From Serratia marcescens subsp. marcescens ATCC 13880 (GTDB lineage Bacteria > Pseudomonadota > Gammaproteobacteria > Enterobacterales > Enterobacteriaceae), in the NCBI RefSeq assembly GCF_017299535.1, contig NZ_CP071238.1:3782001-3846000 (forward strand): a stretch of DNA of 64,000 bases, in the 5' to 3' direction. Position numbers and translations under genes: made by a program. Positions 1 to 64,000 of this stretch are shown piece after piece (the first letter of the stretch is position 1; each line of letters opens with the position of its first letter). Under the pieces are notes generated by a model that did not search any database, was not told the DNA's origin, and saw only the letters and a list, made by a program, of their open reading frames with translations.

Positions 1-1
1 G

Positions 2-757
2 ATACCGCTCTCCTACTTCGCCAGTTGGCGGCCGGCCAACGCGCCGCTGTCGGTCAACCATCAGGGGCTGTCCGCCGCCTCGACCGTCTCCTTTAACCTG
101 CCGGACGGCGGCAGCCTGTCGGACGCCACCGCGGCAATAGAGCGCACCATGACTCAGCTCGGCGTGCCGTCCACGGTGCGCGGCGCTTTCGCCGGCACCG
201 CCCAGGTGTTCCAGGACACCCTGAAGTCGCAGTTGATCCTGATCCTGGCGGCGATCGCCACGGTGTATATCGTGCTCGGCGTGCTGTATGAGAGCTATAT
301 CCATCCTCTGACCATCCTTTCCACGCTGCCTTCCGCCGGCGTGGGGGCGCTGCTGGCGCTCGAGCTGTTCGGCGCGCCGTTCAGCCTGATCGCGCTGATC
401 GGCATCATGCTGTTGATCGGCATCGTGAAGAAAAACGCCATCATGATGGTCGACTTCGCGCTCGAAGCGCAGCGCAACGGCGGCATCAGCGCCCGCGAGG
501 CGATTTTCCAGGCCAGCCTGCTGCGTTTCCGGCCGATCATGATGACCACGCTGGCGGCGTTGTTCGGCGCGCTGCCGTTGGTGCTGACCAGCGGCGACGG
601 CGCGGAGCTGCGCCAGCCGCTCGGCATCACCATCGCCGGCGGCCTGGTGATGAGCCAGCTGCTGACGCTGTACACCACCCCGGTGGTCTACCTTTACTTC
701 GACCGGCTGCAGGCGAAGTTCCGCCGCAACAAGCAACTGGCTCCGCTGCCCCATTAA
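2..757 (+). CDS. mdtC: Multidrug efflux RND permease subunit MdtC (3' part)
   Basis: The reading frame is open from the window edge and gives the last 251 residues of an RND permease; MdtC is normally about 1025 residues, so roughly the C-terminal quarter is present. The sequence has the last periplasmic stretch ([15 protein letters not shown]) and the closing block of membrane helices with the RND signature region [19 protein letters not shown]. MdtC works with MdtB in the inner membrane as a proton-driven pump, with MdtA and TolC. It is followed at once by mdtD, baeS and baeR, the standard mdtABCD-baeSR order. The 5' part lies outside the window. Confidence 0.95.
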
Positions 758-767
758 TGGCCGACTG

Positions 768-2198
768 ATGCTGATGAAACACGCCGCCACGGTACGCTGG
801 CAACTCTGGATAGTGGCATTCGGCTTCTTTATGCAGACGCTGGATACCACTATCGTCAACACCGCCCTGCCCTCAATGGCCGCCAGCCTGGGGGAGAACC
901 CGCTGCACATGCAGTCGGTGATCGTCTCCTATGTGCTGACGGTGGCGGTGACGCTGCCGGCCAGCGGCTGGCTGGCGGACAAAGTCGGCGTACAGCGGGT
1001 GTTTTTCAGCGCCATCGTGCTGTTCACCCTCGGCTCCCTCCTCTGCGCCCGTTCGGAAACCCTGAACGAGCTGATCGCCTCGCGCGTGCTTCAGGGCGTC
1101 GGCGGCGCGATGATGGTGCCGGTCGGGCGCCTGACGGTGATGAAGATCGTGCCGCGCGAGCAGTACATGGCGGCGATGACCTTCGTGACGCTGCCGGGCC
1201 AGATCGGCCCGCTGATGGGGCCGGCGCTGGGCGGTTTCCTGGTGCAATACGCCAGCTGGCACTGGATTTTCCTGATCAATATTCCGGTGGGCATCGTGGG
1301 CGCCATCGCCACGCTGCTGCTGATGCCCAACTACCAAATGCAGACCCGCCGCTTCGATCTCAGCGGCTTTATCCTGCTGGCGATCGGCATGGCGTCGCTG
1401 ACGCTGGCGCTCGACGGCCATAAAGGCATGGGGCTGTCCGGCGGCGCCATCGCCGGCCTGGTGGCGCTGGGCGCAGCGGCGCTGTTGGGGTATGTTTGGC
1501 ATGCCTACGGCAATAGCCGCGCCCTGTTCTCGCTGCGGCTGCTTCGCACCCCGACCTACAAAATCGGGCTGCTGGCCAGCCTGCTGGGGCGCATCGGCAG
1601 CGGCATGCTGCCGTTCATGACGCCGCTGTTCCTGCAGGTGGGCATGGGTTTCACGCCGTTCCACGCCGGGCTGATGATGATCCCGATGATCATCGGCAGC
1701 ATGGGCATGAAGCGCATCGTGGTGCAGGTAGTCAACCGCTTTGGCTACCGCAACGTGCTGGTGGCCGCCACGCTGCTGCTGGCGCTGGTCAGCCTGAGCT
1801 TCCTGCTGACGGCGATGCTCGGCTGGCTGTGGCTGCTGCCGGTGGTGCTGTTCTTCCAGGGGATGATCAACTCACTGCGCTTCTCGGCGATGAACACCCT
1901 GACGCTGAAAGATCTGCCCGACCGGCTGGCCAGCAGCGGCAACAGCCTGCTGTCGATGGTCATGCAGCTGTCGATGAGCCTCGGCGTCAGCGTCGCCGGC
2001 ATCTTGATCGGCAGCTTCGCCCATCACCAGGTGGTGGCCGATAGCCCGGCCATCCACAGCGCATTCATTTACAGCTACTGCTGTATGGCGTTGATTATCG
2101 CTCTGCCCGCGCTCGCCTTCGCGCGCGTGCCGGCCGATAGCGCGCCCAACCGCACGCTGACCAAAGAGCCGGGTACCGGCTCAACGAGGTTGCAATGA
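768..2198 (+). CDS. mdtD: MFS transporter MdtD (DHA2-type, 14 helices)
   Basis: A 476-residue, very hydrophobic protein of the drug:H+ antiporter-2 type. The N terminus carries the family motif [18 protein letters not shown], and [12 protein letters not shown] is a motif A-like loop after helix 2. MdtD sits in the mdtABCD-baeSR operon of enterobacteria; its own role there is poorly defined, and an iron-citrate export function has been proposed for the E. coli protein. It starts 10 bases after mdtC and its stop overlaps the baeS start as ATGA, so translation is probably coupled. A second ATG two codons in (774) is an alternative start. Confidence 0.9.
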
Positions 2199-3577
2199 GG
2201 ATAGGCATTACCGGAAAACTGTTCCTGGCCATTTTCGCTACCTGCATGCTGGTGTTGATCACCATGCATTGGGGGGTGCGTGTCAGCTTTGAGCGCGGCT
2301 TTATCGATTACATCAAGAGCAGCAACGAGCAGCGCATCAACATGCTGAGCGAAGCGCTGGAGGAACAGTACAGCCATCATGGCAACTGGATATTCCTGCG
2401 CAACAACGATCAGGTGGTCTACCAAATCATGCGTTCGTTCGAGCAGAATAGCGACAGCAGCCACAATCTGCCGCCCAAGGGGTGGCGCACCCAGTTTTGG
2501 GTGGTGGACAGCCAGTTCAATCGGCTGGTCGGGCATTCCGGCCCGTTGCCGAAGGAAGGGCCTCGCCACCCGATCCGCTACAACAACGAGATCGTCGGCT
2601 GGGTGCTCACCACCCCGGTCGAGCGCCTGACACGCAATACCGACATCAACTTCGATCGCCAGCAGCGGCGCACCAGCTGGATTATCGTCGCGCTCTCCAC
2701 CCTGTTGGCGGCGGCGGTGACCTGGCTGCTGTCGCGCGGCATGCTGGCCCCGGTCAAGCGCCTGGTGGCGGGCACCCACCGCCTGGCGGCCGGCGATTTC
2801 ACCACCCGCGTGGCGGTCAGCAGCCAGGATGAACTGGGCAGGCTGGCGCACGACTTCAATCAGTTGGCCACCTCGCTGGAAAAAAACGAGCAGATGCGTC
2901 GCGCCTTTATGGCCGACGTGTCGCACGAGCTGCGCACGCCGCTGGCGGTGCTGCGCGGCGAGCTGGAGGCGCTGCAGGACGGCGTGCGCCAGCCGACGCC
3001 GGCGTCGCTCAGCTCGCTGCAGGCCGAGGTATCCACCCTGACCAAACTGGTCGACGATCTGCACCAGCTGTCGCTCTCCGATCTCGGCGCGCTGGCCTAT
3101 CGCAAGGCCTCGGTGGACTGCGTGCACCTGGTGCAGATCGCCGTCGCCGCCTTCCGCGAACGCTTCCGCGCCAAAGGGCTGGAGATCGTCACCCATCTGC
3201 CGGCGCAGGCGCCGCTGTTCGGCGATCCCGATCGCCTGAACCAACTGTTCAATAACCTGCTGGAAAACAGCCTGCGTTACACCGACGCCGGCGGCCGGTT
3301 GGAGATCGGCGTCGAGCAACAGCCGGGGCGGCTGCTCCTTTACTGGCAGGACAGCGCGCCGGGCATCAGCGATCAGCAACTGACGCGCATTTTCGAACGT
3401 TTCTACCGGGCGGAAGGTTCACGCAACCGCGCCAGCGGCGGTTCCGGGCTGGGGTTGGCGATCTGCCACAACATCGTGGAAGCGCACGACGGGAAAATCC
3501 GCGCCGAGCATTCGCCTTTAGGCGGCGTGCGCATTACAGTAGAATTTGCTACCCCGATAAAAAATAAGGCGCCCTGA
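2195..3577 (+). CDS. baeS: Envelope stress sensor histidine kinase BaeS
   Basis: A 460-residue inner-membrane sensor kinase. The visible order is a first membrane helix (about 8-28), a periplasmic sensor region, a second helix (about 163-180), a HAMP linker, a HisKA box [10 protein letters not shown] with phospho-acceptor His244, and a catalytic domain with an N box ([12 protein letters not shown]) and a G2 box (GGSGLGLAI). The G1 Asp-x-Gly motif reads DSAPGI here instead of DxGxGI; other BaeS proteins show the same drift. BaeS responds to envelope stress and phosphorylates BaeR, which activates the mdt operon. It overlaps mdtD by four bases and baeR by one. Confidence 0.95.
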
Positions 3578-4293
3578 TGGACATTCAGAATCAACCCGTG
3601 CAAATCATGATTGTTGAAGATGAGCCCAAGCTGGGCCAGCTGCTGGTGGATTATCTCCAGGCGGCGGGCTACGCCACCCGCTGGCTGACCAACGGCAATG
3701 AGGTGGTGCCGACCGTGCACCAGCATCCGCCGGCGCTGATCTTGCTCGACCTGATGTTGCCGGGGGCCGACGGCCTGACGGTGTGCCGCGAGCTGCGCCG
3801 CTTCAGCGACGTGCCCATCGTGATGGTGACGGCGAAAATCGAAGAGATTGACCGCCTGTTGGGATTGGAGATCGGTGCCGACGATTACATCTGCAAACCC
3901 TACAGCCCGCGCGAAGTGGTGGCGCGGGTGAAAACCATCCTGCGCCGCAGCTATCGGCCGCAGGAGAACGCGCGGGAAGATGACCTGCTGCACATCGATG
4001 AACCGCGCTTCCAGGCCAGCTATCAGGGGCAGTTATTGGATCTGACGCCGGCGGAGTTCCGCCTGCTGAAAACGCTGGCCAGCCAGCCGGGCAACGTGTT
4101 TTCACGCGAGCAGCTGCTGAACAACCTGTACGACGACTACCGGGTGGTCACCGACCGCACCATCGACAGCCACATCAAAAACCTGCGCCGCAAACTGGAA
4201 CTGATCGACGGGGAAAAATCCTTCATCCGCTCGGTATACGGCGTGGGCTACCGCTGGGAAGCCGAGCCCTGCCGGCTGATGAATGGGGTTTAG
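3577..4293 (+). CDS. baeR: Response regulator BaeR (OmpR/PhoB family)
   Basis: A 238-residue regulator with an N-terminal receiver domain (acidic pair in IVEDEP, phosphoryl acceptor Asp58 in [10 protein letters not shown], conserved Lys in CKPYSPRE) and a C-terminal winged-helix DNA-binding domain ([13 protein letters not shown] ... [13 protein letters not shown]). It is the partner of BaeS and activates the mdtABCD efflux genes during envelope stress. The start codon shares one base with the baeS stop (TGATG). It is the last gene of the operon; a convergent toxin gene ends seven bases downstream and no clear terminator separates them. Confidence 0.96.
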
Positions 4294-4299
4294 GGGAAA

Positions 4300-4689
4300 T
4301 CAGCGCGTCCAGTCTTCAACCGCCAACCCGGGCACCATGGCGAATGCGCGATCGTTGGTCACCAGCGTCGCGCCACGGCTCTGCGCGTGAGCGGCGATCA
4401 GTTGATCGATCGCGCCCATGATTTTGCCCTTCCTCTCCATGGTTGCCCGCATTTCACCGTAGCAACGGGCGGCCTCGCTATCCCATGCATAGACCGTCAC
4501 TGCAGCAAGAAAGGCCTCGACCATGCTTTGCAACGCCTTGTTCCGCCGTTTAGCCACACCGTAAAGCAGTTCCGCCTCCGTGACGCTGGAAATACATACG
4601 GCAGAAGGCGGGAGCTTTTCCATGACGTTAAGCACCTGCGGATGCTGCCGAAACAAGTGGCTGACGGTGTTGGTATCAAACATGTACAT
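4300..4689 (-). CDS. vapC: PIN-domain toxin, VapC type (predicted endoribonuclease)
   Basis: A 129-residue PIN-domain protein. The acidic residues expected for Mg2+-dependent RNA cleavage are visible: Asp5 in MYMFDTNTVS, Glu in VTEAELLYG, Asp in GAIDQLIAAHA and Asp in TNDRAF. VapC toxins usually cleave tRNA or rRNA and are silenced by a cognate antitoxin. The gene lies three bases downstream of an AbrB/SpoVT-type antitoxin gene in the usual antitoxin-toxin order. The pair is inserted between baeR and yegP. The RNA target cannot be read from the sequence. Confidence 0.88.
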   Translation of the reverse strand: MYMFDTNTVSHLFRQHPQVLNVMEKLPPSAVCISSVTEAELLYGVAKRRNKALQSMVEAFLAAVTVYAWDSEAARCYGEMRATMERKGKIMGAIDQLIAAHAQSRGATLVTNDRAFAMVPGLAVEDWTR

Positions 4690-4692
4690 CGC

Positions 4693-4956
4693 CTACTCTT
4701 CCTCTGAGAACGGATCGCGGTCTGCCATCCCTTGCTGACGATCTTCCGCGCCAAGAAATTCTTGCGGCACCGGCGTTTGGGCGATAATGCTCAGCAGCGG
4801 TGCCCAGCTGTCCGGCTTTGCCGGATATTTGGATAAAATCACGTTGCCCTCCCGATCGCGACGGATATAGACACGATCCGTATCAAATTCAAATTCCACC
4901 GGTAACCTCACCGCCTGATTTCTGCCGTTTTTAAACAGCTTTGCGATTCTTTCCAT
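4693..4956 (-). CDS. vapB: AbrB/SpoVT-type antitoxin, VapB type
   Basis: An 87-residue protein with a swapped-hairpin AbrB-type DNA-binding N terminus (MERIAKLFKNGRNQAVRLP) and an acidic C-terminal tail (DRDPFSEEE) expected to bind and block the toxin. The frame is open further upstream to 4986, but the ATG at 4956 is chosen because GGAGGTG sits seven bases before it and the homology-like region begins there. The downstream toxin gene is three bases away. An 8-bp inverted repeat just upstream is a likely autoregulatory operator. Confidence 0.87.
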   Translation of the reverse strand: MERIAKLFKNGRNQAVRLPVEFEFDTDRVYIRRDREGNVILSKYPAKPDSWAPLLSIIAQTPVPQEFLGAEDRQQGMADRDPFSEEE

Positions 4957-4972
4957 CTTGACACCTCCACAG

Positions 4973-4998
4973 CAGGCATAGGCCAAAGCATATGCCTG
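4973..4998. promoter_or_regulatory. Candidate VapB/VapBC autoregulatory operator
   Basis: CAGGCATA at 4973-4980 and TATGCCTG at 4991-4998 form a perfect 8-bp inverted repeat with a 10-base spacer, about 20 bases upstream of the vapB start. Type II antitoxins of this family bind palindromes at their own promoter. The site is seen in the sequence; the binding is inferred. Confidence 0.5.
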
Positions 4999-5294
4999 TA
5001 GCGTGTCGATGCCAAGATATGTCGCTCATTTTTCATCCACATTGACGAAACGGCCAAACAGTAACGCACGATCTCACGGGGTGAAACCCTGTTCCCCATG
5101 TTATGCGGCGCACTGCGCAATCGCCGCCCGCTCCCTTAGCTTCCCGTGCGGCGCTGTGCTTCTCGGACGAAAACTCCGCGCCGGCGCAAAAAAACTGCGC
5201 ATTTTTTCGACTAAGCTGCTGTGAGGTTTAGCCGCCGATTTTCAAGCGATTGGCTACACTTACATCACGAATCGGAACCTACAGGAGAAGAACC
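4999..5294. other. Intergenic region between vapB and yegP
   Basis: About 300 bases between two divergent genes. It must hold the vapBC promoter (minus strand) and the yegP promoter (plus strand). A GCGC-A7CT-GCGC-AT6 stretch near 5185-5210 resembles a weak hairpin followed by a T run. No convincing coding sequence was found. Confidence 0.5.
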
Positions 5295-5633
5295 ATGGCA
5301 ATCGGTCATTACGAGCTGAAAAAAGCAAAGAACGGACAGTACCACTTCAACCTGAAAGCCAGTAACGGCGAGATCATTCTGGCCAGCGAGATGTATGCCA
5401 GCAAAGCCTCGGCGGAGAACGGCATCGCCTCGGTGCAGACCAATTCACCGCACGAAGCGCAGTACGAACTGAAGCACAGCGCCAGCAATCAGCCCTATTT
5501 TGTGCTGAAGGCCAAGAACCATCAGGTGATCGGCGTCAGCGAAATGTACAGCTCCGAAAGCGCGGCCAAAAACGGTATCCAGTCGGTGACGAAAAACGGC
5601 CCGACCACCGACATCCGCGATTTGAGCGCCTGA
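5295..5633 (+). CDS. yegP: YegP family protein (two DUF1508 repeats)
   Basis: A 112-residue protein made of two similar halves: ELKKAKNGQYHFNLKASNGEIILASEMY and ELKHSASNQPYFVLKAKNHQVIGVSEMY each begin a DUF1508 unit that ends in an xAKxGIxSV-like stretch. The start at 5295 is supported by ACAGGAG eight bases upstream; the frame is open further 5'. The family is common in enterobacteria next to trhP (yegQ) and its biochemical role is not established. A strong GC-rich hairpin with a T run follows at 5648-5676, so the gene is probably monocistronic. Confidence 0.9.
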   Translation: MAIGHYELKKAKNGQYHFNLKASNGEIILASEMYASKASAENGIASVQTNSPHEAQYELKHSASNQPYFVLKAKNHQVIGVSEMYSSESAAKNGIQSVTKNGPTTDIRDLSA

Positions 5634-5647
5634 TCCCCCGTTTCGCC

Positions 5648-5676
5648 CGCGCGGTGGCCGCCACCGCGCGTTTTCC
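5648..5676 (+). terminator. Rho-independent terminator of yegP
   Basis: CGCGCGGTGG and CCACCGCGCG form a perfect 10-bp stem with a CCG loop, followed by TTTT. It lies 15 bases after the yegP stop codon. Confidence 0.75.
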
Positions 5677-5811
5677 GTTTGACCGGGATCAATCTCCCTT
5701 GAATAAATCCGGTTAACTGCTGATTTCTTGCCGCGCTGCGGCTACAATCCCCCGCTTTTACTGCGCCATCAGGTGGCGTGGTGCTGACCTGAAATCAGAC
5801 CGAGACACACT

Positions 5812-7164
5812 ATGTTTACACCGGAACTTCTCTCCCCGGCCGGCACGCTGAAAAATATGCGTTACGCCTTCGCCTACGGCGCCGATGCGGTTTACGCCGG
5901 CCAGCCGCGCTACAGCCTGCGGGTGCGCAACAACGAGTTCAACCACGAGAATCTGGCGCAGGGCATCAACGAAGCGCATGCGCTGGGCAAAAAATTCTAC
6001 GTGGTGGTCAACATCGCCCCGCACAACGCCAAGTTGAAGACCTTCCTGCGCGATCTGAAGCCGGTTATCGATATGGGCCCGGATGCGCTGATCATGTCCG
6101 ATCCTGGCCTGATCATGATGGTGCGCGAAGCCTTCCCGCAGATGGACATCCACCTGTCGGTGCAGGCCAACGCCGTTAACTGGGCGACGGTGAAGTTCTG
6201 GAAGCAAATGGGCCTGACCCGCGTGATCCTGTCGCGCGAACTGTCGCTGGAAGAGATCGCCGAGATCCGCGCCGAAGTGCCGGACATGGAGCTGGAAATC
6301 TTCGTCCACGGCGCGCTGTGCATGGCCTACTCCGGCCGCTGCCTGCTGTCCGGCTACATCAACAAGCGCGATCCCAATCAGGGCACCTGCACCAATGCCT
6401 GCCGCTGGCAGTACAAAGCGGAGGAAGGCAAAGAGGACGACACCGGCAATATCGTGCACCTGCACGAACCGATCCCGGTGCAAACCGTCGAGCCGACGCT
6501 GGGCATCGGCGCGCCCACCGACAAGGTGTTCATGCTGTCTGAAGCGCAAAAGCCAGGCGAATATATGAGCGCCTTCGAGGACGAACACGGCACCTATATC
6601 ATGAACTCCAAGGATCTGCGCGCCATCCAGCACGTGGAGCGTCTAACGCAGCTCGGCGTGCATTCGCTGAAGATCGAAGGGCGCACCAAGTCCTTCTACT
6701 ACTGCGCCCGCACCGCTCAGGTCTATCGCCGCGCCATCGACGACGCGGCCGCCGGCAAACCGTTCGATCCGACCCTGCTCACCACGCTGGAAGGCCTGGC
6801 GCACCGCGGCTATACCGAAGGCTTCCTGCGCCGCCACGTGCACGAAGCGCAGCAGAATTACGACTACGGCTCCTCGCTCTCCGAGCGCCAGCAGTTCGTC
6901 GGCGAATTCACCGGCGTGCGCCGTGATGGCTGGGCGGAAGTCGACGTGAAGAATAAGTTCGCGCTCGGCGACAGCGTCGAAATGATGACACCGGGCGGCA
7001 ACGTGGTGTTCACCCTCGAGAGCATGAAAAATAAGAAAGGCGAATCGATTGAGGTGGCGCCGGGCAACGGCCATATCGTTTATTTGCCGATCCCGCAGGA
7101 TATCGATCTCAATTATGCGTTGCTGATCCGCAATTTGGCGGAAGAAAATAGCGCCGGGGCATAA
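5812..7164 (+). CDS. trhP: tRNA 5-hydroxyuridine synthase TrhP (YegQ, peptidase U32 family)
   Basis: A 450-residue U32-family protein. TrhP makes 5-hydroxyuridine at position 34 of certain tRNAs from prephenate, in parallel with TrhO. The sequence shows the N-terminal barrel start MFTPELLSPAGTLKNMRYAF, the U32 signature around EIFVHGALCMAYSGRC, and clustered cysteines (in ALCMAYSGRCLL and TCTNACRWQY) expected to hold an iron-sulfur cluster. The C-terminal domain carries the small beta-barrel. Length matches the E. coli protein (453). It is followed by a terminator and then by CyaR, as in E. coli. Confidence 0.95.
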   Translation: MFTPELLSPAGTLKNMRYAFAYGADAVYAGQPRYSLRVRNNEFNHENLAQGINEAHALGKKFYVVVNIAPHNAKLKTFLRDLKPVIDMGPDALIMSDPGLIMMVREAFPQMDIHLSVQANAVNWATVKFWKQMGLTRVILSRELSLEEIAEIRAEVPDMELEIFVHGALCMAYSGRCLLSGYINKRDPNQGTCTNACRWQYKAEEGKEDDTGNIVHLHEPIPVQTVEPTLGIGAPTDKVFMLSEAQKPGEYMSAFEDEHGTYIMNSKDLRAIQHVERLTQLGVHSLKIEGRTKSFYYCARTAQVYRRAIDDAAAGKPFDPTLLTTLEGLAHRGYTEGFLRRHVHEAQQNYDYGSSLSERQQFVGEFTGVRRDGWAEVDVKNKFALGDSVEMMTPGGNVVFTLESMKNKKGESIEVAPGNGHIVYLPIPQDIDLNYALLIRNLAEENSAGA

Positions 7165-7169
7165 AAATG

Positions 7170-7196
7170 AATCGCCGTCATTCGGCGGCGATTTTT
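7170..7196 (+). terminator. Rho-independent terminator of trhP
   Basis: AATCGCCG (7170-7177) pairs with CGGCGATT (7186-7193) and is followed by a T run. It lies six bases after the trhP stop. Confidence 0.8.
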
Positions 7197-7204
7197 AGCA
7201 AATA

Positions 7205-7247
7205 TTAGAATTGGATCACATCAATGTGCGCGCAGCTTGGTTACTAT
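7205..7247 (+). promoter_or_regulatory. Predicted CRP site and -10 box of the CyaR promoter
   Basis: TTAGA-N6-TCACA at 7205-7220 resembles the CRP consensus TGTGA-N6-TCACA with one strong half-site. TACTAT at 7242-7247 fits a -10 hexamer. With transcription starting near 7251-7254, the CRP centre at 7212.5 lies about 40 bases upstream, the class II position. E. coli cyaR is known to need CRP-cAMP; the exact site here is inference. Confidence 0.55.
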
Positions 7248-7250
7248 CAC

Positions 7251-7340
7251 GCTGCTTAAAACGAACAACGAAAATATTTGCATAGCAATACTAGGAACCA
7301 CCTCCTTAGCCGGCCCAATCTCCCTTGGGCTGGCTTTTTC
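7251..7340 (+). ncRNA. cyaR: Hfq-dependent small RNA CyaR (RyeE)
   Basis: A segment of about 90 bases downstream of trhP (yegQ), the same genomic place as cyaR in E. coli. It contains the conserved CyaR seed region AGGAACCACCTCCTTAGCC, whose CCACCTCC can pair with Shine-Dalgarno sequences, and ends in a terminator hairpin (GGCCCAA/TTGGGCT type stem around TCTCC) followed by TTTTT. In E. coli CyaR represses ompX, luxS, nadE and others under CRP control. The 5' end is estimated from the -10 box and from the family's start with GCTG. Confidence 0.85.
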
Positions 7341-7631
7341 TTTATGGGTGCGCCTATTTTTTTCCACCACGCCTATTTCCATAACTTATTCCCATTATCC
7401 GTTTTAATAATAATAATCACGCCGCTTCGATATATAAATAACGCTACAGCGATTAATCCTCGCTTCTTTAACACTTTGCTTATTTCCGCGTAAAATTCAG
7501 ATAAATTCGCATTGCTTCATATTCACTGAGCGCCGGGAAATAACCGGAATTAGCTGAATATTCTGATGGCCTGGTGGCGGCAGCTGGTTTATCTTGAGGC
7601 ATTCTTGGTTTTCCGCCGGAGGATATCGGCA
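7341..7631. other. AT-rich gap between cyaR and yegS
   Basis: Roughly 290 AT-rich bases. A short open frame crosses it (from 7278), but it overlaps cyaR, has no ribosome binding site and has an unusual composition, so it is not called. The yegS promoter should lie here; no clear operator was recognised. Confidence 0.5.
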
Positions 7632-8537
7632 ATGCCTCAACACTCACATGCGTCCGCCCTGCTTATCATCAACGGCAAAGGCGCCGGTAACGAAGAGCTG
7701 CGTCAGGCGGTCAACCGGCTGCGCGAAGAACAGATAACGTTGCACGTGCGCGTCACCTGGGAGCACGGCGATGCCGCGCGCTATGTCGCGGAAGCCGCAC
7801 AGCTCGGCGTCGGCACCGTCGTCGCCGGCGGCGGTGACGGCACCATTAACGAAGTGGCCGCCGCGCTGGTGCAGCTGCCGGCGCACAACCGGCCGGCGCT
7901 GGGCATCCTGCCGCTCGGCACCGCCAACGACTTCGCCATGGCGTGCAATATCCCTCCGTCCCCCGAACTGGCGCTGCAGCTGGCGATCAAGGGCCGTTCA
8001 GTGCCGATCGATCTGGCGAAGGTCAACGGCGAGCGCTACTTCATCAACATGGCCACCGGCGGCTTCGGCACCCGCATCACCACCGAAACGCCGGAGAAGC
8101 TGAAGGCGGCGCTGGGCGGCGTGTCCTACTTTGTGCACGGCCTGCTGCGCATGGATACGCTGCAGGCCGACCGCTGTGAAATCCGCGGGCCGGACTTCCG
8201 CTGGGCCGGCGAGGCGCTGGTGATCGGCATCGGCAACGGCAAACAGGCCGGCGGCGGCCAGGAACTGTGCCCCAGCGCGCTGATCAACGACGGCCTGCTG
8301 CAGCTGCGCCTGCTGATCGCCGATGAACTGCTGCCGGCGCTGGTCGCCGCCCTGTTCAACGACGAAGAGAGCAACAGCATCCTCAGCGCGGCGCTGCCGT
8401 GGCTCGAGATCGACGCGCCGCATGAGATGACCTTCAACCTCGACGGCGAACCGCTCAAAGGCCGCCATTTCCGCATCGAAGTGTTGCCGCAGGCCATCGA
8501 ATGCCGCCTGCCGCCTAACTGCGCCCTGCTGGGCTAA
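7632..8537 (+). CDS. yegS: Lipid kinase YegS
   Basis: A 301-residue diacylglycerol-kinase-like catalytic domain protein. The glycine-rich nucleotide-binding signature [14 protein letters not shown] and [10 protein letters not shown] are both visible. The E. coli enzyme phosphorylates phosphatidylglycerol in vitro; the physiological lipid is uncertain. The ATG at 7632 is preferred over the in-frame codon at 7566 because GGAGGA lies nine bases upstream and the length then matches E. coli YegS (299). A GC-rich hairpin at 8545-8563 follows the stop. Confidence 0.92.
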
Positions 8538-8544
8538 CCTTGTC

Positions 8545-8563
8545 GGGCGCAGCCGCTGCGCCC
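8545..8563 (+). terminator. Possible terminator hairpin of yegS
   Basis: GGGCGCAG and CTGCGCCC form a perfect 8-bp stem with a CCG loop, seven bases after the yegS stop. The downstream tract (CGCTTCTTCC) is only partly T-rich, so termination strength is uncertain. Confidence 0.45.
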
Positions 8564-8634
8564 CGCTTCTTCCCCTCCGTTCATCCGCTTCCACTCGCGA
8601 TCAAATGTGATCCTCTCCGGCAAATTCATTAATT

Positions 8635-8648
8635 CATACTTGTATGGT
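8635..8648. promoter_or_regulatory. Candidate RspR operator upstream of rspA
   Basis: CATACTTGTATG (8635-8646) is a perfect inverted repeat of CATAC/GTATG with a two-base centre. The half-site GTATGGT recurs upstream of rspR (15243-15249). GntR-family regulators bind short palindromes of this kind. RspR binding is inferred, not shown. Confidence 0.4.
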
Positions 8649-8705
8649 AGTTAGTTCATGGCATATTTTCGCGCTATCTCTCCGCAGCTACAGGATGTGA
8701 AGGTT

Positions 8706-9920
8706 ATGAAAATCGTCAACGCCGAGGTGTTCGTCACCTGCCCGGGGCGCAACTTTGTCACGCTGAAAATCACCACCGATGACGGCATCATCGGCCTCGG
8801 TGACGCCACGCTGAACGGGCGCGAATTGCCGGTGGCCTCTTACCTGAAAGATCACCTCTGCCCGCAGTTGATCGGCCGCGACGCGCAGCGGATCGAAGAC
8901 CTCTGGCAATTCTTCTACAAAGGCGCTTACTGGCGGCGCGGCCCGGTGACCATGTCCGCCATTTCCGCCGTCGACATGGCGCTGTGGGACATCAAGGCCA
9001 AGGCCGCCAATATGCCGCTGTATCAGCTGTTGGGCGGCGCCTCGCGCTCGGGAGTGATGGTGTATTGCCACACCACCGGCCATTCGATCGACGAGGTGCT
9101 CGACGACTACGCCAAACATAAAGAGCAAGGCTTCAAGGCGATCCGCGTTCAATGCGGCGTGCCGGGCATGAAAACCACTTACGGCATGGCCAAGGGCAAA
9201 GGCCAGGCTTATGAGCCGGCCACCAAGGGCGACTGGCCGGAAGAGCAGCTGTGGTCGACGGAAAAATACCTCGATTTCACCCCCAAACTGTTCGACGCGG
9301 TGCGCACCAAGTTCGGTTTCAACGAGCACCTGCTGCACGACATGCACCACCGCCTGACGCCGATCGAAGCGGCGCGCTTCGGTAAAAGCGCCGAGCCGTA
9401 TCGCCTGTTCTGGATGGAAGATCCGACGCCGGCGGAAAATCAGGCCTGTTTCCGCCTGATCCGCCAGCATACCGTCACGCCGATCGCCGTCGGCGAGGTG
9501 TTCAACAGCATCTGGGACTGCAAGCAGCTGATCGAAGAACAGCTGATCGACTACATCCGCACCACCCTGACGCACGCGGGCGGCATTACCGGCATGCGGC
9601 GCATCGCCGACTTCGCCTCACTGTATCAGGTGCGCACCGGTTCACACGGCCCTTCCGATCTGTCGCCGATCTGCATGGCGGCGGCGCTGCACTTCGATTT
9701 GTGGGTGCCAAACTTCGGCGTGCAGGAATACATGGGCTATTCCGAGCAAATGCTCGAGGTGTTCCCGCACAGCTGGACGTTCGACGACGGCTATATGCAT
9801 CCGGGCGAAAAGCCGGGCATCGGCATCGAGTTCGATGAGAAGCTGGCGGCCCGTTACCCGTATGAACCGGCCTACCTGCCGGTCGCGCGTCTGGAGGATG
9901 GCACCTTATGGAACTGGTAA
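8706..9920 (+). CDS. rspA: Mannonate dehydratase-family protein RspA
   Basis: A 404-residue enolase-superfamily protein, the same length as E. coli RspA. The three metal ligands of the barrel are recognisable in [12 protein letters not shown] (Asp), [11 protein letters not shown] (Glu) and IAVGEVFNS (Glu). Family members dehydrate D-mannonate or related hexonates to 2-keto-3-deoxy acids, although several RspA proteins have low activity. The ATG at 8706 has GAAGG just upstream; the in-frame ATG at 8658 would add 16 atypical residues. It leads a six-gene cluster for sugar-acid use with its own GntR regulator. Confidence 0.92.
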
Positions 9921-10942
9921 ACACCATGCGCAGCGTCGTGATCGAACAGCCCGGGCGCCTGGCGATCCAGACGCGCGCGCTGCCGCAACCGGCGGCCGGC
10001 GAAGTGCGGGTCAAGGTGAAATTCGCCGGCATCTGCGGCTCCGACGTCCATATCTATCACGGCCATAACCCGTTCGCCCGCTACCCGCGGGTGATCGGCC
10101 ACGAGTTCTTCGGCCTGATCGATGCGCTGGGCGAAGGCGTCGATCCGGCGCGCCTCGGCGAACGCGTCTCGGTAGACCCGGTGGTGAGCTGCGGCCACTG
10201 CTATCCCTGTTCGGTCGGCCGCCCCAACGTCTGCACCTCGCTGCAGGTGATCGGCGTGCACTGCGACGGCGGCTTCAGCGACTACGCCTGCGTACCGGCG
10301 CGCAATGCCCACCCGGTTCCGCCGGCCATCAGCGATCGCCACGCCGCGATGATCGAACCCTTCAGCATCGCCGCCAACATTACCGCCCATCTGCAACCGC
10401 GCCCCGACGACATCGCGCTGATCTACGGCGCCGGGCCGATGGGGCTCACGGTGATCCAGACGCTGAAAGGGGTGTATGGCGTCAAGCAGGTATGGGTCGT
10501 CGATCGCATCGCCGAGCGGCTGGACATGGCGCGCGCCAACGGCGCCGACGAAACATTCAACAACGCCGAGGCCGCATTGCCGCAGGCGCTGCAGCAGCGC
10601 GGCGTTCAGCCGACGCTGATCGTCGATGCCGCTTGCCACCCCGCCATTTTACCGGAAGCGATCGCGCTGGCTTCGCCGGCGGCGCGCATCGGCATCATGG
10701 GCTTTTCCGGCGACGCCTGCACCCTGACCCAGCAGAGCATCACCAGCAAGGAGCTGTCGATCTTCTCTTCGCGCCTGAACAGCGCGCGCTTCCCGCAGGT
10801 GATCGCCTGGATGGCGGACGGCAAGCTGGACCCGCAGCGGCTGCTCACCCACTGCGTGCCCGCCGACGACGTCGAACGGGCGATGCAGATGTTCGAGCGG
10901 GATCAGCGCACCTGCTGCAAGGTGCTGCTGCAGTTCGAGTAA
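9908..10942 (+). CDS. rspB: Zinc-dependent sugar-acid dehydrogenase RspB
   Basis: A 344-residue medium-chain dehydrogenase closely resembling E. coli RspB. Catalytic-zinc ligands lie in [13 protein letters not shown] and GHEFFG; structural-zinc cysteines in [15 protein letters not shown]; the nucleotide-binding motif is IYGAGPMGL. RspB-type enzymes oxidise sugar acids such as L-gulonate to fructuronate, which would feed the downstream fructuronate reductase-like enzyme. The start at 9908 overlaps rspA by 13 bases and has GGAGG nine bases upstream; the ATG at 9926 aligns better with the E. coli N terminus but lacks a good ribosome binding site. Confidence 0.92.
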
Positions 10943-11033
10943 CGCCAAGGCGGCATCGGGGCATGGGGCGGCGCCCGCCGCCCGTGCAAACAACGAAGCA
11001 TCACGATTAAAACGACACCCAGTGGAGTGCTTT

Positions 11034-12317
11034 ATGTTTAAAAACCTGCGTTGGACCATCGTGTTCCTGCTGTTCATGGTCTACATGATCAACTACCTCG
11101 ATCGCGTGGCGCTGTCGATCACCGTGCCGATGATCGAACAGGATCTGATGCTGAACGCCGAACAGTTCGGTCTGATCTTCGGCAGCTTCTTCTTCGGCTA
11201 CGCCATTTTCAACTTCGTCGGCGGGCTGGCGGTCGACCGCTTCGGCCCGACGCTGGTGCTGGGCGTGGCGGTCGGCCTGTGGTCCATCTTCTGCGGCATG
11301 ACGGCGATCGCCACCGGTTTTTACTCAATGCTGATCCTGCGCGTCCTGTTCGGCATGGCCGAAGGGCCGATCTGCGCCTCGGCCAACAAGATGATTAACG
11401 GCTGGTTCCCGAAGAAACAGGCGGCGACCGCCGTGGGCCTGCTCAGCGCCGGTTCGCCGTTGGGCGGCGCGGTGGCCGGGCCGATCGTCGGCTATCTGGC
11501 GCTGGCGTTCGGCTGGCGGCCGGCGTTTATGATCATCTGCGCCATCGGCATCGTCTGGATGCTGGTGTGGTTCTTCGTGGTGGCGGATAACCCGGCGAAA
11601 AGCCAACGCGTCAGCAACGAAGAACGGGCGCTGATCGCACGGTTGAAACAGGAAAATCTCGGCGAGGAAAGCGCCTTGAGCGACGCTCCGCACGGCCTGG
11701 GTTACTACCTGAAGCAGCCGATCATTCTGGTCACCGCCTTCGCCTTCTTCTGCTACATCCTGTTCTTCTTCCTGAGCTGGTTCCCCTCGTATCTGGTGCA
11801 GGCGCACAACCTGAACATCAAAGAGATGAGCCTGACCACGATGATCCCGTGGATCGTCGGCTTCGTCGGGCTGGCGCTCGGCGGCTATATTTCCGACAAG
11901 ATCTTCAACATCACCGGCAAATTGCTGCTGTCACGCAAGATCGTGCTGGTCACCAGCCTGCTGGCGGCGGCGGTGTGCGTGGCGTTGGCGGGCACCGTCA
12001 GCAGCGTGGTGCCGGCGGTGATGCTGATGTCGGTGTCGATCTTCTTCCTCTACATTACCGGCGCGCTCTACTGGGCGATCATCCAGGACGTGGTGCATAA
12101 ATCCCGGGTCGGCGGCGCCAGCGGGTTCATTCATTTGATCGGCAGCGTCTCCGGCATCATCGGGCCGATCGCCACCGGCTACATCGTGCAGAACACCGGC
12201 AAATTCGACAGCGCCTTTATGCTGGCGGGCGGCGTCGCCGCGCTGGGCGCGCTGCTGGTGCTGCTGGTGATCAAGGCGCCGCGCGCAACGGCGGGCGTGC
12301 AAATCTTAAAACCCTAA
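11034..12317 (+). CDS. MFS transporter, ACS family, sugar-acid type (rsp cluster)
   Basis: A 427-residue membrane protein with about 12 helices. The start region NYLDRVALSITVPMIEQDL and the loop FVGGLAVDRFGP are typical of the anion:cation symporter family that imports hexuronates and hexonates (GarP, DgoT, ExuT). It probably brings in the substrate of RspA/RspB. The ATG at 11034 has GGAG eight bases upstream; a GTG 12 bases earlier is less likely. This transporter is absent from the E. coli K-12 rsp cluster, where only the ydfJ-type transporter is found. Confidence 0.85.
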   Translation: MFKNLRWTIVFLLFMVYMINYLDRVALSITVPMIEQDLMLNAEQFGLIFGSFFFGYAIFNFVGGLAVDRFGPTLVLGVAVGLWSIFCGMTAIATGFYSMLILRVLFGMAEGPICASANKMINGWFPKKQAATAVGLLSAGSPLGGAVAGPIVGYLALAFGWRPAFMIICAIGIVWMLVWFFVVADNPAKSQRVSNEERALIARLKQENLGEESALSDAPHGLGYYLKQPIILVTAFAFFCYILFFFLSWFPSYLVQAHNLNIKEMSLTTMIPWIVGFVGLALGGYISDKIFNITGKLLLSRKIVLVTSLLAAAVCVALAGTVSSVVPAVMLMSVSIFFLYITGALYWAIIQDVVHKSRVGGASGFIHLIGSVSGIIGPIATGYIVQNTGKFDSAFMLAGGVAALGALLVLLVIKAPRATAGVQILKP

Positions 12318-12325
12318 CGCCAGAC

Positions 12326-12341
12326 GGGGCGGCTTCGCCCC
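12326..12341 (+). terminator. Weak intercistronic hairpin in the rsp cluster
   Basis: GGGGCG and CGCCCC pair around GCTT, followed by only TTT. It lies nine bases after the transporter stop and 28 bases before the next start, so it is more likely an attenuating or RNA-stabilising hairpin than a full terminator. Confidence 0.35.
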
Positions 12342-12369
12342 TTTGCTTACCTCTCCAGGGACATTGAAC

Positions 12370-13875
12370 ATGAGACTTTCCGACCACAGCGCGCTGCCGG
12401 CCGCCGTTATCCGGCCCGGCTACGCACGTGAGCGCGTGAAACCGCGCATGGCGCATATCGGCTTCGGCGCGTTTCACCGCGCGCACCAGGCGATGTACGC
12501 CGACAGGCTGGCCAGCGAGCACGGCAGTGACTGGGGCTACTGCGAAATCAGCATGCAGCACGGCCGGCAAAAGATCGCCGATCTACGGCAACAGGACCTG
12601 CTGTTCTCGGTGGCGGAGATGGACGACGACGGCTGGCGGGGCCGGGTCATCGGCGTGGTGCGCCAGGCGCTGCACCTGCAAACCGACGGGCTGGCGGCGG
12701 TGCTGGCGGCCCTGACGCAGCCCGAGATCGCCATCGTCTCGCTGACCATCAGCGAAAAGGGCTATTGCCACCACCCCGCCAGCGGCCGGCTGATGGCGGA
12801 ACACCCGGCGATCGCGCATGATATCGCCCACCCGGCACAGCCGCAGTCGGCGCCGGGGCTGCTGCTGGCGGCGCTGCGCCTGCGCCGTGAACGCGGGCTG
12901 CCGCCGTTCGCCGTGATGTCCTGCGATAACATGCCGGCCAACGGTCGGGTCACGCGCCAGGTGCTGGTCGAACTGGCGCAGCGGCAGGATCCGGCGCTGG
13001 CCGACTGGGTGCGTCAAGAGGTCGCCTTCCCTTCCACCATGGTGGATCGCATCGTGCCGGCGGTAACGCCGGAGGTCCGCCGGCAACTGCGCACCTGGCT
13101 GGGCGGCGTCGAGGATGAGGTCGGCGTGGCCTGCGAGCCGTTCAGCCAGTGGGTCATTGAGGACCGATTTCCCCAGGGGCGCCCGGCCTGGGAAAAGGTC
13201 GGCGCCGAACTGGTGAGCGACGTGCTGCCGTACGAGGAGATGAAGCTGCGCATGCTGAACGGCAGCCATTCGTTTCTCGCCTACCTCGGCTACCTGGCCG
13301 GTTATCAGCACGTCGGCGATTGCATGCAGGATGCGGATTTTGTCCGCGCCGCCCGCCACCTGATGCTGGCGGAACAGGCGCCGACCCTGCAGGTGCCGAA
13401 CGTCGATTTGGCGCAGTATGCCGACTCGCTGCTGCAGCGTTACCGCAACCGCGCGTTGAAGCACCGCACCGCGCAGATCGCCATGGACGGCACGCAGAAG
13501 TTGCCGCAACGGCTGCTGGACGCGATCCGCTGGCATCTGGCGCGCGGCAGCCGCTTCGACTGCCTGGCGCTGGGCGTCGCCGGCTGGATGCGCTACGTCG
13601 GCGGCCGCGATGAACAAGGCGAGCCGATCGCCATCAGCGATCCGCTGCGCGAACGCCTCGCCGCGTTGGTCGCCGGCAGCGAGGAAGGCCGGCCCCGCGT
13701 CCTGGCGCTGCTGCAACTCGACAGCGTCTTCGGCCGCGATCTGCCCGATTCGCCTGACTTCGTCCACGCCGTCAGCCACGCTTATCACCAACTGCTGAGC
13801 CTGGGGGCCAAAGCCGCCGTCGCCGCTCTGCCGCTTACCGACCGGGAGGTTTCCGATGACCGTCACCACGCATAA
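12370..13875 (+). CDS. rspD: Mannitol dehydrogenase family oxidoreductase (YdfI/RspD, fructuronate reductase-like)
   Basis: A 501-residue long-chain polyol dehydrogenase. The Rossmann start MAHIGFGAFHRAHQAMYAD is typical of UxuB, MtlK and YdfI. The enzymes reduce keto-sugars or keto-acids with NADH; in this cluster it most plausibly interconverts D-fructuronate and D-mannonate, giving the substrate of RspA. The ATG at 12370 has AGGG nine bases upstream. In E. coli ydfI sits with rspAB, ydfJ and ydfH in the same order of function. The stop overlaps the next gene by 20 bases. Confidence 0.87.
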   Translation: MRLSDHSALPAAVIRPGYARERVKPRMAHIGFGAFHRAHQAMYADRLASEHGSDWGYCEISMQHGRQKIADLRQQDLLFSVAEMDDDGWRGRVIGVVRQALHLQTDGLAAVLAALTQPEIAIVSLTISEKGYCHHPASGRLMAEHPAIAHDIAHPAQPQSAPGLLLAALRLRRERGLPPFAVMSCDNMPANGRVTRQVLVELAQRQDPALADWVRQEVAFPSTMVDRIVPAVTPEVRRQLRTWLGGVEDEVGVACEPFSQWVIEDRFPQGRPAWEKVGAELVSDVLPYEEMKLRMLNGSHSFLAYLGYLAGYQHVGDCMQDADFVRAARHLMLAEQAPTLQVPNVDLAQYADSLLQRYRNRALKHRTAQIAMDGTQKLPQRLLDAIRWHLARGSRFDCLALGVAGWMRYVGGRDEQGEPIAISDPLRERLAALVAGSEEGRPRVLALLQLDSVFGRDLPDSPDFVHAVSHAYHQLLSLGAKAAVAALPLTDREVSDDRHHA

Positions 13876-15187
13876 TGCCGTCAATACCGGCAATCAACCG
13901 CTGCTGCGGCGCGTCGCCAGCGCTTCGGCCATCGGCACCGCCGCTGAATACTATGATTTCTTCGCCTACGGCACCGCCGCGGTGCTGTTCTTCGGCCAGC
14001 TGTTTTTCCCCAGCGCCGATCCGCTGATCAGCACGCTGGCGGCCTTCGCCACCTACGCGGTCGGTTTCCTGGCGCGCCCGCTGGGCGGCATCGTGTTCGG
14101 CCACATCGGCGACAAGGTCGGCCGCAAGAAGGCGCTGGTGATCACCATCCTGATCGTCGGCCTCGGCACCTTTTGCATCGGCCTGCTGCCCACCTATGAG
14201 CAGATCGGCATCTGGGCGCCGATCGCGTTGATCTTTATCCGCGTGCTGCAGGGCTTCGGCGTCGGCGGCGAACAGGCCGGCGCGGTGCTGATGACCGCCG
14301 AATATGCGCCGCCGCCGCGGCGCGGCTTCTACGCCAGCTGGGTGCAGATCGGCGCGCCTGCCGGTTTCTTGCTGCCGTCCGGGCTGTTCGCGCTGCTGAC
14401 CGCCGTGCTGTCGCCGGCGCAGATGCTGGACTGGGGCTGGCGCATTCCGTTCCTGCTCAGCCTGCTGCTGGTGCTGGTCGGGCTGTTTATTCGCCTGAAG
14501 ATCGACGAATCGCCGGTGTTTACCCAGATCCGCGCCACCAAAGCGGTGGAGAGCCGGCCGGTGGTGGAAGTGGCCCGCCGCTATCCCGGCCTTATCGCCA
14601 AAGGGGTGTGCGCCAAGCTGATCGAAGCCTGCGCCTTCGCCATGTTCACGGTGATCGTGCTGGCCTACGGTAAGGCCAACCACCTCAACGAAAGCATTCT
14701 GCTGGAGGCGATGATCGTGGCGGTGCTGCTGGAGATTTTCGCCATTCCGCTGATGGGCCGCCTCTCCGATCGGCTGGGGCGCAAACCGGTTTACATCGCC
14801 GGCGCGCTGCTGCAGGTGGTGTGCATCGTGCCGTTCTTTATGGCGATCAACCTCGATAATTTCTGGGTGACGCAGATCGCCATGATCGTGGTGCTGACCT
14901 TCGGCCACAGCATGTGCTACGCGCCGCAGGCCTCCTACTTCCCGGAACTGTTCCTCACCCGCGTGCGCTGCAGCGGCATCGCGCTGATCTGGCAGATCGG
15001 CTCGCTGATCGGCAGCGGCATTCTCGGGCTGCTGGCGGTGAAGATCCTGCAGGTGACCGGCGGCCATTACTACGGGCTGGCCGGCTACATGATGGTGCTG
15101 GGCGTGGTGTCGGCCCTCGGCCTGAGCCTGATGCCGGAAACCGCGCCAGAGCGGCGCAAGCAGGAGTATCAGGATTGGCATCACTGA
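13856..15187 (+). CDS. ydfJ: MFS transporter, metabolite:H+ symporter type (YdfJ-like)
   Basis: A 443-residue protein with about 12 helices, of the ShiA/YhjE/YdfJ group. The start SASAIGTAAEYYDFFAYGTAAVLFF and GHIGDKVGRKKAL (motif A) are characteristic. E. coli K-12 carries a damaged ydfJ in the rsp cluster; here the gene is intact. Its start lies 20 bases inside the upstream dehydrogenase gene, with GGGAGG just before it, which points to coupled translation. An imperfect GC-rich hairpin (about 15199-15225) follows the stop. Substrate is inferred to be a sugar acid. Confidence 0.85.
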   Translation: MTVTTHNAVNTGNQPLLRRVASASAIGTAAEYYDFFAYGTAAVLFFGQLFFPSADPLISTLAAFATYAVGFLARPLGGIVFGHIGDKVGRKKALVITILIVGLGTFCIGLLPTYEQIGIWAPIALIFIRVLQGFGVGGEQAGAVLMTAEYAPPPRRGFYASWVQIGAPAGFLLPSGLFALLTAVLSPAQMLDWGWRIPFLLSLLLVLVGLFIRLKIDESPVFTQIRATKAVESRPVVEVARRYPGLIAKGVCAKLIEACAFAMFTVIVLAYGKANHLNESILLEAMIVAVLLEIFAIPLMGRLSDRLGRKPVYIAGALLQVVCIVPFFMAINLDNFWVTQIAMIVVLTFGHSMCYAPQASYFPELFLTRVRCSGIALIWQIGSLIGSGILGLLAVKILQVTGGHYYGLAGYMMVLGVVSALGLSLMPETAPERRKQEYQDWHH

Positions 15188-15285
15188 GTTACCCTGCCCG
15201 GCGGGTGGATTTATCCCCCCGCCCTCAACCAATAATCTGCTAGTATGGTGGCATTCGAATTCCAGCCAGATGCCTGATTGTCGCC

Positions 15286-15972
15286 ATGTCTGAAACGTAC
15301 AGTCTCACCAACAACGTCCCGGTCAACCAGCAGATCTATCGCTTCCTGCGCAAAGATATCGTCGACTGCACCATCCCCCCCGGCACCCTGCTGTCCGAGA
15401 AAGAGATCTCCACCCGCTTTTGCGTTTCGCGCCAGCCGGTGCGCGAAGCCTTCATCAAGCTGGCGGAGGCCGGCCTGGTGCAGATCCTGCCGCAGCGCGG
15501 CACCTTCGTGATGAAGATTTCCGCCAAGCGCGTGGCCGACGGGCGCTTTATCCGTCAAGCGGTGGAATGCGCCATCGTGCGCCGCGCGGCTGAGCGCGCC
15601 ACTCCGGCGCAGCTGATGACGCTGGAGCATAACCTGCACCGTCAAGAGCTGGCGGCGCAGAACGGGCAAACGCGCGAATTTTTGGCGCTGGACGACGAGT
15701 TCCACCAGCTGCTGACCCAGTTTGCCGACTGCCCGCTGGCGTGGGAGACCATCGAAACCATCAAGGCCACCATGGATCGGGTGCGTTTCCTCAGCCTGAG
15801 CGAAGTCTCGCCGCCAGAGAGCCTGATCAAGCAGCACTACCGCATCTATGAAGCGCTGAAAGCGCGCGATGCCGAGGCGGCGGAGCGCGCCATCCACGAT
15901 CATCTGCAGGAGATGATCTACTCCATCACCCCGATCGCCCTGCAGAACACCGAGTGGTTCGAGATCGAATAA
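15286..15972 (+). CDS. rspR: GntR/FadR-type transcriptional regulator RspR
   Basis: A 228-residue regulator, the same length as E. coli RspR (YdfH), which represses rspA. The N terminus carries the winged helix (LLSEKEISTRFCVSRQPVRE) and the C terminus the helical FCD ligand domain with its metal-binding histidines (LDDEFHQLL, KQHYRIYEAL, HDHLQE). It closes the rsp cluster but has its own 98-base upstream region, which holds a GTATGGT half-site like that at rspA, suggesting self-regulation. A perfect 16-base GC palindrome (15991-16006) follows the stop. Confidence 0.93.
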   Translation: MSETYSLTNNVPVNQQIYRFLRKDIVDCTIPPGTLLSEKEISTRFCVSRQPVREAFIKLAEAGLVQILPQRGTFVMKISAKRVADGRFIRQAVECAIVRRAAERATPAQLMTLEHNLHRQELAAQNGQTREFLALDDEFHQLLTQFADCPLAWETIETIKATMDRVRFLSLSEVSPPESLIKQHYRIYEALKARDAEAAERAIHDHLQEMIYSITPIALQNTEWFEIE

Positions 15973-15990
15973 TCAACCGCTTAGCAAGCC

Positions 15991-16006
15991 GGGGGCGATC
16001 GCCCCC
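15991..16006 (+). terminator. Possible hairpin after rspR
   Basis: GGGGGCGATCGCCCCC is a perfect 16-base palindrome 18 bases past the rspR stop. The following bases (GCGTATTTGG) hold only a short T run, so it is a weak terminator candidate. Confidence 0.35.
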
Positions 16007-16177
16007 GCGTATTTGGCCACGCAAATGGCATTTCCTCTCAATCGCATCTATTGTTTGTCCTTGCCGGAGCAAGTTCGGTAGCATCGCTTTACAGCTTCAA
16101 TCACCGCTTTTTACTGCGCCGGTGGTCAAAAACCCTTGCATTGCCGGTGTATGAAGAAGCTTAATCGGGAGTGAATC

Positions 16178-17227
16178 ATGACTGATATTGTGCAGTTGCT
16201 AGGAAAGGAAGCGGAAGATCTGCTGCAACACCGCTGTACCACTATCCCCGCCGAGAATCTCTACCTGCCGGGCGCCGACTTCGTCGACCGCGTAATGATC
16301 GATAACAACCGCCCCAACAGCGTGCTGCGTTCGATGCAAACCCTGTTCAACCACGGCCGCCTGGGCGGCACCGGTTATCTGTCCATCCTGCCGGTCGATC
16401 AGGGCATCGAGCACTCCGCCGCCGCCTCGTTCGCCGCCAACCCGCTGTATTTCGATCCGAAGAACATCGTCGAGCTGGCGATTGAAGCCGGCTGTAACTG
16501 CGTCGCCTCCACCTACGGCGTGCTGGCGTCGGTATCGCGCCGCTACGCGCACAAGATCCCGTTCCTGGTCAAACTCAACCACAACGAAACGCTGAGCTAC
16601 CCGACCCAGTACGACCAGACCCTGTACGCCAGCGTCGAGCAGGCGTTCAACATGGGCGCGGTGGCGGTCGGCGCCACCATTTACTTCGGCTCCGAGCAGT
16701 CGCGCCGCCAGATCGAAGAGATCTCGATCGCCTTCGAGCGCGCGCATGAGCTGGGCATGGTCACGGTGCTGTGGGCCTATCTGCGCAACCCGGCGTTCAA
16801 CAAGGACGGCGTGGACTACCACTCCAGCGCCGATCTGACCGGCCAGGCCAACCACATCGCCGCCACCATCGGCGCCGACATCGTCAAACAGAAAATGGCG
16901 GAAAACAACGGCGGCTACCGCGCAGTGAAATTCGGCTACACCGACGACCGCGTCTACACCAAGCTGACCACCGATCACCCGATCGATCTGGTGCGTTACC
17001 AGTTAGCCAACTGCTACATGGGCCGCGCCGGGCTGATCAACTCCGGCGGCGCCGCCGGTGAGAACGATCTGCAGGAATCGGTGCGCACCGCGGTGATCAA
17101 CAAACGCGCCGGCGGCATGGGCCTGATCCTGGGGCGTAAAGCCTTCAAGAAATCGATGAAAGACGGCGTGGCGCTGATCAACGCCGTGCAAGACGCCTAT
17201 CTGGACAAGAAGGTCACCATCGCCTGA
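16178..17227 (+). CDS. fbaB: Class I fructose-bisphosphate aldolase FbaB (DhnA type)
   Basis: A 349-residue class I aldolase of the archaeal/DhnA type, the length expected for FbaB (350). It splits fructose 1,6-bisphosphate to dihydroxyacetone phosphate and glyceraldehyde 3-phosphate through a lysine Schiff base; in E. coli it is used mainly during gluconeogenic growth. The stretch [13 protein letters not shown] and the segment [21 protein letters not shown] are typical. The ATG is preceded by GGGAGTGA. A strong terminator follows. In E. coli fbaB also lies in the yeg-thiMD neighbourhood. Confidence 0.94.
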
Positions 17228-17247
17228 TGTGACGGACCGCCTGTCCC

Positions 17248-17272
17248 AAAGCCCGGTTCGCCGGGCTTTTTT
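17248..17272 (+). terminator. Rho-independent terminator of fbaB
   Basis: AAAGCCCGG and CCGGGCTTT form a 9-bp stem with a TTCG tetraloop and end in TTTTTT. It lies 20 bases after the fbaB stop. Confidence 0.85.
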
Positions 17273-17353
17273 GTGCCCGTTATCCCGCCTCCCGCGCCGT
17301 TCACCTTCTCTTTCTTTCATTTTAAACTTTCAAAATAAAATATTTATCTTTCA

Positions 17354-17379
17354 AATTGTGATCTATTTAAAACAAATAG
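17354..17379. promoter_or_regulatory. Candidate control sites of the srl operon
   Basis: CTATTT-AAAAC-AAATAG (17363-17379) is a perfect 6-bp inverted repeat, preceded by TTGTGATC (from 17356), which looks like a CRP half-site. It lies about 85 bases before srlA in an AT-rich upstream region. The srl operon of E. coli is CRP-activated and SrlR-repressed; assignment of these sites is inference. Confidence 0.35.
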
Positions 17380-18012
<633 letters not shown>

Positions 18013-18027
18013 TTCGTGGAGTGCAGC

Positions 18028-19008
18028 ATGAGTGCTTATATCCGTATTGAAAAAGGCGCCAGCGGCTGGGGCGGCCCCCTGGAGCTGCCGATAGAGCCCG
18101 GCAAAAAAGTGGTGTACATCACCGCCGGCACCCGGCCTTCCATCGTCGATCGCCTCAGCGAATTGACCGGCTGGCCCGCCGTCGACGGTTTCAAAGAGGG
18201 CGAACCGCCGGCGGAAGAGATCGGCGTGGCGGTGATCGACTGCGGCGGCACCCTGCGCTGCGGCCTGTACCCGAAACGCCGCATTCCGACGGTCAACATC
18301 CATGCCACCGGCCAGTCCGGCCCGCTGGCGCAGTTTATCCTCGAAGACATCTATGTCTCCGGCGTGCGTGACCACAACATCAGCCGAATCGACGCGACGG
18401 AGAACCCACCCGCCGCCGCGGTTGCAGCGCCGCCCAAGGCGCGCGACTACGACACCAGCAAGAAGATCACCGAGCAAAGCGACGGGCTGCTGGCGAAGGT
18501 CGGCATGGGCATGGGATCGGTGGTGGCGGTGTTCTTCCAGGCCGGACGCGACACCATCGACACCGTGCTGAAGACCATTCTGCCGTTTATGGCGTTCGTC
18601 TCGGCCTTGATCGGCATCATCATGGCCTCCGGCCTCGGAGACTTTATCGCTCACGGCCTGACGCCGCTCGCCAACAGCCCGATCGGCCTGGTGACGCTGG
18701 CGCTGATCTGCTCATTCCCGCTGCTGTCGCCGTTCCTCGGCCCCGGCGCGGTCATCGCCCAGGTGATCGGCGTGCTGGTCGGGGTACAGATCGGCCTCGG
18801 CCATATTCCGCCGCAGCTGGCGCTGCCCGCGCTGTTCGCCATCAACGCGCAGGCCGCCTGCGACTTCATTCCGGTCGGCCTGTCGCTGGCGGAAGCCAAA
18901 CAGGACACCGTGCGGGTCGGCGTGCCTTCAGTGCTGGTCGGCCGCTTCCTGACCGGCGCGCCGACGGTGTTAATCGCCTGGGCCGCCTCGGCCTTCATTT
19001 ATCAATAA
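18028..19008 (+). CDS. srlE: Glucitol/sorbitol PTS enzyme IIB component (SrlE)
   Basis: A 326-residue protein with an N-terminal cytoplasmic IIB domain and a C-terminal membrane domain. The phosphorylated cysteine is expected in [11 protein letters not shown]. The C-terminal half ([21 protein letters not shown] onward) is hydrophobic and nearly identical in pattern to E. coli SrlE. It receives phosphate from SrlB and passes it to incoming sorbitol. The ATG at 18028 follows a GGAG motif; a GTG 12 bases earlier is in frame but less likely. Confidence 0.94.
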
Positions 19009-19030
19009 TGTGATCCCCAGGGAGACGTTT

Positions 19031-19393
19031 ATGCACACCATTTTTCACACCACCATCACGCAGATCGGCGGCTGCGCCCGCGACGCGTTGCTGGACAACA
19101 TGCTGATCACCTTCCGTGAAGGCGCCCCGGCGGATATCGAAGAGTTCTGCTTCATCCACCGCCACGGCGCAACCGCCGGCGAGCTGCAGGTCGGCGGCGT
19201 GATGGAACTGGCGCAGCAGCGCTACGCCATCACCGCCGTCGGCAGCGTCGCCACGCAGAATCTGCGCGAGCTGGGCCACGTCACCGTGCGCTTCGACGGC
19301 GAAGCCGAAGCCGAATTCCCCGGCTCGATCCACGTATCCGGCCCGACGCCGACCGATATCCCGTTGGGCAGCACGCTGTCATTTATCGCATAA
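19031..19393 (+). CDS. srlB: Glucitol/sorbitol PTS enzyme IIA component (SrlB)
   Basis: A 120-residue cytoplasmic IIA protein. The phosphorylated histidine lies in EEFCFIHRHGAT near residue 40. It accepts phosphate from HPr and passes it to SrlE. The ATG at 19031 has GGGAGA upstream; the upstream in-frame codon at 19010 would add seven unrelated residues. The gene is 22 bases after srlE and 10 bases before srlD, so it is part of one transcript. Confidence 0.94.
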   Translation: MHTIFHTTITQIGGCARDALLDNMLITFREGAPADIEEFCFIHRHGATAGELQVGGVMELAQQRYAITAVGSVATQNLRELGHVTVRFDGEAEAEFPGSIHVSGPTPTDIPLGSTLSFIA

Positions 19394-19403
19394 GGAGTAG
19401 ACC

Positions 19404-20183
19404 ATGTCTGAAGTAGCTGTAGTGATTGGCGGCGGCCAAACGTTAGGCGCCTTTTTGTCCCACGGGCTGGCGCATGCCGGTTATCGGGTGGCGGTGGCCG
19501 ATCTGAACGCCGACAACGCCAATCGGGTGGCACAGCAGATCAACGAAGAGTACGGCACAGGCAGCGCCTGCGGTTTTCAAGCCGACGCCACCGACGAGCA
19601 GAGCGTGATCGCGCTGGCGACGGCGGTTGACCGGGCGTTCGGCCAAGCCAACCTGCTGGTGTACAGCGCCGGCATCGCCAAGGCGGCGCCAATCACCGAT
19701 TTCCCGCTGGGCGACTTCGACCGCTCGCTGCAGGTGAACCTGGTGGGCTATTTCCTCTGCGCCCGCGAGTTCTCGCGCCTGATGATCCGCGACGGCATCG
19801 CCGGGCGCATCATTCAGATCAACTCCAAGTCCGGCAAGGTCGGCAGCAAGCACAACTCCGGCTACAGCGCCGCCAAGTTCGGCGGCGTGGGGCTGACGCA
19901 GTCGCTGGCGCTCGATCTGGCGGAGTACGGCATCACCGTGCATTCGCTGATGCTCGGCAACCTGCTGAAGTCGCCGATGTTCCAGTCGCTGCTGCCGCAG
20001 TACGCGCAAAAACTGGGCATCGCGCCGGACCAGGTGGAGCAGTACTACATCGACAAGGTGCCGCTGAAGCGCGGTTGCGACTATCAGGACGTACTGAACA
20101 CCCTGCTGTTCTACGCCAGCGACAAGGCCTCTTACTGCACCGGCCAGTCGATCAACATCACCGGCGGCCAGGTGATGTTCTGA
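19404..20183 (+). CDS. srlD: Sorbitol-6-phosphate 2-dehydrogenase SrlD
   Basis: A 259-residue short-chain dehydrogenase that oxidises D-sorbitol 6-phosphate to fructose 6-phosphate with NAD+. The cofactor-binding start AVVIGGGQTLGAFL and the catalytic Ser/Tyr/Lys set (NSKSGK... SGYSAAKFG) are visible. Length equals the E. coli protein. It is preceded by AGGAG seven bases upstream. A GC-rich hairpin lies between it and srlM. Confidence 0.95.
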   Translation: MSEVAVVIGGGQTLGAFLSHGLAHAGYRVAVADLNADNANRVAQQINEEYGTGSACGFQADATDEQSVIALATAVDRAFGQANLLVYSAGIAKAAPITDFPLGDFDRSLQVNLVGYFLCAREFSRLMIRDGIAGRIIQINSKSGKVGSKHNSGYSAAKFGGVGLTQSLALDLAEYGITVHSLMLGNLLKSPMFQSLLPQYAQKLGIAPDQVEQYYIDKVPLKRGCDYQDVLNTLLFYASDKASYCTGQSINITGGQVMF

Positions 20184-20192
20184 CGCCATCGA

Positions 20193-20215
20193 CGCCCCCT
20201 TCCGCGGAAGGGGGC
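20193..20215 (+). terminator. Intercistronic hairpin between srlD and srlM
   Basis: GCCCCCT and AGGGGGC flank TCCGCGGA, making a strong hairpin without a T run directly before the srlM ribosome binding site (AAGGAG). It probably reduces or stabilises part of the transcript rather than ending it. Confidence 0.4.
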
Positions 20216-20229
20216 CTAAGGAGAACCCC

Positions 20230-20586
20230 ATGACACAAGCTTTGATCGCCTTCGCGCTGCTGGCCTGGCTGCTGCAAATCGCCTTCGGCTGGTGGCAACT
20301 GCAACGTTTCAACCGCGCCTTCGACGGTTTATGCCGGCTGGGCGCCGTGGGCGTCGGCCGTTCCGGCGGCCGTTTTCGTCCGCGGGTGGTGCTGGCGCTG
20401 GCCTTCGACGCCGATCGGCGGGTATGCGGCAGCCTGTTGCTTCGCGGCCTGACCGTCTTCGCCCGGCCTCGCCCGCTGCCTCATTTACACGGATTGCATC
20501 AGCGGGATTTGCGCCCGGATGTGATCTTCCCCGAGGATCGCGCATGCCAGTCTGCACTATCGTTAGCGATTGACCCCAAATCGTGA
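20230..20586 (+). CDS. srlM: Glucitol operon activator SrlM (GutM)
   Basis: A 118-residue protein of the GutM family, starting with a single hydrophobic helix (ALIAFALLAWLLQIAFGWW) followed by a basic region (RSGGRFRPRVVLALAFD). In E. coli it acts as a positive factor for the glucitol operon together with repressor SrlR. The length (119 in E. coli) and the place between srlD and srlR fit. An AAGGAG motif precedes the ATG. Confidence 0.9.
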   Translation: MTQALIAFALLAWLLQIAFGWWQLQRFNRAFDGLCRLGAVGVGRSGGRFRPRVVLALAFDADRRVCGSLLLRGLTVFARPRPLPHLHGLHQRDLRPDVIFPEDRACQSALSLAIDPKS

Positions 20587-20669
20587 TATTTTCACATTAA
20601 AAGACATTACCTTTCATAGTGAATTATTCAGCGAGGGGAAATGCCCAACTCTTGTGAACGGGAATCGCG

Positions 20670-21443
20670 ATGAAACCAAAGCAGCGGCAGGCCGCTATCC
20701 TTGAATATCTGCAGCGGCATGGCAAAACGGCGGTGGACGCCCTGGCCGAGCATTTCTCCACCACCGGCACCACCATCCGCAAGGATCTCACCCTGCTGGA
20801 AGAAGAAGGCGAGGTGATCCGCACCTACGGCGGCGTGGTGCTCAGCCGCGACGACGGCGATCAGCCAATCGACCGTAAAACCCATATCAACACCGAGAAA
20901 AAGCGCCGCATCGCCAGCGCCGCCGTGGCGCTGATCGCCGACGGCGACTCGCTGATCTTCGACGCCGGCAGCACGGTGCTGCAGATGGTGCCGCACCTGG
21001 CGCAGTTCAATAACATCACGGTGATGACCAACAGCCTGACCATCGTCAACGCGCTGGTGGAACTGGACAACGATCAGACCATCCTGATGCCCGGCGGCAC
21101 CTACCGCAAAAAATCGGCCTCGTTCCACGGCAGCCTGGCGGAATCGGCGTTTCAGCAATTCAGCTTCGACAAGCTGTTTATCGGCGCGGACGGCGTCGAT
21201 CTCAACGCAGGCGTCACCACCTTCAACGAAGTGCACAACGTCAGCAAAGCGATGTGCGAAGCCGCCGGCCGCATTATTTTGTTGGTGGACTCCTCGAAAT
21301 TCGGCCGCAAGAGCCCGAACGTGGTGTGCGAACTCAGCGCCGTCGATACGCTGATCACCGACCGAGACATCAACCCCGATTACCTCGCCGCCCTGCAGGC
21401 GAAAGGCATCAATATCATTCTGGTAGGAGACCCCGATGAGTAA
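20670..21443 (+). CDS. srlR: DeoR-family glucitol operon repressor SrlR
   Basis: A 257-residue DeoR-type repressor. The N-terminal winged helix ([20 protein letters not shown] ... [12 protein letters not shown]) and the C-terminal sugar-phosphate sensing domain ([31 protein letters not shown]) are both present. It represses the srl operon in the absence of sorbitol 6-phosphate. A short GTGA-TATTT-TCAC inverted repeat lies at the end of srlM, about 85 bases upstream. The stop overlaps gutQ by eight bases. Confidence 0.94.
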
Positions 21444-22407
21444 CGCCAACGCCCTGCTCGCCTTCGCCCGCGAAACGCTGGAGATCGAGTTGACCGAAGC
21501 GCAGCGCCTGCTGGCGCGCCTGGATGACAATTTCGTCTGCGCCTGCGAGCTGCTGCTGAATTGCCGCGGCAAAGCGGTGATTTCCGGCATCGGCAAGTCC
21601 GGCCATATCGGCAAGAAGATCGCCGCGTCGCTGGCCAGCACCGGCACGCCGTCATTCTTCGTGCATCCGGCGGAGGCGCTGCACGGCGATCTCGGCATGA
21701 TCGGCGCCGACGACGTGGTGGTGTTCATCTCCTACTCCGGCCGCGCCAAAGAGCTGGATCTGATCCTGCCGCTGCTGGCGGAGAACGGCATTCCGGTGAT
21801 CGCCGTTACCGGCGGCAAAGAGTCGCCGCTGGCGCAGGCCGCGGCCTGCGTGCTGGATATCGGCGTCGAGCGCGAAGCCTGCCCGATGGGGCTGGCGCCC
21901 ACCTCCAGCGCGGTCAACACCCTGATGATGGGCGACGCCCTGGCGATGGCGCTGATGCGCCAGCGCGGTTTCAACGCGGAAGACTTCGCCCGATCGCACC
22001 CGGGCGGCAGCCTGGGCGCGCGTCTGCTGAACCGCGTGCATCACCTGATGCGCACCGGCGATCGCCTGCCGCGCGTGAGCGAAAGCGCCAACGTGATGGA
22101 GGCGATGCTGGAACTGAGCCGCACCGGGCTGGGGTTGGTAGCGGTCTGCGACGCGCAGCAGCGGGTGGTGGGCGTATTTACCGACGGCGATCTGCGCCGC
22201 TGGCTGGTGAAGGGCAACAGCCTGCAGGATCCGCTCAGCCCGGCGATCACCCGCCCCGGCTATCGGCTGCCAGAGCAGTGGCGCGCCGGGGAGGCGCTGG
22301 AAGCGCTGCACGAACAACACATCAGCGCGGCTCCGGTGGTCGATATGGACGGCGTGCTGGTGGGGGCGCTCAACCTGCACGATCTGCATCAGGCCGGCAT
22401 CGGCTGA
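21436..22407 (+). CDS. gutQ: Arabinose 5-phosphate isomerase GutQ
   Basis: A 323-residue enzyme with an N-terminal SIS domain ([60 protein letters not shown]) and two C-terminal CBS repeats. It interconverts D-ribulose 5-phosphate and D-arabinose 5-phosphate, the entry to Kdo synthesis, and parallels KdsD. As in E. coli it closes the srl operon. GGAG before the ATG lies inside srlR. A GC-rich hairpin (22414-22443) follows. Confidence 0.94.
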
Positions 22408-22413
22408 TCAACG

Positions 22414-22443
22414 CCGGGGGGCGCCATCACCAGCGCCCCCCGG
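22414..22443. terminator. Hairpin between convergent gutQ and ivy
   Basis: CCGGGGGGCGC and GCGCCCCCCGG form a perfect 11-bp stem with an eight-base loop in the gap between the two converging genes. No long T run follows on either strand, so it may act as a bidirectional but imperfect terminator. Confidence 0.5.
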
Positions 22444-22448
22444 TCAGA

Positions 22449-22907
22449 TCATTTCCAATCGGGATTGTTCTCGAACTGCTGCTTCAGCAGCGCTTTCATG
22501 TCGTCATTCGGCTTGCCGAGCCACTGGTACTTGGCATACTTCTTCGGATGATCGACGGCTTCCGGCCGATCTTCCACTTCCACCCGCACGCCCCAGGCCT
22601 GGGATTTGTCCGCGCTGAACGCCACGATCAAAAAGTTATTGCCGCAGTCGTGGGGCTTGCACAGGTTACCGACCAGATACTCTTTGCCCTTCCAGTTCAG
22701 ATTCTGCGCCGGCGTAGAGGTGCCGACGCCCTTGCGCGCCCAGCCCGGCATCCGCGCCTGGCCTTTGACCATGTTTTGCCAGCTGGCCTGATACCCCGGC
22801 TGCTGAATCAAATCCGATGTGGTGACGATTTGTTGGGCAAAGCTGCCCGCGCTGAAGCTGAGCAGTGCGCCAAAGAGGGCGCAACGCAGCGCCTGGTGTC
22901 CCGTCAT
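22449..22907 (-). CDS. ivy: Inhibitor of vertebrate C-type lysozyme (Ivy family)
   Basis: A 152-residue secreted protein. A signal peptide ends near AGSFA-QQ (residues about 1-24). The Ivy hallmark loop is present as CKPHDCG, where the two cysteines form a disulfide and the loop plugs the lysozyme active site. FSADKSQAWGVRVEV and KYQWLGKPNDDMKALL are also Ivy-like. The protein should act in the periplasm and protect peptidoglycan. AGGGAGAAGG precedes the start. It stands alone between gutQ and thiD. Confidence 0.9.
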   Translation of the reverse strand: MTGHQALRCALFGALLSFSAGSFAQQIVTTSDLIQQPGYQASWQNMVKGQARMPGWARKGVGTSTPAQNLNWKGKEYLVGNLCKPHDCGNNFLIVAFSADKSQAWGVRVEVEDRPEAVDHPKKYAKYQWLGKPNDDMKALLKQQFENNPDWK

Positions 22908-22991
22908 AGTCCTTCTCCCTAGGTTAAATCAGGTTTCGCCCATAAAACCGGGCCTGAACTAGTCAGACCACGGTTGCGGCAAAAAGTTGAC

Positions 22992-23792
22992 TCACCACCA
23001 GGCGTGAAAATGATGCACCGGCCCGATGCCGTGCCCCACTTCCAGCGTATCCGCCTGTTGCAGCGCTTGTTGCAGGTAGCCCTTGGCGGCGGCCACCGTG
23101 GCCGCCCAGTCGGCATGGCGCGGACGCAGCGCCGCCAGCGCGGCCGAGAGCGTGCAACCGGTGCCGTGGGTATGGCGGGTGGCGACGCGCGGCGCGGTAA
23201 AGCGCTGCTCGCCTTCGGCGGTAAACAGCCAGTCCGGGCTCTCGCTTTCGCTCAGGTGGCCGCCCTTCATCAGCACCGCTCGGCAGCCCATCGCCAGCAG
23301 CGCCCGCCCCTGCTCGCGCATCTGCGCTTCATCTTCCGCCGGCGCGCACGCCAGCAGCGCCGCCGCTTCCGGCAGGTTCGGCGTAATGATCGACACCAGC
23401 GGCAACAGCTCGCGTCGAATCGACGCCACCGCCTCCGGGGCCAGCAACGGATCGCCGCTTTTCGCCAGCATCACGGTGTCCAGCACCACGAATTCCGGCC
23501 GGTAATGGCGCAGCCGTTCGGCCACCGCCTGCACGATATCGGCGTTGGCCAGCATGCCGATCTTGACGCTGTCGATGCGCACGTCGCTAAACACCGAGTC
23601 CAGCTGCGCGGCGACAAACGCCGGATCGATGTAATACACCGACTGCACGCCGCGGGTATTCTGCGCCACCAGCGCGGTGATCACCGAGGTGCCGTAGGCG
23701 CCAAGCGCCGAGAAGGCCTTCAGATCGGCCTGAATGCCGGCGCCGCCGCTGGGATCGGTGCCGGCGATGGTCAGCGCGTTAATGCGTTTCAT
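22992..23792 (-). CDS. thiD: Hydroxymethylpyrimidine/phosphomethylpyrimidine kinase ThiD
   Basis: A 266-residue ribokinase-fold kinase that phosphorylates HMP and then HMP phosphate in thiamine synthesis. The start [25 protein letters not shown] and the C-terminal anion hole and catalytic base motif (HTHGTGCTLSAALAA) are characteristic. It overlaps thiM by ATGA, so translation is coupled and both depend on the upstream TPP riboswitch. An upstream extension of the frame lies inside thiM and is not used. Confidence 0.95.
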   Translation of the reverse strand: MKRINALTIAGTDPSGGAGIQADLKAFSALGAYGTSVITALVAQNTRGVQSVYYIDPAFVAAQLDSVFSDVRIDSVKIGMLANADIVQAVAERLRHYRPEFVVLDTVMLAKSGDPLLAPEAVASIRRELLPLVSIITPNLPEAAALLACAPAEDEAQMREQGRALLAMGCRAVLMKGGHLSESESPDWLFTAEGEQRFTAPRVATRHTHGTGCTLSAALAALRPRHADWAATVAAAKGYLQQALQQADTLEVGHGIGPVHHFHAWW

Positions 23793-24583
23793 CACAGATC
23801 CTCCCCGCGCAGCTGATACAGGGCGTCGAGGAACGCCGGCGTAAAGCTGCCCGGCCCGGCGGCCTGCCTGGCCGCGAGGCCGCCGCAGTGGGACATCACC
23901 CGGCAGGCGGCCGCCACGTTGTCCAGGCGATCGCCCGGCAGGGCGCAAAACGCCGCCGCCACCGCCGACAGCGCGCAGCCGGTGCCCACCACCCGCGTCA
24001 TCAGCGGGGAGCCGCCTTCGATCGCCCAATCGCGTTGGCCGTCGGTGACGTAATCCACCGCGCCGGTGACCGCTACTACCGCACCGCTGCGCTGCGCCAG
24101 CTCACGCGCGGCGGGCAATGCCGCCAAGGAATCGTCGCCGCTGTCCACGCCGCGGCCGCTGGCCAGCAACCCGCTGAGCGCCATGATTTCCGAGGCGTTG
24201 CCGCGTATCGCCGCCGGTTTCTCGTCCAGCAGCTGTTTGGCGAAGGCGGTGCGGTAGGAGAGCGCGCCAACCGCCACCGGATCCAGCGTCCAGGGCTTGC
24301 CGGCCTGATTGGCGGCGGCCACCGCCGCGCGCATCGATTCGGCACGCAGCGCGTTGAGGGTGCCGACGTTGATCAGCAGGCCGTCGGCCAACGCGCTGAA
24401 CTGCGCCGCCTCTTGCGGCTCCACCACCATCGCCGGGGAGGCGCCGAGCGCCAGCAGCACGTTGGCGGTCAGCGATTGCACCACTTCGTTGGTCAGGCAG
24501 TGGATCAGCGGAGGCCGCTGTTGGAATTGAGTCAGGCAGGCCGCGGCGCGAGCGCCGGGTAGTGCATCAGGTCGAGCGATCAT
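23792..24583 (-). CDS. thiM: Hydroxyethylthiazole kinase ThiM
   Basis: A 263-residue kinase that phosphorylates the thiazole precursor HET for thiamine salvage. Typical segments are [28 protein letters not shown] at the N terminus and the catalytic loop [17 protein letters not shown]. The start codon follows GGGAGGAAT, and this ribosome binding site is partly inside a perfect hairpin downstream of a TPP riboswitch. The next gene, thiD, overlaps by four bases. Confidence 0.95.
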
Positions 24584-24589
24584 ATTCCT

Positions 24590-24624
24590 CCCAACCGGCG
24601 TTCAAGAAGGCGGCGCCGGTTGGG
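24590..24624 (-). promoter_or_regulatory. Ribosome-binding-site sequestering hairpin of thiM (riboswitch expression platform)
   Basis: On the minus strand CCCAACCGGCG (24624-24614) pairs perfectly with CGCCGGTTGGG (24600-24590) around a 13-base loop. The distal arm runs into the GGAGG of thiM, so formation of the stem should hide part of the ribosome binding site and repress translation. Confidence 0.65.
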
Positions 24625-24630
24625 CGGCCG

Positions 24631-24709
24631 TGACTTCCCTACGCTGGCATTATCCAGATCAGGTAATACGGGTATTTCTCAGCCTTCACGCAGAAGGGCA
24701 CCCCGAGTC
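24631..24709 (-). promoter_or_regulatory. TPP riboswitch (thi box) controlling thiMD
   Basis: On the minus strand the conserved elements occur in order: ACTCGGGGTGCCC, GGCTGAGA, TACCCGT, ACCTGATCTGGATAATGCC and AGCGTAGGGAAGT. These are the signatures of the THI-element aptamer that binds thiamine pyrophosphate. It lies 48 bases upstream of the thiM start. Confidence 0.95.
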
Positions 24710-24806
24710 ATGAAAATCAATAGGTTGTGATCAACGTTGCGTTAATCCCTGAGCGGGATCATGCCAGCGGCGGCGCGGACAAACAAGCGAATAAATTCGC
24801 TCGCGC

Positions 24807-25421
24807 CTAAGCGATGTTGCCCTCTTTTCCCGCCAGATACAGGCTCAGCACGCCGGGCAGCTCCGCCAACGTAAATGCCACGCTCTGCGGCGCCGTTTTG
24901 AAGATGTGATGCAAGGTGCCGGCCACCAGGCTTTGCAACAGCCGGGTTTGCTGCAGGATCTCCGCCTCGGCGGTCTCGGGGCGGCGCAGCTGCAGCACTC
25001 GGGCGATCAGCGCCAGGAAGCTGGACTTTTCGTCCGGCAGGTTCATTTCCCGCATCACCGGCAGGTAGTCGGCGTGCTCGCGCAGGTACTGCGCATAGGG
25101 TGAAAACAGCCGCTGGATCACCGCTTCAGCGGAGAGGCGCCGCCACTCGTCGTCGCTGGCCAGCGCCATGTCGCGCACCAGCGCCTCGATCGATTCGGTG
25201 TGCCGATCCGCCAGCGCCTTGATCACCGCGTGGCGATCGGGGAAAAAGTGATACATCGAGCCGATGGAGGTTTTGGCGTGTTTGGCCAGCCGCTGCATGC
25301 TGAGCGCCGCCAGGCCATCCTGCGCCACGATCGCCGCCGCTGAATCCAGAATGGTTTGTACGCGTTGCCGCCCTCTTTCCTGCTGCGGCTCTCGCCCGGT
25401 GATGTGTTCGTCGATTTGCAT
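24807..25421 (-). CDS. TetR-family transcriptional regulator
   Basis: A 204-residue regulator with an N-terminal TetR helix-turn-helix (LSMQRLAKHAKTSIGSMYHFF) and a helical ligand-binding domain. It is divergent from a ytcA-mdtN-mdtO-like efflux operon and most likely represses it. Three copies of the octamer TCTAGTTT (one inverted) lie in the shared 217-base upstream region and are the best operator candidates. The ligand is unknown; aromatic compounds are typical for this efflux type. Confidence 0.87.
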   Translation of the reverse strand: MQIDEHITGREPQQERGRQRVQTILDSAAAIVAQDGLAALSMQRLAKHAKTSIGSMYHFFPDRHAVIKALADRHTESIEALVRDMALASDDEWRRLSAEAVIQRLFSPYAQYLREHADYLPVMREMNLPDEKSSFLALIARVLQLRRPETAEAEILQQTRLLQSLVAGTLHHIFKTAPQSVAFTLAELPGVLSLYLAGKEGNIA

Positions 25422-25489
25422 ATTCGTTTCTGCCCGCTGTCATCAACGCATTATACCCATTTGCCGCCGCGAAGGCAGGGTGACACAAA

Positions 25490-25537
25490 AAACTAGATTA
25501 ACCCCTCTAGTTTAGAGTAGAGTATTTATTCTAGTTT
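25490..25537. promoter_or_regulatory. Triple TCTAGTTT operator between the TetR gene and the efflux operon
   Basis: AAACTAGA (25490-25497) and TCTAGTTT (25506-25513) form a perfect inverted repeat with an eight-base spacer, and a third TCTAGTTT follows at 25530-25537, 24 bases (about 2.3 helical turns) from the second. This is a typical layout for a TetR-family operator with two binding units. Binding is inferred. Confidence 0.55.
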
Positions 25538-25638
25538 CCCCTTGCGCAAGCATGGGGGTGACAAACAGTGACCTCACTCACTGAAAAAGAGTCATTTCAT
25601 TCGGCCCGTCGACCAAGCCAATCGCCAGAGAACGCCCT

Positions 25639-25902
25639 ATGCCCGACAAAAAACTGCTTATCACCTGCCTGACCGCGCTGTTGCTCACCGGGTGCTCGCC
25701 GGCACCGTCCATGGTGGTGTTCGGCGCTTCGTTCCCCGACTGGCTGTTTTGCCTGTGCGGCGGCGTGGCGGGCATGGTGGCGATCCACCTGCTGCTGCGC
25801 ACCCCGGAAAAACGCGCCTGGCTGGCGCCGCAGCTGCTGACGTATCCGGCGCTGACCGCGCTGATCGCCATGCTGACCTGGTTACTGGTTTTCCCCCACT
25901 GA
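25639..25902 (+). CDS. ytcA: YtcA family small lipoprotein
   Basis: An 87-residue protein with a lipoprotein signal peptide (lipobox LLTGC, Cys19) and two hydrophobic helices (about 33-50 and 68-85). YtcA-family proteins accompany mdtNOP-type tripartite pumps in enterobacteria. It lies 10 bases before the HlyD-type gene. Function is not established; the context suggests a role with the pump. Confidence 0.82.
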   Translation: MPDKKLLITCLTALLLTGCSPAPSMVVFGASFPDWLFCLCGGVAGMVAIHLLLRTPEKRAWLAPQLLTYPALTALIAMLTWLLVFPH

Positions 25903-25912
25903 GACTGACGCC

Positions 25913-26950
25913 ATGACCCAACCACAAACCTCCAACAAGCGCAGACTGCTGGTGCTTACCATCCTGGCGTTGACGCTCATCGTGGCCGCCGTCGTCGTCT
26001 GGCGGGTGGAAAACGCCCCCACTACCGACGATGCCTACGCCTATGCCGACACCATCGACGTAGTGCCGGAGGTGAACGGCCGCATCATCGAGATGCCGAT
26101 CCGCGACAACCAGGAAGTGCGGCAAGGCGATCTGCTGTTCCGCATCGATCCGCGCCCTTACCAGGACGCGCTGGCGGCCAGCGAAGCGCGCCTGATCACG
26201 CTGAATGAACAGATCAAGCTGACGCAGCGTTCGGTCAACGCGCAGCAGTACAACGCCGAATCGATGAACGCCATCGTCAAACGCTCGCAGGCGCTGGTGG
26301 CGCAGGCGACCGACACCCTCAACCGCCGGCAGAAGCTGCTCGGCAAGAACTACGTTTCGGCGGAAGAAGTGGAAACCGCCCGCACCTCCCAGCGCTCGGC
26401 GCAGGCGGAACTGCAGGCCGCATTGCTGCAGGCGAAACAGGCGGAAGCCGCCGTCAGCGGCGTCGAAGCCCTGGTCGCGCAGCGTGCCGAAGTGCAGGCC
26501 GACATCGCCATCGCCAAACTGAACCTGGAGTTCACCGAGGTGAGAGCGCCGTTCGACGGCCGCATCGCCTCCCTGAAAACCACCGTAGGCCAATATGCCT
26601 CCAGCGCCAAACCGGTGTTCACGCTGATCGACACCCGCCACTGGTACGTGGTCGCCAACTTCCGCGAAACCGACCTGAAAGGCGTGCATCCCGGCGTGCC
26701 GGCCACGCTGTATTTAATGAGCGACGCCGGCCAGACCTTCAGCGGCAAGGTGGAATCGATCAGCTACGGCGTGCAGCCCGACGACGGCGGCACAGTGCTG
26801 GGCGGGCTGCCCAACGTGTCGCGCAACATCAACTGGGTGCACGTTTCGCAGCGCTTCCCGGTCAAGATCGCGGTAGAAGCCCCCAACCCGGCGCTGTTCC
26901 GCGTGGGCGCTTCGGCGGTGGCCAAGCTGAACCTGCGCCATGAAGAATAA
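25913..26950 (+). CDS. mdtN: HlyD-family membrane fusion protein, MdtN-like
   Basis: A 345-residue periplasmic adaptor with one N-terminal membrane helix (LLVLTILALTLIVAAVVVW), a split lipoyl-like domain (VVPEVNGRIIEMPIRDNQEVRQGDLLFRIDP ... TEVRAPFDGRIASL) and a long Gln/Ala-rich coiled-coil hairpin between them. It should connect the FUSC-type inner membrane partner with an outer membrane channel. The stop overlaps the next gene by 11 bases. E. coli mdtN, in the same order after ytcA, is the closest recognised pattern. Confidence 0.87.
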   Translation: MTQPQTSNKRRLLVLTILALTLIVAAVVVWRVENAPTTDDAYAYADTIDVVPEVNGRIIEMPIRDNQEVRQGDLLFRIDPRPYQDALAASEARLITLNEQIKLTQRSVNAQQYNAESMNAIVKRSQALVAQATDTLNRRQKLLGKNYVSAEEVETARTSQRSAQAELQAALLQAKQAEAAVSGVEALVAQRAEVQADIAIAKLNLEFTEVRAPFDGRIASLKTTVGQYASSAKPVFTLIDTRHWYVVANFRETDLKGVHPGVPATLYLMSDAGQTFSGKVESISYGVQPDDGGTVLGGLPNVSRNINWVHVSQRFPVKIAVEAPNPALFRVGASAVAKLNLRHEE

Positions 26951-28919
26951 AACGATGTCTCACGGCTGGCTGTCCCAGTTGATCGACGAGCTGCGCCCTT
27001 CGGACAGCCGCATCAACCTGGTGATCCGCGCCCTGCTCTCCAGCGCGATCGCCATCGTGATCTCGCAGACGCTGCAGGTGCCGTGGCTGGCGCTGTCGCT
27101 GATCGCTGTCTTCTTTATCACGCAGTCCAATATCGTGATCACCCGCGCAATCGGCATCCTGTTTTTCGTCAGCTCCACGCTGGCGATCGGCGCCGCTATC
27201 CTGGTGCTGAAATTCACCTACGACTACCCGATGCTGCGCATCCTGCTCTCCAGCGCGCTGTTTTTCCTCAGCGTGTTCCTGATGCGGGTGACCAAGGTTG
27301 GGGTGCTGTTCTTCCTGATGGCGCTGGTGGTGATCTACACGCAAAGCTTTGTCGATCTCACTCCGCAGGCGGAAGTGGTGATACGGCTGGTGCTGTGGGT
27401 ATGGGTGGCGATCAACTACGCCATTCTGCTCACCCTGATCGTCAATACCCTGCTGCTGCCGGCTGAACCGCTGAAACAGCTAAAGGGCCGGATGAACGCG
27501 GTGTTGGACGAAACCCGCGCTATGTTGGCCAACGGCGGCGAAACGCGCGATCTGAGCGCCATCTCGCAGCACGCCACCGAGCTGCACAAGCTGCTGCGCT
27601 TTTCGGTGATGCGCAGCGATCGCTGCCGCGCCAACGAGCCCGGTTATCTGGCGCTGATCACCCTGGTGTTGCAGCTCAATATTCTGGCCTACCAGCTGCC
27701 GCCGGCTTTCGGCGCGGCCGCGCGTCAATTGGCGCAAGAGATAGACGCCGCCTGCCGCGCGCTGCAAACCGCGATCAGCCACGACAGCGCGCTGCGATTT
27801 TCCGTCGCGATCGCCGGCAGCGACGATCCGCAGGTGCCGGCGCCGCTCAATGAAATGGCCGGCCTCCTGCAGGTCTACGCCAACCGCAGCGACTACGCCG
27901 ACGCCCTGCAGGCCGCGCCGCCGCCAAAAGTGCCCTTCTTTACCCCCGATGCCCTGACCAACCCGGTTTACATCCAGTTTTCGTTGAAAACGCTGCTGAC
28001 CGTGCTGGTCGCCTACGTGTTTTATACCGCCGTCGATTGGTCCGGCATTCATACCATCATGCTGAGCTGCCTGATCGTGGCGCAGCCCAGCCTCGGCGCC
28101 ACACAGCGGCGGGCGCGGCTGCGTCTCGGCGGCGCGGCGATCGGCAGCCTGCTGGCGCTGATCTCGGTGGTGTGGATCATACCTCACCTCGACAGCCTCG
28201 TCGGCTTGCTGCTGCTGACGCTGCCGGTGATCGCCCTCTCCGCCTGGATCGCCGCCGGCTCCGAGAAAATAAGCTATGCCGGGGTACAGATCCTGTTCAC
28301 CTTTTCCCTGGCGCTGCTGGAAAGCTTCGGCCCGGTCACCGGGCTGACCGAGATCCGCGATCGCCTGATCGGCATCGTGCTGGGGGTAGGGTTCGCCACC
28401 TTCATTCACGCCACGCTGTGGCCGGAATACGAAGGGGAGTCACTGCGGCAGCAGGTTGCCAACGTGCTGCGGGAACTGTCGCGCTTCCTCGGCGGCGAGA
28501 ACACAAACGCCATCGGCATCTGGCAAAAGATCGAGGGCTGCGAAGCGGTGGTGGCCCGGGTGACGCTGGAGCCCACCTGGCAGCTGGCGGACGATAACCA
28601 TGAAAGCTTCACCCGGCATATCCAACTGATCTTTAACCAGACGCGCAGCCTGTTGCTGACCAGCGAAAAGCTCAACACCTATCTGGCAGGCGGCGGCGCG
28701 GCGCTGTCCGCGCAGGAACGCCAGGCGCTGATCGAGGTGCAACGTCAGGGCGGGCGCGTTCTCGCCGAGTATGCGGCGCAGCTTTCCCGCGCGCCGCAAG
28801 CGTTGCGGGCGCCCGACTTTCATCCACCGTCGGCCGCCCTGCACGCTGACACCGTGCGCCATCTTGCTCAGGAGCTGAGCGACGGAGTCAATCGCCTGCC
28901 CGCCTGGGGCGACGCCTAG
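26940..28919 (+). CDS. mdtO: FUSC-family inner membrane transporter, MdtO-like
   Basis: A 659-residue protein with two blocks of membrane helices (about 25-180 and 350-480) separated by a soluble region, the layout of the fusaric acid resistance/aromatic acid exporter family. Segments such as FFITQSNIVITRAIGILFFV and TAVDWSGIHTIMLSCLIVAQPSLGA match MdtO-type proteins. It is translationally coupled to the HlyD-like gene. A second ATG at 26955 is possible. No outer membrane factor gene (mdtP) follows, so the pump probably shares a channel such as TolC. Confidence 0.85.
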   Translation: MKNKTMSHGWLSQLIDELRPSDSRINLVIRALLSSAIAIVISQTLQVPWLALSLIAVFFITQSNIVITRAIGILFFVSSTLAIGAAILVLKFTYDYPMLRILLSSALFFLSVFLMRVTKVGVLFFLMALVVIYTQSFVDLTPQAEVVIRLVLWVWVAINYAILLTLIVNTLLLPAEPLKQLKGRMNAVLDETRAMLANGGETRDLSAISQHATELHKLLRFSVMRSDRCRANEPGYLALITLVLQLNILAYQLPPAFGAAARQLAQEIDAACRALQTAISHDSALRFSVAIAGSDDPQVPAPLNEMAGLLQVYANRSDYADALQAAPPPKVPFFTPDALTNPVYIQFSLKTLLTVLVAYVFYTAVDWSGIHTIMLSCLIVAQPSLGATQRRARLRLGGAAIGSLLALISVVWIIPHLDSLVGLLLLTLPVIALSAWIAAGSEKISYAGVQILFTFSLALLESFGPVTGLTEIRDRLIGIVLGVGFATFIHATLWPEYEGESLRQQVANVLRELSRFLGGENTNAIGIWQKIEGCEAVVARVTLEPTWQLADDNHESFTRHIQLIFNQTRSLLLTSEKLNTYLAGGGAALSAQERQALIEVQRQGGRVLAEYAAQLSRAPQALRAPDFHPPSAALHADTVRHLAQELSDGVNRLPAWGDA

Positions 28920-28989
28920 CATTTTCCGTTTGTGGCCATGCACGCCCGGCGCCATGCGCTATAGTGAGCACAAACCACCGGGAGATGTC

Positions 28990-29415
28990 ATGCAAATAAG
29001 ACCTTACCAAGAGGCCGATCGCCCCTTCCTGCGCACGCTGTACCTGGCGTCGCGCAAGGCGGCGTTCGGTTGGCGCAATACCTCAAACTACCAGTTGGAA
29101 GATTTCGACCGCGCGACGCTGGGCGAAGCGATTTGGGTGGCGGAAGACGGCGGCGTGCTGCTGGGATTCGTCTCCATCTACCGCGAAGACAACTTCATTC
29201 ATAACCTGTATGTCGATCCCCATCAGCCGCCGCGCGGCGTCGGCAGTGCGCTGCTGCAAGCGGCGCAAGCCACCTTCACCGCCACCGGCTCGCTGAAATG
29301 CCTGGTGAAGAATGAAAAGGCGCTGACGTTCTACCGCAAACACGGTTGGCGTATTATCTCTACCGGCAACGACGGCGAAGAAGATTATTACCTGATGCAT
29401 TCGCCGGCCCGCTAG
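28990..29415 (+). CDS. GNAT-family N-acetyltransferase
   Basis: A 141-residue GNAT-fold protein. It begins MQIRPYQEADRPFLRTLYL, has the beta-strand segment GFVSIYREDNFIHNLYVDP and the acetyl-CoA binding motif QPPRGVGSALLQAAQ (RGxGxA form). The substrate is unknown. The ATG at 28990 has GGGAGATG upstream; the frame is open for a further 60 bases. Its stop overlaps the stop of the convergent MFS gene by four bases. Confidence 0.85.
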   Translation: MQIRPYQEADRPFLRTLYLASRKAAFGWRNTSNYQLEDFDRATLGEAIWVAEDGGVLLGFVSIYREDNFIHNLYVDPHQPPRGVGSALLQAAQATFTATGSLKCLVKNEKALTFYRKHGWRIISTGNDGEEDYYLMHSPAR

Positions 29416-30635
29416 CTCTTACCCGCGGCATCCGGCATCCCGCGCAGCGTCAGCCGCCAAAACAGCAGCGCGCTCAGGCTGACGCCTGCCCCCAGCCAGC
29501 AGACGCCGCTCCACCCCGCCCAAGCGTACATATGGGTGCCGGCAAAGGCGCCCAGCCCGCTGCCGACGGCGTAAAACAGCATGTAGCAGCCCACCAGCCG
29601 GCTATGCGACCGCGGGTGCGCGCGGAAGATCATGCTCTGGTTCAGCACGTGGATCGCCTGGCCCGCCAGATCCAGCAGCACGATGCCCGCCACCAGCCAA
29701 ACCAGGCCGCTGCCGAGCAAACCGAGCGGCAGCCAGGCCAGTGTCAACAGCAGCAGACACGCGCCGCTGGCCGCCTGCCCCAGCCCGCGATCCGCCAGAT
29801 GCCCGGCGCGCACCGCCGCCAGCGCGCCCACCGCGCCGACCAGGCCGAACGCTCCCACCGCGGCATGGGTGAAGTTGAACGGCGCCTGGCTCAGCGGCAA
29901 CACCAGCGAACTCCAAAAGAGGCTGAAAGCGCCGAACATCAGCAGCGCGAGCATGCCGCGAATTTGCAGCGTGCGGTCATGCCGCAACAGGCTCAACATC
30001 GAACGCAGCAGCGCGGGATAACTCAGCGTGCTGGGCGCGGTGCGCGGCGCAGGCAGCAGGCGCGACAGGATCGGCAGCAATACCAGCGTCACTCCGGCGG
30101 AGAAGAAGTACACCGTGCGCCAGCCGCCAACGTCCGCCAGCGCGCCGGACAAGGTGCGCGCCAGCAGCAACCCCAGCACCACCCCGCCCTGCGCCGCGCC
30201 GACCACCCGCCCGCGTTCCTGCGGCGCCGCCAGGGCGGCGGCGAATGCGATCAGCCCCTGCGTCATGGCGGTGCCCAGTAGCCCCACCAGCAACATCCCC
30301 GCCAGCAGCCAGGGCGCGCTGTGCGCCCAGCCCACCAGCAGCAGCGCGCCGATCAGCCCCAGCTGTTGCCCCGCCAGCAATCGATGCCGGTTCAACCGAT
30401 CCCCCAGCGGCACCACCAACAGCAACGCCAGCGCGCAGCCCAACTGAGTCACGGTGATCACCATGCCGACCGCCGCCAGGCTGATGGAAAAATCGCGGGC
30501 GATGGCGTCCAGCAGCGGCTGCGCATAGTAAACGTTGGCCACGCTGAAGGCGCTGGCGGCGGCCAACAGCAGCACCAGGGCGGCCGGCAGACGCCCCAGC
30601 GCCGCACAGGGAGGATCCAGCAGTTTGTCGCTCAT
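29412..30635 (-). CDS. MFS transporter (DHA1-type efflux)
   Basis: A 407-residue protein with about 12 helices, resembling drug/arabinose efflux transporters such as YnfM. Features are VANVYYAQPLLDAIARDF in helix 1 and VVPLGDRLNRHRLL (motif A). The start at 30635 is chosen because a longer frame would run into the shared promoter region. It is divergent from an HxlR-type regulator gene, which probably controls it. The substrate is not known. Confidence 0.85.
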   Translation of the reverse strand: MSDKLLDPPCAALGRLPAALVLLLAAASAFSVANVYYAQPLLDAIARDFSISLAAVGMVITVTQLGCALALLLVVPLGDRLNRHRLLAGQQLGLIGALLLVGWAHSAPWLLAGMLLVGLLGTAMTQGLIAFAAALAAPQERGRVVGAAQGGVVLGLLLARTLSGALADVGGWRTVYFFSAGVTLVLLPILSRLLPAPRTAPSTLSYPALLRSMLSLLRHDRTLQIRGMLALLMFGAFSLFWSSLVLPLSQAPFNFTHAAVGAFGLVGAVGALAAVRAGHLADRGLGQAASGACLLLLTLAWLPLGLLGSGLVWLVAGIVLLDLAGQAIHVLNQSMIFRAHPRSHSRLVGCYMLFYAVGSGLGAFAGTHMYAWAGWSGVCWLGAGVSLSALLFWRLTLRGMPDAAGKS

Positions 30636-30650
30636 TGCACACCTCAATCT

Positions 30651-30667
30651 GGTTTCATAATTAAACC
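30651..30667. promoter_or_regulatory. Candidate HxlR operator
   Basis: GGTTT-CATAATT-AAACC is an inverted repeat in the 95-base gap between the divergent MFS and HxlR genes, with a further AACCAG half-site near 30701-30706. It overlaps likely -10 sequences. HxlR proteins bind such short palindromes; this is inference. Confidence 0.4.
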
Positions 30668-30730
30668 AAATGAACTTTAGGTGCAGAGGTTTTATAATGC
30701 AACCAGAATATGTCACTGGAGATAAACGCC

Positions 30731-31174
30731 GTGAAACGTAAAAGCCTGGAAGACGCGCCGTGCCCGGTGGCGCGCACGCTGGATGTGATTGGCGACTGGT
30801 GGTCGCTGCTGATCGTGCGCGACGCCTTCGACGGCGTCACCCGCTTCAGCGAATTTCAAAAAGGGCTGGGGATGGCGAAGAACATCCTCGCCACCCGCCT
30901 GCGCGCGCTGGTGACGCACGGCGTGCTGGAGATCGTGCCCGCCGCAGACGGCAGCGCCTATCAGGAATATGTGCTGACCGAGAAAGGCCGCGCACTGTTT
31001 CCGGTGATCGTCGGCCTGCGCCAGTGGGGGGAAGATCATCTGTTCGCCGAGGGAGAAGCGCACTCAACGCTGGTGGAAAGCGACAGCGGCCGCCCCGTGC
31101 CGCGCCTGACGCCGATCGGCAGCGCCGGGCAGACGCTCACCCCGCTGAATACCCGAGTGGTGAAAATACCTTAG
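30731..31174 (+). CDS. HxlR-family transcriptional regulator
   Basis: A 147-residue winged-helix regulator. The HxlR core is clear: CPVARTLDVIGDWWSLLIVRDAF with the conserved Cys, followed by FSEFQKGLGMAKNILATRLRAL. These proteins often respond to electrophiles or quinones. The GTG at 30731 is favoured because GGAG lies nine bases upstream; an in-frame ATG at 30710 would add seven residues but has no ribosome binding site. It is divergent from an MFS exporter. Confidence 0.87.
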   Translation: MKRKSLEDAPCPVARTLDVIGDWWSLLIVRDAFDGVTRFSEFQKGLGMAKNILATRLRALVTHGVLEIVPAADGSAYQEYVLTEKGRALFPVIVGLRQWGEDHLFAEGEAHSTLVESDSGRPVPRLTPIGSAGQTLTPLNTRVVKIP

Positions 31175-31269
31175 CCGCGACAACGCTCGGCAGCGGGCAT
31201 CCGGCTCCTGCATGATTCGCTTCGCAGCGCCATCCGGGTAATGTATAGTCCGCGTTTTACGGAGATCCC

Positions 31270-32139
31270 ATGCTGACCAACTCATCCATTCGTTTGAACA
31301 AATACATTAGCGAGAGCGGCATCTGCTCACGCCGCGACGCCGATCGATACATCGAACAGGGCAACGTTTTCATCAACGGTAAACGCGCCACCGTTGGCGC
31401 CCAGGTATTTGCCGGCGATGTCGTGAAGGTTAACGGTCAGCTGATCGAACCGCGCAATGAAGAAGATCTGGTGCTGATCGCGCTGAACAAACCGGTCGGC
31501 ATCGTCACCACCACCGAAGACGGCGAGCGCGACAACATCGCCGACTTCGTCAACCACAGCAAGCGCATCTTCCCGATCGGCCGCCTGGACAAGGATTCGC
31601 AGGGGCTGATCTTTCTGACCAACCACGGTGACCTGGTCAACAAGATCCTGCGGGCCGGCAACAATCACGAGAAAGAGTATCTGGTGACGGTCAACAAGCC
31701 GGTGACCGACGAGTTTATTCGCGGCATGGGCGCCGGCGTGCCGATGCTGGGCACGGTGACCAAAAAGTGCAAGGTGAAGAAAGAAGCGCCGTTCGTGTTC
31801 CGCATCACGCTGGTGCAGGGGCTGAACCGTCAGATCCGCCGCATGTGCGAACACTTCGGCTACGAGGTCACCAAGCTGGAACGCACGCGCATCATGAACG
31901 TCAGCCTGAAAGGGTTGCCGCTGGGCGAGTGGCGCGATCTGACCGATGACGAGCTGATTGAGCTGTTCAAACTGATTGAAGGCTCTTCGTCCGAGGCCAA
32001 GCCGGCGAAGAAGGCCCCGGCCAAATCCGCCGCGGCGAAAAAGCCGAGCGCCGGCGGGCCGAAAAGCGCCGACAAAGCCGCTGTGCCGGCCGGCCGCAAG
32101 CGCTTTACCCAGCCGGGGCGCAAGAAAAAAGGGCGTTAA
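31270..32139 (+). CDS. rluF: 23S rRNA pseudouridine(2604) synthase RluF
   Basis: A 289-residue RsuA/RluF-type enzyme. An N-terminal S4 RNA-binding domain ([27 protein letters not shown]) is followed by the catalytic domain with Asp in [15 protein letters not shown], and by [18 protein letters not shown]. The C-terminal tail (about residues 238-289) is rich in Lys, Ala and Pro, which is usual for RluF. It makes pseudouridine in 23S rRNA helix 74 region. A strong terminator follows. Confidence 0.94.
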
Positions 32140-32155
32140 CCGCCTTCCCCCGCTC

Positions 32156-32180
32156 AGCCCGCCGTTGCGCGGGCTTTTTT
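32156..32180 (+). terminator. Rho-independent terminator of rluF
   Basis: AGCCCGC (32156-32162) pairs with GCGGGCT (32169-32175) and is followed by a T run. Confidence 0.85.
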
Positions 32181-32222
32181 ATCGTGAAAGTCAGCCACAG
32201 GCCGCCACTGAGCCCTCACCAT

Positions 32223-32247
32223 AAAAAAGGCCCGCATCAAGCGGGCC
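32223..32247 (-). terminator. Rho-independent terminator of the autotransporter gene
   Basis: On the minus strand GGCCCGC and GCGGGCC pair around TTGAT and are followed by TTTTTTAT. It lies about 30 bases past the autotransporter stop. Confidence 0.85.
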
Positions 32248-32277
32248 AGTCGGTACCAGAGAAGTCTAGAGGGAAAA

Positions 32278-35200
32278 TCAGAACGACCAGCGCAAGTTGG
32301 CGTTGACCGAATTAACGCGGGTATCGGCGCCGAATTGCCCCTGATAGCCGACATCCAGCGTCGCGGCGCGCGACAGTTTCACGCTCACGCCGATATCGCC
32401 CACCATCACGTTGTCATCCACGGCCTGGCCCTGCGTGACGAACGCGTCGCTGCCGGCAAACGCCATGCGCGATGAGGTGTTCTTATCGCCGTAAGCATGC
32501 TGCCAGCCGAGCGAGCCGTAGAGGCTGACGTTCTTCGGCAGTTCGGTCACGCCGCGCACCCCGAGCGTGGAGTAGAAGGTATTCATCGTTTCATTGCGCA
32601 CGCTCAACGCCGCCGCGCCGCCCGACTCCTGGAAGCTGTCGGTATGCAGGCGGATATAGCTCAGGTTGATGAACGGTTCGACGTTCATCTCCGGCTGGCC
32701 GAAACGGTAACCCGCTTCGGTGAACGCCAGCAGCGAGTTCGCGTCGTAATCTGACTTCAGCCGATCCGAGAAGCCGCTGAAATCGACGTTGCGCTTGCCT
32801 TCAATCTTGTGCCAGGTGTAACCCAGCGCGCCGCGCAGTGAGAACGCATCCTGCTGCCCGGCCGCATACAGACCGAGGTGGTAGTTGTCGGTATCGGCCT
32901 TGGAGCGGCGGCTGTCAACGTCGTAGTCGCCGCGGCTGTAACCGAAGTAACCGCCGATGCGCACGTTATGGTCCGCCAGTTTGCGATCAGCCCCCAACAG
33001 GAAGCCGGTGGTGTTGCCATCCAGCTTGCCCACGTTGCCGTTGCCGCTGTTTCTGCCCCAGGAACTGAAGGTCTGCCCCCAGACGCCGCTGTTTTGCGCC
33101 TGCGCCGGTTGCACCAGCGACATCGCCAACGGCGGTACCGGCAGGCTGTCGTTGTCGAACAGGCGCAGCATGCGCTGGTTCAGCACGTTGAACAGCTGGG
33201 TGCTGCCGGCGATCAGGTTAGACTGCATCGACGGATAGACTTCGCCGGACAGCTGATTGAACGCCTCGCGCGCTTCCGGCGCGCTCAGCAGCAGCAGCGA
33301 GTTGTACAGCGCCAGCGAAGGGCCGCTCTGCGTCAGCGTCGAGAGCGCGCCGGCGGTATTCCACTGGTTGCCGCTTTCGGCCACCGTTTGGAAAATGCCC
33401 GGCTTGCCGCTGCCTGGGTTCTCGCCCCCCGGGTTTTCCCCGCCCGGGTTCTCACCGCCTGGGTTTTCTCCGCCCGGATTTTCACCGCCCGGATTTTCAC
33501 CGCCCGGGTTTTCTCCGCCCGGGTTTTCTCCGCCCGGGTTTTCCCCGCCCGGATTCTCGCCGCCCGGGTTTTCTCCGCCCGGATTCTCGCCGCCAGGGTT
33601 TTCACCCCCCGTGTCTTTCTGCGCGATGGTCAGATCCACGGCGTTGGCGCTGTGGTTCAACGCCACATCGAGGAAGGCAGACTTGGAGACCGCCGCCGCG
33701 AACTGGCCTTCAATGCCGCCGTCCGAGGTCAGAATGCGGTAGCTTTGGCCGGTTTTATAGCTGGTTTGCGGATCCAGCGCCGTCACCTGCACTTTGGCCT
33801 GATCGCTGATGGTGGTTTTGCCCGCCACCAGCAGTTGATCGCTGCGTCCGTCGCCGGCGATATCGACGTCATAGAAGGATTCGCCGATAAAGTTCAGGTA
33901 GCGTTTCAGCGTCAGCGTGCCGATATTGCCGTCGCCGGGCGAGATATGGCCGCCGGACTGGATCTCGGTCTGGCCCAGCGTGCCGTTGCCGCCCAGCGTG
34001 CCGCCGGCCTTGATCGAGGCGGCGCTGCTGTAACCCTGCCCGTTATTGACGTCGGAACCCGCCGTCGCGTTGAGGATCAGCGTGCCGCCGTTCTCGGCGC
34101 CGAGGGTTTGGATCTCGAAGATGTCGTCTTCTTTCTGGGTGTTAATGTCGCTGGCGATGATGAGCTTGCCGCCGCGCGCGGTGACGTTGGCCTGCAGCTC
34201 AGAGAGATCGCCGTTCAGCGTCGTATGCCCGGCGGTGTTGATCACCTCGCCTTCGCCGCTCATCTTGTTGCTGAAGACGTAATTGCCGTCGGTATGGTTA
34301 AAGTACACATAGCTGCGGAACAATCCGCCCCGCAGGGCGATCGCCGTCTGGGCATCGATAGTGCCTGCAGCGCCCGCCGCGCCGAGCGTCGGCTCGGTCA
34401 ACCCGGTGCCGGTATCCATGTTGCCGCGGCTGCCGATAATCAGCGCGCCGCGGTTAGAACCGGAACCGGTCTTGCCCAGCACCACTTCGTTGCCGCCGGC
34501 GGAGAATGTCCCGCCGTCCATGACCGCCAACACGCCATTGCCGTAATCGCCGACGTTGACGCTGCTGCCGCTGGTAAACCGTGAGCCGTTGCCGGCGATC
34601 GTCAGCTCGGCGGTTTTACGCGCGCCCGAGACGCCCGCCACCTGAATATTACCGACGTTGACCGCAGCGCCGTTCAACACGTCCAGATCGCCGTAAAGCG
34701 TGAGCGCGCGGCCGACGTTCCATTGGGAATTGGCCCCCGTGACCGTGGCTTTCGGGCTCAGCGTATCGGTCTCGCCCGGCCCGCTGCCATTGCCGATGCG
34801 CGCGTCAAAGGCGGTGTTCAGCACCGCGCCGTCTTCAATCGCCAGCGTGGATCGCGCCCCTAAGTCGGTGCCGACGCTGAGAAAATTGCTGGTGACGCGA
34901 GAACCGGCGCCGGTGGCGATCAGGTGGCTGTCGTAGCCGCGGGTGGCGCCGACCACGATCTCTTTCGCGCTGGCCAGCGCGCCGTCTTCAACCCGCAAAG
35001 TGCCCCGCCCCAGATTCAGGCCGCCGCGCAGCACGAACTGATCGTTCACCGCGTTCAGCTCGGCGTTCGGCCCGCGGACCGTGACCAGGCTGTCATGAAT
35101 TTGGCCGTTGAACATCCGGCCGATATTGATGTTATAGGCGCTGATCTTGCCATTCTCGATCAGCAGGTTGCCGCTTTGATTACGGCCGACGTAAACGTCC

Positions 35201-35370
35201 CCGGTGTAGGCCAATGATTCGGTAATTTTTGAGTCGCCGTCAAAAATGGCATCGTCTGCGCGAGCGATATCGGCAGGCGCCAGCATCAACAACGGCGCGG
35301 AAAATAGAGCGAGGTAAAGTTTGGAAAGCGGTGTTCTAACCGCTAAAGGGTGCGATGTCTTGTCATTCAC
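32278..35370 (-). CDS. Type V autotransporter with GGENP repeat linker
   Basis: A 1030-residue type Va autotransporter. Residues 1 to about 38 form a signal peptide ending in ADIARA-DD. A beta-helical passenger follows (repeated short strands such as LTIAGNGSRFTSGSSVNVGD) up to about residue 585. Residues about 588-652 are thirteen GGENP repeats. A linker and a C-terminal beta-barrel (GVWGQTFSSWGR ... ending LRWSF, with the terminal Phe) complete it. The passenger looks adhesin-like; no protease or esterase motif was seen. The start is GTG, supported by GGAG at the right distance and by the signal peptide. Confidence 0.9.
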   Translation of the reverse strand: MNDKTSHPLAVRTPLSKLYLALFSAPLLMLAPADIARADDAIFDGDSKITESLAYTGDVYVGRNQSGNLLIENGKISAYNINIGRMFNGQIHDSLVTVRGPNAELNAVNDQFVLRGGLNLGRGTLRVEDGALASAKEIVVGATRGYDSHLIATGAGSRVTSNFLSVGTDLGARSTLAIEDGAVLNTAFDARIGNGSGPGETDTLSPKATVTGANSQWNVGRALTLYGDLDVLNGAAVNVGNIQVAGVSGARKTAELTIAGNGSRFTSGSSVNVGDYGNGVLAVMDGGTFSAGGNEVVLGKTGSGSNRGALIIGSRGNMDTGTGLTEPTLGAAGAAGTIDAQTAIALRGGLFRSYVYFNHTDGNYVFSNKMSGEGEVINTAGHTTLNGDLSELQANVTARGGKLIIASDINTQKEDDIFEIQTLGAENGGTLILNATAGSDVNNGQGYSSAASIKAGGTLGGNGTLGQTEIQSGGHISPGDGNIGTLTLKRYLNFIGESFYDVDIAGDGRSDQLLVAGKTTISDQAKVQVTALDPQTSYKTGQSYRILTSDGGIEGQFAAAVSKSAFLDVALNHSANAVDLTIAQKDTGGENPGGENPGGENPGGENPGGENPGGENPGGENPGGENPGGENPGGENPGGENPGGENPGGENPGSGKPGIFQTVAESGNQWNTAGALSTLTQSGPSLALYNSLLLLSAPEAREAFNQLSGEVYPSMQSNLIAGSTQLFNVLNQRMLRLFDNDSLPVPPLAMSLVQPAQAQNSGVWGQTFSSWGRNSGNGNVGKLDGNTTGFLLGADRKLADHNVRIGGYFGYSRGDYDVDSRRSKADTDNYHLGLYAAGQQDAFSLRGALGYTWHKIEGKRNVDFSGFSDRLKSDYDANSLLAFTEAGYRFGQPEMNVEPFINLSYIRLHTDSFQESGGAAALSVRNETMNTFYSTLGVRGVTELPKNVSLYGSLGWQHAYGDKNTSSRMAFAGSDAFVTQGQAVDDNVMVGDIGVSVKLSRAATLDVGYQGQFGADTRVNSVNANLRWSF
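33415..33609 (-). repeat. 15-bp tandem repeat (13 units) coding for GGENP
   Basis: Thirteen consecutive 15-base units, each translating to Gly-Gly-Glu-Asn-Pro, with only synonymous differences between most units. The unit length is a multiple of three, so copy-number change would keep the reading frame. It separates passenger and barrel parts of the autotransporter. Confidence 0.92.
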
Positions 35371-35565
35371 GGGCTATCTCCGTACTCGTTAGCGTGATGT
35401 CGCGAAATTTATTGTTATAGGGAACTCAATACACTAGAGGAGGTGTGAGACGTTATTTCGCGCACGCCGGTTTAGTGATCGTCGAAGCAAAAGCTTATTG
35501 CCCCCCGGCGCTGACGCTCCGACGATGAAAAACCAGGAAGCGGTAATACCGCCCCCCAAAGCGAA
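35371..35565. other. Upstream region of the autotransporter gene
   Basis: Roughly 195 bases between the autotransporter start and the stop of the small lipoprotein gene on the same strand. It should carry the autotransporter promoter and 5' leader. No clear operator was recognised. Confidence 0.4.
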
Positions 35566-35880
35566 TTATTTATGCGTGACCACCGGCGTACAGGTCGGCG
35601 CGCTCAGCGACGGCGACGAACCTAAAATTCCCGGCATCATCAGCGACGAGCAATCGAAAATACGGCCTTTTTCCGTGGTGGCGCGATAAGAAAGTTTTTG
35701 GCCGCCCAGCGCATCCGGCTGTGCGCCATTGACGTTGGTCACGGTAATTTCGTCCGACGATCCCAGCCCCAGCATTTTGGCGGTTTCCGCCTGCAGTAAT
35801 GGAATGGCCTGATCGGTTTTCAGGGTGGAACAACCGGCTACCATCATCGTAACGGTTAAAGCGATAAGTGGTTTCTTCAT
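35566..35880 (-). CDS. Small lipoprotein of unknown function
   Basis: A 104-residue protein with a lipoprotein signal peptide: MKKPLIALTVTMMVAGCST, lipobox VAGC with Cys17. The mature part is short and contains two further cysteines (DCSSL and PTCTP) that could form a disulfide. It has AAGGAT before the ATG. The family is not recognised. It lies upstream of the autotransporter on the same strand, but a 195-base gap argues against tight coupling. Confidence 0.75.
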   Translation of the reverse strand: MKKPLIALTVTMMVAGCSTLKTDQAIPLLQAETAKMLGLGSSDEITVTNVNGAQPDALGGQKLSYRATTEKGRIFDCSSLMMPGILGSSPSLSAPTCTPVVTHK

Positions 35881-35976
35881 AAATTATCCTTTATAACCAA
35901 TCAGTTAAAATCACCGATTGGCTTTATGTTTTCTCTTATCCAAATCCTCGAATAATATATTTCCCTTTCCTAAACG

Positions 35977-36004
35977 AAAAAACCCTCCTAAAGTAGGGAG
36001 GGTT
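35977..36004 (-). terminator. Terminator-like hairpin on the minus strand upstream of the lipoprotein gene
   Basis: On the minus strand AACCCTCC and GGAGGGTT pair around an eight-base loop and run into TTTTTT. No minus-strand gene precedes it, because the neighbouring two-component genes are on the plus strand. It may end an antisense or small RNA, or shield the lipoprotein gene from read-through. Confidence 0.6.
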
Positions 36005-36015
36005 GATAATAATTC

Positions 36016-36031
36016 ATCAGACCTATCTGAT
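36016..36031. promoter_or_regulatory. Palindrome before the LuxR-type response regulator gene
   Basis: ATCAGA-CCTA-TCTGAT is a perfect 6-bp inverted repeat 25 bases before the start of the response regulator gene. NarL-type regulators bind such spaced inverted repeats, so this may be an autoregulatory site. Confidence 0.4.
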
Positions 36032-36055
36032 ATTTGAAGGCGAAAGGAGAATCCT

Positions 36056-36688
36056 TTGGGGCAGGATTATGCGTTGGTCGTTGATGACCATCCATTGGTA
36101 GCAAGCGGCATCGCCAATTTTCTCAGCACGCATTGCCGATTCAAACAGGCGCATGTGGTGACCAATGAAGAGAGTTGCTACCGCCATATTAGGGAAAATG
36201 GCCCACCGCGTTTACTGGTGATCGATTTTTGGCTCTCTTCCGGTACAGCGTTGAAATTACTCAAAGAAGTAAAACAACGTTATCCGCAGGTGCGGATTTT
36301 GGTGGTCAGCGGCGACGAGAATAACGATATATGGCAGAAAGTTAATAATGCCGGCGGGCATGGATTCGTGTTAAAAAACGAGCCACCGGAATTATTCGCC
36401 AGGGCGGTTTTTGCGCTGAACAATAATCAGGAATGGTTCCCTGACGGTAATGAAGCCACCGTTAAAAGCCACCATGAACACTTAAATAAATTCAATTTAA
36501 CGCCGAGGCAAATCGACGTATTAACTATGATGCTGCGCGGCCTGCCAAATAAAAGAATTGCGACGCAACTGTCTATTTCCGAACCCACCGTCAAAGAACA
36601 TATCAGCAATATATTGAAAAAGATCGGCGTCAACAGCCGGGTGGAAGCCATCACGCTGTTGCACGGCAAACGGGATCCGTCGTCATGA
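36056..36688 (+). CDS. LuxR/NarL-type response regulator
   Basis: A 210-residue two-component regulator. The receiver domain has the acidic pocket VVDDHP and the phospho-acceptor Asp57 in LLVIDFWLSSG; the C-terminal LuxR-type helix-turn-helix reads LTPRQIDVLTMMLRGLPNKRIA followed by SEPTVKEHISNIL. The start is TTG, supported by AGGAG six bases upstream and by the position at which the receiver domain begins. The stop overlaps the start of the sensor kinase as ATGA. The regulated genes are unknown. Confidence 0.88.
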   Translation: MGQDYALVVDDHPLVASGIANFLSTHCRFKQAHVVTNEESCYRHIRENGPPRLLVIDFWLSSGTALKLLKEVKQRYPQVRILVVSGDENNDIWQKVNNAGGHGFVLKNEPPELFARAVFALNNNQEWFPDGNEATVKSHHEHLNKFNLTPRQIDVLTMMLRGLPNKRIATQLSISEPTVKEHISNILKKIGVNSRVEAITLLHGKRDPSS

Positions 36689-38466
36689 GGTTTTTCCAGC
36701 ATTTACAAAATGATGGCATCTCCCCGCGCGCGCAGATCCGCCTGCTGGACAACACCTTCATGCGGCTGGTGTTCAGCTTCACCGCCGTGCCTTTCGTCGG
36801 CATCCCGTTCGCCATCTGGATTTATTTGCTGGGCGACAAGCTCGGCCCAACCATTACCTGGATCATCGTTTACCTGCTATGCGCCGTGGCGATCCGAATA
36901 GGGCATCGGCGCTACCAGCGCGAAGCCAAAGAGAATGATGAAGACGCCGTGCTGCGCCGCTGGCTGCCGCGTATTAATAAGGTGGCCTTTATTCACGGGT
37001 TGGGGATCTCATCACTCTATTTAATTACGCCGCAGACCCATAACTTTGACTTTTTCCTGCTGCTCAATATCAGCATCGCCGCGATCGTCGCCGCCAACGC
37101 AACGCACCTGACGCCCGTCATCAGCACCTTTACCCGCTTTTTCTTCGCCTCCTGGGGGCTGCTGAACCTCGGCATCATCTGGCGGCTGGAAGACGTGATG
37201 TTCATCGTGCTGATGCTGAACTTGTTGTACGGCTTCGCCATTTACCGCCACGCATTAACCTCGCATGCGTTCTTTATTCAGCAGGCGCTGCTCGAAGAGC
37301 AAAGCTCGCGCCTGGCGGAGCAGTTCCGCCAGGCTAAAGAAGAGGCGGAACAGGCGCTGTTGGACAAGAACCAGTTCCTGACCACCGCCAGCCACGATCT
37401 GCGCCAGCCGGTGCACGCCATGGGCTTTCTGATCGAGGCCATCATCCACAAAAACCGCGACGACAGCCTGACGCCGCAGCTGCTGGATCTGCAGCAGAGC
37501 GTGCGTTCGGTGCATTTGATGTTCAATTCGCTGCTCGATCTCAGCAAAATCGAATCCGGCAACGTGCGCACCGCCGCCACCCATGTGGATATCGGCGCCC
37601 TGCTCGACTCGGTGGTCACCCTGTTCCGCGAAGAGGCCAACAGCCGCGCCCTGACGCTGCGCACCTGGCGCCCCAGACAGCGTATCAGCGTGATGGGCGA
37701 TCCGCTGCTGGTGCGGCAATCGCTGATCAACCTGATCCAGAACGCCCTGCGCTACACGCAACGGGGCGGCGTGCTGATCGCCATCCGCCCGCGCGGCGCC
37801 GAGTGCCTGGTGGAAGTGTGGGACACCGGCGTGGGCATCGCCGACGAAGAGAAAAGCAAAATCTTCTCCCCTTACTACCGCCCCGAGCTGGCGTGGAAAA
37901 TCGACAGCGCCGGCCACGGGCTGGGGCTGGCGGTGGTGGCGCGCTGCGCCAAGCTGATGAAGGTGAAGTACGGCATGCACTCCGTCGAAGGCAAAGGATC
38001 GCGTTTCTGGATGCGCTTCACGCAATACATCGGCGAAGACAAAGCGCCGGAAACCGCGGCCGCCTACGACAACACCGCCACGCCTACCCGCTATGCGCCA
38101 CTGCGCGGCGCCTGCCTGGTGGTGGACGATGATCCCTTGGTGACCTCCGCCTGGGAGAGCCTGATGAGCACCTGGGGCATCACCGTGCGCTGCGCAGCCT
38201 CCGCCGAGGAAGCCTTCGCCATCGTCGACGACGGTTTTACGCCGTTCGCCGTGCTGTGCGACCAGCGCCTGCGTTCCGGCGAGAGCGGTTTCGACATCCT
38301 GAAAGCGCTGTTCGAACGCCTGCCGGACGTGAGCGGCGCGATGGTCAGCGGCGAGTTCAATTCGCAAATATTGCAAGAGGCCGAGCAGGAAGGCTATCTG
38401 GTGCTGCGCAAGCCGCTGGAACCGGCCAGGCTGCATGCGCTGCTGACGCAGTGGGGGGCGGGTTAA
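36685..38466 (+). CDS. Hybrid sensor histidine kinase with C-terminal receiver domain
   Basis: A 593-residue membrane kinase. Residues about 28-190 hold five or six helices; a coiled-coil (about 198-230) leads to the HisKA box with His237 in TTASHDLRQPVHAM; the ATPase domain shows NLIQNALRYTQ, DTGVGIADEE and GHGLGLAVV; a C-terminal receiver domain has VVDDDP and the acceptor Asp in AVLCDQRLRSGE near residue 530. There is no large periplasmic sensor, so the signal is probably sensed in the membrane. It pairs with the LuxR-type regulator just upstream. It converges on the small microcin-like gene at 38564. Confidence 0.88.
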   Translation: MRFFQHLQNDGISPRAQIRLLDNTFMRLVFSFTAVPFVGIPFAIWIYLLGDKLGPTITWIIVYLLCAVAIRIGHRRYQREAKENDEDAVLRRWLPRINKVAFIHGLGISSLYLITPQTHNFDFFLLLNISIAAIVAANATHLTPVISTFTRFFFASWGLLNLGIIWRLEDVMFIVLMLNLLYGFAIYRHALTSHAFFIQQALLEEQSSRLAEQFRQAKEEAEQALLDKNQFLTTASHDLRQPVHAMGFLIEAIIHKNRDDSLTPQLLDLQQSVRSVHLMFNSLLDLSKIESGNVRTAATHVDIGALLDSVVTLFREEANSRALTLRTWRPRQRISVMGDPLLVRQSLINLIQNALRYTQRGGVLIAIRPRGAECLVEVWDTGVGIADEEKSKIFSPYYRPELAWKIDSAGHGLGLAVVARCAKLMKVKYGMHSVEGKGSRFWMRFTQYIGEDKAPETAAAYDNTATPTRYAPLRGACLVVDDDPLVTSAWESLMSTWGITVRCAASAEEAFAIVDDGFTPFAVLCDQRLRSGESGFDILKALFERLPDVSGAMVSGEFNSQILQEAEQEGYLVLRKPLEPARLHALLTQWGAG

Positions 38467-38501
38467 CTGCGTCGATGGCGCACGTTATCCGCCAGCAATA
38501 A

Positions 38502-38534
38502 GGCAGGCTTAATGAATAAAACATTAAGCCTGCC
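38502..38534. terminator. Bidirectional hairpin between the kinase gene and the microcin-like gene
   Basis: GGCAGGCTTAATG (38502-38514) and CATTAAGCCTGCC (38522-38534) form a perfect 13-bp stem with a seven-base A-rich loop. It lies between two converging genes. There is no long T run beyond the stem. Confidence 0.5.
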
Positions 38535-38563
38535 GCATATTACGCTGCGTTATCTAAATACGA

Positions 38564-38758
38564 TTAATCGCATTTAGGCGGTTTTGGTTTGCAGACCGGC
38601 GGCTCAGGTTTACATACCGGCGGTTTTGGTGTGCAACCGCCCCAGGCATTATTCCACGCGTTTCCCCAGCTGTTAACAACCTTGCCGATGATAGCCAAAC
38701 CCAGGCCAATCGTTGCGCCGTTCACCTGCTGAACTTCTGTTGAGTTTAATTCTCTCAT
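38564..38758 (-). CDS. Putative class II microcin precursor with Cys/Pro heptad tail
   Basis: A 64-residue peptide. The first 15 residues, MRELNSTEVQQVNGA, fit the double-glycine-type leader of class II microcins (compare the MccV leader MRTLTLNELDSVSGG), with predicted cleavage after Gly14-Ala15. The 49-residue core starts with a hydrophobic Gly-rich segment (TIGLGLAIIGKVV), continues with a Trp/Asn-rich part, and ends with three exact seven-residue units C-x-P-x-P-P-x plus a final Cys-Asp; cysteines fall at 42, 49, 56 and 63. GGAG precedes the ATG. It lies downstream of the CvaA/CvaB-like exporter genes on the same strand. No immunity gene was recognised. Confidence 0.78.
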   Translation of the reverse strand: MRELNSTEVQQVNGATIGLGLAIIGKVVNSWGNAWNNAWGGCTPKPPVCKPEPPVCKPKPPKCD

Positions 38759-38808
38759 TTTTCATCTCCATTCACTAAAAATAATCAATTTAAAAAGACT
38801 GCTTTTTA

Positions 38809-38823
38809 TGAACCGTCGGTTCA
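38809..38823. promoter_or_regulatory. 15-bp palindrome upstream of the microcin-like gene
   Basis: TGAACCG-T-CGGTTCA is a perfect palindrome about 50 bases before the peptide start, in an AT-rich gap after the ABC transporter gene. It could be an operator for the peptide gene's own promoter. The binding protein is unknown. Confidence 0.35.
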
Positions 38824-38879
38824 CGCTTTAGGTATAAGACGCTCAATAAATTAACTCAATAACGAAAATCTTAATCAAA

Positions 38880-38911
38880 GGTGAAATAAATATAAAATTT
38901 TATATTTCACC
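38880..38911 (-). terminator. AT-rich hairpin just after the ABC transporter gene
   Basis: GGTGAAATA and TATTTCACC form a 9-bp stem, and the interior holds the palindrome ATAAAATTTTAT. It starts seven bases past the transporter stop. It may be a weak terminator or processing site separating exporter and peptide genes. Confidence 0.35.
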
Positions 38912-38917
38912 AAACAA

Positions 38918-41032
38918 TTATGTCATTGCATGTACAGATTGCAATGTAATTACCCGATCTGCCGATGCAATCGTCGATGGCCGATGAGCAATGATAACGC
39001 GGGTCATTTTCAACGAGGATATGGCTTCGTTCACCCTTTTTTCATTATCCAGATCCAAATGACTGGTCGCTTCGTCCATAAACAGAATACTGGGCCTTCG
39101 ATATAATGCGCGGGCGATAAGAACCCGCTGTTTTTGCCCGCCGGAAAGGCTACCCCCCAATTCGCCCACCAACGTTTCATATCCCATCGGCATTTTCATA
39201 ATGTCGTCGTGAATATTGCAATGCTTGGCGCATTCAACGATAAATTCCGTATCGGGATGAGCATCAAAACTGCATATGTTCTCGGCAATTGAACCGGCAA
39301 GCAGTTTATCTTCTTGCAATACACACGCGATGCACTCCCGATAATTATTAATGCCGATATCATGAATGTTAATGCCGTTGATAAACAAGCGCCCTTCCGT
39401 CGGTTCCAACAGCCCACACATCAGCTTCATCAACGTGGTTTTGCCGACGCCTGAAGGCCCGACGATCGCCACGCTTTCTCCCGCCGCAATCTGCAGGCTG
39501 AGCCCGGGGATCACTGGGCGCGAAAGGCTGTCATATTGATAAAGCAGATCGCGCACTTCAAAAGTCACCGCCTCGTTGGGATTGCATATCTTGCGATAGG
39601 GCTTCTCTTCCTCTGTCGTAGAAAGCACGATGTCCGCCAGCCTTTCATTATGCAAATTCAGCATTCGCAGCCGAATGACCATATCGATAAGATTTGACGC
39701 GCGATCGGAGAATTGCCCCCGATAGGCATTAAAGGCGACAAACATGCCTAATGTCATTTGACTGTCGATCACTAAAGACGCGCCTAACCACAAGATAACG
39801 ATTTGATCGCAGGCCGCAAGAAACGCATTCACGCCGCCAAAGAACATATCGAGCTTCGTCACCCGAATATTGGCGTTTGCCGTATCGATATTTAAATTTA
39901 GCCAGAACTGCGAACGCGTTCCCGCCAACCCCAACGACTTCAGCGTCGCGATGCTGTACAACGTCTCCATAAAATGTGAGCTGGCTTTCGCCGACTTCAC
40001 CAATTGCTCCTCGGACGCTTGCCGATAATAGCGATAGGTCGAAAGGCGCAGCAGAACATATAAGACCGTAAAGCCGGAGGCTACCCATACCAGCCAGCCG
40101 CCGTACATGAACATCATGATAAATACGCCGACCGACATGATGCCATCAATGATGCTGGAAACGATACTGGTGGTAAACGTGGTGCGAATGGCGTCCAGCG
40201 AGCCAAAGCGCGATTGAATATCACCCAGCTTGCGCTTTTCAAAATAGGCAAGCGGGAGCTTCATCAAATGATCAAACAGCCCTGATTTCCACTGTATATC
40301 GATCAGCGCGCCCATCACGATGGAGATCCACGAGCGAAACATCGAAACACAGGTGCGGAACAAGATAAAAAACAGTAAACCGACGCAAATAATGACCAAT
40401 AAATTATGGTCGCCGGCCTGGATGACGTGGTCCATCACCAACTGAGTCCCGACGGGCATCAGCAGGTTGACGGCCTCAATGACCAGCGACAGAGCGAAAA
40501 TTTTTACCAGCGCGCTTTTAAGACCGGTGACATTGTTGAGCAGTTTTCTAAAGTGCAGGCGGTTTTTCTGCACCACAGGCGTGAATTCACTGCTTGGCCA
40601 TACCTCTAAAGCTATTCCGGTAAAATGCAGGGAAAACTCCTGCAGGCCGATAACCCGGCGGCCAAATGCCGGATCGTGCAGGGTTATCCGTCCACCGCGA
40701 ATGTTGACCAGGACCACAAAGTGATTCATATCCCAGTGCAATATGCAGGGCCTTTTCACCTGGTGAATCTCATCCAGGCTCAAGGATAAAGCCCGCGTTT
40801 TCAAATTGAGATTCTCGGCGATCGCGATCAGCGAGCTCAGGGTGGCGCCGCGGGCCGATATATCAAACTTCTGGCGCATCGACAGCATATCGATGTGCAT
40901 GCCGTAATAGCCGCACACCATCGCTAAACTGGCCAGCCCGCATTCGGCGGCCTCCGTTTGCAAGACCTGCGGCACTTTTCTTCTGAGCGACAGGTTTAGC
41001 TTGCCAACGATATTCTCATAAACTTTATTCAC
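38918..41032 (-). CDS. cvaB: Peptidase-containing ABC exporter, CvaB-like
   Basis: A 704-residue PCAT transporter that resembles the colicin/microcin V exporter CvaB along its length. The N-terminal C39 peptidase is complete: Gln and catalytic Cys in LQTEAAECGLA (Cys31), His in HWDMNHFVVL (His104) and Asp in LHDPAFG (Asp120). Six membrane helices follow, then an ATPase with Walker A GPSGVGKTT, signature LSGGQKQR, Walker B ILFMDE and the switch His in IIAHRPS. It should cut leader peptides after GG/GA and export the core with CvaA and TolC. The GTG at 41032 aligns with CvaB; a GTG at 41050 is possible. It overlaps the cvaA-like gene. Confidence 0.93.
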   Translation of the reverse strand: MNKVYENIVGKLNLSLRRKVPQVLQTEAAECGLASLAMVCGYYGMHIDMLSMRQKFDISARGATLSSLIAIAENLNLKTRALSLSLDEIHQVKRPCILHWDMNHFVVLVNIRGGRITLHDPAFGRRVIGLQEFSLHFTGIALEVWPSSEFTPVVQKNRLHFRKLLNNVTGLKSALVKIFALSLVIEAVNLLMPVGTQLVMDHVIQAGDHNLLVIICVGLLFFILFRTCVSMFRSWISIVMGALIDIQWKSGLFDHLMKLPLAYFEKRKLGDIQSRFGSLDAIRTTFTTSIVSSIIDGIMSVGVFIMMFMYGGWLVWVASGFTVLYVLLRLSTYRYYRQASEEQLVKSAKASSHFMETLYSIATLKSLGLAGTRSQFWLNLNIDTANANIRVTKLDMFFGGVNAFLAACDQIVILWLGASLVIDSQMTLGMFVAFNAYRGQFSDRASNLIDMVIRLRMLNLHNERLADIVLSTTEEEKPYRKICNPNEAVTFEVRDLLYQYDSLSRPVIPGLSLQIAAGESVAIVGPSGVGKTTLMKLMCGLLEPTEGRLFINGINIHDIGINNYRECIACVLQEDKLLAGSIAENICSFDAHPDTEFIVECAKHCNIHDDIMKMPMGYETLVGELGGSLSGGQKQRVLIARALYRRPSILFMDEATSHLDLDNEKRVNEAISSLKMTRVIIAHRPSTIASADRVITLQSVHAMT

Positions 41033-42302
41033 GAAGTGGCCCCGACACACTGTTTTTCATGTCATAAAATGGCGCGAACATCCATTGGTAGATGGGTCTT
41101 TTCTCCAGGAAAAGCGTGGCTTGCGCCTTCATGCCGCTTGAAAGGTTCAGCTGCTTTCCCTGATAGCCGAACTGCGTGTTATCGATAGCCACCAGCACTT
41201 TGTAGTACGACTCAACCAGTTCAGCCGATTGCCGAGTTGGCGAACTGCTGTAAGTGGACATTTCCTGAATCGATGCGGGAACATAAGCGATGCTTTCGAT
41301 CACGCCGGGAAACTGACCAAATTTTTCATACGGAAAGGCGTCATAACGAACGTTGATATGATCGCCTCGGCTCACGTAAGGCACGCTGCTGTTGGGCAAC
41401 CATAAAACCAAATAATAGATGGCATGATTACTGGGGATTAATTGCGCCAGGCTGTCCCCCGTATTGACCATTTGCCCAGGCGTCACGCTGAGCGATTCAA
41501 CGCGCCCGTCCGCCGGCGCATTGACAATCAATGAGCCGCTGGCGTCCGCTTCGGCCAGCTGCCGCAGGAGGTCATTGCGCTGAAATTGATATTGCGAGAT
41601 TTGATTATCGAAATCGGACGCTCTTGTCGCGAGATCGCTATTCAGATTAGTTATCTGCAAAGACTCTTGAATGCTTTGGTTATAGAGACTGTGGAACGTG
41701 CTCTGCTGCTGATAGTAGAGGTAAACCTGGTTATTCAGCTGATCCCGATTAATGAGCCCCTTACTGCGATACTCATCGTAATTTTTCATGGTTTCGCGCA
41801 TAAAGTTAACGCCGTTGCGTGAATTTTCGACCATCTGTTTGGACTGGCTGTGCGCCAGTTTATATTGGTCAATCTGCGCTTGCAGATTGACCAAGGTCGT
41901 TTTCTTGTTCGCCTCCAATTTGGCGATGATGCTATCGACCTGCGCCAGTTGATTTTCTATCGCCTGCCGCGTGCTTGCGCTGACGGTGCCGGAATCCGTC
42001 ACCCTGCTGACGTCTATCTGATAAAGATGCTGCCCTTTTTTTACCTGATCGCCCACATTGACAAAGCGTTGTGCAATGAATCCCTGCTGAGTAGCAAATA
42101 TGTTGACCGATCTTGGCAGCGTCGTGACCTCTCCGCCCACGCTGATACGCCGGGTATAACCGCCATAGGTCACGAAAATGATCAGCACAGAAACGAATGA
42201 AAGTGAAATGCCCGCGATGACCCAGGCCGGCAACCCTGCAATTAACAATGCTTTTCCTGCCCATTTAGAACGACTATGCGATAAGGCCTCTTCCCTAAAC
42301 AA
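41025..42302 (-). CDS. cvaA: Microcin export membrane fusion protein, CvaA-like
   Basis: A 425-residue HlyD-family adaptor. The N terminus MFREEALSHSRSKWAGKALL and the C terminus LFLEKRPIYQWMFAPFYDM closely follow CvaA of the microcin V system. One membrane helix (about 22-47) anchors it; a biotinyl-lipoyl-like domain and a long coiled coil (about 100-245) follow. It links the CvaB-like ABC transporter with TolC. The start is TTG, which gives the N terminus expected from CvaA; GGAGAGG lies upstream. Its stop overlaps the start of the ABC gene. Confidence 0.92.
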   Translation of the reverse strand: MFREEALSHSRSKWAGKALLIAGLPAWVIAGISLSFVSVLIIFVTYGGYTRRISVGGEVTTLPRSVNIFATQQGFIAQRFVNVGDQVKKGQHLYQIDVSRVTDSGTVSASTRQAIENQLAQVDSIIAKLEANKKTTLVNLQAQIDQYKLAHSQSKQMVENSRNGVNFMRETMKNYDEYRSKGLINRDQLNNQVYLYYQQQSTFHSLYNQSIQESLQITNLNSDLATRASDFDNQISQYQFQRNDLLRQLAEADASGSLIVNAPADGRVESLSVTPGQMVNTGDSLAQLIPSNHAIYYLVLWLPNSSVPYVSRGDHINVRYDAFPYEKFGQFPGVIESIAYVPASIQEMSTYSSSPTRQSAELVESYYKVLVAIDNTQFGYQGKQLNLSSGMKAQATLFLEKRPIYQWMFAPFYDMKNSVSGPLRE

Positions 42303-42622
42303 ATTCTGACCTCTCCATATATAGCGACACCGTTAATTTTTATCTTATCCATGGCCCAACACGGCGCTTATTTAGATTTAGTCCTTGTTGGCAAAACCCA
42401 CAAGTAATAATAATCTTAAAAAATCATAAAACTGCTTAAACGTCACAAAAAGTGCGACCCTAATATTAGCGACGGCGTTATGAGTTGCATATTTCAACGC
42501 CGACCTCTTTAATCTAAGCGTATTCTCATCAAGCCGTCATTCACAGAGGCCGCGAGAATTAAGTGGCGAAACGCTTTACGTTTCGTTCTTGAGGCATAGG
42601 GATAAAGTTGAAAGGATTTACT
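42303..42622. other. Divergent promoter region between cvaA-like and second peptide gene
   Basis: About 320 AT-rich bases between the exporter operon (minus strand) and the second leader-peptide gene (plus strand). It must hold promoters for both. A perfect 7-bp hairpin CGAAACG-CTTTA-CGTTTCG (42567-42585) lies in the leader of the second gene, 38 bases before its start. Only reading frames below 20 codons were seen. Confidence 0.5.
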
Positions 42623-42940
42623 ATGAAAGAGCTAAATACTGCAGAGATCGAAATCGTTTCTGGTGCTGGGATTATTTCCGATACGGCAAGCTTTGTATCA
42701 GGATTTGCCGGCGATGTTGTCATTGATACCGTAAAATTGGCCAATGATGCGCTTAATACCCGATTGATCTCTTCCGTAGGCCAAGGGTTCAACGCGATCG
42801 GTTTTGGCTTGGGCGCCGTTCATAATGTCGCGGACTCGCTTGGCTATGCGGCATTTAAAAGCGTTGCAGCCGTAGGCTCCCTGCTGGGCGGGGATGCAAG
42901 CCGTATCGAATATCATTACGAGAAAGAATGGGGTGCTTGA
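42623..42940 (+). CDS. Putative second class II microcin-like secreted peptide
   Basis: A 105-residue protein. It starts MKELNTAEIEIVSGAG, which has the same pattern as the 38564-38758 peptide and class II microcin leaders (M-R/K-E-L-N-x-x-E-x-x-x-V-x-G-A), with predicted cleavage after Gly14-Ala15. The 90-residue remainder is Gly/Ala/Val-rich with repeated hydrophobic stretches (FVSGFAGDVVIDTV; AIGFGLGAVHNVADSLGYAAF; SVAAVGSLLGG) and no cysteine. AAAGGA precedes the ATG at 42623. It is divergent from the CvaAB-like exporter. A toxin is the leading idea; a secreted accessory protein is possible. Confidence 0.75.
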   Translation: MKELNTAEIEIVSGAGIISDTASFVSGFAGDVVIDTVKLANDALNTRLISSVGQGFNAIGFGLGAVHNVADSLGYAAFKSVAAVGSLLGGDASRIEYHYEKEWGA

Positions 42941-42975
42941 AAACAAGCGAATCCCTCTGAAAGATTAATGATGCT

Positions 42976-43003
42976 AACCACCTGCCCAATCAGGTGGTTA
43001 TTT
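42976..43003. terminator. Bidirectional terminator hairpin between the second peptide gene and the FAD oxidoreductase gene
   Basis: AACCACCTG and CAGGTGGTT form a 9-bp stem with a CCCAAT loop between two converging genes; a short ATTTC tract follows on the plus strand. Confidence 0.6.
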
Positions 43004-43017
43004 CAATTACGCACTCA

Positions 43018-44643
43018 CTAACTCTTCTGTTTGAAAACCGCTTTGGTCAATGGAGAGGAGAACACGTTGTGCGGATCATACTTATTCAGCACGTTGCAGG
43101 CATGATTCCAACTGTCATTTTTCCCTGCCCCGGCATTAAAGCTGCGCGGAATGTTTTCTTCGAGTACGGTTTTATCCTGCCACGCTGCCTGTGAAGTATA
43201 ACCCCAGCCTTTACTCCACTCTACGCGAACCGTCGCATAGTCGCCCGCATAGTGGCTAAAAATCCATTTTTCCATTTCACTGTAGAATTTATTGGCATCC
43301 GGCGTATCGGGCATGGTCAGAATATCCAACCAGATCGCGACATCCCATTCCGGATGGGATTCAACGGGGCGAATGGCCGAAAGATCGGGAACAATGGCAT
43401 TGGCCACCGCGCTCTCTTTTGCACTGTCCAACCCGGTGACGCGAATTTCAATTGGGCCATTCATCGGAAATGAATTTTTGCGCTGGTAATCGGCCACCAT
43501 TTCTTCATATTTTTTCGTGAAATCGTGCAATACATTCTGAATATTGCTCCGTTTCGTGATTATCGCGTAACCATTGGCCGTCACGCGCAGCGTTGTCGGT
43601 TTCACATACAACAGCAGATCCTTGCTCCACCCCCACAGATCCGCCGACACGGTGGCCCCTAAACCAATGCTGACCAACTCCATCTGCGCCTTGCCGAGTG
43701 TCGGAGTCAGCTCCGGGTGGCCATTATTGATTTTTTTAATGATATCGGAAATTTTAACCGGCAAATTATCCGAGAACGGATAGTTAAATGGACCATTAAC
43801 CGGTTTTGACACTTTTGGGAAGCTATCTTCTTGCTTCCACACTTTCAGCCATGGTTTTTCCGTGAACGGGAACCAGATGACTTCAACGCGCCCGCACAGA
43901 TCCAAGAAATGGCTGAAGGTATTTTTTGTCGTGCTCGCAGTGGAAAAAAGATCCGCCGCGGTGACATTAACATAACTTTGGCAGCGTAAACGCCTGTTGC
44001 GCGGCACCTGCAGCGTCACTTCGCTGATAAAAGCCCGGCCGACATGCACCAGGAATGCCGAGCTCTCCGCATTATCACGCGTAAACTCCTTTAATTCATA
44101 CTTCGACCGCGCCTGATCCCAAACGACAGCTTTTAGCGACACCACGCTATTGCTCACGGAACCAAAGCTGGCAAACTCAGCCAGACGCTCATCTTTTGCC
44201 GGGATGCAGGTTCCATGGCCGCCGATGGCGAGCACGCCACCTAGGGTCAGATCACCAGGCGCCGGCGTCGCATAAAAGCCGAGTTTCTTTTTTTCTAATT
44301 CAGTGAGCAAAGCCTGCATTGTCACCCCCGTTTGCGCGGTGACGTATCCATGCTCTTCCACTTTATTGATTGAGATGTTTTTGAATTTCCTGGTGAGGTC
44401 GATCAGCACGACATTGCTGTTATCCTCCCCGTTTGCAATAACGAGCGGTGACCAGTTGTGCTTGATGCCAACCGGACGCACGCAATATTTATTCTCATGC
44501 GCCCAGTTAATCACGGCCAAGAGCTCATCCGTATTTTGTGGATAGCAGGTCAGAATATGATTGCCGGAGATTTCTTTTGACCAATTAACAAAGTTGACAT
44601 ACTCATAACCCACAGGGAACGTGTTCAAACTAGAACTAGTCAT
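43018..44643 (-). CDS. FAD-binding oxidoreductase, vanillyl-alcohol oxidase fold, cholesterol-oxidase-like
   Basis: A 541-residue flavoprotein. The N-terminal PCMH-type FAD domain shows ILTCYPQNTDELLAVINWAHE, VRPVGIKHNWSPL and GGVLAIGGHGTCIP, whose His is a candidate for covalent flavin attachment. The C-terminal substrate domain resembles that of bacterial type II cholesterol oxidases and ends in NKYDPHNVFSSPL, a common ending of VAO-fold oxidases. There is no signal peptide. AAAGGAAG precedes the ATG. A Rob-like regulator gene lies just upstream on the same strand. A role in peptide maturation is not supported by the sequence. Confidence 0.8.
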   Translation of the reverse strand: MTSSSLNTFPVGYEYVNFVNWSKEISGNHILTCYPQNTDELLAVINWAHENKYCVRPVGIKHNWSPLVIANGEDNSNVVLIDLTRKFKNISINKVEEHGYVTAQTGVTMQALLTELEKKKLGFYATPAPGDLTLGGVLAIGGHGTCIPAKDERLAEFASFGSVSNSVVSLKAVVWDQARSKYELKEFTRDNAESSAFLVHVGRAFISEVTLQVPRNRRLRCQSYVNVTAADLFSTASTTKNTFSHFLDLCGRVEVIWFPFTEKPWLKVWKQEDSFPKVSKPVNGPFNYPFSDNLPVKISDIIKKINNGHPELTPTLGKAQMELVSIGLGATVSADLWGWSKDLLLYVKPTTLRVTANGYAIITKRSNIQNVLHDFTKKYEEMVADYQRKNSFPMNGPIEIRVTGLDSAKESAVANAIVPDLSAIRPVESHPEWDVAIWLDILTMPDTPDANKFYSEMEKWIFSHYAGDYATVRVEWSKGWGYTSQAAWQDKTVLEENIPRSFNAGAGKNDSWNHACNVLNKYDPHNVFSSPLTKAVFKQKS

Positions 44644-44771
44644 AACTGACTTCCTTTTAAAATTAAAATCGATAGAGATAAAAACGGCAACAGCCCGAGC
44701 GCTAATTAATCACCCTGATACGCACCTCCTTTTCCTTGGGATAACCCCTCTGTTTTACTGCCCGAATAGCA

Positions 44772-45587
44772 TCAAGACTTGCCAATATAAACCAACACCT
44801 TGACATTAAGTTCTGCGTATTGAAAATTCTTTTCTTTATGCAATTCAATTAAAAAGCCGTTTCTTATTCGCATGCCAAGCAAAGGAAGATAGGCGTCATA
44901 GATGCTGTCAAAAAAAACCAGGTATTCGTTCAACCTGCCGTTAAACTCGAACAACAAATACTGCCCTCTTATCAACGTCAGATTGCGTGTCTCGTAGTAC
45001 CCTTTGCTGAGCGTTACTTCCCAACCGGATGATGCCAACTTTACCGTGCGCATTGACGTATCGGTGTTTTTCCCTGTGCGGCTGCTGTATTTCTGTCGTT
45101 CCTCTCCTCCAGAGCTGGAAGCACTCATCGAATGATAGAGAAAAAACTTATATCCCTTAAGCAGGTATATGTTCTTGGGCATTTCGACAAAATGATATGC
45201 TGACGGATTTTGTATTAAAAAAGGAGGGAGGTGCTTGGAAAAGTCCCATTCCTGGCTCGTTCTAAAGTCCTTTGGGCTCTCACCGAAAAAGCGTTGAAAG
45301 GCGCGGCTAAAAGCCTGCTGCGAGCTAAAGCCGATAGCAGTAGCCACTTCCAATACTTTTAAATCAGACTGTTTGAGCATGACGGCGGACTTGCTCAGAC
45401 GCCTATTTCTGATATACGTCGCTATTTTCATTCCCGTATAACGCTGAAACATTCTTTGCAAGTGCCATTTCGAATAACCAGACAAATCCGATAACTTTTC
45501 TATCGAGAGATCATGCTGTATATTCATCTCGATCAAATTAACTAGCTCGACCACGATACTATGCTGGTAACTCATAATGACATCCAT
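44772..45587 (-). CDS. AraC-family regulator, Rob-like
   Basis: A 271-residue regulator with the N-terminal double helix-turn-helix of Rob/MarA/SoxS (LSDLSGYSKWHLQRMFQRYTG and IGFSSQQAFSRAFQRFFGESP) and a C-terminal domain resembling the GyrI-like domain of Rob (RGQYLLFEFNGRLNEYL). Rob-type proteins bind amphipathic compounds and activate stress and efflux genes. The C-terminal part is shortened or diverged compared with Rob. The ATG at 45587 is used; an ATG at 45575 is possible. Its gene precedes the FAD oxidoreductase gene by 128 bases on the same strand. Confidence 0.85.
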   Translation of the reverse strand: MDVIMSYQHSIVVELVNLIEMNIQHDLSIEKLSDLSGYSKWHLQRMFQRYTGMKIATYIRNRRLSKSAVMLKQSDLKVLEVATAIGFSSQQAFSRAFQRFFGESPKDFRTSQEWDFSKHLPPFLIQNPSAYHFVEMPKNIYLLKGYKFFLYHSMSASSSGGEERQKYSSRTGKNTDTSMRTVKLASSGWEVTLSKGYYETRNLTLIRGQYLLFEFNGRLNEYLVFFDSIYDAYLPLLGMRIRNGFLIELHKEKNFQYAELNVKVLVYIGKS

Positions 45588-46586
45588 GCCCTAACAAAAC
45601 CCACCCCCAGACAACCTGCTCATTGGGCTTTTATCCATTAGAATGAAAAACAAAGCGCTGCCGCAATCATGCAATTAGGATTAGAATGTGAAAAACGATG
45701 AACCTTTCATAGTTGATTGACAGAGAGATACTTCTTTTGGGGTAGACGTCCTCCGCGTGACGTTATTGGTATAATTCTTATAAAGCTTTTCCCTAGTGAA
45801 GGCTTTTCCTGTCTCTTTCATCTCGACCAATATCCATCCTGAAGTTGTGCAACTAAGCAGTCAAAAGAAAGCATGTCCTGGCATCCATTGATAAATCACT
45901 TGCCTCCCTCTCGGCGGTGCATTTTAATACCCTTACATTTAGAGTAGCCTATGTAGATAGCTTAGAAAATATCAAATACCAGATAATTATACAGTTCGCA
46001 CTTTATGTTACGACGATAATTAAAAGATAAGAAAAATCATATAATTAGAATTTCAACTCCAAGAAATGAATGCTGATAAAACTTAGAATTCGCCCTTGAG
46101 AAGCGTTATTAAATACAATGAAACTGCTGATTTCCCCAATAAAAACAGAAGGAAAGATTTATAAAATAAGAAATAGACTAATTCACCATATCCTTCTGAT
46201 ATATTTATTCGTCAGACCAAGTATTTCAGAAAAATCCCATAAAAAGGCTTGCAGAATCCTTTAATTTTCGCAGAGGATTAATTAACTACGCTATAGCCCG
46301 ATGCCGATGAGTCGACGCGCCTCAATACGGCAATTCATTTTAATGCCGCGGCCCGGCGGGTACGGTGAATAAAGACCCGTTATCCGACGAAGTGCGCGTG
46401 GTTGCAGAATACCGTGCTGCGGATAGGCGCAAAACCGAGATGGAAAACGCCGCGTCTCAGGAAATGAGCCGTAAGCAAAGCGCAGGCTGCTCCGTGCGGG
46501 CTGTCTTCTCCGTTCGCCCCTCTCTCAACCCAGCCTTCCTTTCGGATCGGAGGCCGTCTACGGCTTAGGGCGCCAAACATCGGGCA
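45588..46586. other. Long AT-rich non-coding gap left of guaA
   Basis: About 1 kb without a supportable gene. A good extended -10 promoter (TGGTATAAT, 45768-45775-type match) points to the right at about 45770. Composition changes from very AT-rich to GC-rich near 46300. A short GTG-initiated frame (46365-46568, 67 codons) and an opposing frame of similar size occupy the GC-rich part; neither has a ribosome binding site or recognisable family, so neither is called. Confidence 0.5.
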
Positions 46587-46613
46587 TAAAAAAACCCGCC
46601 GTTAAGCGGGTTT
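46587..46613 (-). terminator. Rho-independent terminator of guaA
   Basis: On the minus strand AAACCCGC and GCGGGTTT pair around TTAACG and run into a seven-base T tract. It lies about 48 bases past the guaA stop. Confidence 0.85.
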
Positions 46614-46660
46614 GGTTCTCATGTGTGGTTCACTGACGCCAGCCTACGCCGGACGCGGGA

Positions 46661-48238
46661 TTACTCCCACTCAATCGTCGCCGGCGGCTTGCCGCTGATG
46701 TCGTACACCACGCGGGAGATGCCGTCCACTTCGTTGATGATGCGGTTGGAGACGCGGCCGAGGAAGTCATACGGCAGGTGCGCCCAGTGCGCGGTCATGA
46801 AGTCGATGGTTTCCACCGCACGCAGGGAGACCACCCAGTCGTATTTGCGGCCGTCGCCCATCACGCCGACCGAACGCACCGGCAGGAACACGGTGAACGC
46901 CTGGCTGACTTTGTTGTACAGGTCGGCTTTGTGCAGCTCTTCGATGAAGATGGCGTCGGCGCGGCGCAGCAGATCGCAGTACTCTTTCTTCACTTCGCCC
47001 AGCACGCGCACGCCGAGACCTGGGCCCGGGAACGGGTGACGGTACAGCATGTCGTACGGCAGGCCCAGCTCCAGGCCGATCTTGCGCACTTCGTCTTTGA
47101 ACAGCTCTTTCAGCGGCTCGACCAGGCCCAGCTTCATCTCTTTCGGCAGGCCGCCCACGTTGTGGTGCGACTTGATCACGTGCGCTTTGCCGGTGGCGGA
47201 AGCGGCGGATTCGATCACGTCCGGATAGATGGTGCCCTGCGCCAGCCATTTCACCTGCTCTTGCTTGCAGGCTTCTTCGTCGAACACTTCAACGAACACG
47301 CGGCCGATGATTTTACGCTTGGCTTCCGGTTCGTCCACGCCCGCCAGTGCGGTCAGGAAGCGGTTTTCCGCCTCGACGTGCACGATGTTCAGGCCGAAGT
47401 GGTCGCCGAACATTTCCATCACCTGCTTGGCTTCGTTCAGGCGCAGCAGGCCGTTGTCGACGAACACGCAGGTCAGGCGCTTGCCGATCGCGCGGTGCAG
47501 CAGCATCGCGGTGACGGAGGAGTCAACGCCGCCGGACAGGCCGAGGATCACGTGGTCTTCACCCACCTGCTCGCGGATGCGCTCGACCGCATCTTCGATA
47601 ATGGTGGCCGGCGTCCACAGGGCTTCACACTGGCAGATGTCCAGTACGAAGCGCTCCAGCATGCGCTGGCCCTGACGGGTGTGGGTCACTTCCGGGTGGA
47701 ACTGCACGCCGTAGAAGCGTTTTTCTTCGTTGGCCATAATGGCGAACGGGCAGGTGTCGGTGCTGGCGACGGTCACGAAGTCGGACGGGATAGCGGTCAC
47801 TTTGTCGCCGTGGCTCATCCACACGTCCAGCAGCGGTTTGCCGGCCGGGCTGATGGCGTCTTCGATGTCGCGCAGCAGCGCGCTCTCATTGACGATTTCC
47901 ACCTGCGCGTAGCCGAACTCGCGTTCGTTGGAGCCCTGCACATGGCCGCCCAGCTGCATCGCCATGGTCTGCATGCCGTAGCACACGCCCAGCACCGGCA
48001 CGCCGGCGTTGAACACGTAGTCAGGGGCGCGCGGGCTGCCGGCTTCGGTGGTGCTTTCCGGGCCGCCGGACAGGATGATGCCGCTTGGGTTGAATTCGCG
48101 GATCTGCGCTTCGCTAACGTCCCAGGCCCACAGTTCGCAGTAAACGCCGATTTCGCGCACGCGGCGGGCGACCAGTTGGGTGTATTGCGAACCGAAGTCC
48201 AGTATGAGGATGCGATGCTTATGGATATTTTGTGTCAT
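46661..48238 (-). CDS. guaA: GMP synthase (glutamine-hydrolysing) GuaA
   Basis: A 525-residue enzyme, same length as E. coli GuaA, that converts XMP, ATP and glutamine to GMP. The class I amidotransferase domain (nucleophile Cys in [18 protein letters not shown]) is followed by the ATP-pyrophosphatase domain (P-loop LSGGVDSSV) and the dimerisation domain ending PPATIEWE. The ATG at 48238 is used; an upstream in-frame start would run into the guaB-guaA gap. It follows guaB by about 100 bases in the guaBA operon. Its 3' end borders the accessory island. Confidence 0.97.
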
Positions 48239-48341
48239 GTGAGGCGAATTCCAGCAACAAGAGAAAAAGAGCGAAAATGTATGTTTTCGGGATGGGGCTT
48301 GGCGCCCCACCCCGGCCTCTCACTCAGGAGAGGTTAAGGCA

Positions 48342-49805
48342 TCAGCCCATGCGGTAGTTCGGCGACTCTTTGGTGATGGTCACGTCGTGCACGTGGCTTT
48401 CCTGAATGCCGGCGCCGCTGATGCGCACGAACTCCGCCTTGGTGCGCAGATCGTCGATGGTGGCGCAGCCGGTCAGGCCCATGCAGGAGCGCAGGCCGCC
48501 CATCTGCTGGTGCACGATGGCTTTCAGCATGCCTTTATAGGCCACGCGGCCTTCGATACCTTCCGGCACCAGTTTGTCGGCGGCGTTATCGGTTTGGAAG
48601 TAACGGTCGGAAGAGCCTTTGGACATCGCGCCCAGCGAGCCCATGCCGCGGTAAGATTTGAACGAACGGCCCTGATACAGCTCGATTTCGCCCGGAGACT
48701 CTTCGGTGCCCGCCAGCATGGAGCCGACCATCACGCAAGAGGCGCCCGCGGCGATCGCTTTGGCGATATCGCCGGAGAAGCGGATGCCGCCGTCGGCGAT
48801 AACCGGGATGCCGGTGCCTTCCAGCGCTTCCACCGCGTCAGCGATGGCGGTGATCTGCGGCACGCCCACGCCGGTCACGATACGGGTGGTGCAGATGGAG
48901 CCAGGGCCGATACCCACCTTCACCGCGCTCACGCCGGCTTCAGCCAGCGCTTTGGCGCCCGCTGCGGTCGCGACGTTGCCGCCGACGATCTGCAGATCCG
49001 GGTATTTGGCGCGGGTTTCGCGGATGCGCTGCAACACGCCTTCGGAGTGGCCGTGCGAGGAGTCGATCAGCAGGACGTCAACGCCCGCCGCCACCAGCGC
49101 GTCAACGCGCTCTTCGTTGCCGGCGCCGGCGCCGACCGCCGCGCCCACGCGCAGACGGCCGTGCTCGTCTTTACAGGCGTTCGGCTTACGTTCCGCTTTC
49201 TGGAAGTCTTTAACGGTGATCATGCCCAGCAGATGGAAGCTGTCGTCCACCACCAGCGCTTTTTCTACGCGCTTTTCGTGCATCTTCTGCAGCACCACGT
49301 CGCGCGCTTCACCTTCTTTCACGGTGACCAGGCGATCTTTCGGCGTCATCACCGCGGTGACCGGCTGGGTCAGATCGGTCACGAAGCGCACGTCGCGGCC
49401 GGTGATGATGCCGACCAGCTCGTTGTCTTCGGTAACGACCGGGTAACCGGCGAAGCCGTTGCGCGCGGTCAGCTCTTTCACTTCCTGCAGCGTGGTGGCC
49501 GGAGTAACGGTCTGCGGGTCGGTGACTACGCCGCTTTCATGTTTCTTCACGCGGCTGACTTCTTCAGCCTGGCGCTCGATGGACATGTTTTTGTGGATGA
49601 AGCCCAGGCCGCCTTCCTGCGCCAGCGCGATGGCCAGGCCGGATTCGGTAACGGTATCCATGGCTGCGGACAGCATAGGGATGTTCAGGCGGATGGTTTT
49701 GGTCAGTTGAGTGCCTAGCTCTGCGGTGTTAGGCAGAACCGTGGAGTGGGCTGGAACCAGGAGGACGTCGTCAAACGTCAGAGCTTCTTTAGCGATACGT
49801 AGCAT
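48342..49805 (-). CDS. guaB: IMP dehydrogenase GuaB
   Basis: A 487-residue enzyme that oxidises IMP to XMP with NAD+, the committed step to GMP. Visible features are the N-terminal barrel start [14 protein letters not shown], two CBS domains in the middle (about 95-200), the catalytic Cys loop [17 protein letters not shown] and the flap GMGSLGAM. The start at 49805 is chosen because the upstream part of the frame contains promoter sequence. It is the first gene of guaBA; a PurR-like box and a promoter lie just upstream. Confidence 0.97.
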
Positions 49806-49857
49806 GGGCAATATCTCACCAGGGTGGGCTGTGAAAAAGATAAAATATTGCCGCGGC

Positions 49858-49883
49858 ATTATACAGAGCGGAATCGGTTGCCT
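49858..49883 (-). promoter_or_regulatory. guaB promoter -10 box with GC-rich discriminator and PurR-like operator
   Basis: On the minus strand TATAAT (49863-49858) is followed by GCCGCGGC, a GC-rich discriminator typical of stringently controlled promoters. Just upstream, the 16 bases at 49868-49883 match the PurR consensus ACGCAAACGTTTGCGT at 11 positions, including the central CG. PurR and ppGpp control of guaBA is known in E. coli; the site here is a prediction. Confidence 0.6.
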
Positions 49884-49975
49884 CCAGCACTTTCTTACAA
49901 AAAGTCTTGATTACCTTTTTCAGCCATGTAGTATCGACCAATTAAGTGATTGTTTTGAAATTTGATCTGGGTCAC

Positions 49976-51352
49976 ATGTCGCTACCTGTTTCGCCTTCCA
50001 TTTTTACCGTAAGCCGCCTCAATCAGACGGTTCGCCAACTGCTGGAAAGGGAAATGGGGCAGATTTGGCTCTCCGCCGAGATCTCCAACCTCTCCCAGCC
50101 CGCCTCCGGCCACTGGTATTTCACGCTGAAAGACGATCGCGCCCAGGTGCGCTGCGCGATGTTTCGCAACAGCAACCGCCGCGTCACCTTCCGGCCGCAA
50201 AACGGCCAGCAGGTCTTGGTGCGCGCCAGCATCACGCTGTATGAACCGCGCGGCGACTACCAGCTGATCGCCGAGAGCATGCAGCCCGCCGGCGACGGCC
50301 TGCTGCAGCAACAGTTCGAGCAGTTGAAACAGCGCCTGAGCGCTGAAGGGTTGTTCGATCAGCAGTTCAAGCAGCCGCTGCCCGCGCCGGCCAAACGCGT
50401 CGGGGTGATCACCTCCGCCAGCGGCGCGGCGCTGCACGATATTCTGCAGGTGTTACAGCGGCGCGATCCGTCACTGCCGATCGTCATCTACCCCACCTCG
50501 GTGCAGGGCGCGGAAGCGCCGATGCAGATCGTGCGCGCCATCGAGGCCGCCAACCGCCGCGATGAATGCGACGTGCTGATCGTCGGCCGCGGCGGCGGTT
50601 CGCTGGAAGATCTGTGGAGCTTCAACGACGAACGCGTGGCGCGGGCGATCTTCGCCAGCCGCATTCCGATCGTCAGCGCCGTCGGCCATGAAACCGACGT
50701 CACCATCGCCGATTTCGTCGCCGACCTGCGCGCGCCGACCCCTTCCGCCGCCGCCGAACTGGTCAGCCGCAATCAGCTTGAGCTGTTGCGCCAGCTGCAG
50801 TCGCAGCAGCAGCAGCTGGAGATGGCGATGGATTACTACCTGGCGCAGCGCCAGCAGCAGTTCACCCGCATTCACCACCGTTTACAACAGCAGCATCCGC
50901 ATCTGCGCCTGGCGCGCCAGCAGACGCTGCTGTTCAAGCTGCAGCGCCGGATGGAAGACGGCATGCAGCAGCAGCTGCGCCAGGCCGCCCGCCGCAGCGA
51001 ACGGGCCCAGCAGCGGCTGGCGCAGGTGCAGCCGCAGGGCCGCATTCACCGCTACCAGCAGCGCGTGCAGCAGCAGGAATACCGTCTGCAGCAGGCGATG
51101 GAGCGGCAGCTCAACGCCTACCGCCAGCGCTTCGGCGTGGCCTGCAGCCAACTGGAAACCGTCAGCCCGTTGGCGACGCTGGCGCGCGGCTACAGCGTGA
51201 CGCAAACTCCGCGCGGCGAGCTGCTGAAAACCACCAAGCAGGCGCAGGTCGGCGAACTGCTTAAAACCCGCCTGCAGGATGGCTGGGTGGAAAGCGAGGT
51301 GAAAACCATCACCGTCGCCAAAAAGCCGCGCAAGAAGCGCGCGGCCGAGTAA
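49976..51352 (+). CDS. xseA: Exodeoxyribonuclease VII large subunit XseA
   Basis: A 458-residue protein (E. coli 456) with an N-terminal OB-fold ([24 protein letters not shown]), a catalytic core ([63 protein letters not shown]) and a long Gln-rich coiled coil (about 275-390). With XseB it degrades single-stranded DNA. It is divergent from guaB, as in E. coli. The ATG at 49976 is used; the ribosome binding site is weak. Confidence 0.96.
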
Positions 51353-51357
51353 CCCTC

Positions 51358-53724
51358 CTACTCCAGCGTAAAACGCTCGCCCGGTTCGCCGTTCACCCAC
51401 AGCGCGCGCGTTTCGCCTTCCGGCAGACTGAGTAGCAGCGTGCGCCAGGCCGGGCGGAAACGCCCTTCCGTCGTGATATCCAGCATGATGCGCTGAGGGT
51501 CGCAGCGCATTTCCCAGCGCAGCCACAGCGCATCGCCCTGCCGCCAGCCTTCGCTTTCACCGTCGTCCTCAAACAACAGCCCGCTGCTTGCGCCGCAGCC
51601 CTTGAGCGGAAACAGCCGCAGCTCGCGCCGATCGTCGGCGGCTACGTCCACATGCGCCAGCCGCTGCGACAGCGGCAGCGCTGCCCCGGCGCGCACCAGC
51701 AGCGGCAGACGCTCCAGCGGCGCCGCCAGCGTCACCGTCTGGCCGCCGCCGAACCATTGGCCGCTGTAGAAGCAGTACCAGCCTTCGCCGTTATCCGGCA
51801 GATACACCGAACGGCGACGTTGCCCCGGTTTCACCACGCTGGCCACCAGCAGATCGCGGCCGATCAGAAAATCGTCGTTCTCGCCGAAGGTGCGCGCATC
51901 CTGTTCGTGATCGAGGAAAGTCGGGCGCAGCATCGGCTCGTCGTCGGCGCAGGCCTGCCACAGCAGAGTGTAGAAATACGGCAGCAGCCGGTAACGCAGG
52001 TTGATCGCCTCACGCACCGCCGGGGTGGCGGCCGGGTACATCCAGGGTTCGTTGACCGTAGCATCGTCGTTCCAGGAGTGGATGGTGAAACGCGGGTGCA
52101 TCACGCCGTTTTGCACCCAGCGCACCAGCAGCTCCGCGTCCGGTTTGTCGCCGGAGAAGCCGCCGACGTCGTGGCCGAGGTTATACAGCCCGGACAGGCT
52201 CATGCCCAGCCCCATGCGGATGTTGTAGCGCAGCGTCTGCCAACTGGTGCGGTTGTCGCCGCTCCAGGTCTGCACATAGCGCTGCATGCCGGCGCAGCCG
52301 GAGCGCGAGATCAAGTACGGCCGCCGCTGCGGCGCGAAGCGCTGCTGGGCCTCCATCGAGGCGCGCATCATCAGCAATGGCATCACCGGTCGGATATGCT
52401 TGATGGCGATCGGCCGCCCGAAGCCGTGGCAGCGCGCTTCGCCGTCCCACACTTCGTACTCGTTGTTGTCGTTCCAGGTGGAATCGATGCCCATCTCCAG
52501 CAGCTGCTGCGTGACGCCCTGCTGCCACCAGCGCACCGTCGCCGGATTGGTGAAGTCGAGGTGCGATCCCTCGTCGTCCCAGAAGCTGGAGCGCTCCGGC
52601 GCGTCGCTTTGCGAATCGCGGATAAACAGCCCCTGCGCCGCCACCGCCTGATACTGAGGGTGATCCTGCAGCAGGCACGGCTTGATGTTGGCCGCCAGCC
52701 TGAGGCCGGCGTCGTGAAACGCCTGGCTGAGCAGCTTGGGCTGCGGTACCTTGTCGTAGTTCCAGTTGAACACGTAGCGCTTGTTGTTGATCGAGGTGTA
52801 GCCCGACGACAGCTGGAAAGAGTCGCAGGGAATGGCGTGCTGGCGGCACAGCGCAATGAACTGTTGCAGCTGCTGCTGGGCGTCCGGCGCGTCGGTGTAG
52901 TGCATGGTCGAGCCGCTGTAGCCCAGGCTCCACTTCGGCCCGAAGTGGGTGCGGCCGGTCAGGCGCACGAACGCCTTGGTGACGTCCAATACCTTCGGCC
53001 CGAGGAACAGGTAGTAATCCAGATCGCCCGCTTCGGCCTGATAGCGGCGATAGGCCGTATGGTAGTTGTCTATCTCGTTGCCCAGATCCAGCCAGCAGCT
53101 GCTCAGGTTATCGTAGAACAGGCCAAAGCTCGCCTCCGGCCCACGGGTGATGGTGAACGGAATGTGTTTGTACAGCGGATCGGTGCTGGCCGCGTTGTAC
53201 CCCATGGCGTCCAGATTGCGCATCTCGAAGCGGCGGCCGGTGCGCTCCAGATCGCCGGTTTTCTCCCCCAGGCCGTAATAGCGCTCATCGGCGAAGCGGC
53301 GTTGGTAGTGCGCCACGCCGTCGCCGTGCGCATTGAGCAGGTAGGCGCTGGTTGGCCGATCCGCCGCCAGCGGCCGCCACTCGCCGGCGGCATTGCAATG
53401 CTCCCATTCCAACCACAGCGGCTGATGCACCGTCACGCGCAGCAGCGGCGTGCTGACCACCAGCCGACCGCTCTCCTGGCGCAGCTGATAGCCCGGCAGG
53501 CTGAAGCCGGCGACGCTGAGCCGTTCGCGCCCTTCCCAAGGCACATCCTCCTGCGGCGCGATGCTCCAGGTGCGATCCAGCGCCAGCTCGCCGTTGCGCT
53601 TGATCAACACGCGGAACAAACCGTCTTCCAACACGTACAGACAGAAACGGTGACGTTCATCGACCAGCAGCTCGACATGGTCGGCATGCTGCGCCGCCAG
53701 CGTCCAATTTTTCAAGGTTTTCAT
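51358..53724 (-). CDS. Glycoside hydrolase family 31 (alpha-glucosidase-like)
   Basis: A 788-residue GH31 enzyme without signal peptide, so probably cytoplasmic. The nucleophile is expected at Asp419 in STWNDNNEYEVWD, and the acid/base at Asp490 in TWSGDNRTSW; NLGHDVGGFSGDKPD is another family motif. The N-terminal beta-sandwich (about 1-250) and C-terminal sandwiches flank the barrel. It hydrolyses alpha-linked glycosides; exact specificity cannot be read. It lies 11 bases downstream of an MFS transporter gene, and both are divergent from a LacI-family regulator, so they form one sugar-use cluster. Confidence 0.9.
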   Translation of the reverse strand: MKTLKNWTLAAQHADHVELLVDERHRFCLYVLEDGLFRVLIKRNGELALDRTWSIAPQEDVPWEGRERLSVAGFSLPGYQLRQESGRLVVSTPLLRVTVHQPLWLEWEHCNAAGEWRPLAADRPTSAYLLNAHGDGVAHYQRRFADERYYGLGEKTGDLERTGRRFEMRNLDAMGYNAASTDPLYKHIPFTITRGPEASFGLFYDNLSSCWLDLGNEIDNYHTAYRRYQAEAGDLDYYLFLGPKVLDVTKAFVRLTGRTHFGPKWSLGYSGSTMHYTDAPDAQQQLQQFIALCRQHAIPCDSFQLSSGYTSINNKRYVFNWNYDKVPQPKLLSQAFHDAGLRLAANIKPCLLQDHPQYQAVAAQGLFIRDSQSDAPERSSFWDDEGSHLDFTNPATVRWWQQGVTQQLLEMGIDSTWNDNNEYEVWDGEARCHGFGRPIAIKHIRPVMPLLMMRASMEAQQRFAPQRRPYLISRSGCAGMQRYVQTWSGDNRTSWQTLRYNIRMGLGMSLSGLYNLGHDVGGFSGDKPDAELLVRWVQNGVMHPRFTIHSWNDDATVNEPWMYPAATPAVREAINLRYRLLPYFYTLLWQACADDEPMLRPTFLDHEQDARTFGENDDFLIGRDLLVASVVKPGQRRRSVYLPDNGEGWYCFYSGQWFGGGQTVTLAAPLERLPLLVRAGAALPLSQRLAHVDVAADDRRELRLFPLKGCGASSGLLFEDDGESEGWRQGDALWLRWEMRCDPQRIMLDITTEGRFRPAWRTLLLSLPEGETRALWVNGEPGERFTLE

Positions 53725-53735
53725 AAATATCCCAC

Positions 53736-55046
53736 TTAGCTGTGTGAAGGGGTTTTCTTACCGCCGCGCTCGGCGATCAGGGCAATCAGGAACACAGCGC
53801 CGATCAGATCGAAGAAGCCCATGGCGATAAACAGCGGGTTGAAGCCAATGGTGTCGGACACCGCGCCGATCAGCAGCGTGAACAGGAAGCTGGCGATCCA
53901 GGCGCTGGAGCCGCGCATGCCGTTGACCGTCGCCATCTGGTTTTTATCGAACGACTCCACCACCAGCGCGCTGAGCATGCAGGAGATCACCTGGTGGCCG
54001 AAGCCGCCGATCGAGATCAGCGCGATCGCCACATAGGGATTTTGGGTGATCGCGACGAACGCCAGCGACACCATCAGGAAAGCGCCGGTCACCGAGCTGG
54101 CGACCACGGAGTTGACGCGGCTGCAGCCGAACCATTTGCGATACAGGGTGGTGAGATAGCCGCTGGCGACGCTGCCGATATCCGCCGCCAGGAACGGCAG
54201 CCAGGCGAACATCGCGATCTGTTTCAGATCCATGCCGCGTTCGGTGGCCAGGTACAGCGGCACCCAGAAACTGAATACCGCCCAGGCAGGCTCGGCGAGA
54301 AAGGCCGGGATGGCGATGCCGTAAAACCTCTTGTTCTGGCACAGGCTGGCCAGCGAAGTGAAGAACGGCAGCTTCGGCAACACCGGCTCGTTGTCTTCGC
54401 GGATCAGATCCAGCTCCTGCTGGCTAAGGTTCGGGTGCTGCTGCGGCGAGTGGTAGAACAGCCACCACAGCACTACCCAGATCAGCGCCAACCCGCCGGA
54501 GAACAGGAACGCCCCCTGCCAGCCGAAGGAGACGTGAGCGATGACAATGATCGGCGGCGCCAGCATGGCGCCGATGGAGAAACCGACGCCCGCCCAGCCG
54601 GCGGCGATCGGCCGCTCCTTTTTCGGGAACCAGTCGGAGATCGCCTTGGCGTTGGCCGGGGTGGCCGCCGCCTCCGCGCCCCCCATGAAGAAGCGCAGAA
54701 TGGCCAATTGCAGCCAGCTGCCGGCGCCGGCGTGCAGCATGCATACCACCGCCCAAATGCCGGCGCAGATCAGAAAGCCCATCTTCAGGCCGATAACGTC
54801 GATCAGCCAGCCGCAGATCGGCTGGAACACCGTGTAGGCCAGCTGGAACGACGCCACTACCCAGGCATATTGCTCGGTGCTCATGTTCAGGCTGGATTTC
54901 AGCTCCGGCGCCAGAATGCCCAGCGAGTTGCGGGTGATGTAGTTGACCGTCACGCCCAGCAAGAACAGCGCCAGCATCCACCAGCGCAGCGATTTGAACT
55001 TGCGCCGGCCGCTCTGCGCGACCGCCTGATTGATCTCCACACTCAT
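53736..55046 (-). CDS. MFS transporter, ACS family (hexuronate/glycoside type)
   Basis: A 436-residue protein with about 12 helices. The start LLGVTVNYITRNSLGILAPELK and the block GGAEAAATPANAKAISDWFPKKER are typical of ExuT/GudP-type anion:cation symporters. It probably imports the substrate of the downstream GH31 enzyme or the released product. The gene starts 359 bases from the divergent LacI-type regulator gene. Substrate is inferred as a uronic-acid-like or glycosidic sugar. Confidence 0.85.
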   Translation of the reverse strand: MSVEINQAVAQSGRRKFKSLRWWMLALFLLGVTVNYITRNSLGILAPELKSSLNMSTEQYAWVVASFQLAYTVFQPICGWLIDVIGLKMGFLICAGIWAVVCMLHAGAGSWLQLAILRFFMGGAEAAATPANAKAISDWFPKKERPIAAGWAGVGFSIGAMLAPPIIVIAHVSFGWQGAFLFSGGLALIWVVLWWLFYHSPQQHPNLSQQELDLIREDNEPVLPKLPFFTSLASLCQNKRFYGIAIPAFLAEPAWAVFSFWVPLYLATERGMDLKQIAMFAWLPFLAADIGSVASGYLTTLYRKWFGCSRVNSVVASSVTGAFLMVSLAFVAITQNPYVAIALISIGGFGHQVISCMLSALVVESFDKNQMATVNGMRGSSAWIASFLFTLLIGAVSDTIGFNPLFIAMGFFDLIGAVFLIALIAERGGKKTPSHS

Positions 55047-55204
55047 CGGTTCTCTCCCCGCGGCCGCCGGTTACGGCGACGCGCGTTTTGGTAGGGTACG
55101 TTGTGCTATCAAACACGGGACGGTGAAAACGGATCGGCGCCGTATCATTTGCCGACAGACAATCACAACCCCATGATTTATTTTTTGTTTTCTTTTTCGC
55201 ACAC

Positions 55205-55316
55205 CGTTAAAATTGGACTGACAGGTCGTTAAAATTGGTGTACCAATGCAGACTACTCAGCGATAGCGCACAGCGAAACGGGGTTTTTTGCAAAGATTTT
55301 CACTGGCGGGTGAAAA
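55205..55316. promoter_or_regulatory. Cluster of operator-like repeats between the MFS/GH31 operon and the LacI-type gene
   Basis: CGTTAAAATTGG occurs twice as a direct repeat 22 bases apart (55205-55216 and 55227-55238). The second copy merges into the palindrome ATTGGT-GT-ACCAAT (55234-55247). A separate inverted repeat TTTTCAC-TGGCGG-GTGAAAA lies at 55297-55316. All are in the 359-base divergent gap and are candidate binding sites for the LacI-family protein or a uronate-type GntR regulator, whose consensus resembles ATTGGTATACCAAT. Confidence 0.5.
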
Positions 55317-55405
55317 AATAGCCATAATGACCGCTAAATCCGGTCAAGACGCTGAAAATGCGCAGTGAAAATATTCTCATGGACGAATTTGAAGGAGATC
55401 ACAAA

Positions 55406-56488
55406 ATGAACGGAAAGCTGAAAATCCAGGAGATCGCCCGCCAAACCGGGCTGTCGATCAGCACCGTTTCCCGCGTGCTGGCCGGCAAGGCCAACACCAG
55501 CGCCGAGGCGCGCCGCAAGGTGTTGGACTGTGCGCAACAAAATGGCATTCTGCAGGGCATTTCCAGCGGCCGGCTGATGCTGAACAACGTGATGGTGTTC
55601 GCGCCGCAACGCGCGTTCGACGTGCGCACCGACATCTTCTACTACAAGGTCATTCAGGGCATTGCCGCCGCGCTGATGGAGCACGAGGTGCGCATCCGCT
55701 ACTGCGGGCTGGAAGAGCAACACAGCGACGGCGCGCTGTTTCTGGAAAAGATGAGCGATCCGCACACCGAAGCGGCGCTGATCATCGGCATCGACGACGA
55801 GCATATCCACACCCTGGCCGCCGATCTGCACAAGCCCTGCGTGCTGATCAACTGCAGCGATCGGCAGATGCGGCTGGACAGCGTCTCGCCGGATCATCAG
55901 CTGATCGGCGATTACTCCGCCAGCTACCTGTTCCAGCAAGGGCACAGCCATATTCTCAACCTGCAGTGTCTGCGCCGCCACACCATGGAGCTGCGGCTGG
56001 CGGGCATCCGGCAGGCCTACGCCCGGCATCATCTGCCGTTCGACGACGGCCGCCATCTGATCACCACCTCCGGCTTCGGCGGCGAAGAGGCCGAGCAGGC
56101 GCTGACCACCTATCTCAACGGCATCCACGGTCACGCCCCGCTGCCAACGGCGATCCTGGCCGGCGGCGACTACATGGCGGTCGGGGCGGTCAAGGCGCTC
56201 AACAAGCGGGGCCTGAACGTGCCGGGCGACGTGTCGGTGATGAGCACCGACGGCTTCAACCTGGCGGAAATCCATGACGTGCCGCTGACCTCGGTGCAGG
56301 TGCCGCGCGACGAACTGGGTTACGAAGCGATCCAACTGCTGCAGAGGCGCATGCTGCGCGCCGACGCGCCGCCGTGCAATCTGCTGCTGCACGGCCGGCT
56401 GGCGGTGCGCGCCTCGGTGCGGCGCATCAGCCCGCACAAGACCGCGCCGGCGGTGAGCACGCATGACCACAGGCTTTATGACGAGTAG
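55406..56488 (+). CDS. LacI-family transcriptional regulator
   Basis: A 360-residue repressor/activator. The N-terminal LacI helix-turn-helix is KIQEIARQTGLSISTVSRVLAGKANTS in register, followed by a hinge and a periplasmic-binding-protein-like sensor domain (LILAGGDY-type loop AILAGGDYMAVGAVKALNKRGL). The ATG at 55406 is supported by AAGGAGAT seven bases upstream; the in-frame ATG at 55358 has no such site. It is divergent from the MFS-GH31 operon and should regulate it according to its sugar ligand. Confidence 0.9.
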   Translation: MNGKLKIQEIARQTGLSISTVSRVLAGKANTSAEARRKVLDCAQQNGILQGISSGRLMLNNVMVFAPQRAFDVRTDIFYYKVIQGIAAALMEHEVRIRYCGLEEQHSDGALFLEKMSDPHTEAALIIGIDDEHIHTLAADLHKPCVLINCSDRQMRLDSVSPDHQLIGDYSASYLFQQGHSHILNLQCLRRHTMELRLAGIRQAYARHHLPFDDGRHLITTSGFGGEEAEQALTTYLNGIHGHAPLPTAILAGGDYMAVGAVKALNKRGLNVPGDVSVMSTDGFNLAEIHDVPLTSVQVPRDELGYEAIQLLQRRMLRADAPPCNLLLHGRLAVRASVRRISPHKTAPAVSTHDHRLYDE

Positions 56489-56551
56489 GCTACACTTAGG
56501 CACAGTGCATTCATTCGATGAGGTAAAATTTTTTGCCTAAGGAGAGCCACT

Positions 56552-57577
56552 ATGCCAGCCCAGCGCATGCGTTCCGTCATTCCTCCCTACATGCTGCGCC
56601 GCATCATTGAACACGGCAACGCCCCGCAGCGCGACTGCGCGCTGCACACCCTGAACCACGTGCAAAGCCTGCTCGGCAACAAGCCGCTGCGTTCGCCGAC
56701 CGAGAAAAACGCCCGAGCCGGCGAAGCGCTCCGCGATATCTACGACGCCCAGAACGGCACCCAACTGCCTGGCAAACCGGTGCGCAAAGAGGGCCAGCCC
56801 AGCAACCACGATGTGGCGGTGGACGAAGCCTACGACTACCTCGGCGTCACCTACGATTTCTTCTGGCAGGCCTACCGCCGCAACTCACTGGATAACCAGG
56901 GGCTGCCGCTGGTCGGCAGCGTACACTACGGCAAGGAGTACCAGAATGCCTTCTGGAACGGCCAACAAATGGTGTTCGGCGACGGCGACGGCGAGATTTT
57001 CAACCGTTTCACCATCGCCATCGACGTGGTCGGCCACGAGCTGGCGCACGGCGTGACCGAGAGTGAAGCCGGGCTGATCTACTACCAGCAGTCCGGGGCG
57101 CTCAATGAGTCGCTGTCCGACGTATTCGGCTCGTTGGTCAAGCAGTTCCACCTGCAGCAAACCGCCGATAAAGCCGACTGGCTGATCGGCGCCGGGCTGC
57201 TCGCCAAGGGCATTAAAGGCAAAGGGCTGCGCTCGATGTCGGCCCCCGGCACCGCCTACGATGACCCGCTGCTGGGCAAAGATCCGCAGCCCGCCAGCAT
57301 GAAGGATTACATCCAGACCAAGGAAGACAACGGCGGCGTGCACCTCAACTCCGGCATTCCCAACCGCGCCTTCTACCTGGCGGCGACGGCGCTCGGCGGC
57401 TTCGCCTGGGAGAAAGCCGGCTACGTCTGGTATGACACGGTGTGCGACAAAGCGCTGCCGCAAAATGCCGACTTCGCCACCTTCGCCCGCGCCACGGTGA
57501 AACATGCGCAAGCGCGTTTCGACCAGAGCGTGGCGGACAAGGTGCAGCAAGCCTGGCATCAGGTGGGGGTGGAATAA
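56552..57577 (+). CDS. Protealysin, thermolysin-like metallopeptidase (M4)
   Basis: A 341-residue M4 metallopeptidase of the protealysin type. It has no signal peptide but a short propeptide of about 50 residues with the PPL-type motif VIPPYMLRRI. Zinc ligands are His162 and His166 in GHELAHGVTE with catalytic Glu163, and Glu186 in GALNESLSDVFG; the active-site His lies in GGVHLNSGIPNRAFY. Protealysin is known from Serratia proteamaculans and is linked with actin cleavage and host cell entry. The gene is directly coupled to its inhibitor gene emfourin. Confidence 0.93.
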   Translation: MPAQRMRSVIPPYMLRRIIEHGNAPQRDCALHTLNHVQSLLGNKPLRSPTEKNARAGEALRDIYDAQNGTQLPGKPVRKEGQPSNHDVAVDEAYDYLGVTYDFFWQAYRRNSLDNQGLPLVGSVHYGKEYQNAFWNGQQMVFGDGDGEIFNRFTIAIDVVGHELAHGVTESEAGLIYYQQSGALNESLSDVFGSLVKQFHLQQTADKADWLIGAGLLAKGIKGKGLRSMSAPGTAYDDPLLGKDPQPASMKDYIQTKEDNGGVHLNSGIPNRAFYLAATALGGFAWEKAGYVWYDTVCDKALPQNADFATFARATVKHAQARFDQSVADKVQQAWHQVGVE

Positions 57578-57918
57578 TGAAACCGCTGCCGACGCTCAAT
57601 CAGGATACGGTCATTGAGCTGGCGCGCGAGGGAGGCTTCGCCTACATTCCCAAACTGGCGGGCCAGCGCCGCATCGCGCTGGCCGATATCACGCCGGAAC
57701 AGCGGCAGCGCCTGAATCAGTTGCTGAACCAGACGCTGCCCTATGCGCAGGAAGAAGGCCAGCCCAACTCCCCCGGCTGCGGTGACCAGCGCTACTACCG
57801 CGTACAGATCAACTACACCAGCCCCACCCTGAGCACCGAGATCGTGCTGTTAATCCCGGAAAGCAGCGCGCCGCAAGCGCTGGTGGATCTGTGGAAAACC
57901 GGCCAGGTGGATGAGTGA
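57577..57918 (+). CDS. Emfourin, protealysin inhibitor
   Basis: A 113-residue protein whose start codon overlaps the protealysin stop (TAATG). Emfourin is the slow-binding proteinaceous inhibitor of protealysin-type M4 peptidases, encoded in the same bicistronic operon in Serratia. The sequence (LAREGGFAYIPKLAGQRRI; YYRVQINYTSPTLSTEIVLLIPE) fits the family. It has no signal peptide, so it acts in the cytoplasm, probably to keep the protease inactive. Confidence 0.9.
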   Translation: MKPLPTLNQDTVIELAREGGFAYIPKLAGQRRIALADITPEQRQRLNQLLNQTLPYAQEEGQPNSPGCGDQRYYRVQINYTSPTLSTEIVLLIPESSAPQALVDLWKTGQVDE

Positions 57919-57922
57919 GGGC

Positions 57923-58144
57923 TTACAGAGGCTGATAGCTGAAATTCACCCGTTTTTTGGAGATCAGCCCGTGCCCGTTCTGGCACAGGTAATCCACCGC
58001 CCCGCAGGCCTTCAACTCTTGCAGCGGCTGCCCGCACTCCGGGCAGCTCGCCTGCTGCCGATAATCACGCTGACAGGCGGCACAATGGTAGTGACCCGCT
58101 ACCCAATTCATGGTCTGACGACAGTGCGGACAATGCGCATCCAT
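57923..58144 (-). CDS. yfgJ: Zinc-ribbon protein YfgJ
   Basis: A 73-residue protein of the DUF1407/YfgJ family. It has two zinc-ribbon-like halves: CPHCRQTMNW ... YHCAACQ and CPECGQPLQEL ... YLCQNGHGLISKK, giving four Cys pairs or Cys/His pairs. E. coli YfgJ also lies in the xseA-der region. It may bind zinc and a nucleic acid or protein; the role is unknown. It ends four bases from the convergent emfourin gene. Confidence 0.85.
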   Translation of the reverse strand: MDAHCPHCRQTMNWVAGHYHCAACQRDYRQQASCPECGQPLQELKACGAVDYLCQNGHGLISKKRVNFSYQPL

Positions 58145-58157
58145 AACGGCTCCCAGG

Positions 58158-59114
58158 TTAAATCGCGCCCCATGAGCGCAAGAAATAGATCCCCAACGCG
58201 GTGGTGAAGAACGACCCGACGGTGGTGATAGCGATAATGTTAGCCGCCAGCGTGGCGTTGCCGCCCATGGCGCGCGTCATCACATAGCTGCCCGAAGCGG
58301 TCGGCGTGGCGGAAAACAGGAAGATGATGCCCAACGCCGCGCCGTGAAACCCGCACAGCCAGCCGGCCAGCGTCATCAGGAACGGCACCAGAAACAGCTT
58401 GGCCGCCGACGACAGCGCCGCCACGTTGGACGAGCGGAACATGGCGCGGAAATCCAGGCTGGCGCCGGTGCACAGCAGCGCCAACGGCAGCGACAGCGCG
58501 GAGATATAGCTGCCGGTCTGGCGGAGCACGGTCGGGATGCCCAGCCCGGTTTGCGCATACAGCAGCCCGCACACCAGGCCGATGATCAGCGGATTGGTGA
58601 CGATGCTGCGCAGCAGCGACAGGTGGCTGATTTTCTTGCCCTGCCCGCCCTGCAGGCTGCGCGTGAGGGTGATGACCGACAGTATGTTGAACAGGATCAC
58701 CGTCACGGTCAGGTACAGCGAGGCGAGCGCAATGCCTTCGCTGCCGTAGGCGGTCATGGCGTAGGCCAGACCGACGATGGCGGTGTTGGCGCGAAAGCCG
58801 CCCTGTACGAACACCCCGCGCTCACGCGGTTCTTTCACCAGCCACTTGGCCGCCAGCTCCAAGAGCAGGAAGGTCGCCAGCGTGCCGACTGCGCCGAACA
58901 GCACCAGCGGCAGATTGCCAAGCAGCTGCGGATGGTTGGTGGCGATGCTGAAAAACAGCAGGCACGGTAGCGCCAAATTGAACACCAGGCGGGTCGCGCC
59001 GTCGACGAAACGGTCATCCATCAGGCGCCAATGGCGCAGCAGGATCCCCAGCAGCATCATCAGCAAATTCGGCACGGTGACGTTAAACGCAAAACTCCAG
59101 GTTTCCCAGGACAT
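58158..59114 (-). CDS. AEC-family transporter (auxin efflux carrier-like)
   Basis: A 318-residue membrane protein with about ten helices in two repeated halves, typical of AEC transporters (YfdV/MleP type). Characteristic regions are NLLMMLLGILLRHWRLMDDRF near the start and SATPTASGSYVMTRAMGGN near the end. Members export or exchange organic acids; the substrate is unknown. It is a single gene between yfgJ and der on the same strand. Confidence 0.85.
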   Translation of the reverse strand: MSWETWSFAFNVTVPNLLMMLLGILLRHWRLMDDRFVDGATRLVFNLALPCLLFFSIATNHPQLLGNLPLVLFGAVGTLATFLLLELAAKWLVKEPRERGVFVQGGFRANTAIVGLAYAMTAYGSEGIALASLYLTVTVILFNILSVITLTRSLQGGQGKKISHLSLLRSIVTNPLIIGLVCGLLYAQTGLGIPTVLRQTGSYISALSLPLALLCTGASLDFRAMFRSSNVAALSSAAKLFLVPFLMTLAGWLCGFHGAALGIIFLFSATPTASGSYVMTRAMGGNATLAANIIAITTVGSFFTTALGIYFLRSWGAI

Positions 59115-59212
59115 GGTGTTCCTTCAGGCAGGCGAGGTAATCCTCAGATAATAAAACGATTTCGGGCCAATAAAAAAGGGCGCGGCATCACTGCCGCGCC
59201 CCTCATGAGCGA

Positions 59213-60703
59213 TTACTTGCTCTTTTTCAGGTGGCTCATCAGGCGCTTGCGCTTACGCATCTGGGTTGGCGTCAGCAGATTGCGTTTACCGGCGAACGGG
59301 TTGTCACCCTCTTTGAACTGGATGCGGATCGGCGTCCCCATCACGTTCAGCGAGCGGCGGAAGTAGTTCATCAGGTAGCGCTTGTACGAATCGGACAGAT
59401 CGCTGACCTGGTTGCCGTGGATCACCACGATCGGCGGGTTGTAACCGCCGGCGTGGGCGTATTTCAGCTTCACGCGGCGGCCGCGCACCAACGGCGGCTG
59501 GTGATCGTCCACCGCCATCTGCATGATTTTGGTCAGCATCGAGGTGTTTACGCGGCGGGTTGCGCACTCGTAGGCTTCCTGTACCGATTCGAACAGGTTG
59601 CCGACGCCGCTGCCGTGCAGGGCGGAAATGAAGTGCACGCGCGCGAAGTCGACGAAGCCCAGACGCAGATCGAGCATTTCTTTCACATGCTCGCGATCTT
59701 CTTCACTCATGCCGTCCCATTTGTTGACCGCAATCACCAGTGAGCGCCCACTATTGAGGATAAAGCCGAGCAGCGAGAGATCCTGATCGGAGATGCCTTC
59801 ACGCGCGTCGATCACCAGCAGCACCACGTTGGCGTCTTCAATCGCCTGCAGGGTCTTGATCACCGAGAACTTCTCGACGGTTTCGGTCACCTTGCCGCGT
59901 TTGCGCACCCCGGCGGTGTCGATCAGCACGTATTCGCGTTCGTCGCGCACCATTGGAATGTAGATGCTGTCGCGGGTGGTGCCCGGCATGTCATACACCA
60001 CCACGCGTTCCTCGCCCAGGATGCGGTTAGTGAGCGTAGACTTACCGACGTTCGGGCGGCCGACGATCGCCAGCTTGATCGGCAGATCCTGCGGGTTGAA
60101 CGCTTCTTCCGGCTCTTCGTCTTCTTCGCCTTCCAGCGTTTCACCGTTTTGCTCAGCCCAGTAAGCGGCGTTGGCCTCTTCCTCGGTCAGCTCGACGTCT
60201 TCCGGTTTTTCCGGCACGAACGGCACCAGCACGTGTTCGATCAGTTGGGTCACGCCGCGGCCGTGGGAAGCGGCGATAGCGAACACTTCCCCCAGGCCGA
60301 GCGAGTAGAAATCAGCGGTGGCGGTGTCCGGATCCAGGCCGTCGGTCTTGTTGGCCACCAGGAAGGTCGCCTTCTGGCGGCTGCGCAGGTGCTGGGCGAT
60401 GCCCTGATCCGCCGGCATCAGGCCGGCGCGGGCGTCGACCATGAACAGCACGATGTCCGCTTCTTCGATCGCCAGCAGCGACTGGCCGGCCATGCGCGTT
60501 TCGACGCCGTCTTCGGTGCCGTCGATGCCGCCGGTATCGACGATGATGAATTCATTGCCTTCGATTTCAGCACGACCATACTTGCGGTCACGCGTCAGCC
60601 CCGGGAAATCCGCCACCAGCGCATCACGCGTATGGGTTAAACGGTTGAACAAGGTGGATTTACCCACATTCGGGCGCCCGACCAGCGCGACGACAGGTAT
60701 CAT
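59213..60703 (-). CDS. der: Ribosome assembly GTPase Der (EngA)
   Basis: A 496-residue protein with two consecutive GTPase domains, unique to Der. Both show [14 protein letters not shown] or DTAG, and an NKxD motif (NKTDGL; NKWDGM), followed by a C-terminal KH-like domain and a Lys/Arg-rich tail ([14 protein letters not shown]). An acidic linker lies between the two G domains. It acts in 50S subunit assembly. It is the last gene of the hisS-yfgM-bamB-der set here. Confidence 0.97.
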
Positions 60704-60781
60704 TGTTGAAGCCTCATTACTTAATAATCAATGCGTTACTGCACTGTGGATAGACACCAGCGGTGCAGCTTATAAAATACG

Positions 60782-60812
60782 AAACGGCCCCTGAACATTC
60801 AGGAGCCGTTTT
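60782..60812. terminator. Hairpin between bamB and der
   Basis: AAACGGC and GCCGTTT, with inner CCTGA/TCAGG, form a long stem with T runs on both sides. In the minus direction it is followed by a mixed T-rich tract. It could partially terminate bamB transcripts before der. Confidence 0.5.
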
Positions 60813-60833
60813 CCCCTTCATCTTTCGCGCCAC

Positions 60834-60960
60834 AGCGGCGTTGTCTGCGCACCTTCGCCTCGGTCACTTAGCTCACTAAGCTCCCGAGGACTCATGCGCT
60901 TGCCGCCTGGCTGCAACCCGAAATCTTTCGGGCGCAAGAAGGATCACGACGAGCGGCGTT
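60834..60960. repeat. Possible small mobile repeat (MITE- or REP-like) between bamB and der
   Basis: A GC-rich insert of about 110 bases is flanked by the nine-base direct repeat AGCGGCGTT (60834-60842 and 60952-60960), the second copy overlapping the bamB stop. The interior has a nested palindrome: CCTCGG ... CTTAG ... CTAAG ... CCGAGG (60858-60889). The arrangement resembles a non-autonomous repeat element with a target duplication; other copies cannot be checked here. Confidence 0.45.
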
Positions 60961-62140
60961 AGCGGGTGAAAGCGTAAACTTTCCCGCCGCGAGCCTGGAT
61001 GATCAGCTTGTCGCTGGCCACCATCGGCGCAGACAGGAAGCCGGAGCTGTCCACTTCCTGCTGGGCGACAAAACGGCCATCGGTGGTGTTGATCCAGTGC
61101 AGATAGCCTTCGGCGTCACCGGTCACCAGATAACCATTATACATCACCGGCGGCGTCAGGTTACGGTGCAGCAGATCGCTCTGCGTCCACACGGTCACGC
61201 CGCCTTCGGTGCTGAGCGCCACCACGCGATCGTTCTGGTCGATCAGGTAGATGCGGCCCGCGTCGACGATGAAATCATTCACCGAACCCAGTTCGCGTTT
61301 CCAGATGATCTGGCCGGAACGCAGATCCAGCGCCGTCAGGTTGCCGTTGTAACCCAGCGCGTAGACCACGCCGTCAACGATCACCGGCGTGGTGTCCACG
61401 TCGTTCAGGCGATCGATTTCGGTCGCGCCGCTCGGCTGAGAAATGCGCTGTTGCCAGATAATCTGGCCCTGCTGCATCAGCACGGCGCTGACGCGGCCGT
61501 TGTCACCGCCGACGATGGCGGCGCCAAAGGCGACGGCCGGCGCGGATTCACCGCGCAGCGACAGCGAAGGCATGTCCAGGTTAACTGTCCACTTCACCGC
61601 GCCGTCGGCTTCATTCAGCGCCTGCAGCATGCCGTTGGAGGTGTGCACCAACACCATGCCGTCGCTGACAACCGGACGGGAGATCGCTTCGCCGGCCACT
61701 TTGGTCTGCCAGGCGATGGCGCCATCGGCGGTGTTCAATGCGTAAACCACCGCTTTTTCGCTGCCGACGTAAACCTTGTCGCCCGCGACCGTCAGGCCGC
61801 CCGACAGCAGCGCAGACAGGTTGCTGGAGAAGAAGCCGGTCTTCTCGGAGAGATTGACCTTCCACTTCTCGTTGCCGCTGTCGGCGTCCATCGCTTTCAC
61901 GATGCCGAAGCGATCGGCGGCGTAAATGGTGCTGTCCTGATAGGCCGGACGCAGGTGGGAGTAATACTCACCGATGCCGTCGCCCACCGAGGTGCTCCAC
62001 GCCTTGCTCGGCGTAAACTGATTTTCAACTTTCGGCAACGGCGACATGGTAACCACGTCTTCTTCGCTGTTAAACAGCGAGCAACCACTCAGCAAGGCAG
62101 CGGAAACCAGTCCGACCAAGAGTGTTTTACGCAATTGCAT
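60959..62140 (-). CDS. bamB: Outer membrane assembly lipoprotein BamB
   Basis: A 393-residue lipoprotein. The signal peptide ends at the lipobox LLSGC (Cys20). The mature protein is an eight-bladed beta-propeller of PQQ-like repeats (DSGNEKWKVNL, ADGAIAWQTKV, ADGAVKWTVNL, RSGQIIWKRELG). BamB is part of the BAM complex that folds outer membrane beta-barrels. Length equals E. coli BamB (392). It lies 11 bases downstream of yfgM, in the usual order. Confidence 0.97.
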   Translation of the reverse strand: MQLRKTLLVGLVSAALLSGCSLFNSEEDVVTMSPLPKVENQFTPSKAWSTSVGDGIGEYYSHLRPAYQDSTIYAADRFGIVKAMDADSGNEKWKVNLSEKTGFFSSNLSALLSGGLTVAGDKVYVGSEKAVVYALNTADGAIAWQTKVAGEAISRPVVSDGMVLVHTSNGMLQALNEADGAVKWTVNLDMPSLSLRGESAPAVAFGAAIVGGDNGRVSAVLMQQGQIIWQQRISQPSGATEIDRLNDVDTTPVIVDGVVYALGYNGNLTALDLRSGQIIWKRELGSVNDFIVDAGRIYLIDQNDRVVALSTEGGVTVWTQSDLLHRNLTPPVMYNGYLVTGDAEGYLHWINTTDGRFVAQQEVDSSGFLSAPMVASDKLIIQARGGKVYAFTR

Positions 62141-62151
62141 GGGAATTCCCC

Positions 62152-62772
62152 TTAGCTGGACAAGTTATTCAATTTCATGCGCAGCAGAACCTGCAGCGCC
62201 TGAGAAGCATTGGACTCAATGCCTTTGCTGTAAGCTTCGCGCGCGCCCTTGGCGTCGCCCTTGGCCAGCAATACATCGCCGCGCACATCCTGCATCATCG
62301 CCGCCCAGCCTTCGCCTTTCACGCCATCCAGCGTTTTCAGCGCTTCATCCAGCTTTTTCTCCTGCAGCTGGACGCGAGCCAGACGCAGGTCGATCATCGC
62401 CAACAGGTTGTCGTCTTTGGTCTGGCCCTGCGCCAGCGCCAGCTGCTGTTCCGCCTTGGCGAAATCATTCTGTTCGACAAAGTGCTTGGCCAACTGCAGC
62501 GCGGCCAGTACGCCGTAGCTGTTGCCGTTGGCCTGGACAAATTTCTCCGCGGCAGCCACGTCATCCGGCTTGCCGGCCGCCAGACGATCGCTGGCTTCCT
62601 GATAGGATTGCGATGCCGCCATCATGTTGGAGTTTTCATGGCTCTGCCAGTAACGCCAGCCAACCAGGGCACCAATTCCGAGCACCACGCCCACCGCCAG
62701 CGCTTTGCCGTTCTCGGCAAAGAACCGACGCAGTGCGTCGACTTGTTCGTTTTCAGTGGTATAGACTTCCAC
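62152..62772 (-). CDS. yfgM: Ancillary SecYEG translocon subunit YfgM
   Basis: A 206-residue inner-membrane protein with one helix near the N terminus (ALAVGVVLGIGALVGWRYW) and a periplasmic TPR-like domain of helical repeats (ALQLAKHFVEQNDFAKAEQQL; DLRLARVQLQEKKLDEALKTL). YfgM works with PpiD at the SecYEG translocon and influences the Rcs response. GGAG precedes the start. It follows hisS by 13 bases and precedes bamB by 11. Confidence 0.95.
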   Translation of the reverse strand: MEVYTTENEQVDALRRFFAENGKALAVGVVLGIGALVGWRYWQSHENSNMMAASQSYQEASDRLAAGKPDDVAAAEKFVQANGNSYGVLAALQLAKHFVEQNDFAKAEQQLALAQGQTKDDNLLAMIDLRLARVQLQEKKLDEALKTLDGVKGEGWAAMMQDVRGDVLLAKGDAKGAREAYSKGIESNASQALQVLLRMKLNNLSS

Positions 62773-62785
62773 GGTGTCCTTCTCC

Positions 62786-64000
62786 TTAACCTAACATCAA
62801 AGCCAGACGCGCAGCGACTTCGCTTTGCGCCAGCGTTTCTTGTTCACCACTGCGCAGGTCTTTCACCACCACCTGCTGCGCCGCCACTTCGCTCTCACCC
62901 AGGATCAGCGCGATGCGCGCGCCCCATTTGTCCGCACGGGTGATCTGCTTCTTGAAGTTGCCGCCGCCGTAATTGGTCATCAGCTTCAGCTGCGGCGCCT
63001 CGTCGCGCACCTGTTCAGCCAGCCGCATCGCCGCGCTCTGGGTGCCCGCGCCGGAAGAGATGACGTACACGTCGATAGCCGACGGCGCCTTGAATTCCGG
63101 GTTGACCGCCTGTACCAGCAGCACCAGACGCTCAAGGCCCATGGCGAAACCGACCGCCGGGGTGGCACGGCCGCCCAGTTGCTCGACCAGGCCGTCGTAA
63201 CGGCCGCCCGCGCAGACGGTGCCCTGCGCGCCCAGGCTGGTGGTCACCCACTCAAACACGGTGCGGTTGTAGTAATCCAGACCGCGCACCAGGCGCTCGT
63301 TAACGGTATATGGGATACCTGCCTGCGCCAAAAGTTCACACAGACCGGCGAAGTGAGCACGGGATTCTTCATCCAGGTACTCGGACAGGCGCGGCGCGTC
63401 GTTCAGCAGCGCCTGCACCTCAGGATTTTTGGAGTCCAGCACGCGCAGCGGGTTGCTGTACATGCGGCGTTTGCAGTCTTCGTCCAGCACCTCGACGTGC
63501 TGCTCCAGGAACGCCACCAGCGCGTCGCGGTAGTTGGCGCGCGCCTCCAGCGAACCGATGGAGTTCAGCTCCAGCTTGACGTGCTCGGCGATGCCCAGCG
63601 CTTTCCACCAGCGGGCGGTCAGCAGGATCAGCTCGGCGTCGATATCCGGGCCTTGCAGGCCGAACACTTCCGCGCCCAGCTGATGGAACTGGCGATAGCG
63701 GCCCTTTTGCGGGCGCTCGTAGCGGAACATCGGGCCGATGTACCACAGACGCTGTTCCTGATTGTACAGCAGACCATGTTCGATGCCGGCGCGCACGCAG
63801 CCGGCCGTCCCTTCCGGACGCAGCGTCAGGCTTTCGCCGTTGCGGTCTTCGAAGGTATACATCTCTTTTTCCACGACGTCGGTCACTTCGCCGATCGCGC
63901 GTTTGAATAACGGGGTCTGCTCTACAATCGGCAACCGGATTTCGCTGTAACCGTAGCCGCCCAGCACCTGCTTGAGGGTGCCTTCAATACGCTGCCATAA
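62786..64000 (-). CDS. hisS: Histidyl-tRNA synthetase HisS (5' part outside the window)
   Basis: The frame stays open to the right edge of the window and gives about 404 C-terminal residues of a class II tRNA synthetase of about 424 residues. Visible are YEIRLP-type start region [12 protein letters not shown], motif 2 ([18 protein letters not shown]), the histidine-specific [13 protein letters not shown] and motif 3 ([14 protein letters not shown]). About 20 N-terminal residues lie outside. It heads the hisS-yfgM-bamB-der gene string. Confidence 0.96.

What the first reader, a model, noticed from the sequence alone, without database searches (positions are those of the whole stretch)
38564..42940. 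Microcin V-type export locus with two unrecognised leader-peptide genes
A CvaA-like adaptor and a CvaB-like ABC transporter with complete C39 Cys/His/Asp residues are flanked by two small genes (64 and 105 aa) whose first 15 residues share the pattern M-R/K-E-L-N-x-x-E-x-x-x-V-x-G-A. This is the arrangement of class II microcin loci, but neither core sequence resembles a microcin I know. The set sits in an AT-rich island. If the peptides are cleaved and exported, this is a new microcin or secreted-peptide system in Serratia.
Basis: partly seen in the sequence, partly recalled or inferred. Interest (0 to 1): 0.88.

Follow-up and report, generated by a model that had tools for sequence, protein, structure and literature searches.

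The report
Exported peptides beside a cholesterol-oxidase-like gene
A Serratia gene island pairs a peptide exporter with two leader-bearing peptides, and one of these belongs to a conserved family that sits next to lipid-oxidising enzyme genes in other bacteria, so it may be a partner of those enzymes rather than an ordinary bacteria-killing microcin.

Summary
In detail: a CvaA/CvaB-type exporter with intact C39 and ABC motifs lies between two small leader-peptide genes in an AT-rich island of Serratia (probably S. marcescens ATCC 13880). That S. marcescens carries many class II microcins is already published (PMC13101503, 2026); its sequence list could not be read, so whether these two are on it is unknown. 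The microcin reading is doubtful for the 105-aa peptide (pep2). I inspected 14 pep2 loci. The partner is a cholesterol-oxidase-type gene (PF09129) in 11 of 14 (tail-to-tail, 50-133 bp, in 10; 5.2 kb away in one), an RTX protein in 2, and a lipoxygenase in 1 (P. aeruginosa, probably PA1168-PA1169). In 9 of 14 no exporter was seen nearby. The pep2 core is conserved and under purifying selection; 10 of 14 loci have no hydrophobic small ORF beside it, though the window has one unconvincing candidate. The 64-aa peptide (pep1) was found in the same 4 of 30 Serratia genomes and in none of 6 other pep2 genomes. Best reading: pep2 is an exported helper of lipid-oxidising enzymes acting on membranes. 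Linkage and conservation are shown; export and mechanism are inferred.

The parts
38564..38758 (-). pep1: 64 aa, leader MRELNSTEVQQVNGA, then a hydrophobic Gly/Trp stretch and a tail with Cys every 7 residues (C42, C49, C56, C63); predicted mature 49 aa, 5140.0 Da reduced if cut after residue 15
   Evidence: homologues in 4 of 30 Serratia genomes, none in 6 of 6 non-Serratia pep2 genomes
38502..38534 (-). terminator-like hairpin after pep1 (13 pairs)
   Evidence: consensus match only, 10 sites found in the stretch against a mean of 6.0 in shuffles
38918..41050 (-). C39-peptidase ABC transporter (CvaB-type, PCAT), 710 aa
41025..42302 (-). membrane-fusion/adaptor protein (HlyD/CvaA-type), 425 aa, overlapping the PCAT start
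42623..42940 (+). pep2: 105 aa, leader MKELNTAEIEIVSGA, conserved core ending YHYEKEWGA; predicted mature 90 aa, 9179.1 Da if cut after residue 15
   Evidence: family member in 14 inspected loci
42975..43000 (+). terminator-like hairpin between the converging pep2 and oxidase genes
   Evidence: consensus match only
42994..43194 (+). 66-aa GTG ORF with one hydrophobic stretch, 53 bp after pep2 and mostly antisense to the oxidase 3' end; weak candidate immunity ORF, probably spurious
   Evidence: an ORF of this kind stands there only in the window and its near copy G029; none in the other 12 of 14 pep2 loci
43018..44643 (-). cholesterol-oxidase-type FAD enzyme (VAO family, PF09129), 541 aa, tail-to-tail with pep2 (77 bp), no obvious signal peptide
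   Evidence: (PDB 3js8 E=2.1e-188)
44772..45587 (-). AraC/Rob-like regulator upstream of and co-directional with the oxidase gene; an AraC-oxidase order recurs in the S. inhibens-like locus (AraC 37% identical)

Best explanation
The locus is a probably horizontally acquired secretion island. PCAT and adaptor (with a TolC-like channel elsewhere, not looked for) cut the double-glycine-type leaders of pep1 and pep2 and export the mature peptides. Pep2 belongs to a conserved family whose usual genetic partner is a lipid-oxidising enzyme: a cholesterol-oxidase-type enzyme in Enterobacterales and a lipoxygenase in P. aeruginosa, with an RTX protein of unknown activity in a third form. I propose that mature pep2 is an exported, membrane-active helper that gives the enzyme access to sterol or lipid in a foreign, most likely eukaryotic, membrane. 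That would explain why no conserved immunity gene is seen. Pep1, a Cys/Pro-tailed companion seen here only in Serratia, would share the exporter. Shown: gene linkage, co-occurrence, congruent divergence, purifying selection, conserved leader. Inferred: cleavage, export, membrane action, target, and how the oxidase, which has no visible signal peptide, reaches its substrate.
For: Among 30 Serratia genomes the oxidase (E<=1e-40) is in exactly the 4 that have pep2. All 6 strong non-Serratia hits from 392 family genomes are tail-to-tail with the oxidase gene, in four chromosomal settings (three genomes of one genus share one); the Pantoea anthophila plasmid is too. Distances of pep2 and oxidase across 11 loci correlate (Mantel r 0.878, 0 of 5000 permutations). 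P. aeruginosa record: pep2 homologue 77 bp before a lipoxygenase gene (operon per PMC8271024). RTX form: 75 and 68 bp before an RTX gene. dN/dS of pep2 is 0.03-0.16 (several synonymous distances near saturation). G14 is invariant and E8 and V12 nearly so in 27 aligned sequences. All 10 pep2 genomes examined encode a strong C39 domain (best E<=7.5e-35), against 94 of 275 at E<=1e-15 in a family sample that includes six of the ten. No hydrophobic small ORF within 420 bp of pep2 in 10 of 14 loci, while a scan of the same kind finds one at another PCAT locus of this genome.
Against: No experiment shows export, cleavage or any effect of pep2. The pep2-linked oxidases lack a signal peptide by eye (10, L126; the L125 ORF as listed has a hydrophobic stretch before a likelier ATG), so contact with outside lipid is unexplained; LoxA does have a signal-like N-terminus. 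Whether P. aeruginosa has a C39 transporter was not tested. The RTX N-terminal ~240 aa had no Pfam, NCBIfam or PDB match. PF09129 oxidases occur without pep2: 2 of 2 more distant enterobacterial ones (48% identity) and 4 of 4 opened on Burkholderiales and Streptomyces plasmids. Those two enterobacterial genomes also have C39 domains, and three of the six non-Serratia pep2 genomes are one genus, so the C39 enrichment is weak support. Four of the 14 pep2 loci do have a hydrophobic small ORF nearby, among them the window itself (66 aa after pep2, shared with G029). At other PCAT loci 32 of 49 leader ORFs also lack such a neighbour (the 49 include copies of pep1 and pep2 in L042 and L043), so its absence says little. 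The pep2 structure prediction could not be obtained.
Confidence: 0.38

Rival explanations
1. Pep1 and pep2 are ordinary class II (IIa-like) microcins that kill related bacteria; immunity is given by an unrecognised or unlinked gene, or by the 66-aa ORF at 42994-43194.
For: Leader, PCAT and adaptor as in class II microcin loci; many S. marcescens class II microcins are active and their immunity genes are often unannotated (PMC13101503); a hydrophobic ORF follows pep2 in the window and G029; lack of a visible immunity gene is common at PCAT loci.
Against: Pep2 core is conserved across genera, tracks an oxidase gene and often sits away from any exporter; the 66-aa ORF is absent from 12 of 14 pep2 loci and is mostly antisense to the oxidase; pep2 has no class IIb Ser/Gly tail.
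Confidence: 0.27
2. Pep2 is not exported but is a dedicated small partner (chaperone, stabiliser or inhibitor) of the oxidase or lipoxygenase; its leader-like N-terminus is ancestral or used otherwise.
For: In 9 of 14 loci no exporter was seen nearby; most oxidases next to it appear cytosolic.
Against: Leader recognition residues remain invariant or nearly so in 27 sequences; all 10 pep2 genomes examined encode a C39 domain somewhere; in Serratia pep2 is built into an exporter locus in 4 loci.
Confidence: 0.15
3. The oxidase is a tailoring enzyme that oxidises the pep2 precursor before export, making a modified peptide.
For: One-to-one pairing of peptide and FAD enzyme and congruent distances; cytosolic-looking oxidase.
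Against: The closest solved relatives are named cholesterol oxidases (PDB 3js8, 1i19); the P. aeruginosa partner is a lipoxygenase reported as secreted and acting on fatty acids (PMC6702342 passages); the RTX partner has a serralysin-type C-terminus as in secreted proteins.
Confidence: 0.12

Closest known systems
Class II microcin export loci (MccV type; the 93 putative S. marcescens sequences of PMC13101503)
   Same: PCAT plus adaptor, small genes with a double-glycine-type leader, genus Serratia
   Different: No conserved adjacent immunity-like gene; pep2 has a conserved core tied to an enzyme gene and is often unlinked from an exporter; whether pep1 or pep2 is among the 93 could not be read
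Type II (VAO-family) cholesterol oxidase, PF09129 (PDB 3js8, 1i19)
   Same: Full-length match; HGT motif of the FAD region kept in 11 of 11 pep2-linked oxidases
   Different: No obvious signal peptide, whereas the Mycetohabitans and Burkholderia relatives opened have a Tat-like N-terminus; paired with pep2
P. aeruginosa PA1168-PA1169 (loxA) operon
   Same: A pep2-family gene 77 bp upstream of a lipoxygenase gene, 42% identity to pep2; PA1168 is only listed or called hypothetical in the passages seen
   Different: Enzyme is a lipoxygenase with its own signal-like N-terminus; operon order, not tail-to-tail; PAO1 tags assigned from recall plus the paper's operon statement
DUF5862 peptides at PCAT loci
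   Same: Leader-bearing small genes beside the same transporter family (L121)
   Different: Unrelated core (PF19180); no oxidase gene seen in that locus by eye

Membership tests
Class II microcin | Double-glycine-type leader | tested here: met
   Leader motif in both peptides, 2 hits in 64 kb; conserved in relatives
Class II microcin | PCAT and adaptor encoded with the peptide | tested here: inconclusive
   Met in the window; for the pep2 family met in 4 of 14 loci, not seen in 9, contig end in 1
Class II microcin | Adjacent cognate immunity gene in the window | tested here: inconclusive
   None beside pep1; after pep2 one hydrophobic 66-aa GTG ORF, mostly antisense to the oxidase gene
Class II microcin | Immunity-like gene conserved with the peptide family | tested here: not met
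   No hydrophobic small ORF within 420 bp of pep2 in 10 of 14 loci; those in the other four are not shared beyond window and G029; a scan of this kind finds one at L127
Class II microcin | Sequence relation to a characterised microcin beyond the leader | tested here: not met
   Pfam and NCBIfam: none; MccV E=0.54 on the leader region only. Not compared with the 2026 Serratia set
Class II microcin | Antibacterial activity | not testable with these tools
   needs an assay
Peptidase-containing ABC transporter (PCAT) | C39 domain with Cys, His, Asp plus intact ABC motifs | tested here: met
Type II cholesterol oxidase (PF09129) | FAD_binding_4 and Chol_subst-bind domains over the whole length | tested here: met
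   PF09129 E=1.2e-145; PDB 3js8 E=2.1e-188
Type II cholesterol oxidase (PF09129) | Oxidation of cholesterol | not testable with these tools
   activity not shown for this gene; extracellular activity of an S. marcescens isolate is reported, no gene in the passages seen (PMC6512041)

The most novel reading that the evidence does not exclude
A previously unnamed kind of secretion partnership: a family of leader-bearing peptides, exported by C39 transporters, that serve as dedicated membrane helpers of lipid-oxidising enzymes (cholesterol oxidase, lipoxygenase and possibly an RTX enzyme) in Enterobacterales and Pseudomonas, aimed at eukaryotic membranes and therefore without immunity genes.
Probability: 0.32. 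Interest if true: 0.8.

Novelty: new variant of a known kind. Interest (0 to 1): 0.6.

Why it matters
If right, some genes that genome mining could list as putative microcins are not antibacterial but belong to lipid-directed secretion modules, which may help explain putative microcins that show no killing. It also gives the hypothetical gene upstream of P. aeruginosa loxA a family, a predicted route and testable partners. Even if pep2 is not exported, the conserved pairing of a small protein with two different lipid-oxidising enzymes is a new handle on how bacterial cholesterol oxidases and lipoxygenases reach membrane lipids.

Tried and rejected
The last scan brought up the 66-aa ORF of the window; for it I lowered the best reading from 0.40 to 0.38, the novel case from 0.33 to 0.32, and raised the microcin rival from 0.25 to 0.27. 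Mobile-element origin by tRNA: no tRNA in the window. The idea that pep2 replaces the oxidase's signal peptide fails for LoxA, which has both, and for the two 48%-identity enterobacterial oxidases, which have neither. Lipoxygenases on plasmids: 7 records matched; besides the P. aeruginosa one I opened 2 (Pantoea ananatis, prophage-like; one Rhodococcus), and neither has a pep2-like gene annotated or found by profile. Rarity: class sample 1 of 369 genomes, G000 itself; order sample 4 of 394, G000 plus three weak leader matches at PCAT loci of one genus. E. coli genomes: no DNA match to the pep2 region. Literature: no paper found joining such a peptide with cholesterol oxidase or lipoxygenase (open-licence PMC library only). 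Dropped before counts: the 13 weak genomes (E 3.9e-5 to 9.3e-4); four such places were fetched (L203-L206) and scored by profile but their genes were not studied. The phage fragment is not in the 14. Of the 43 proteins, most have no known context here.
Full report
WHAT IS THERE. The transporter has C39, ABC_membrane and ABC_tran domains and the adaptor is HlyD-type; the C39 Cys, His and Asp motifs and the ABC motifs are intact. The strict leader motif begins at only two ATG codons in the window, and these are the two peptide genes. GC is 46.7% over 38467-46300 against 60.6-64.2% in the six 8-kb blocks away from the island. The left edge is sharp: the neighbouring sensor kinase is in 26 of 30 Serratia genomes; of the 20 loci returned, 18 lose homology to the window at positions 38454-38469, at the kinase stop codon, and only the window genome and G029 continue into the island. 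The right side (guaA) was not within the returned flanks, so an empty site was not shown. The window genome is probably S. marcescens ATCC 13880: its second contig is 43,189 bp with a PCAT at 16064, as in plasmid records of that strain. This is an inference.

Seventy-seven bases past pep2, converging on it, is a 541-aa FAD enzyme of the type II cholesterol-oxidase family (PF09129 E=1.2e-145; PDB 3js8 E=2.1e-188), with an AraC/Rob-like regulator upstream on the same strand. In the S. inhibens-like locus (G005, L125) an AraC-oxidase block lies on the other side of the exporter, beyond pep1, but still in the cluster.

DISTRIBUTION IN SERRATIA. Pep1 is in 4 of 30 genomes, pep2 in 4 of 30, the oxidase in 4 of 30: the same four (G000, G002, G005, G029). 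Matches to the PCAT at E<=1e-60 are in 24 of 30. In G002 a pep2-oxidase pair stands alone, with no exporter in the 13 kb read (L123). A second locus of G002 has pep1'-pep2' with a PCAT and, 75 bp after pep2', a gene for a 498-aa RTX protein with a serralysin-type C-terminus and an unassigned N-terminus (L122). G005 has the same pep1'-pep2'-RTX set near a contig end (L124).

THE PEP2 FAMILY. A profile search gave 43 proteins at E<=0.01, named, where a name was given, from Serratia, Pantoea, Erwinia, the Tenebrionibacter/Tenebrionicola group and Pseudomonas. Alignments of 23 and 27 members show a conserved core (invariant G14, G30, N41, N45, G53, H67, D71, G85, G89, H98, E102). Searching 392 genomes of the GTDB family gave 20 with a match, 7 of them strong (E<=3e-27), including G000. 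The family is rare: samples of 394 order and 369 class genomes gave no strong hit besides G000. The six strong non-Serratia places were all opened; all six have the oxidase gene tail-to-tail with pep2 and no PCAT in the fetched 9.6-17 kb. One of these (L200) lies about 1 kb from a contig end, and three (L198-L200, one genus) share the same chromosomal setting. The Pantoea anthophila plasmid shows the same pair. On a P. aeruginosa record a pep2 homologue (42% identity) lies 77 bp upstream of a lipoxygenase gene. One paper calls PA1168 and PA1169 (loxA) an operon (PMC8271024, passage); that this gene is PA1168 rests on that statement plus recall of the PAO1 gene order. PA1168 is named in 5 papers of the library, in the passages seen only in expression results or as hypothetical.

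COUNTS. Of 14 pep2 loci inspected, 11 have the oxidase (10 tail-to-tail with 50-133 bp between, 1 at 5.2 kb), 2 the RTX gene and 1 the lipoxygenase. A PCAT is in the stretch read in 4 (window, L126, L125, L122), not seen in 9 (for L165 and L166 by annotation only), and open in 1 (L124, contig end). Pep2 and oxidase distances over the 11 loci correlate (Mantel r 0.878, 0 of 5000 permutations); shared species history contributes. dN/dS is 0.03-0.16 for pep2 pairs; the pairs with moderate synonymous distance (L122-L124, L198-L199) give 0.08 and 0.03. This fits a conserved partner better than an arms-race toxin. Counter-cases: PF09129 oxidases of 48% identity in two other enterobacterial genomes (2 of 393 besides G000 in the order sample), and those on three Burkholderiales and one Streptomyces plasmid records opened (of 9 plasmid records matched, one being the Pantoea plasmid), have no pep2-like gene in the stretch read.

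EXPORT. Leader residues are kept across the family. All 10 pep2-positive genomes examined have a strong C39 domain, against 94 of 275 in a family sample that includes six of the ten. The two genomes with a pep2-less oxidase have C39 domains as well, and three of the six non-Serratia cases are one genus, so this is weak support. Export by the window's PCAT is inferred.

IMMUNITY. Pep1 has no hydrophobic small ORF beside it in the window. For pep2, a scan of 420 bp on both sides in all 14 loci finds none in 10; L123 and L198 have one each upstream, not shared with other loci; the window and G029 share a 66-aa GTG ORF just after pep2, mostly antisense to the oxidase 3' end, and G029 has a further 39-aa one. 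The 66-aa ORF is the one thing in the window that could be called an immunity candidate; its restriction to two near-identical loci and its antisense position make it doubtful. A scan of this kind finds a 55-aa hydrophobic ORF beside the peptide of another PCAT locus of this genome (L127). At other PCAT loci only 17 of 49 leader ORFs have such a neighbour, so absence alone is weak evidence.

MECHANISM. I favour pep2 as an exported membrane-active helper of lipid-oxidising enzymes. Both enzyme types attack lipids held in membranes (established knowledge), a peptide that loosens a membrane would help, and a target in sterol-containing membranes would need no immunity gene. Unexplained: how an oxidase without a visible signal peptide reaches sterol, the role of pep1, and the RTX partner. 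An isolate of S. marcescens with cholesterol oxidase activity in the supernatant has been reported, with no gene named in the passages seen (PMC6512041; the paper is inconsistent about which strain number is which).

KNOWN OR NEW. PMC13101503 (abstract, introduction, results and discussion read; further passages; its supplement could not be opened) already establishes class II microcins in S. marcescens. Its main text has no word beginning with 'oxidase' or 'oxidoreductase'. PMC13174018 (passages) reports candidate immunity ORFs next to all six of its active grouped microcin candidates in Erwinia and Pantoea, unlike most pep2 loci here. PMC9746304 and PMC11494933 were seen as search listings only. 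Searches for a link between such peptides and cholesterol oxidase or lipoxygenase found nothing (open-licence papers only).

Noticed in passing
L127 (G000:C1:2378000-2394000), 5651-9713: A second PCAT locus of the same genome has a 95-aa leader peptide, an adjacent 55-aa hydrophobic ORF (immunity-like) and, next to it, large ORFs that look NRPS-like by eye; it resembles the Db11/SM39 locus described in PMC13101503.
   Followed up: partly
L129 (G000:C2, 43-kb plasmid), 5355-9197: Plasmid-borne PCAT and adaptor with a 78-aa leader ORF (MMKELSQVEVKMVSGG...) upstream; the same plasmid is in many ATCC 13880 records.
   Followed up: no
L121 (G002:C1:50000-63000), 1624-2957: Two near-identical leader peptides in tandem near a PCAT; the one tested is DUF5862, a family of unknown function.
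   Followed up: no
L122 9123-10619(-) and L124 8664-10160(+): RTX protein, 498 aa, with a serralysin-type C-terminus and an N-terminal ~240 aa without a Pfam, NCBIfam or PDB match, directly after a pep2 homologue.
   Followed up: partly
L232 3-248(-), Pseudomonas phage Ostro record OR683408: N-terminal 82 residues of a pep2-family gene at the record start near the integrase; the record also carries bacterial genes (OprD, COX1), so it may be flanking host DNA.
   Followed up: partly
L142-L144 (three unnamed 2.6-2.9 Mb genomes of one genus in the same order): PCAT loci next to a ~1,472-aa gene (MukB-type by recall) with one or two short leader peptides (73-82 aa) sharing mainly the leader region with pep2.
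   Followed up: no
L060 (Serratia sp. M24T3): Four related leader peptides (60-72 aa) in one PCAT locus, an apparent tandem family.
   Followed up: no
window 36056-38466(+): LuxR-type response regulator and hybrid kinase (NahK/ErcS-like) directly left of the island; the kinase is in 26 of 30 Serratia genomes.
   Followed up: no
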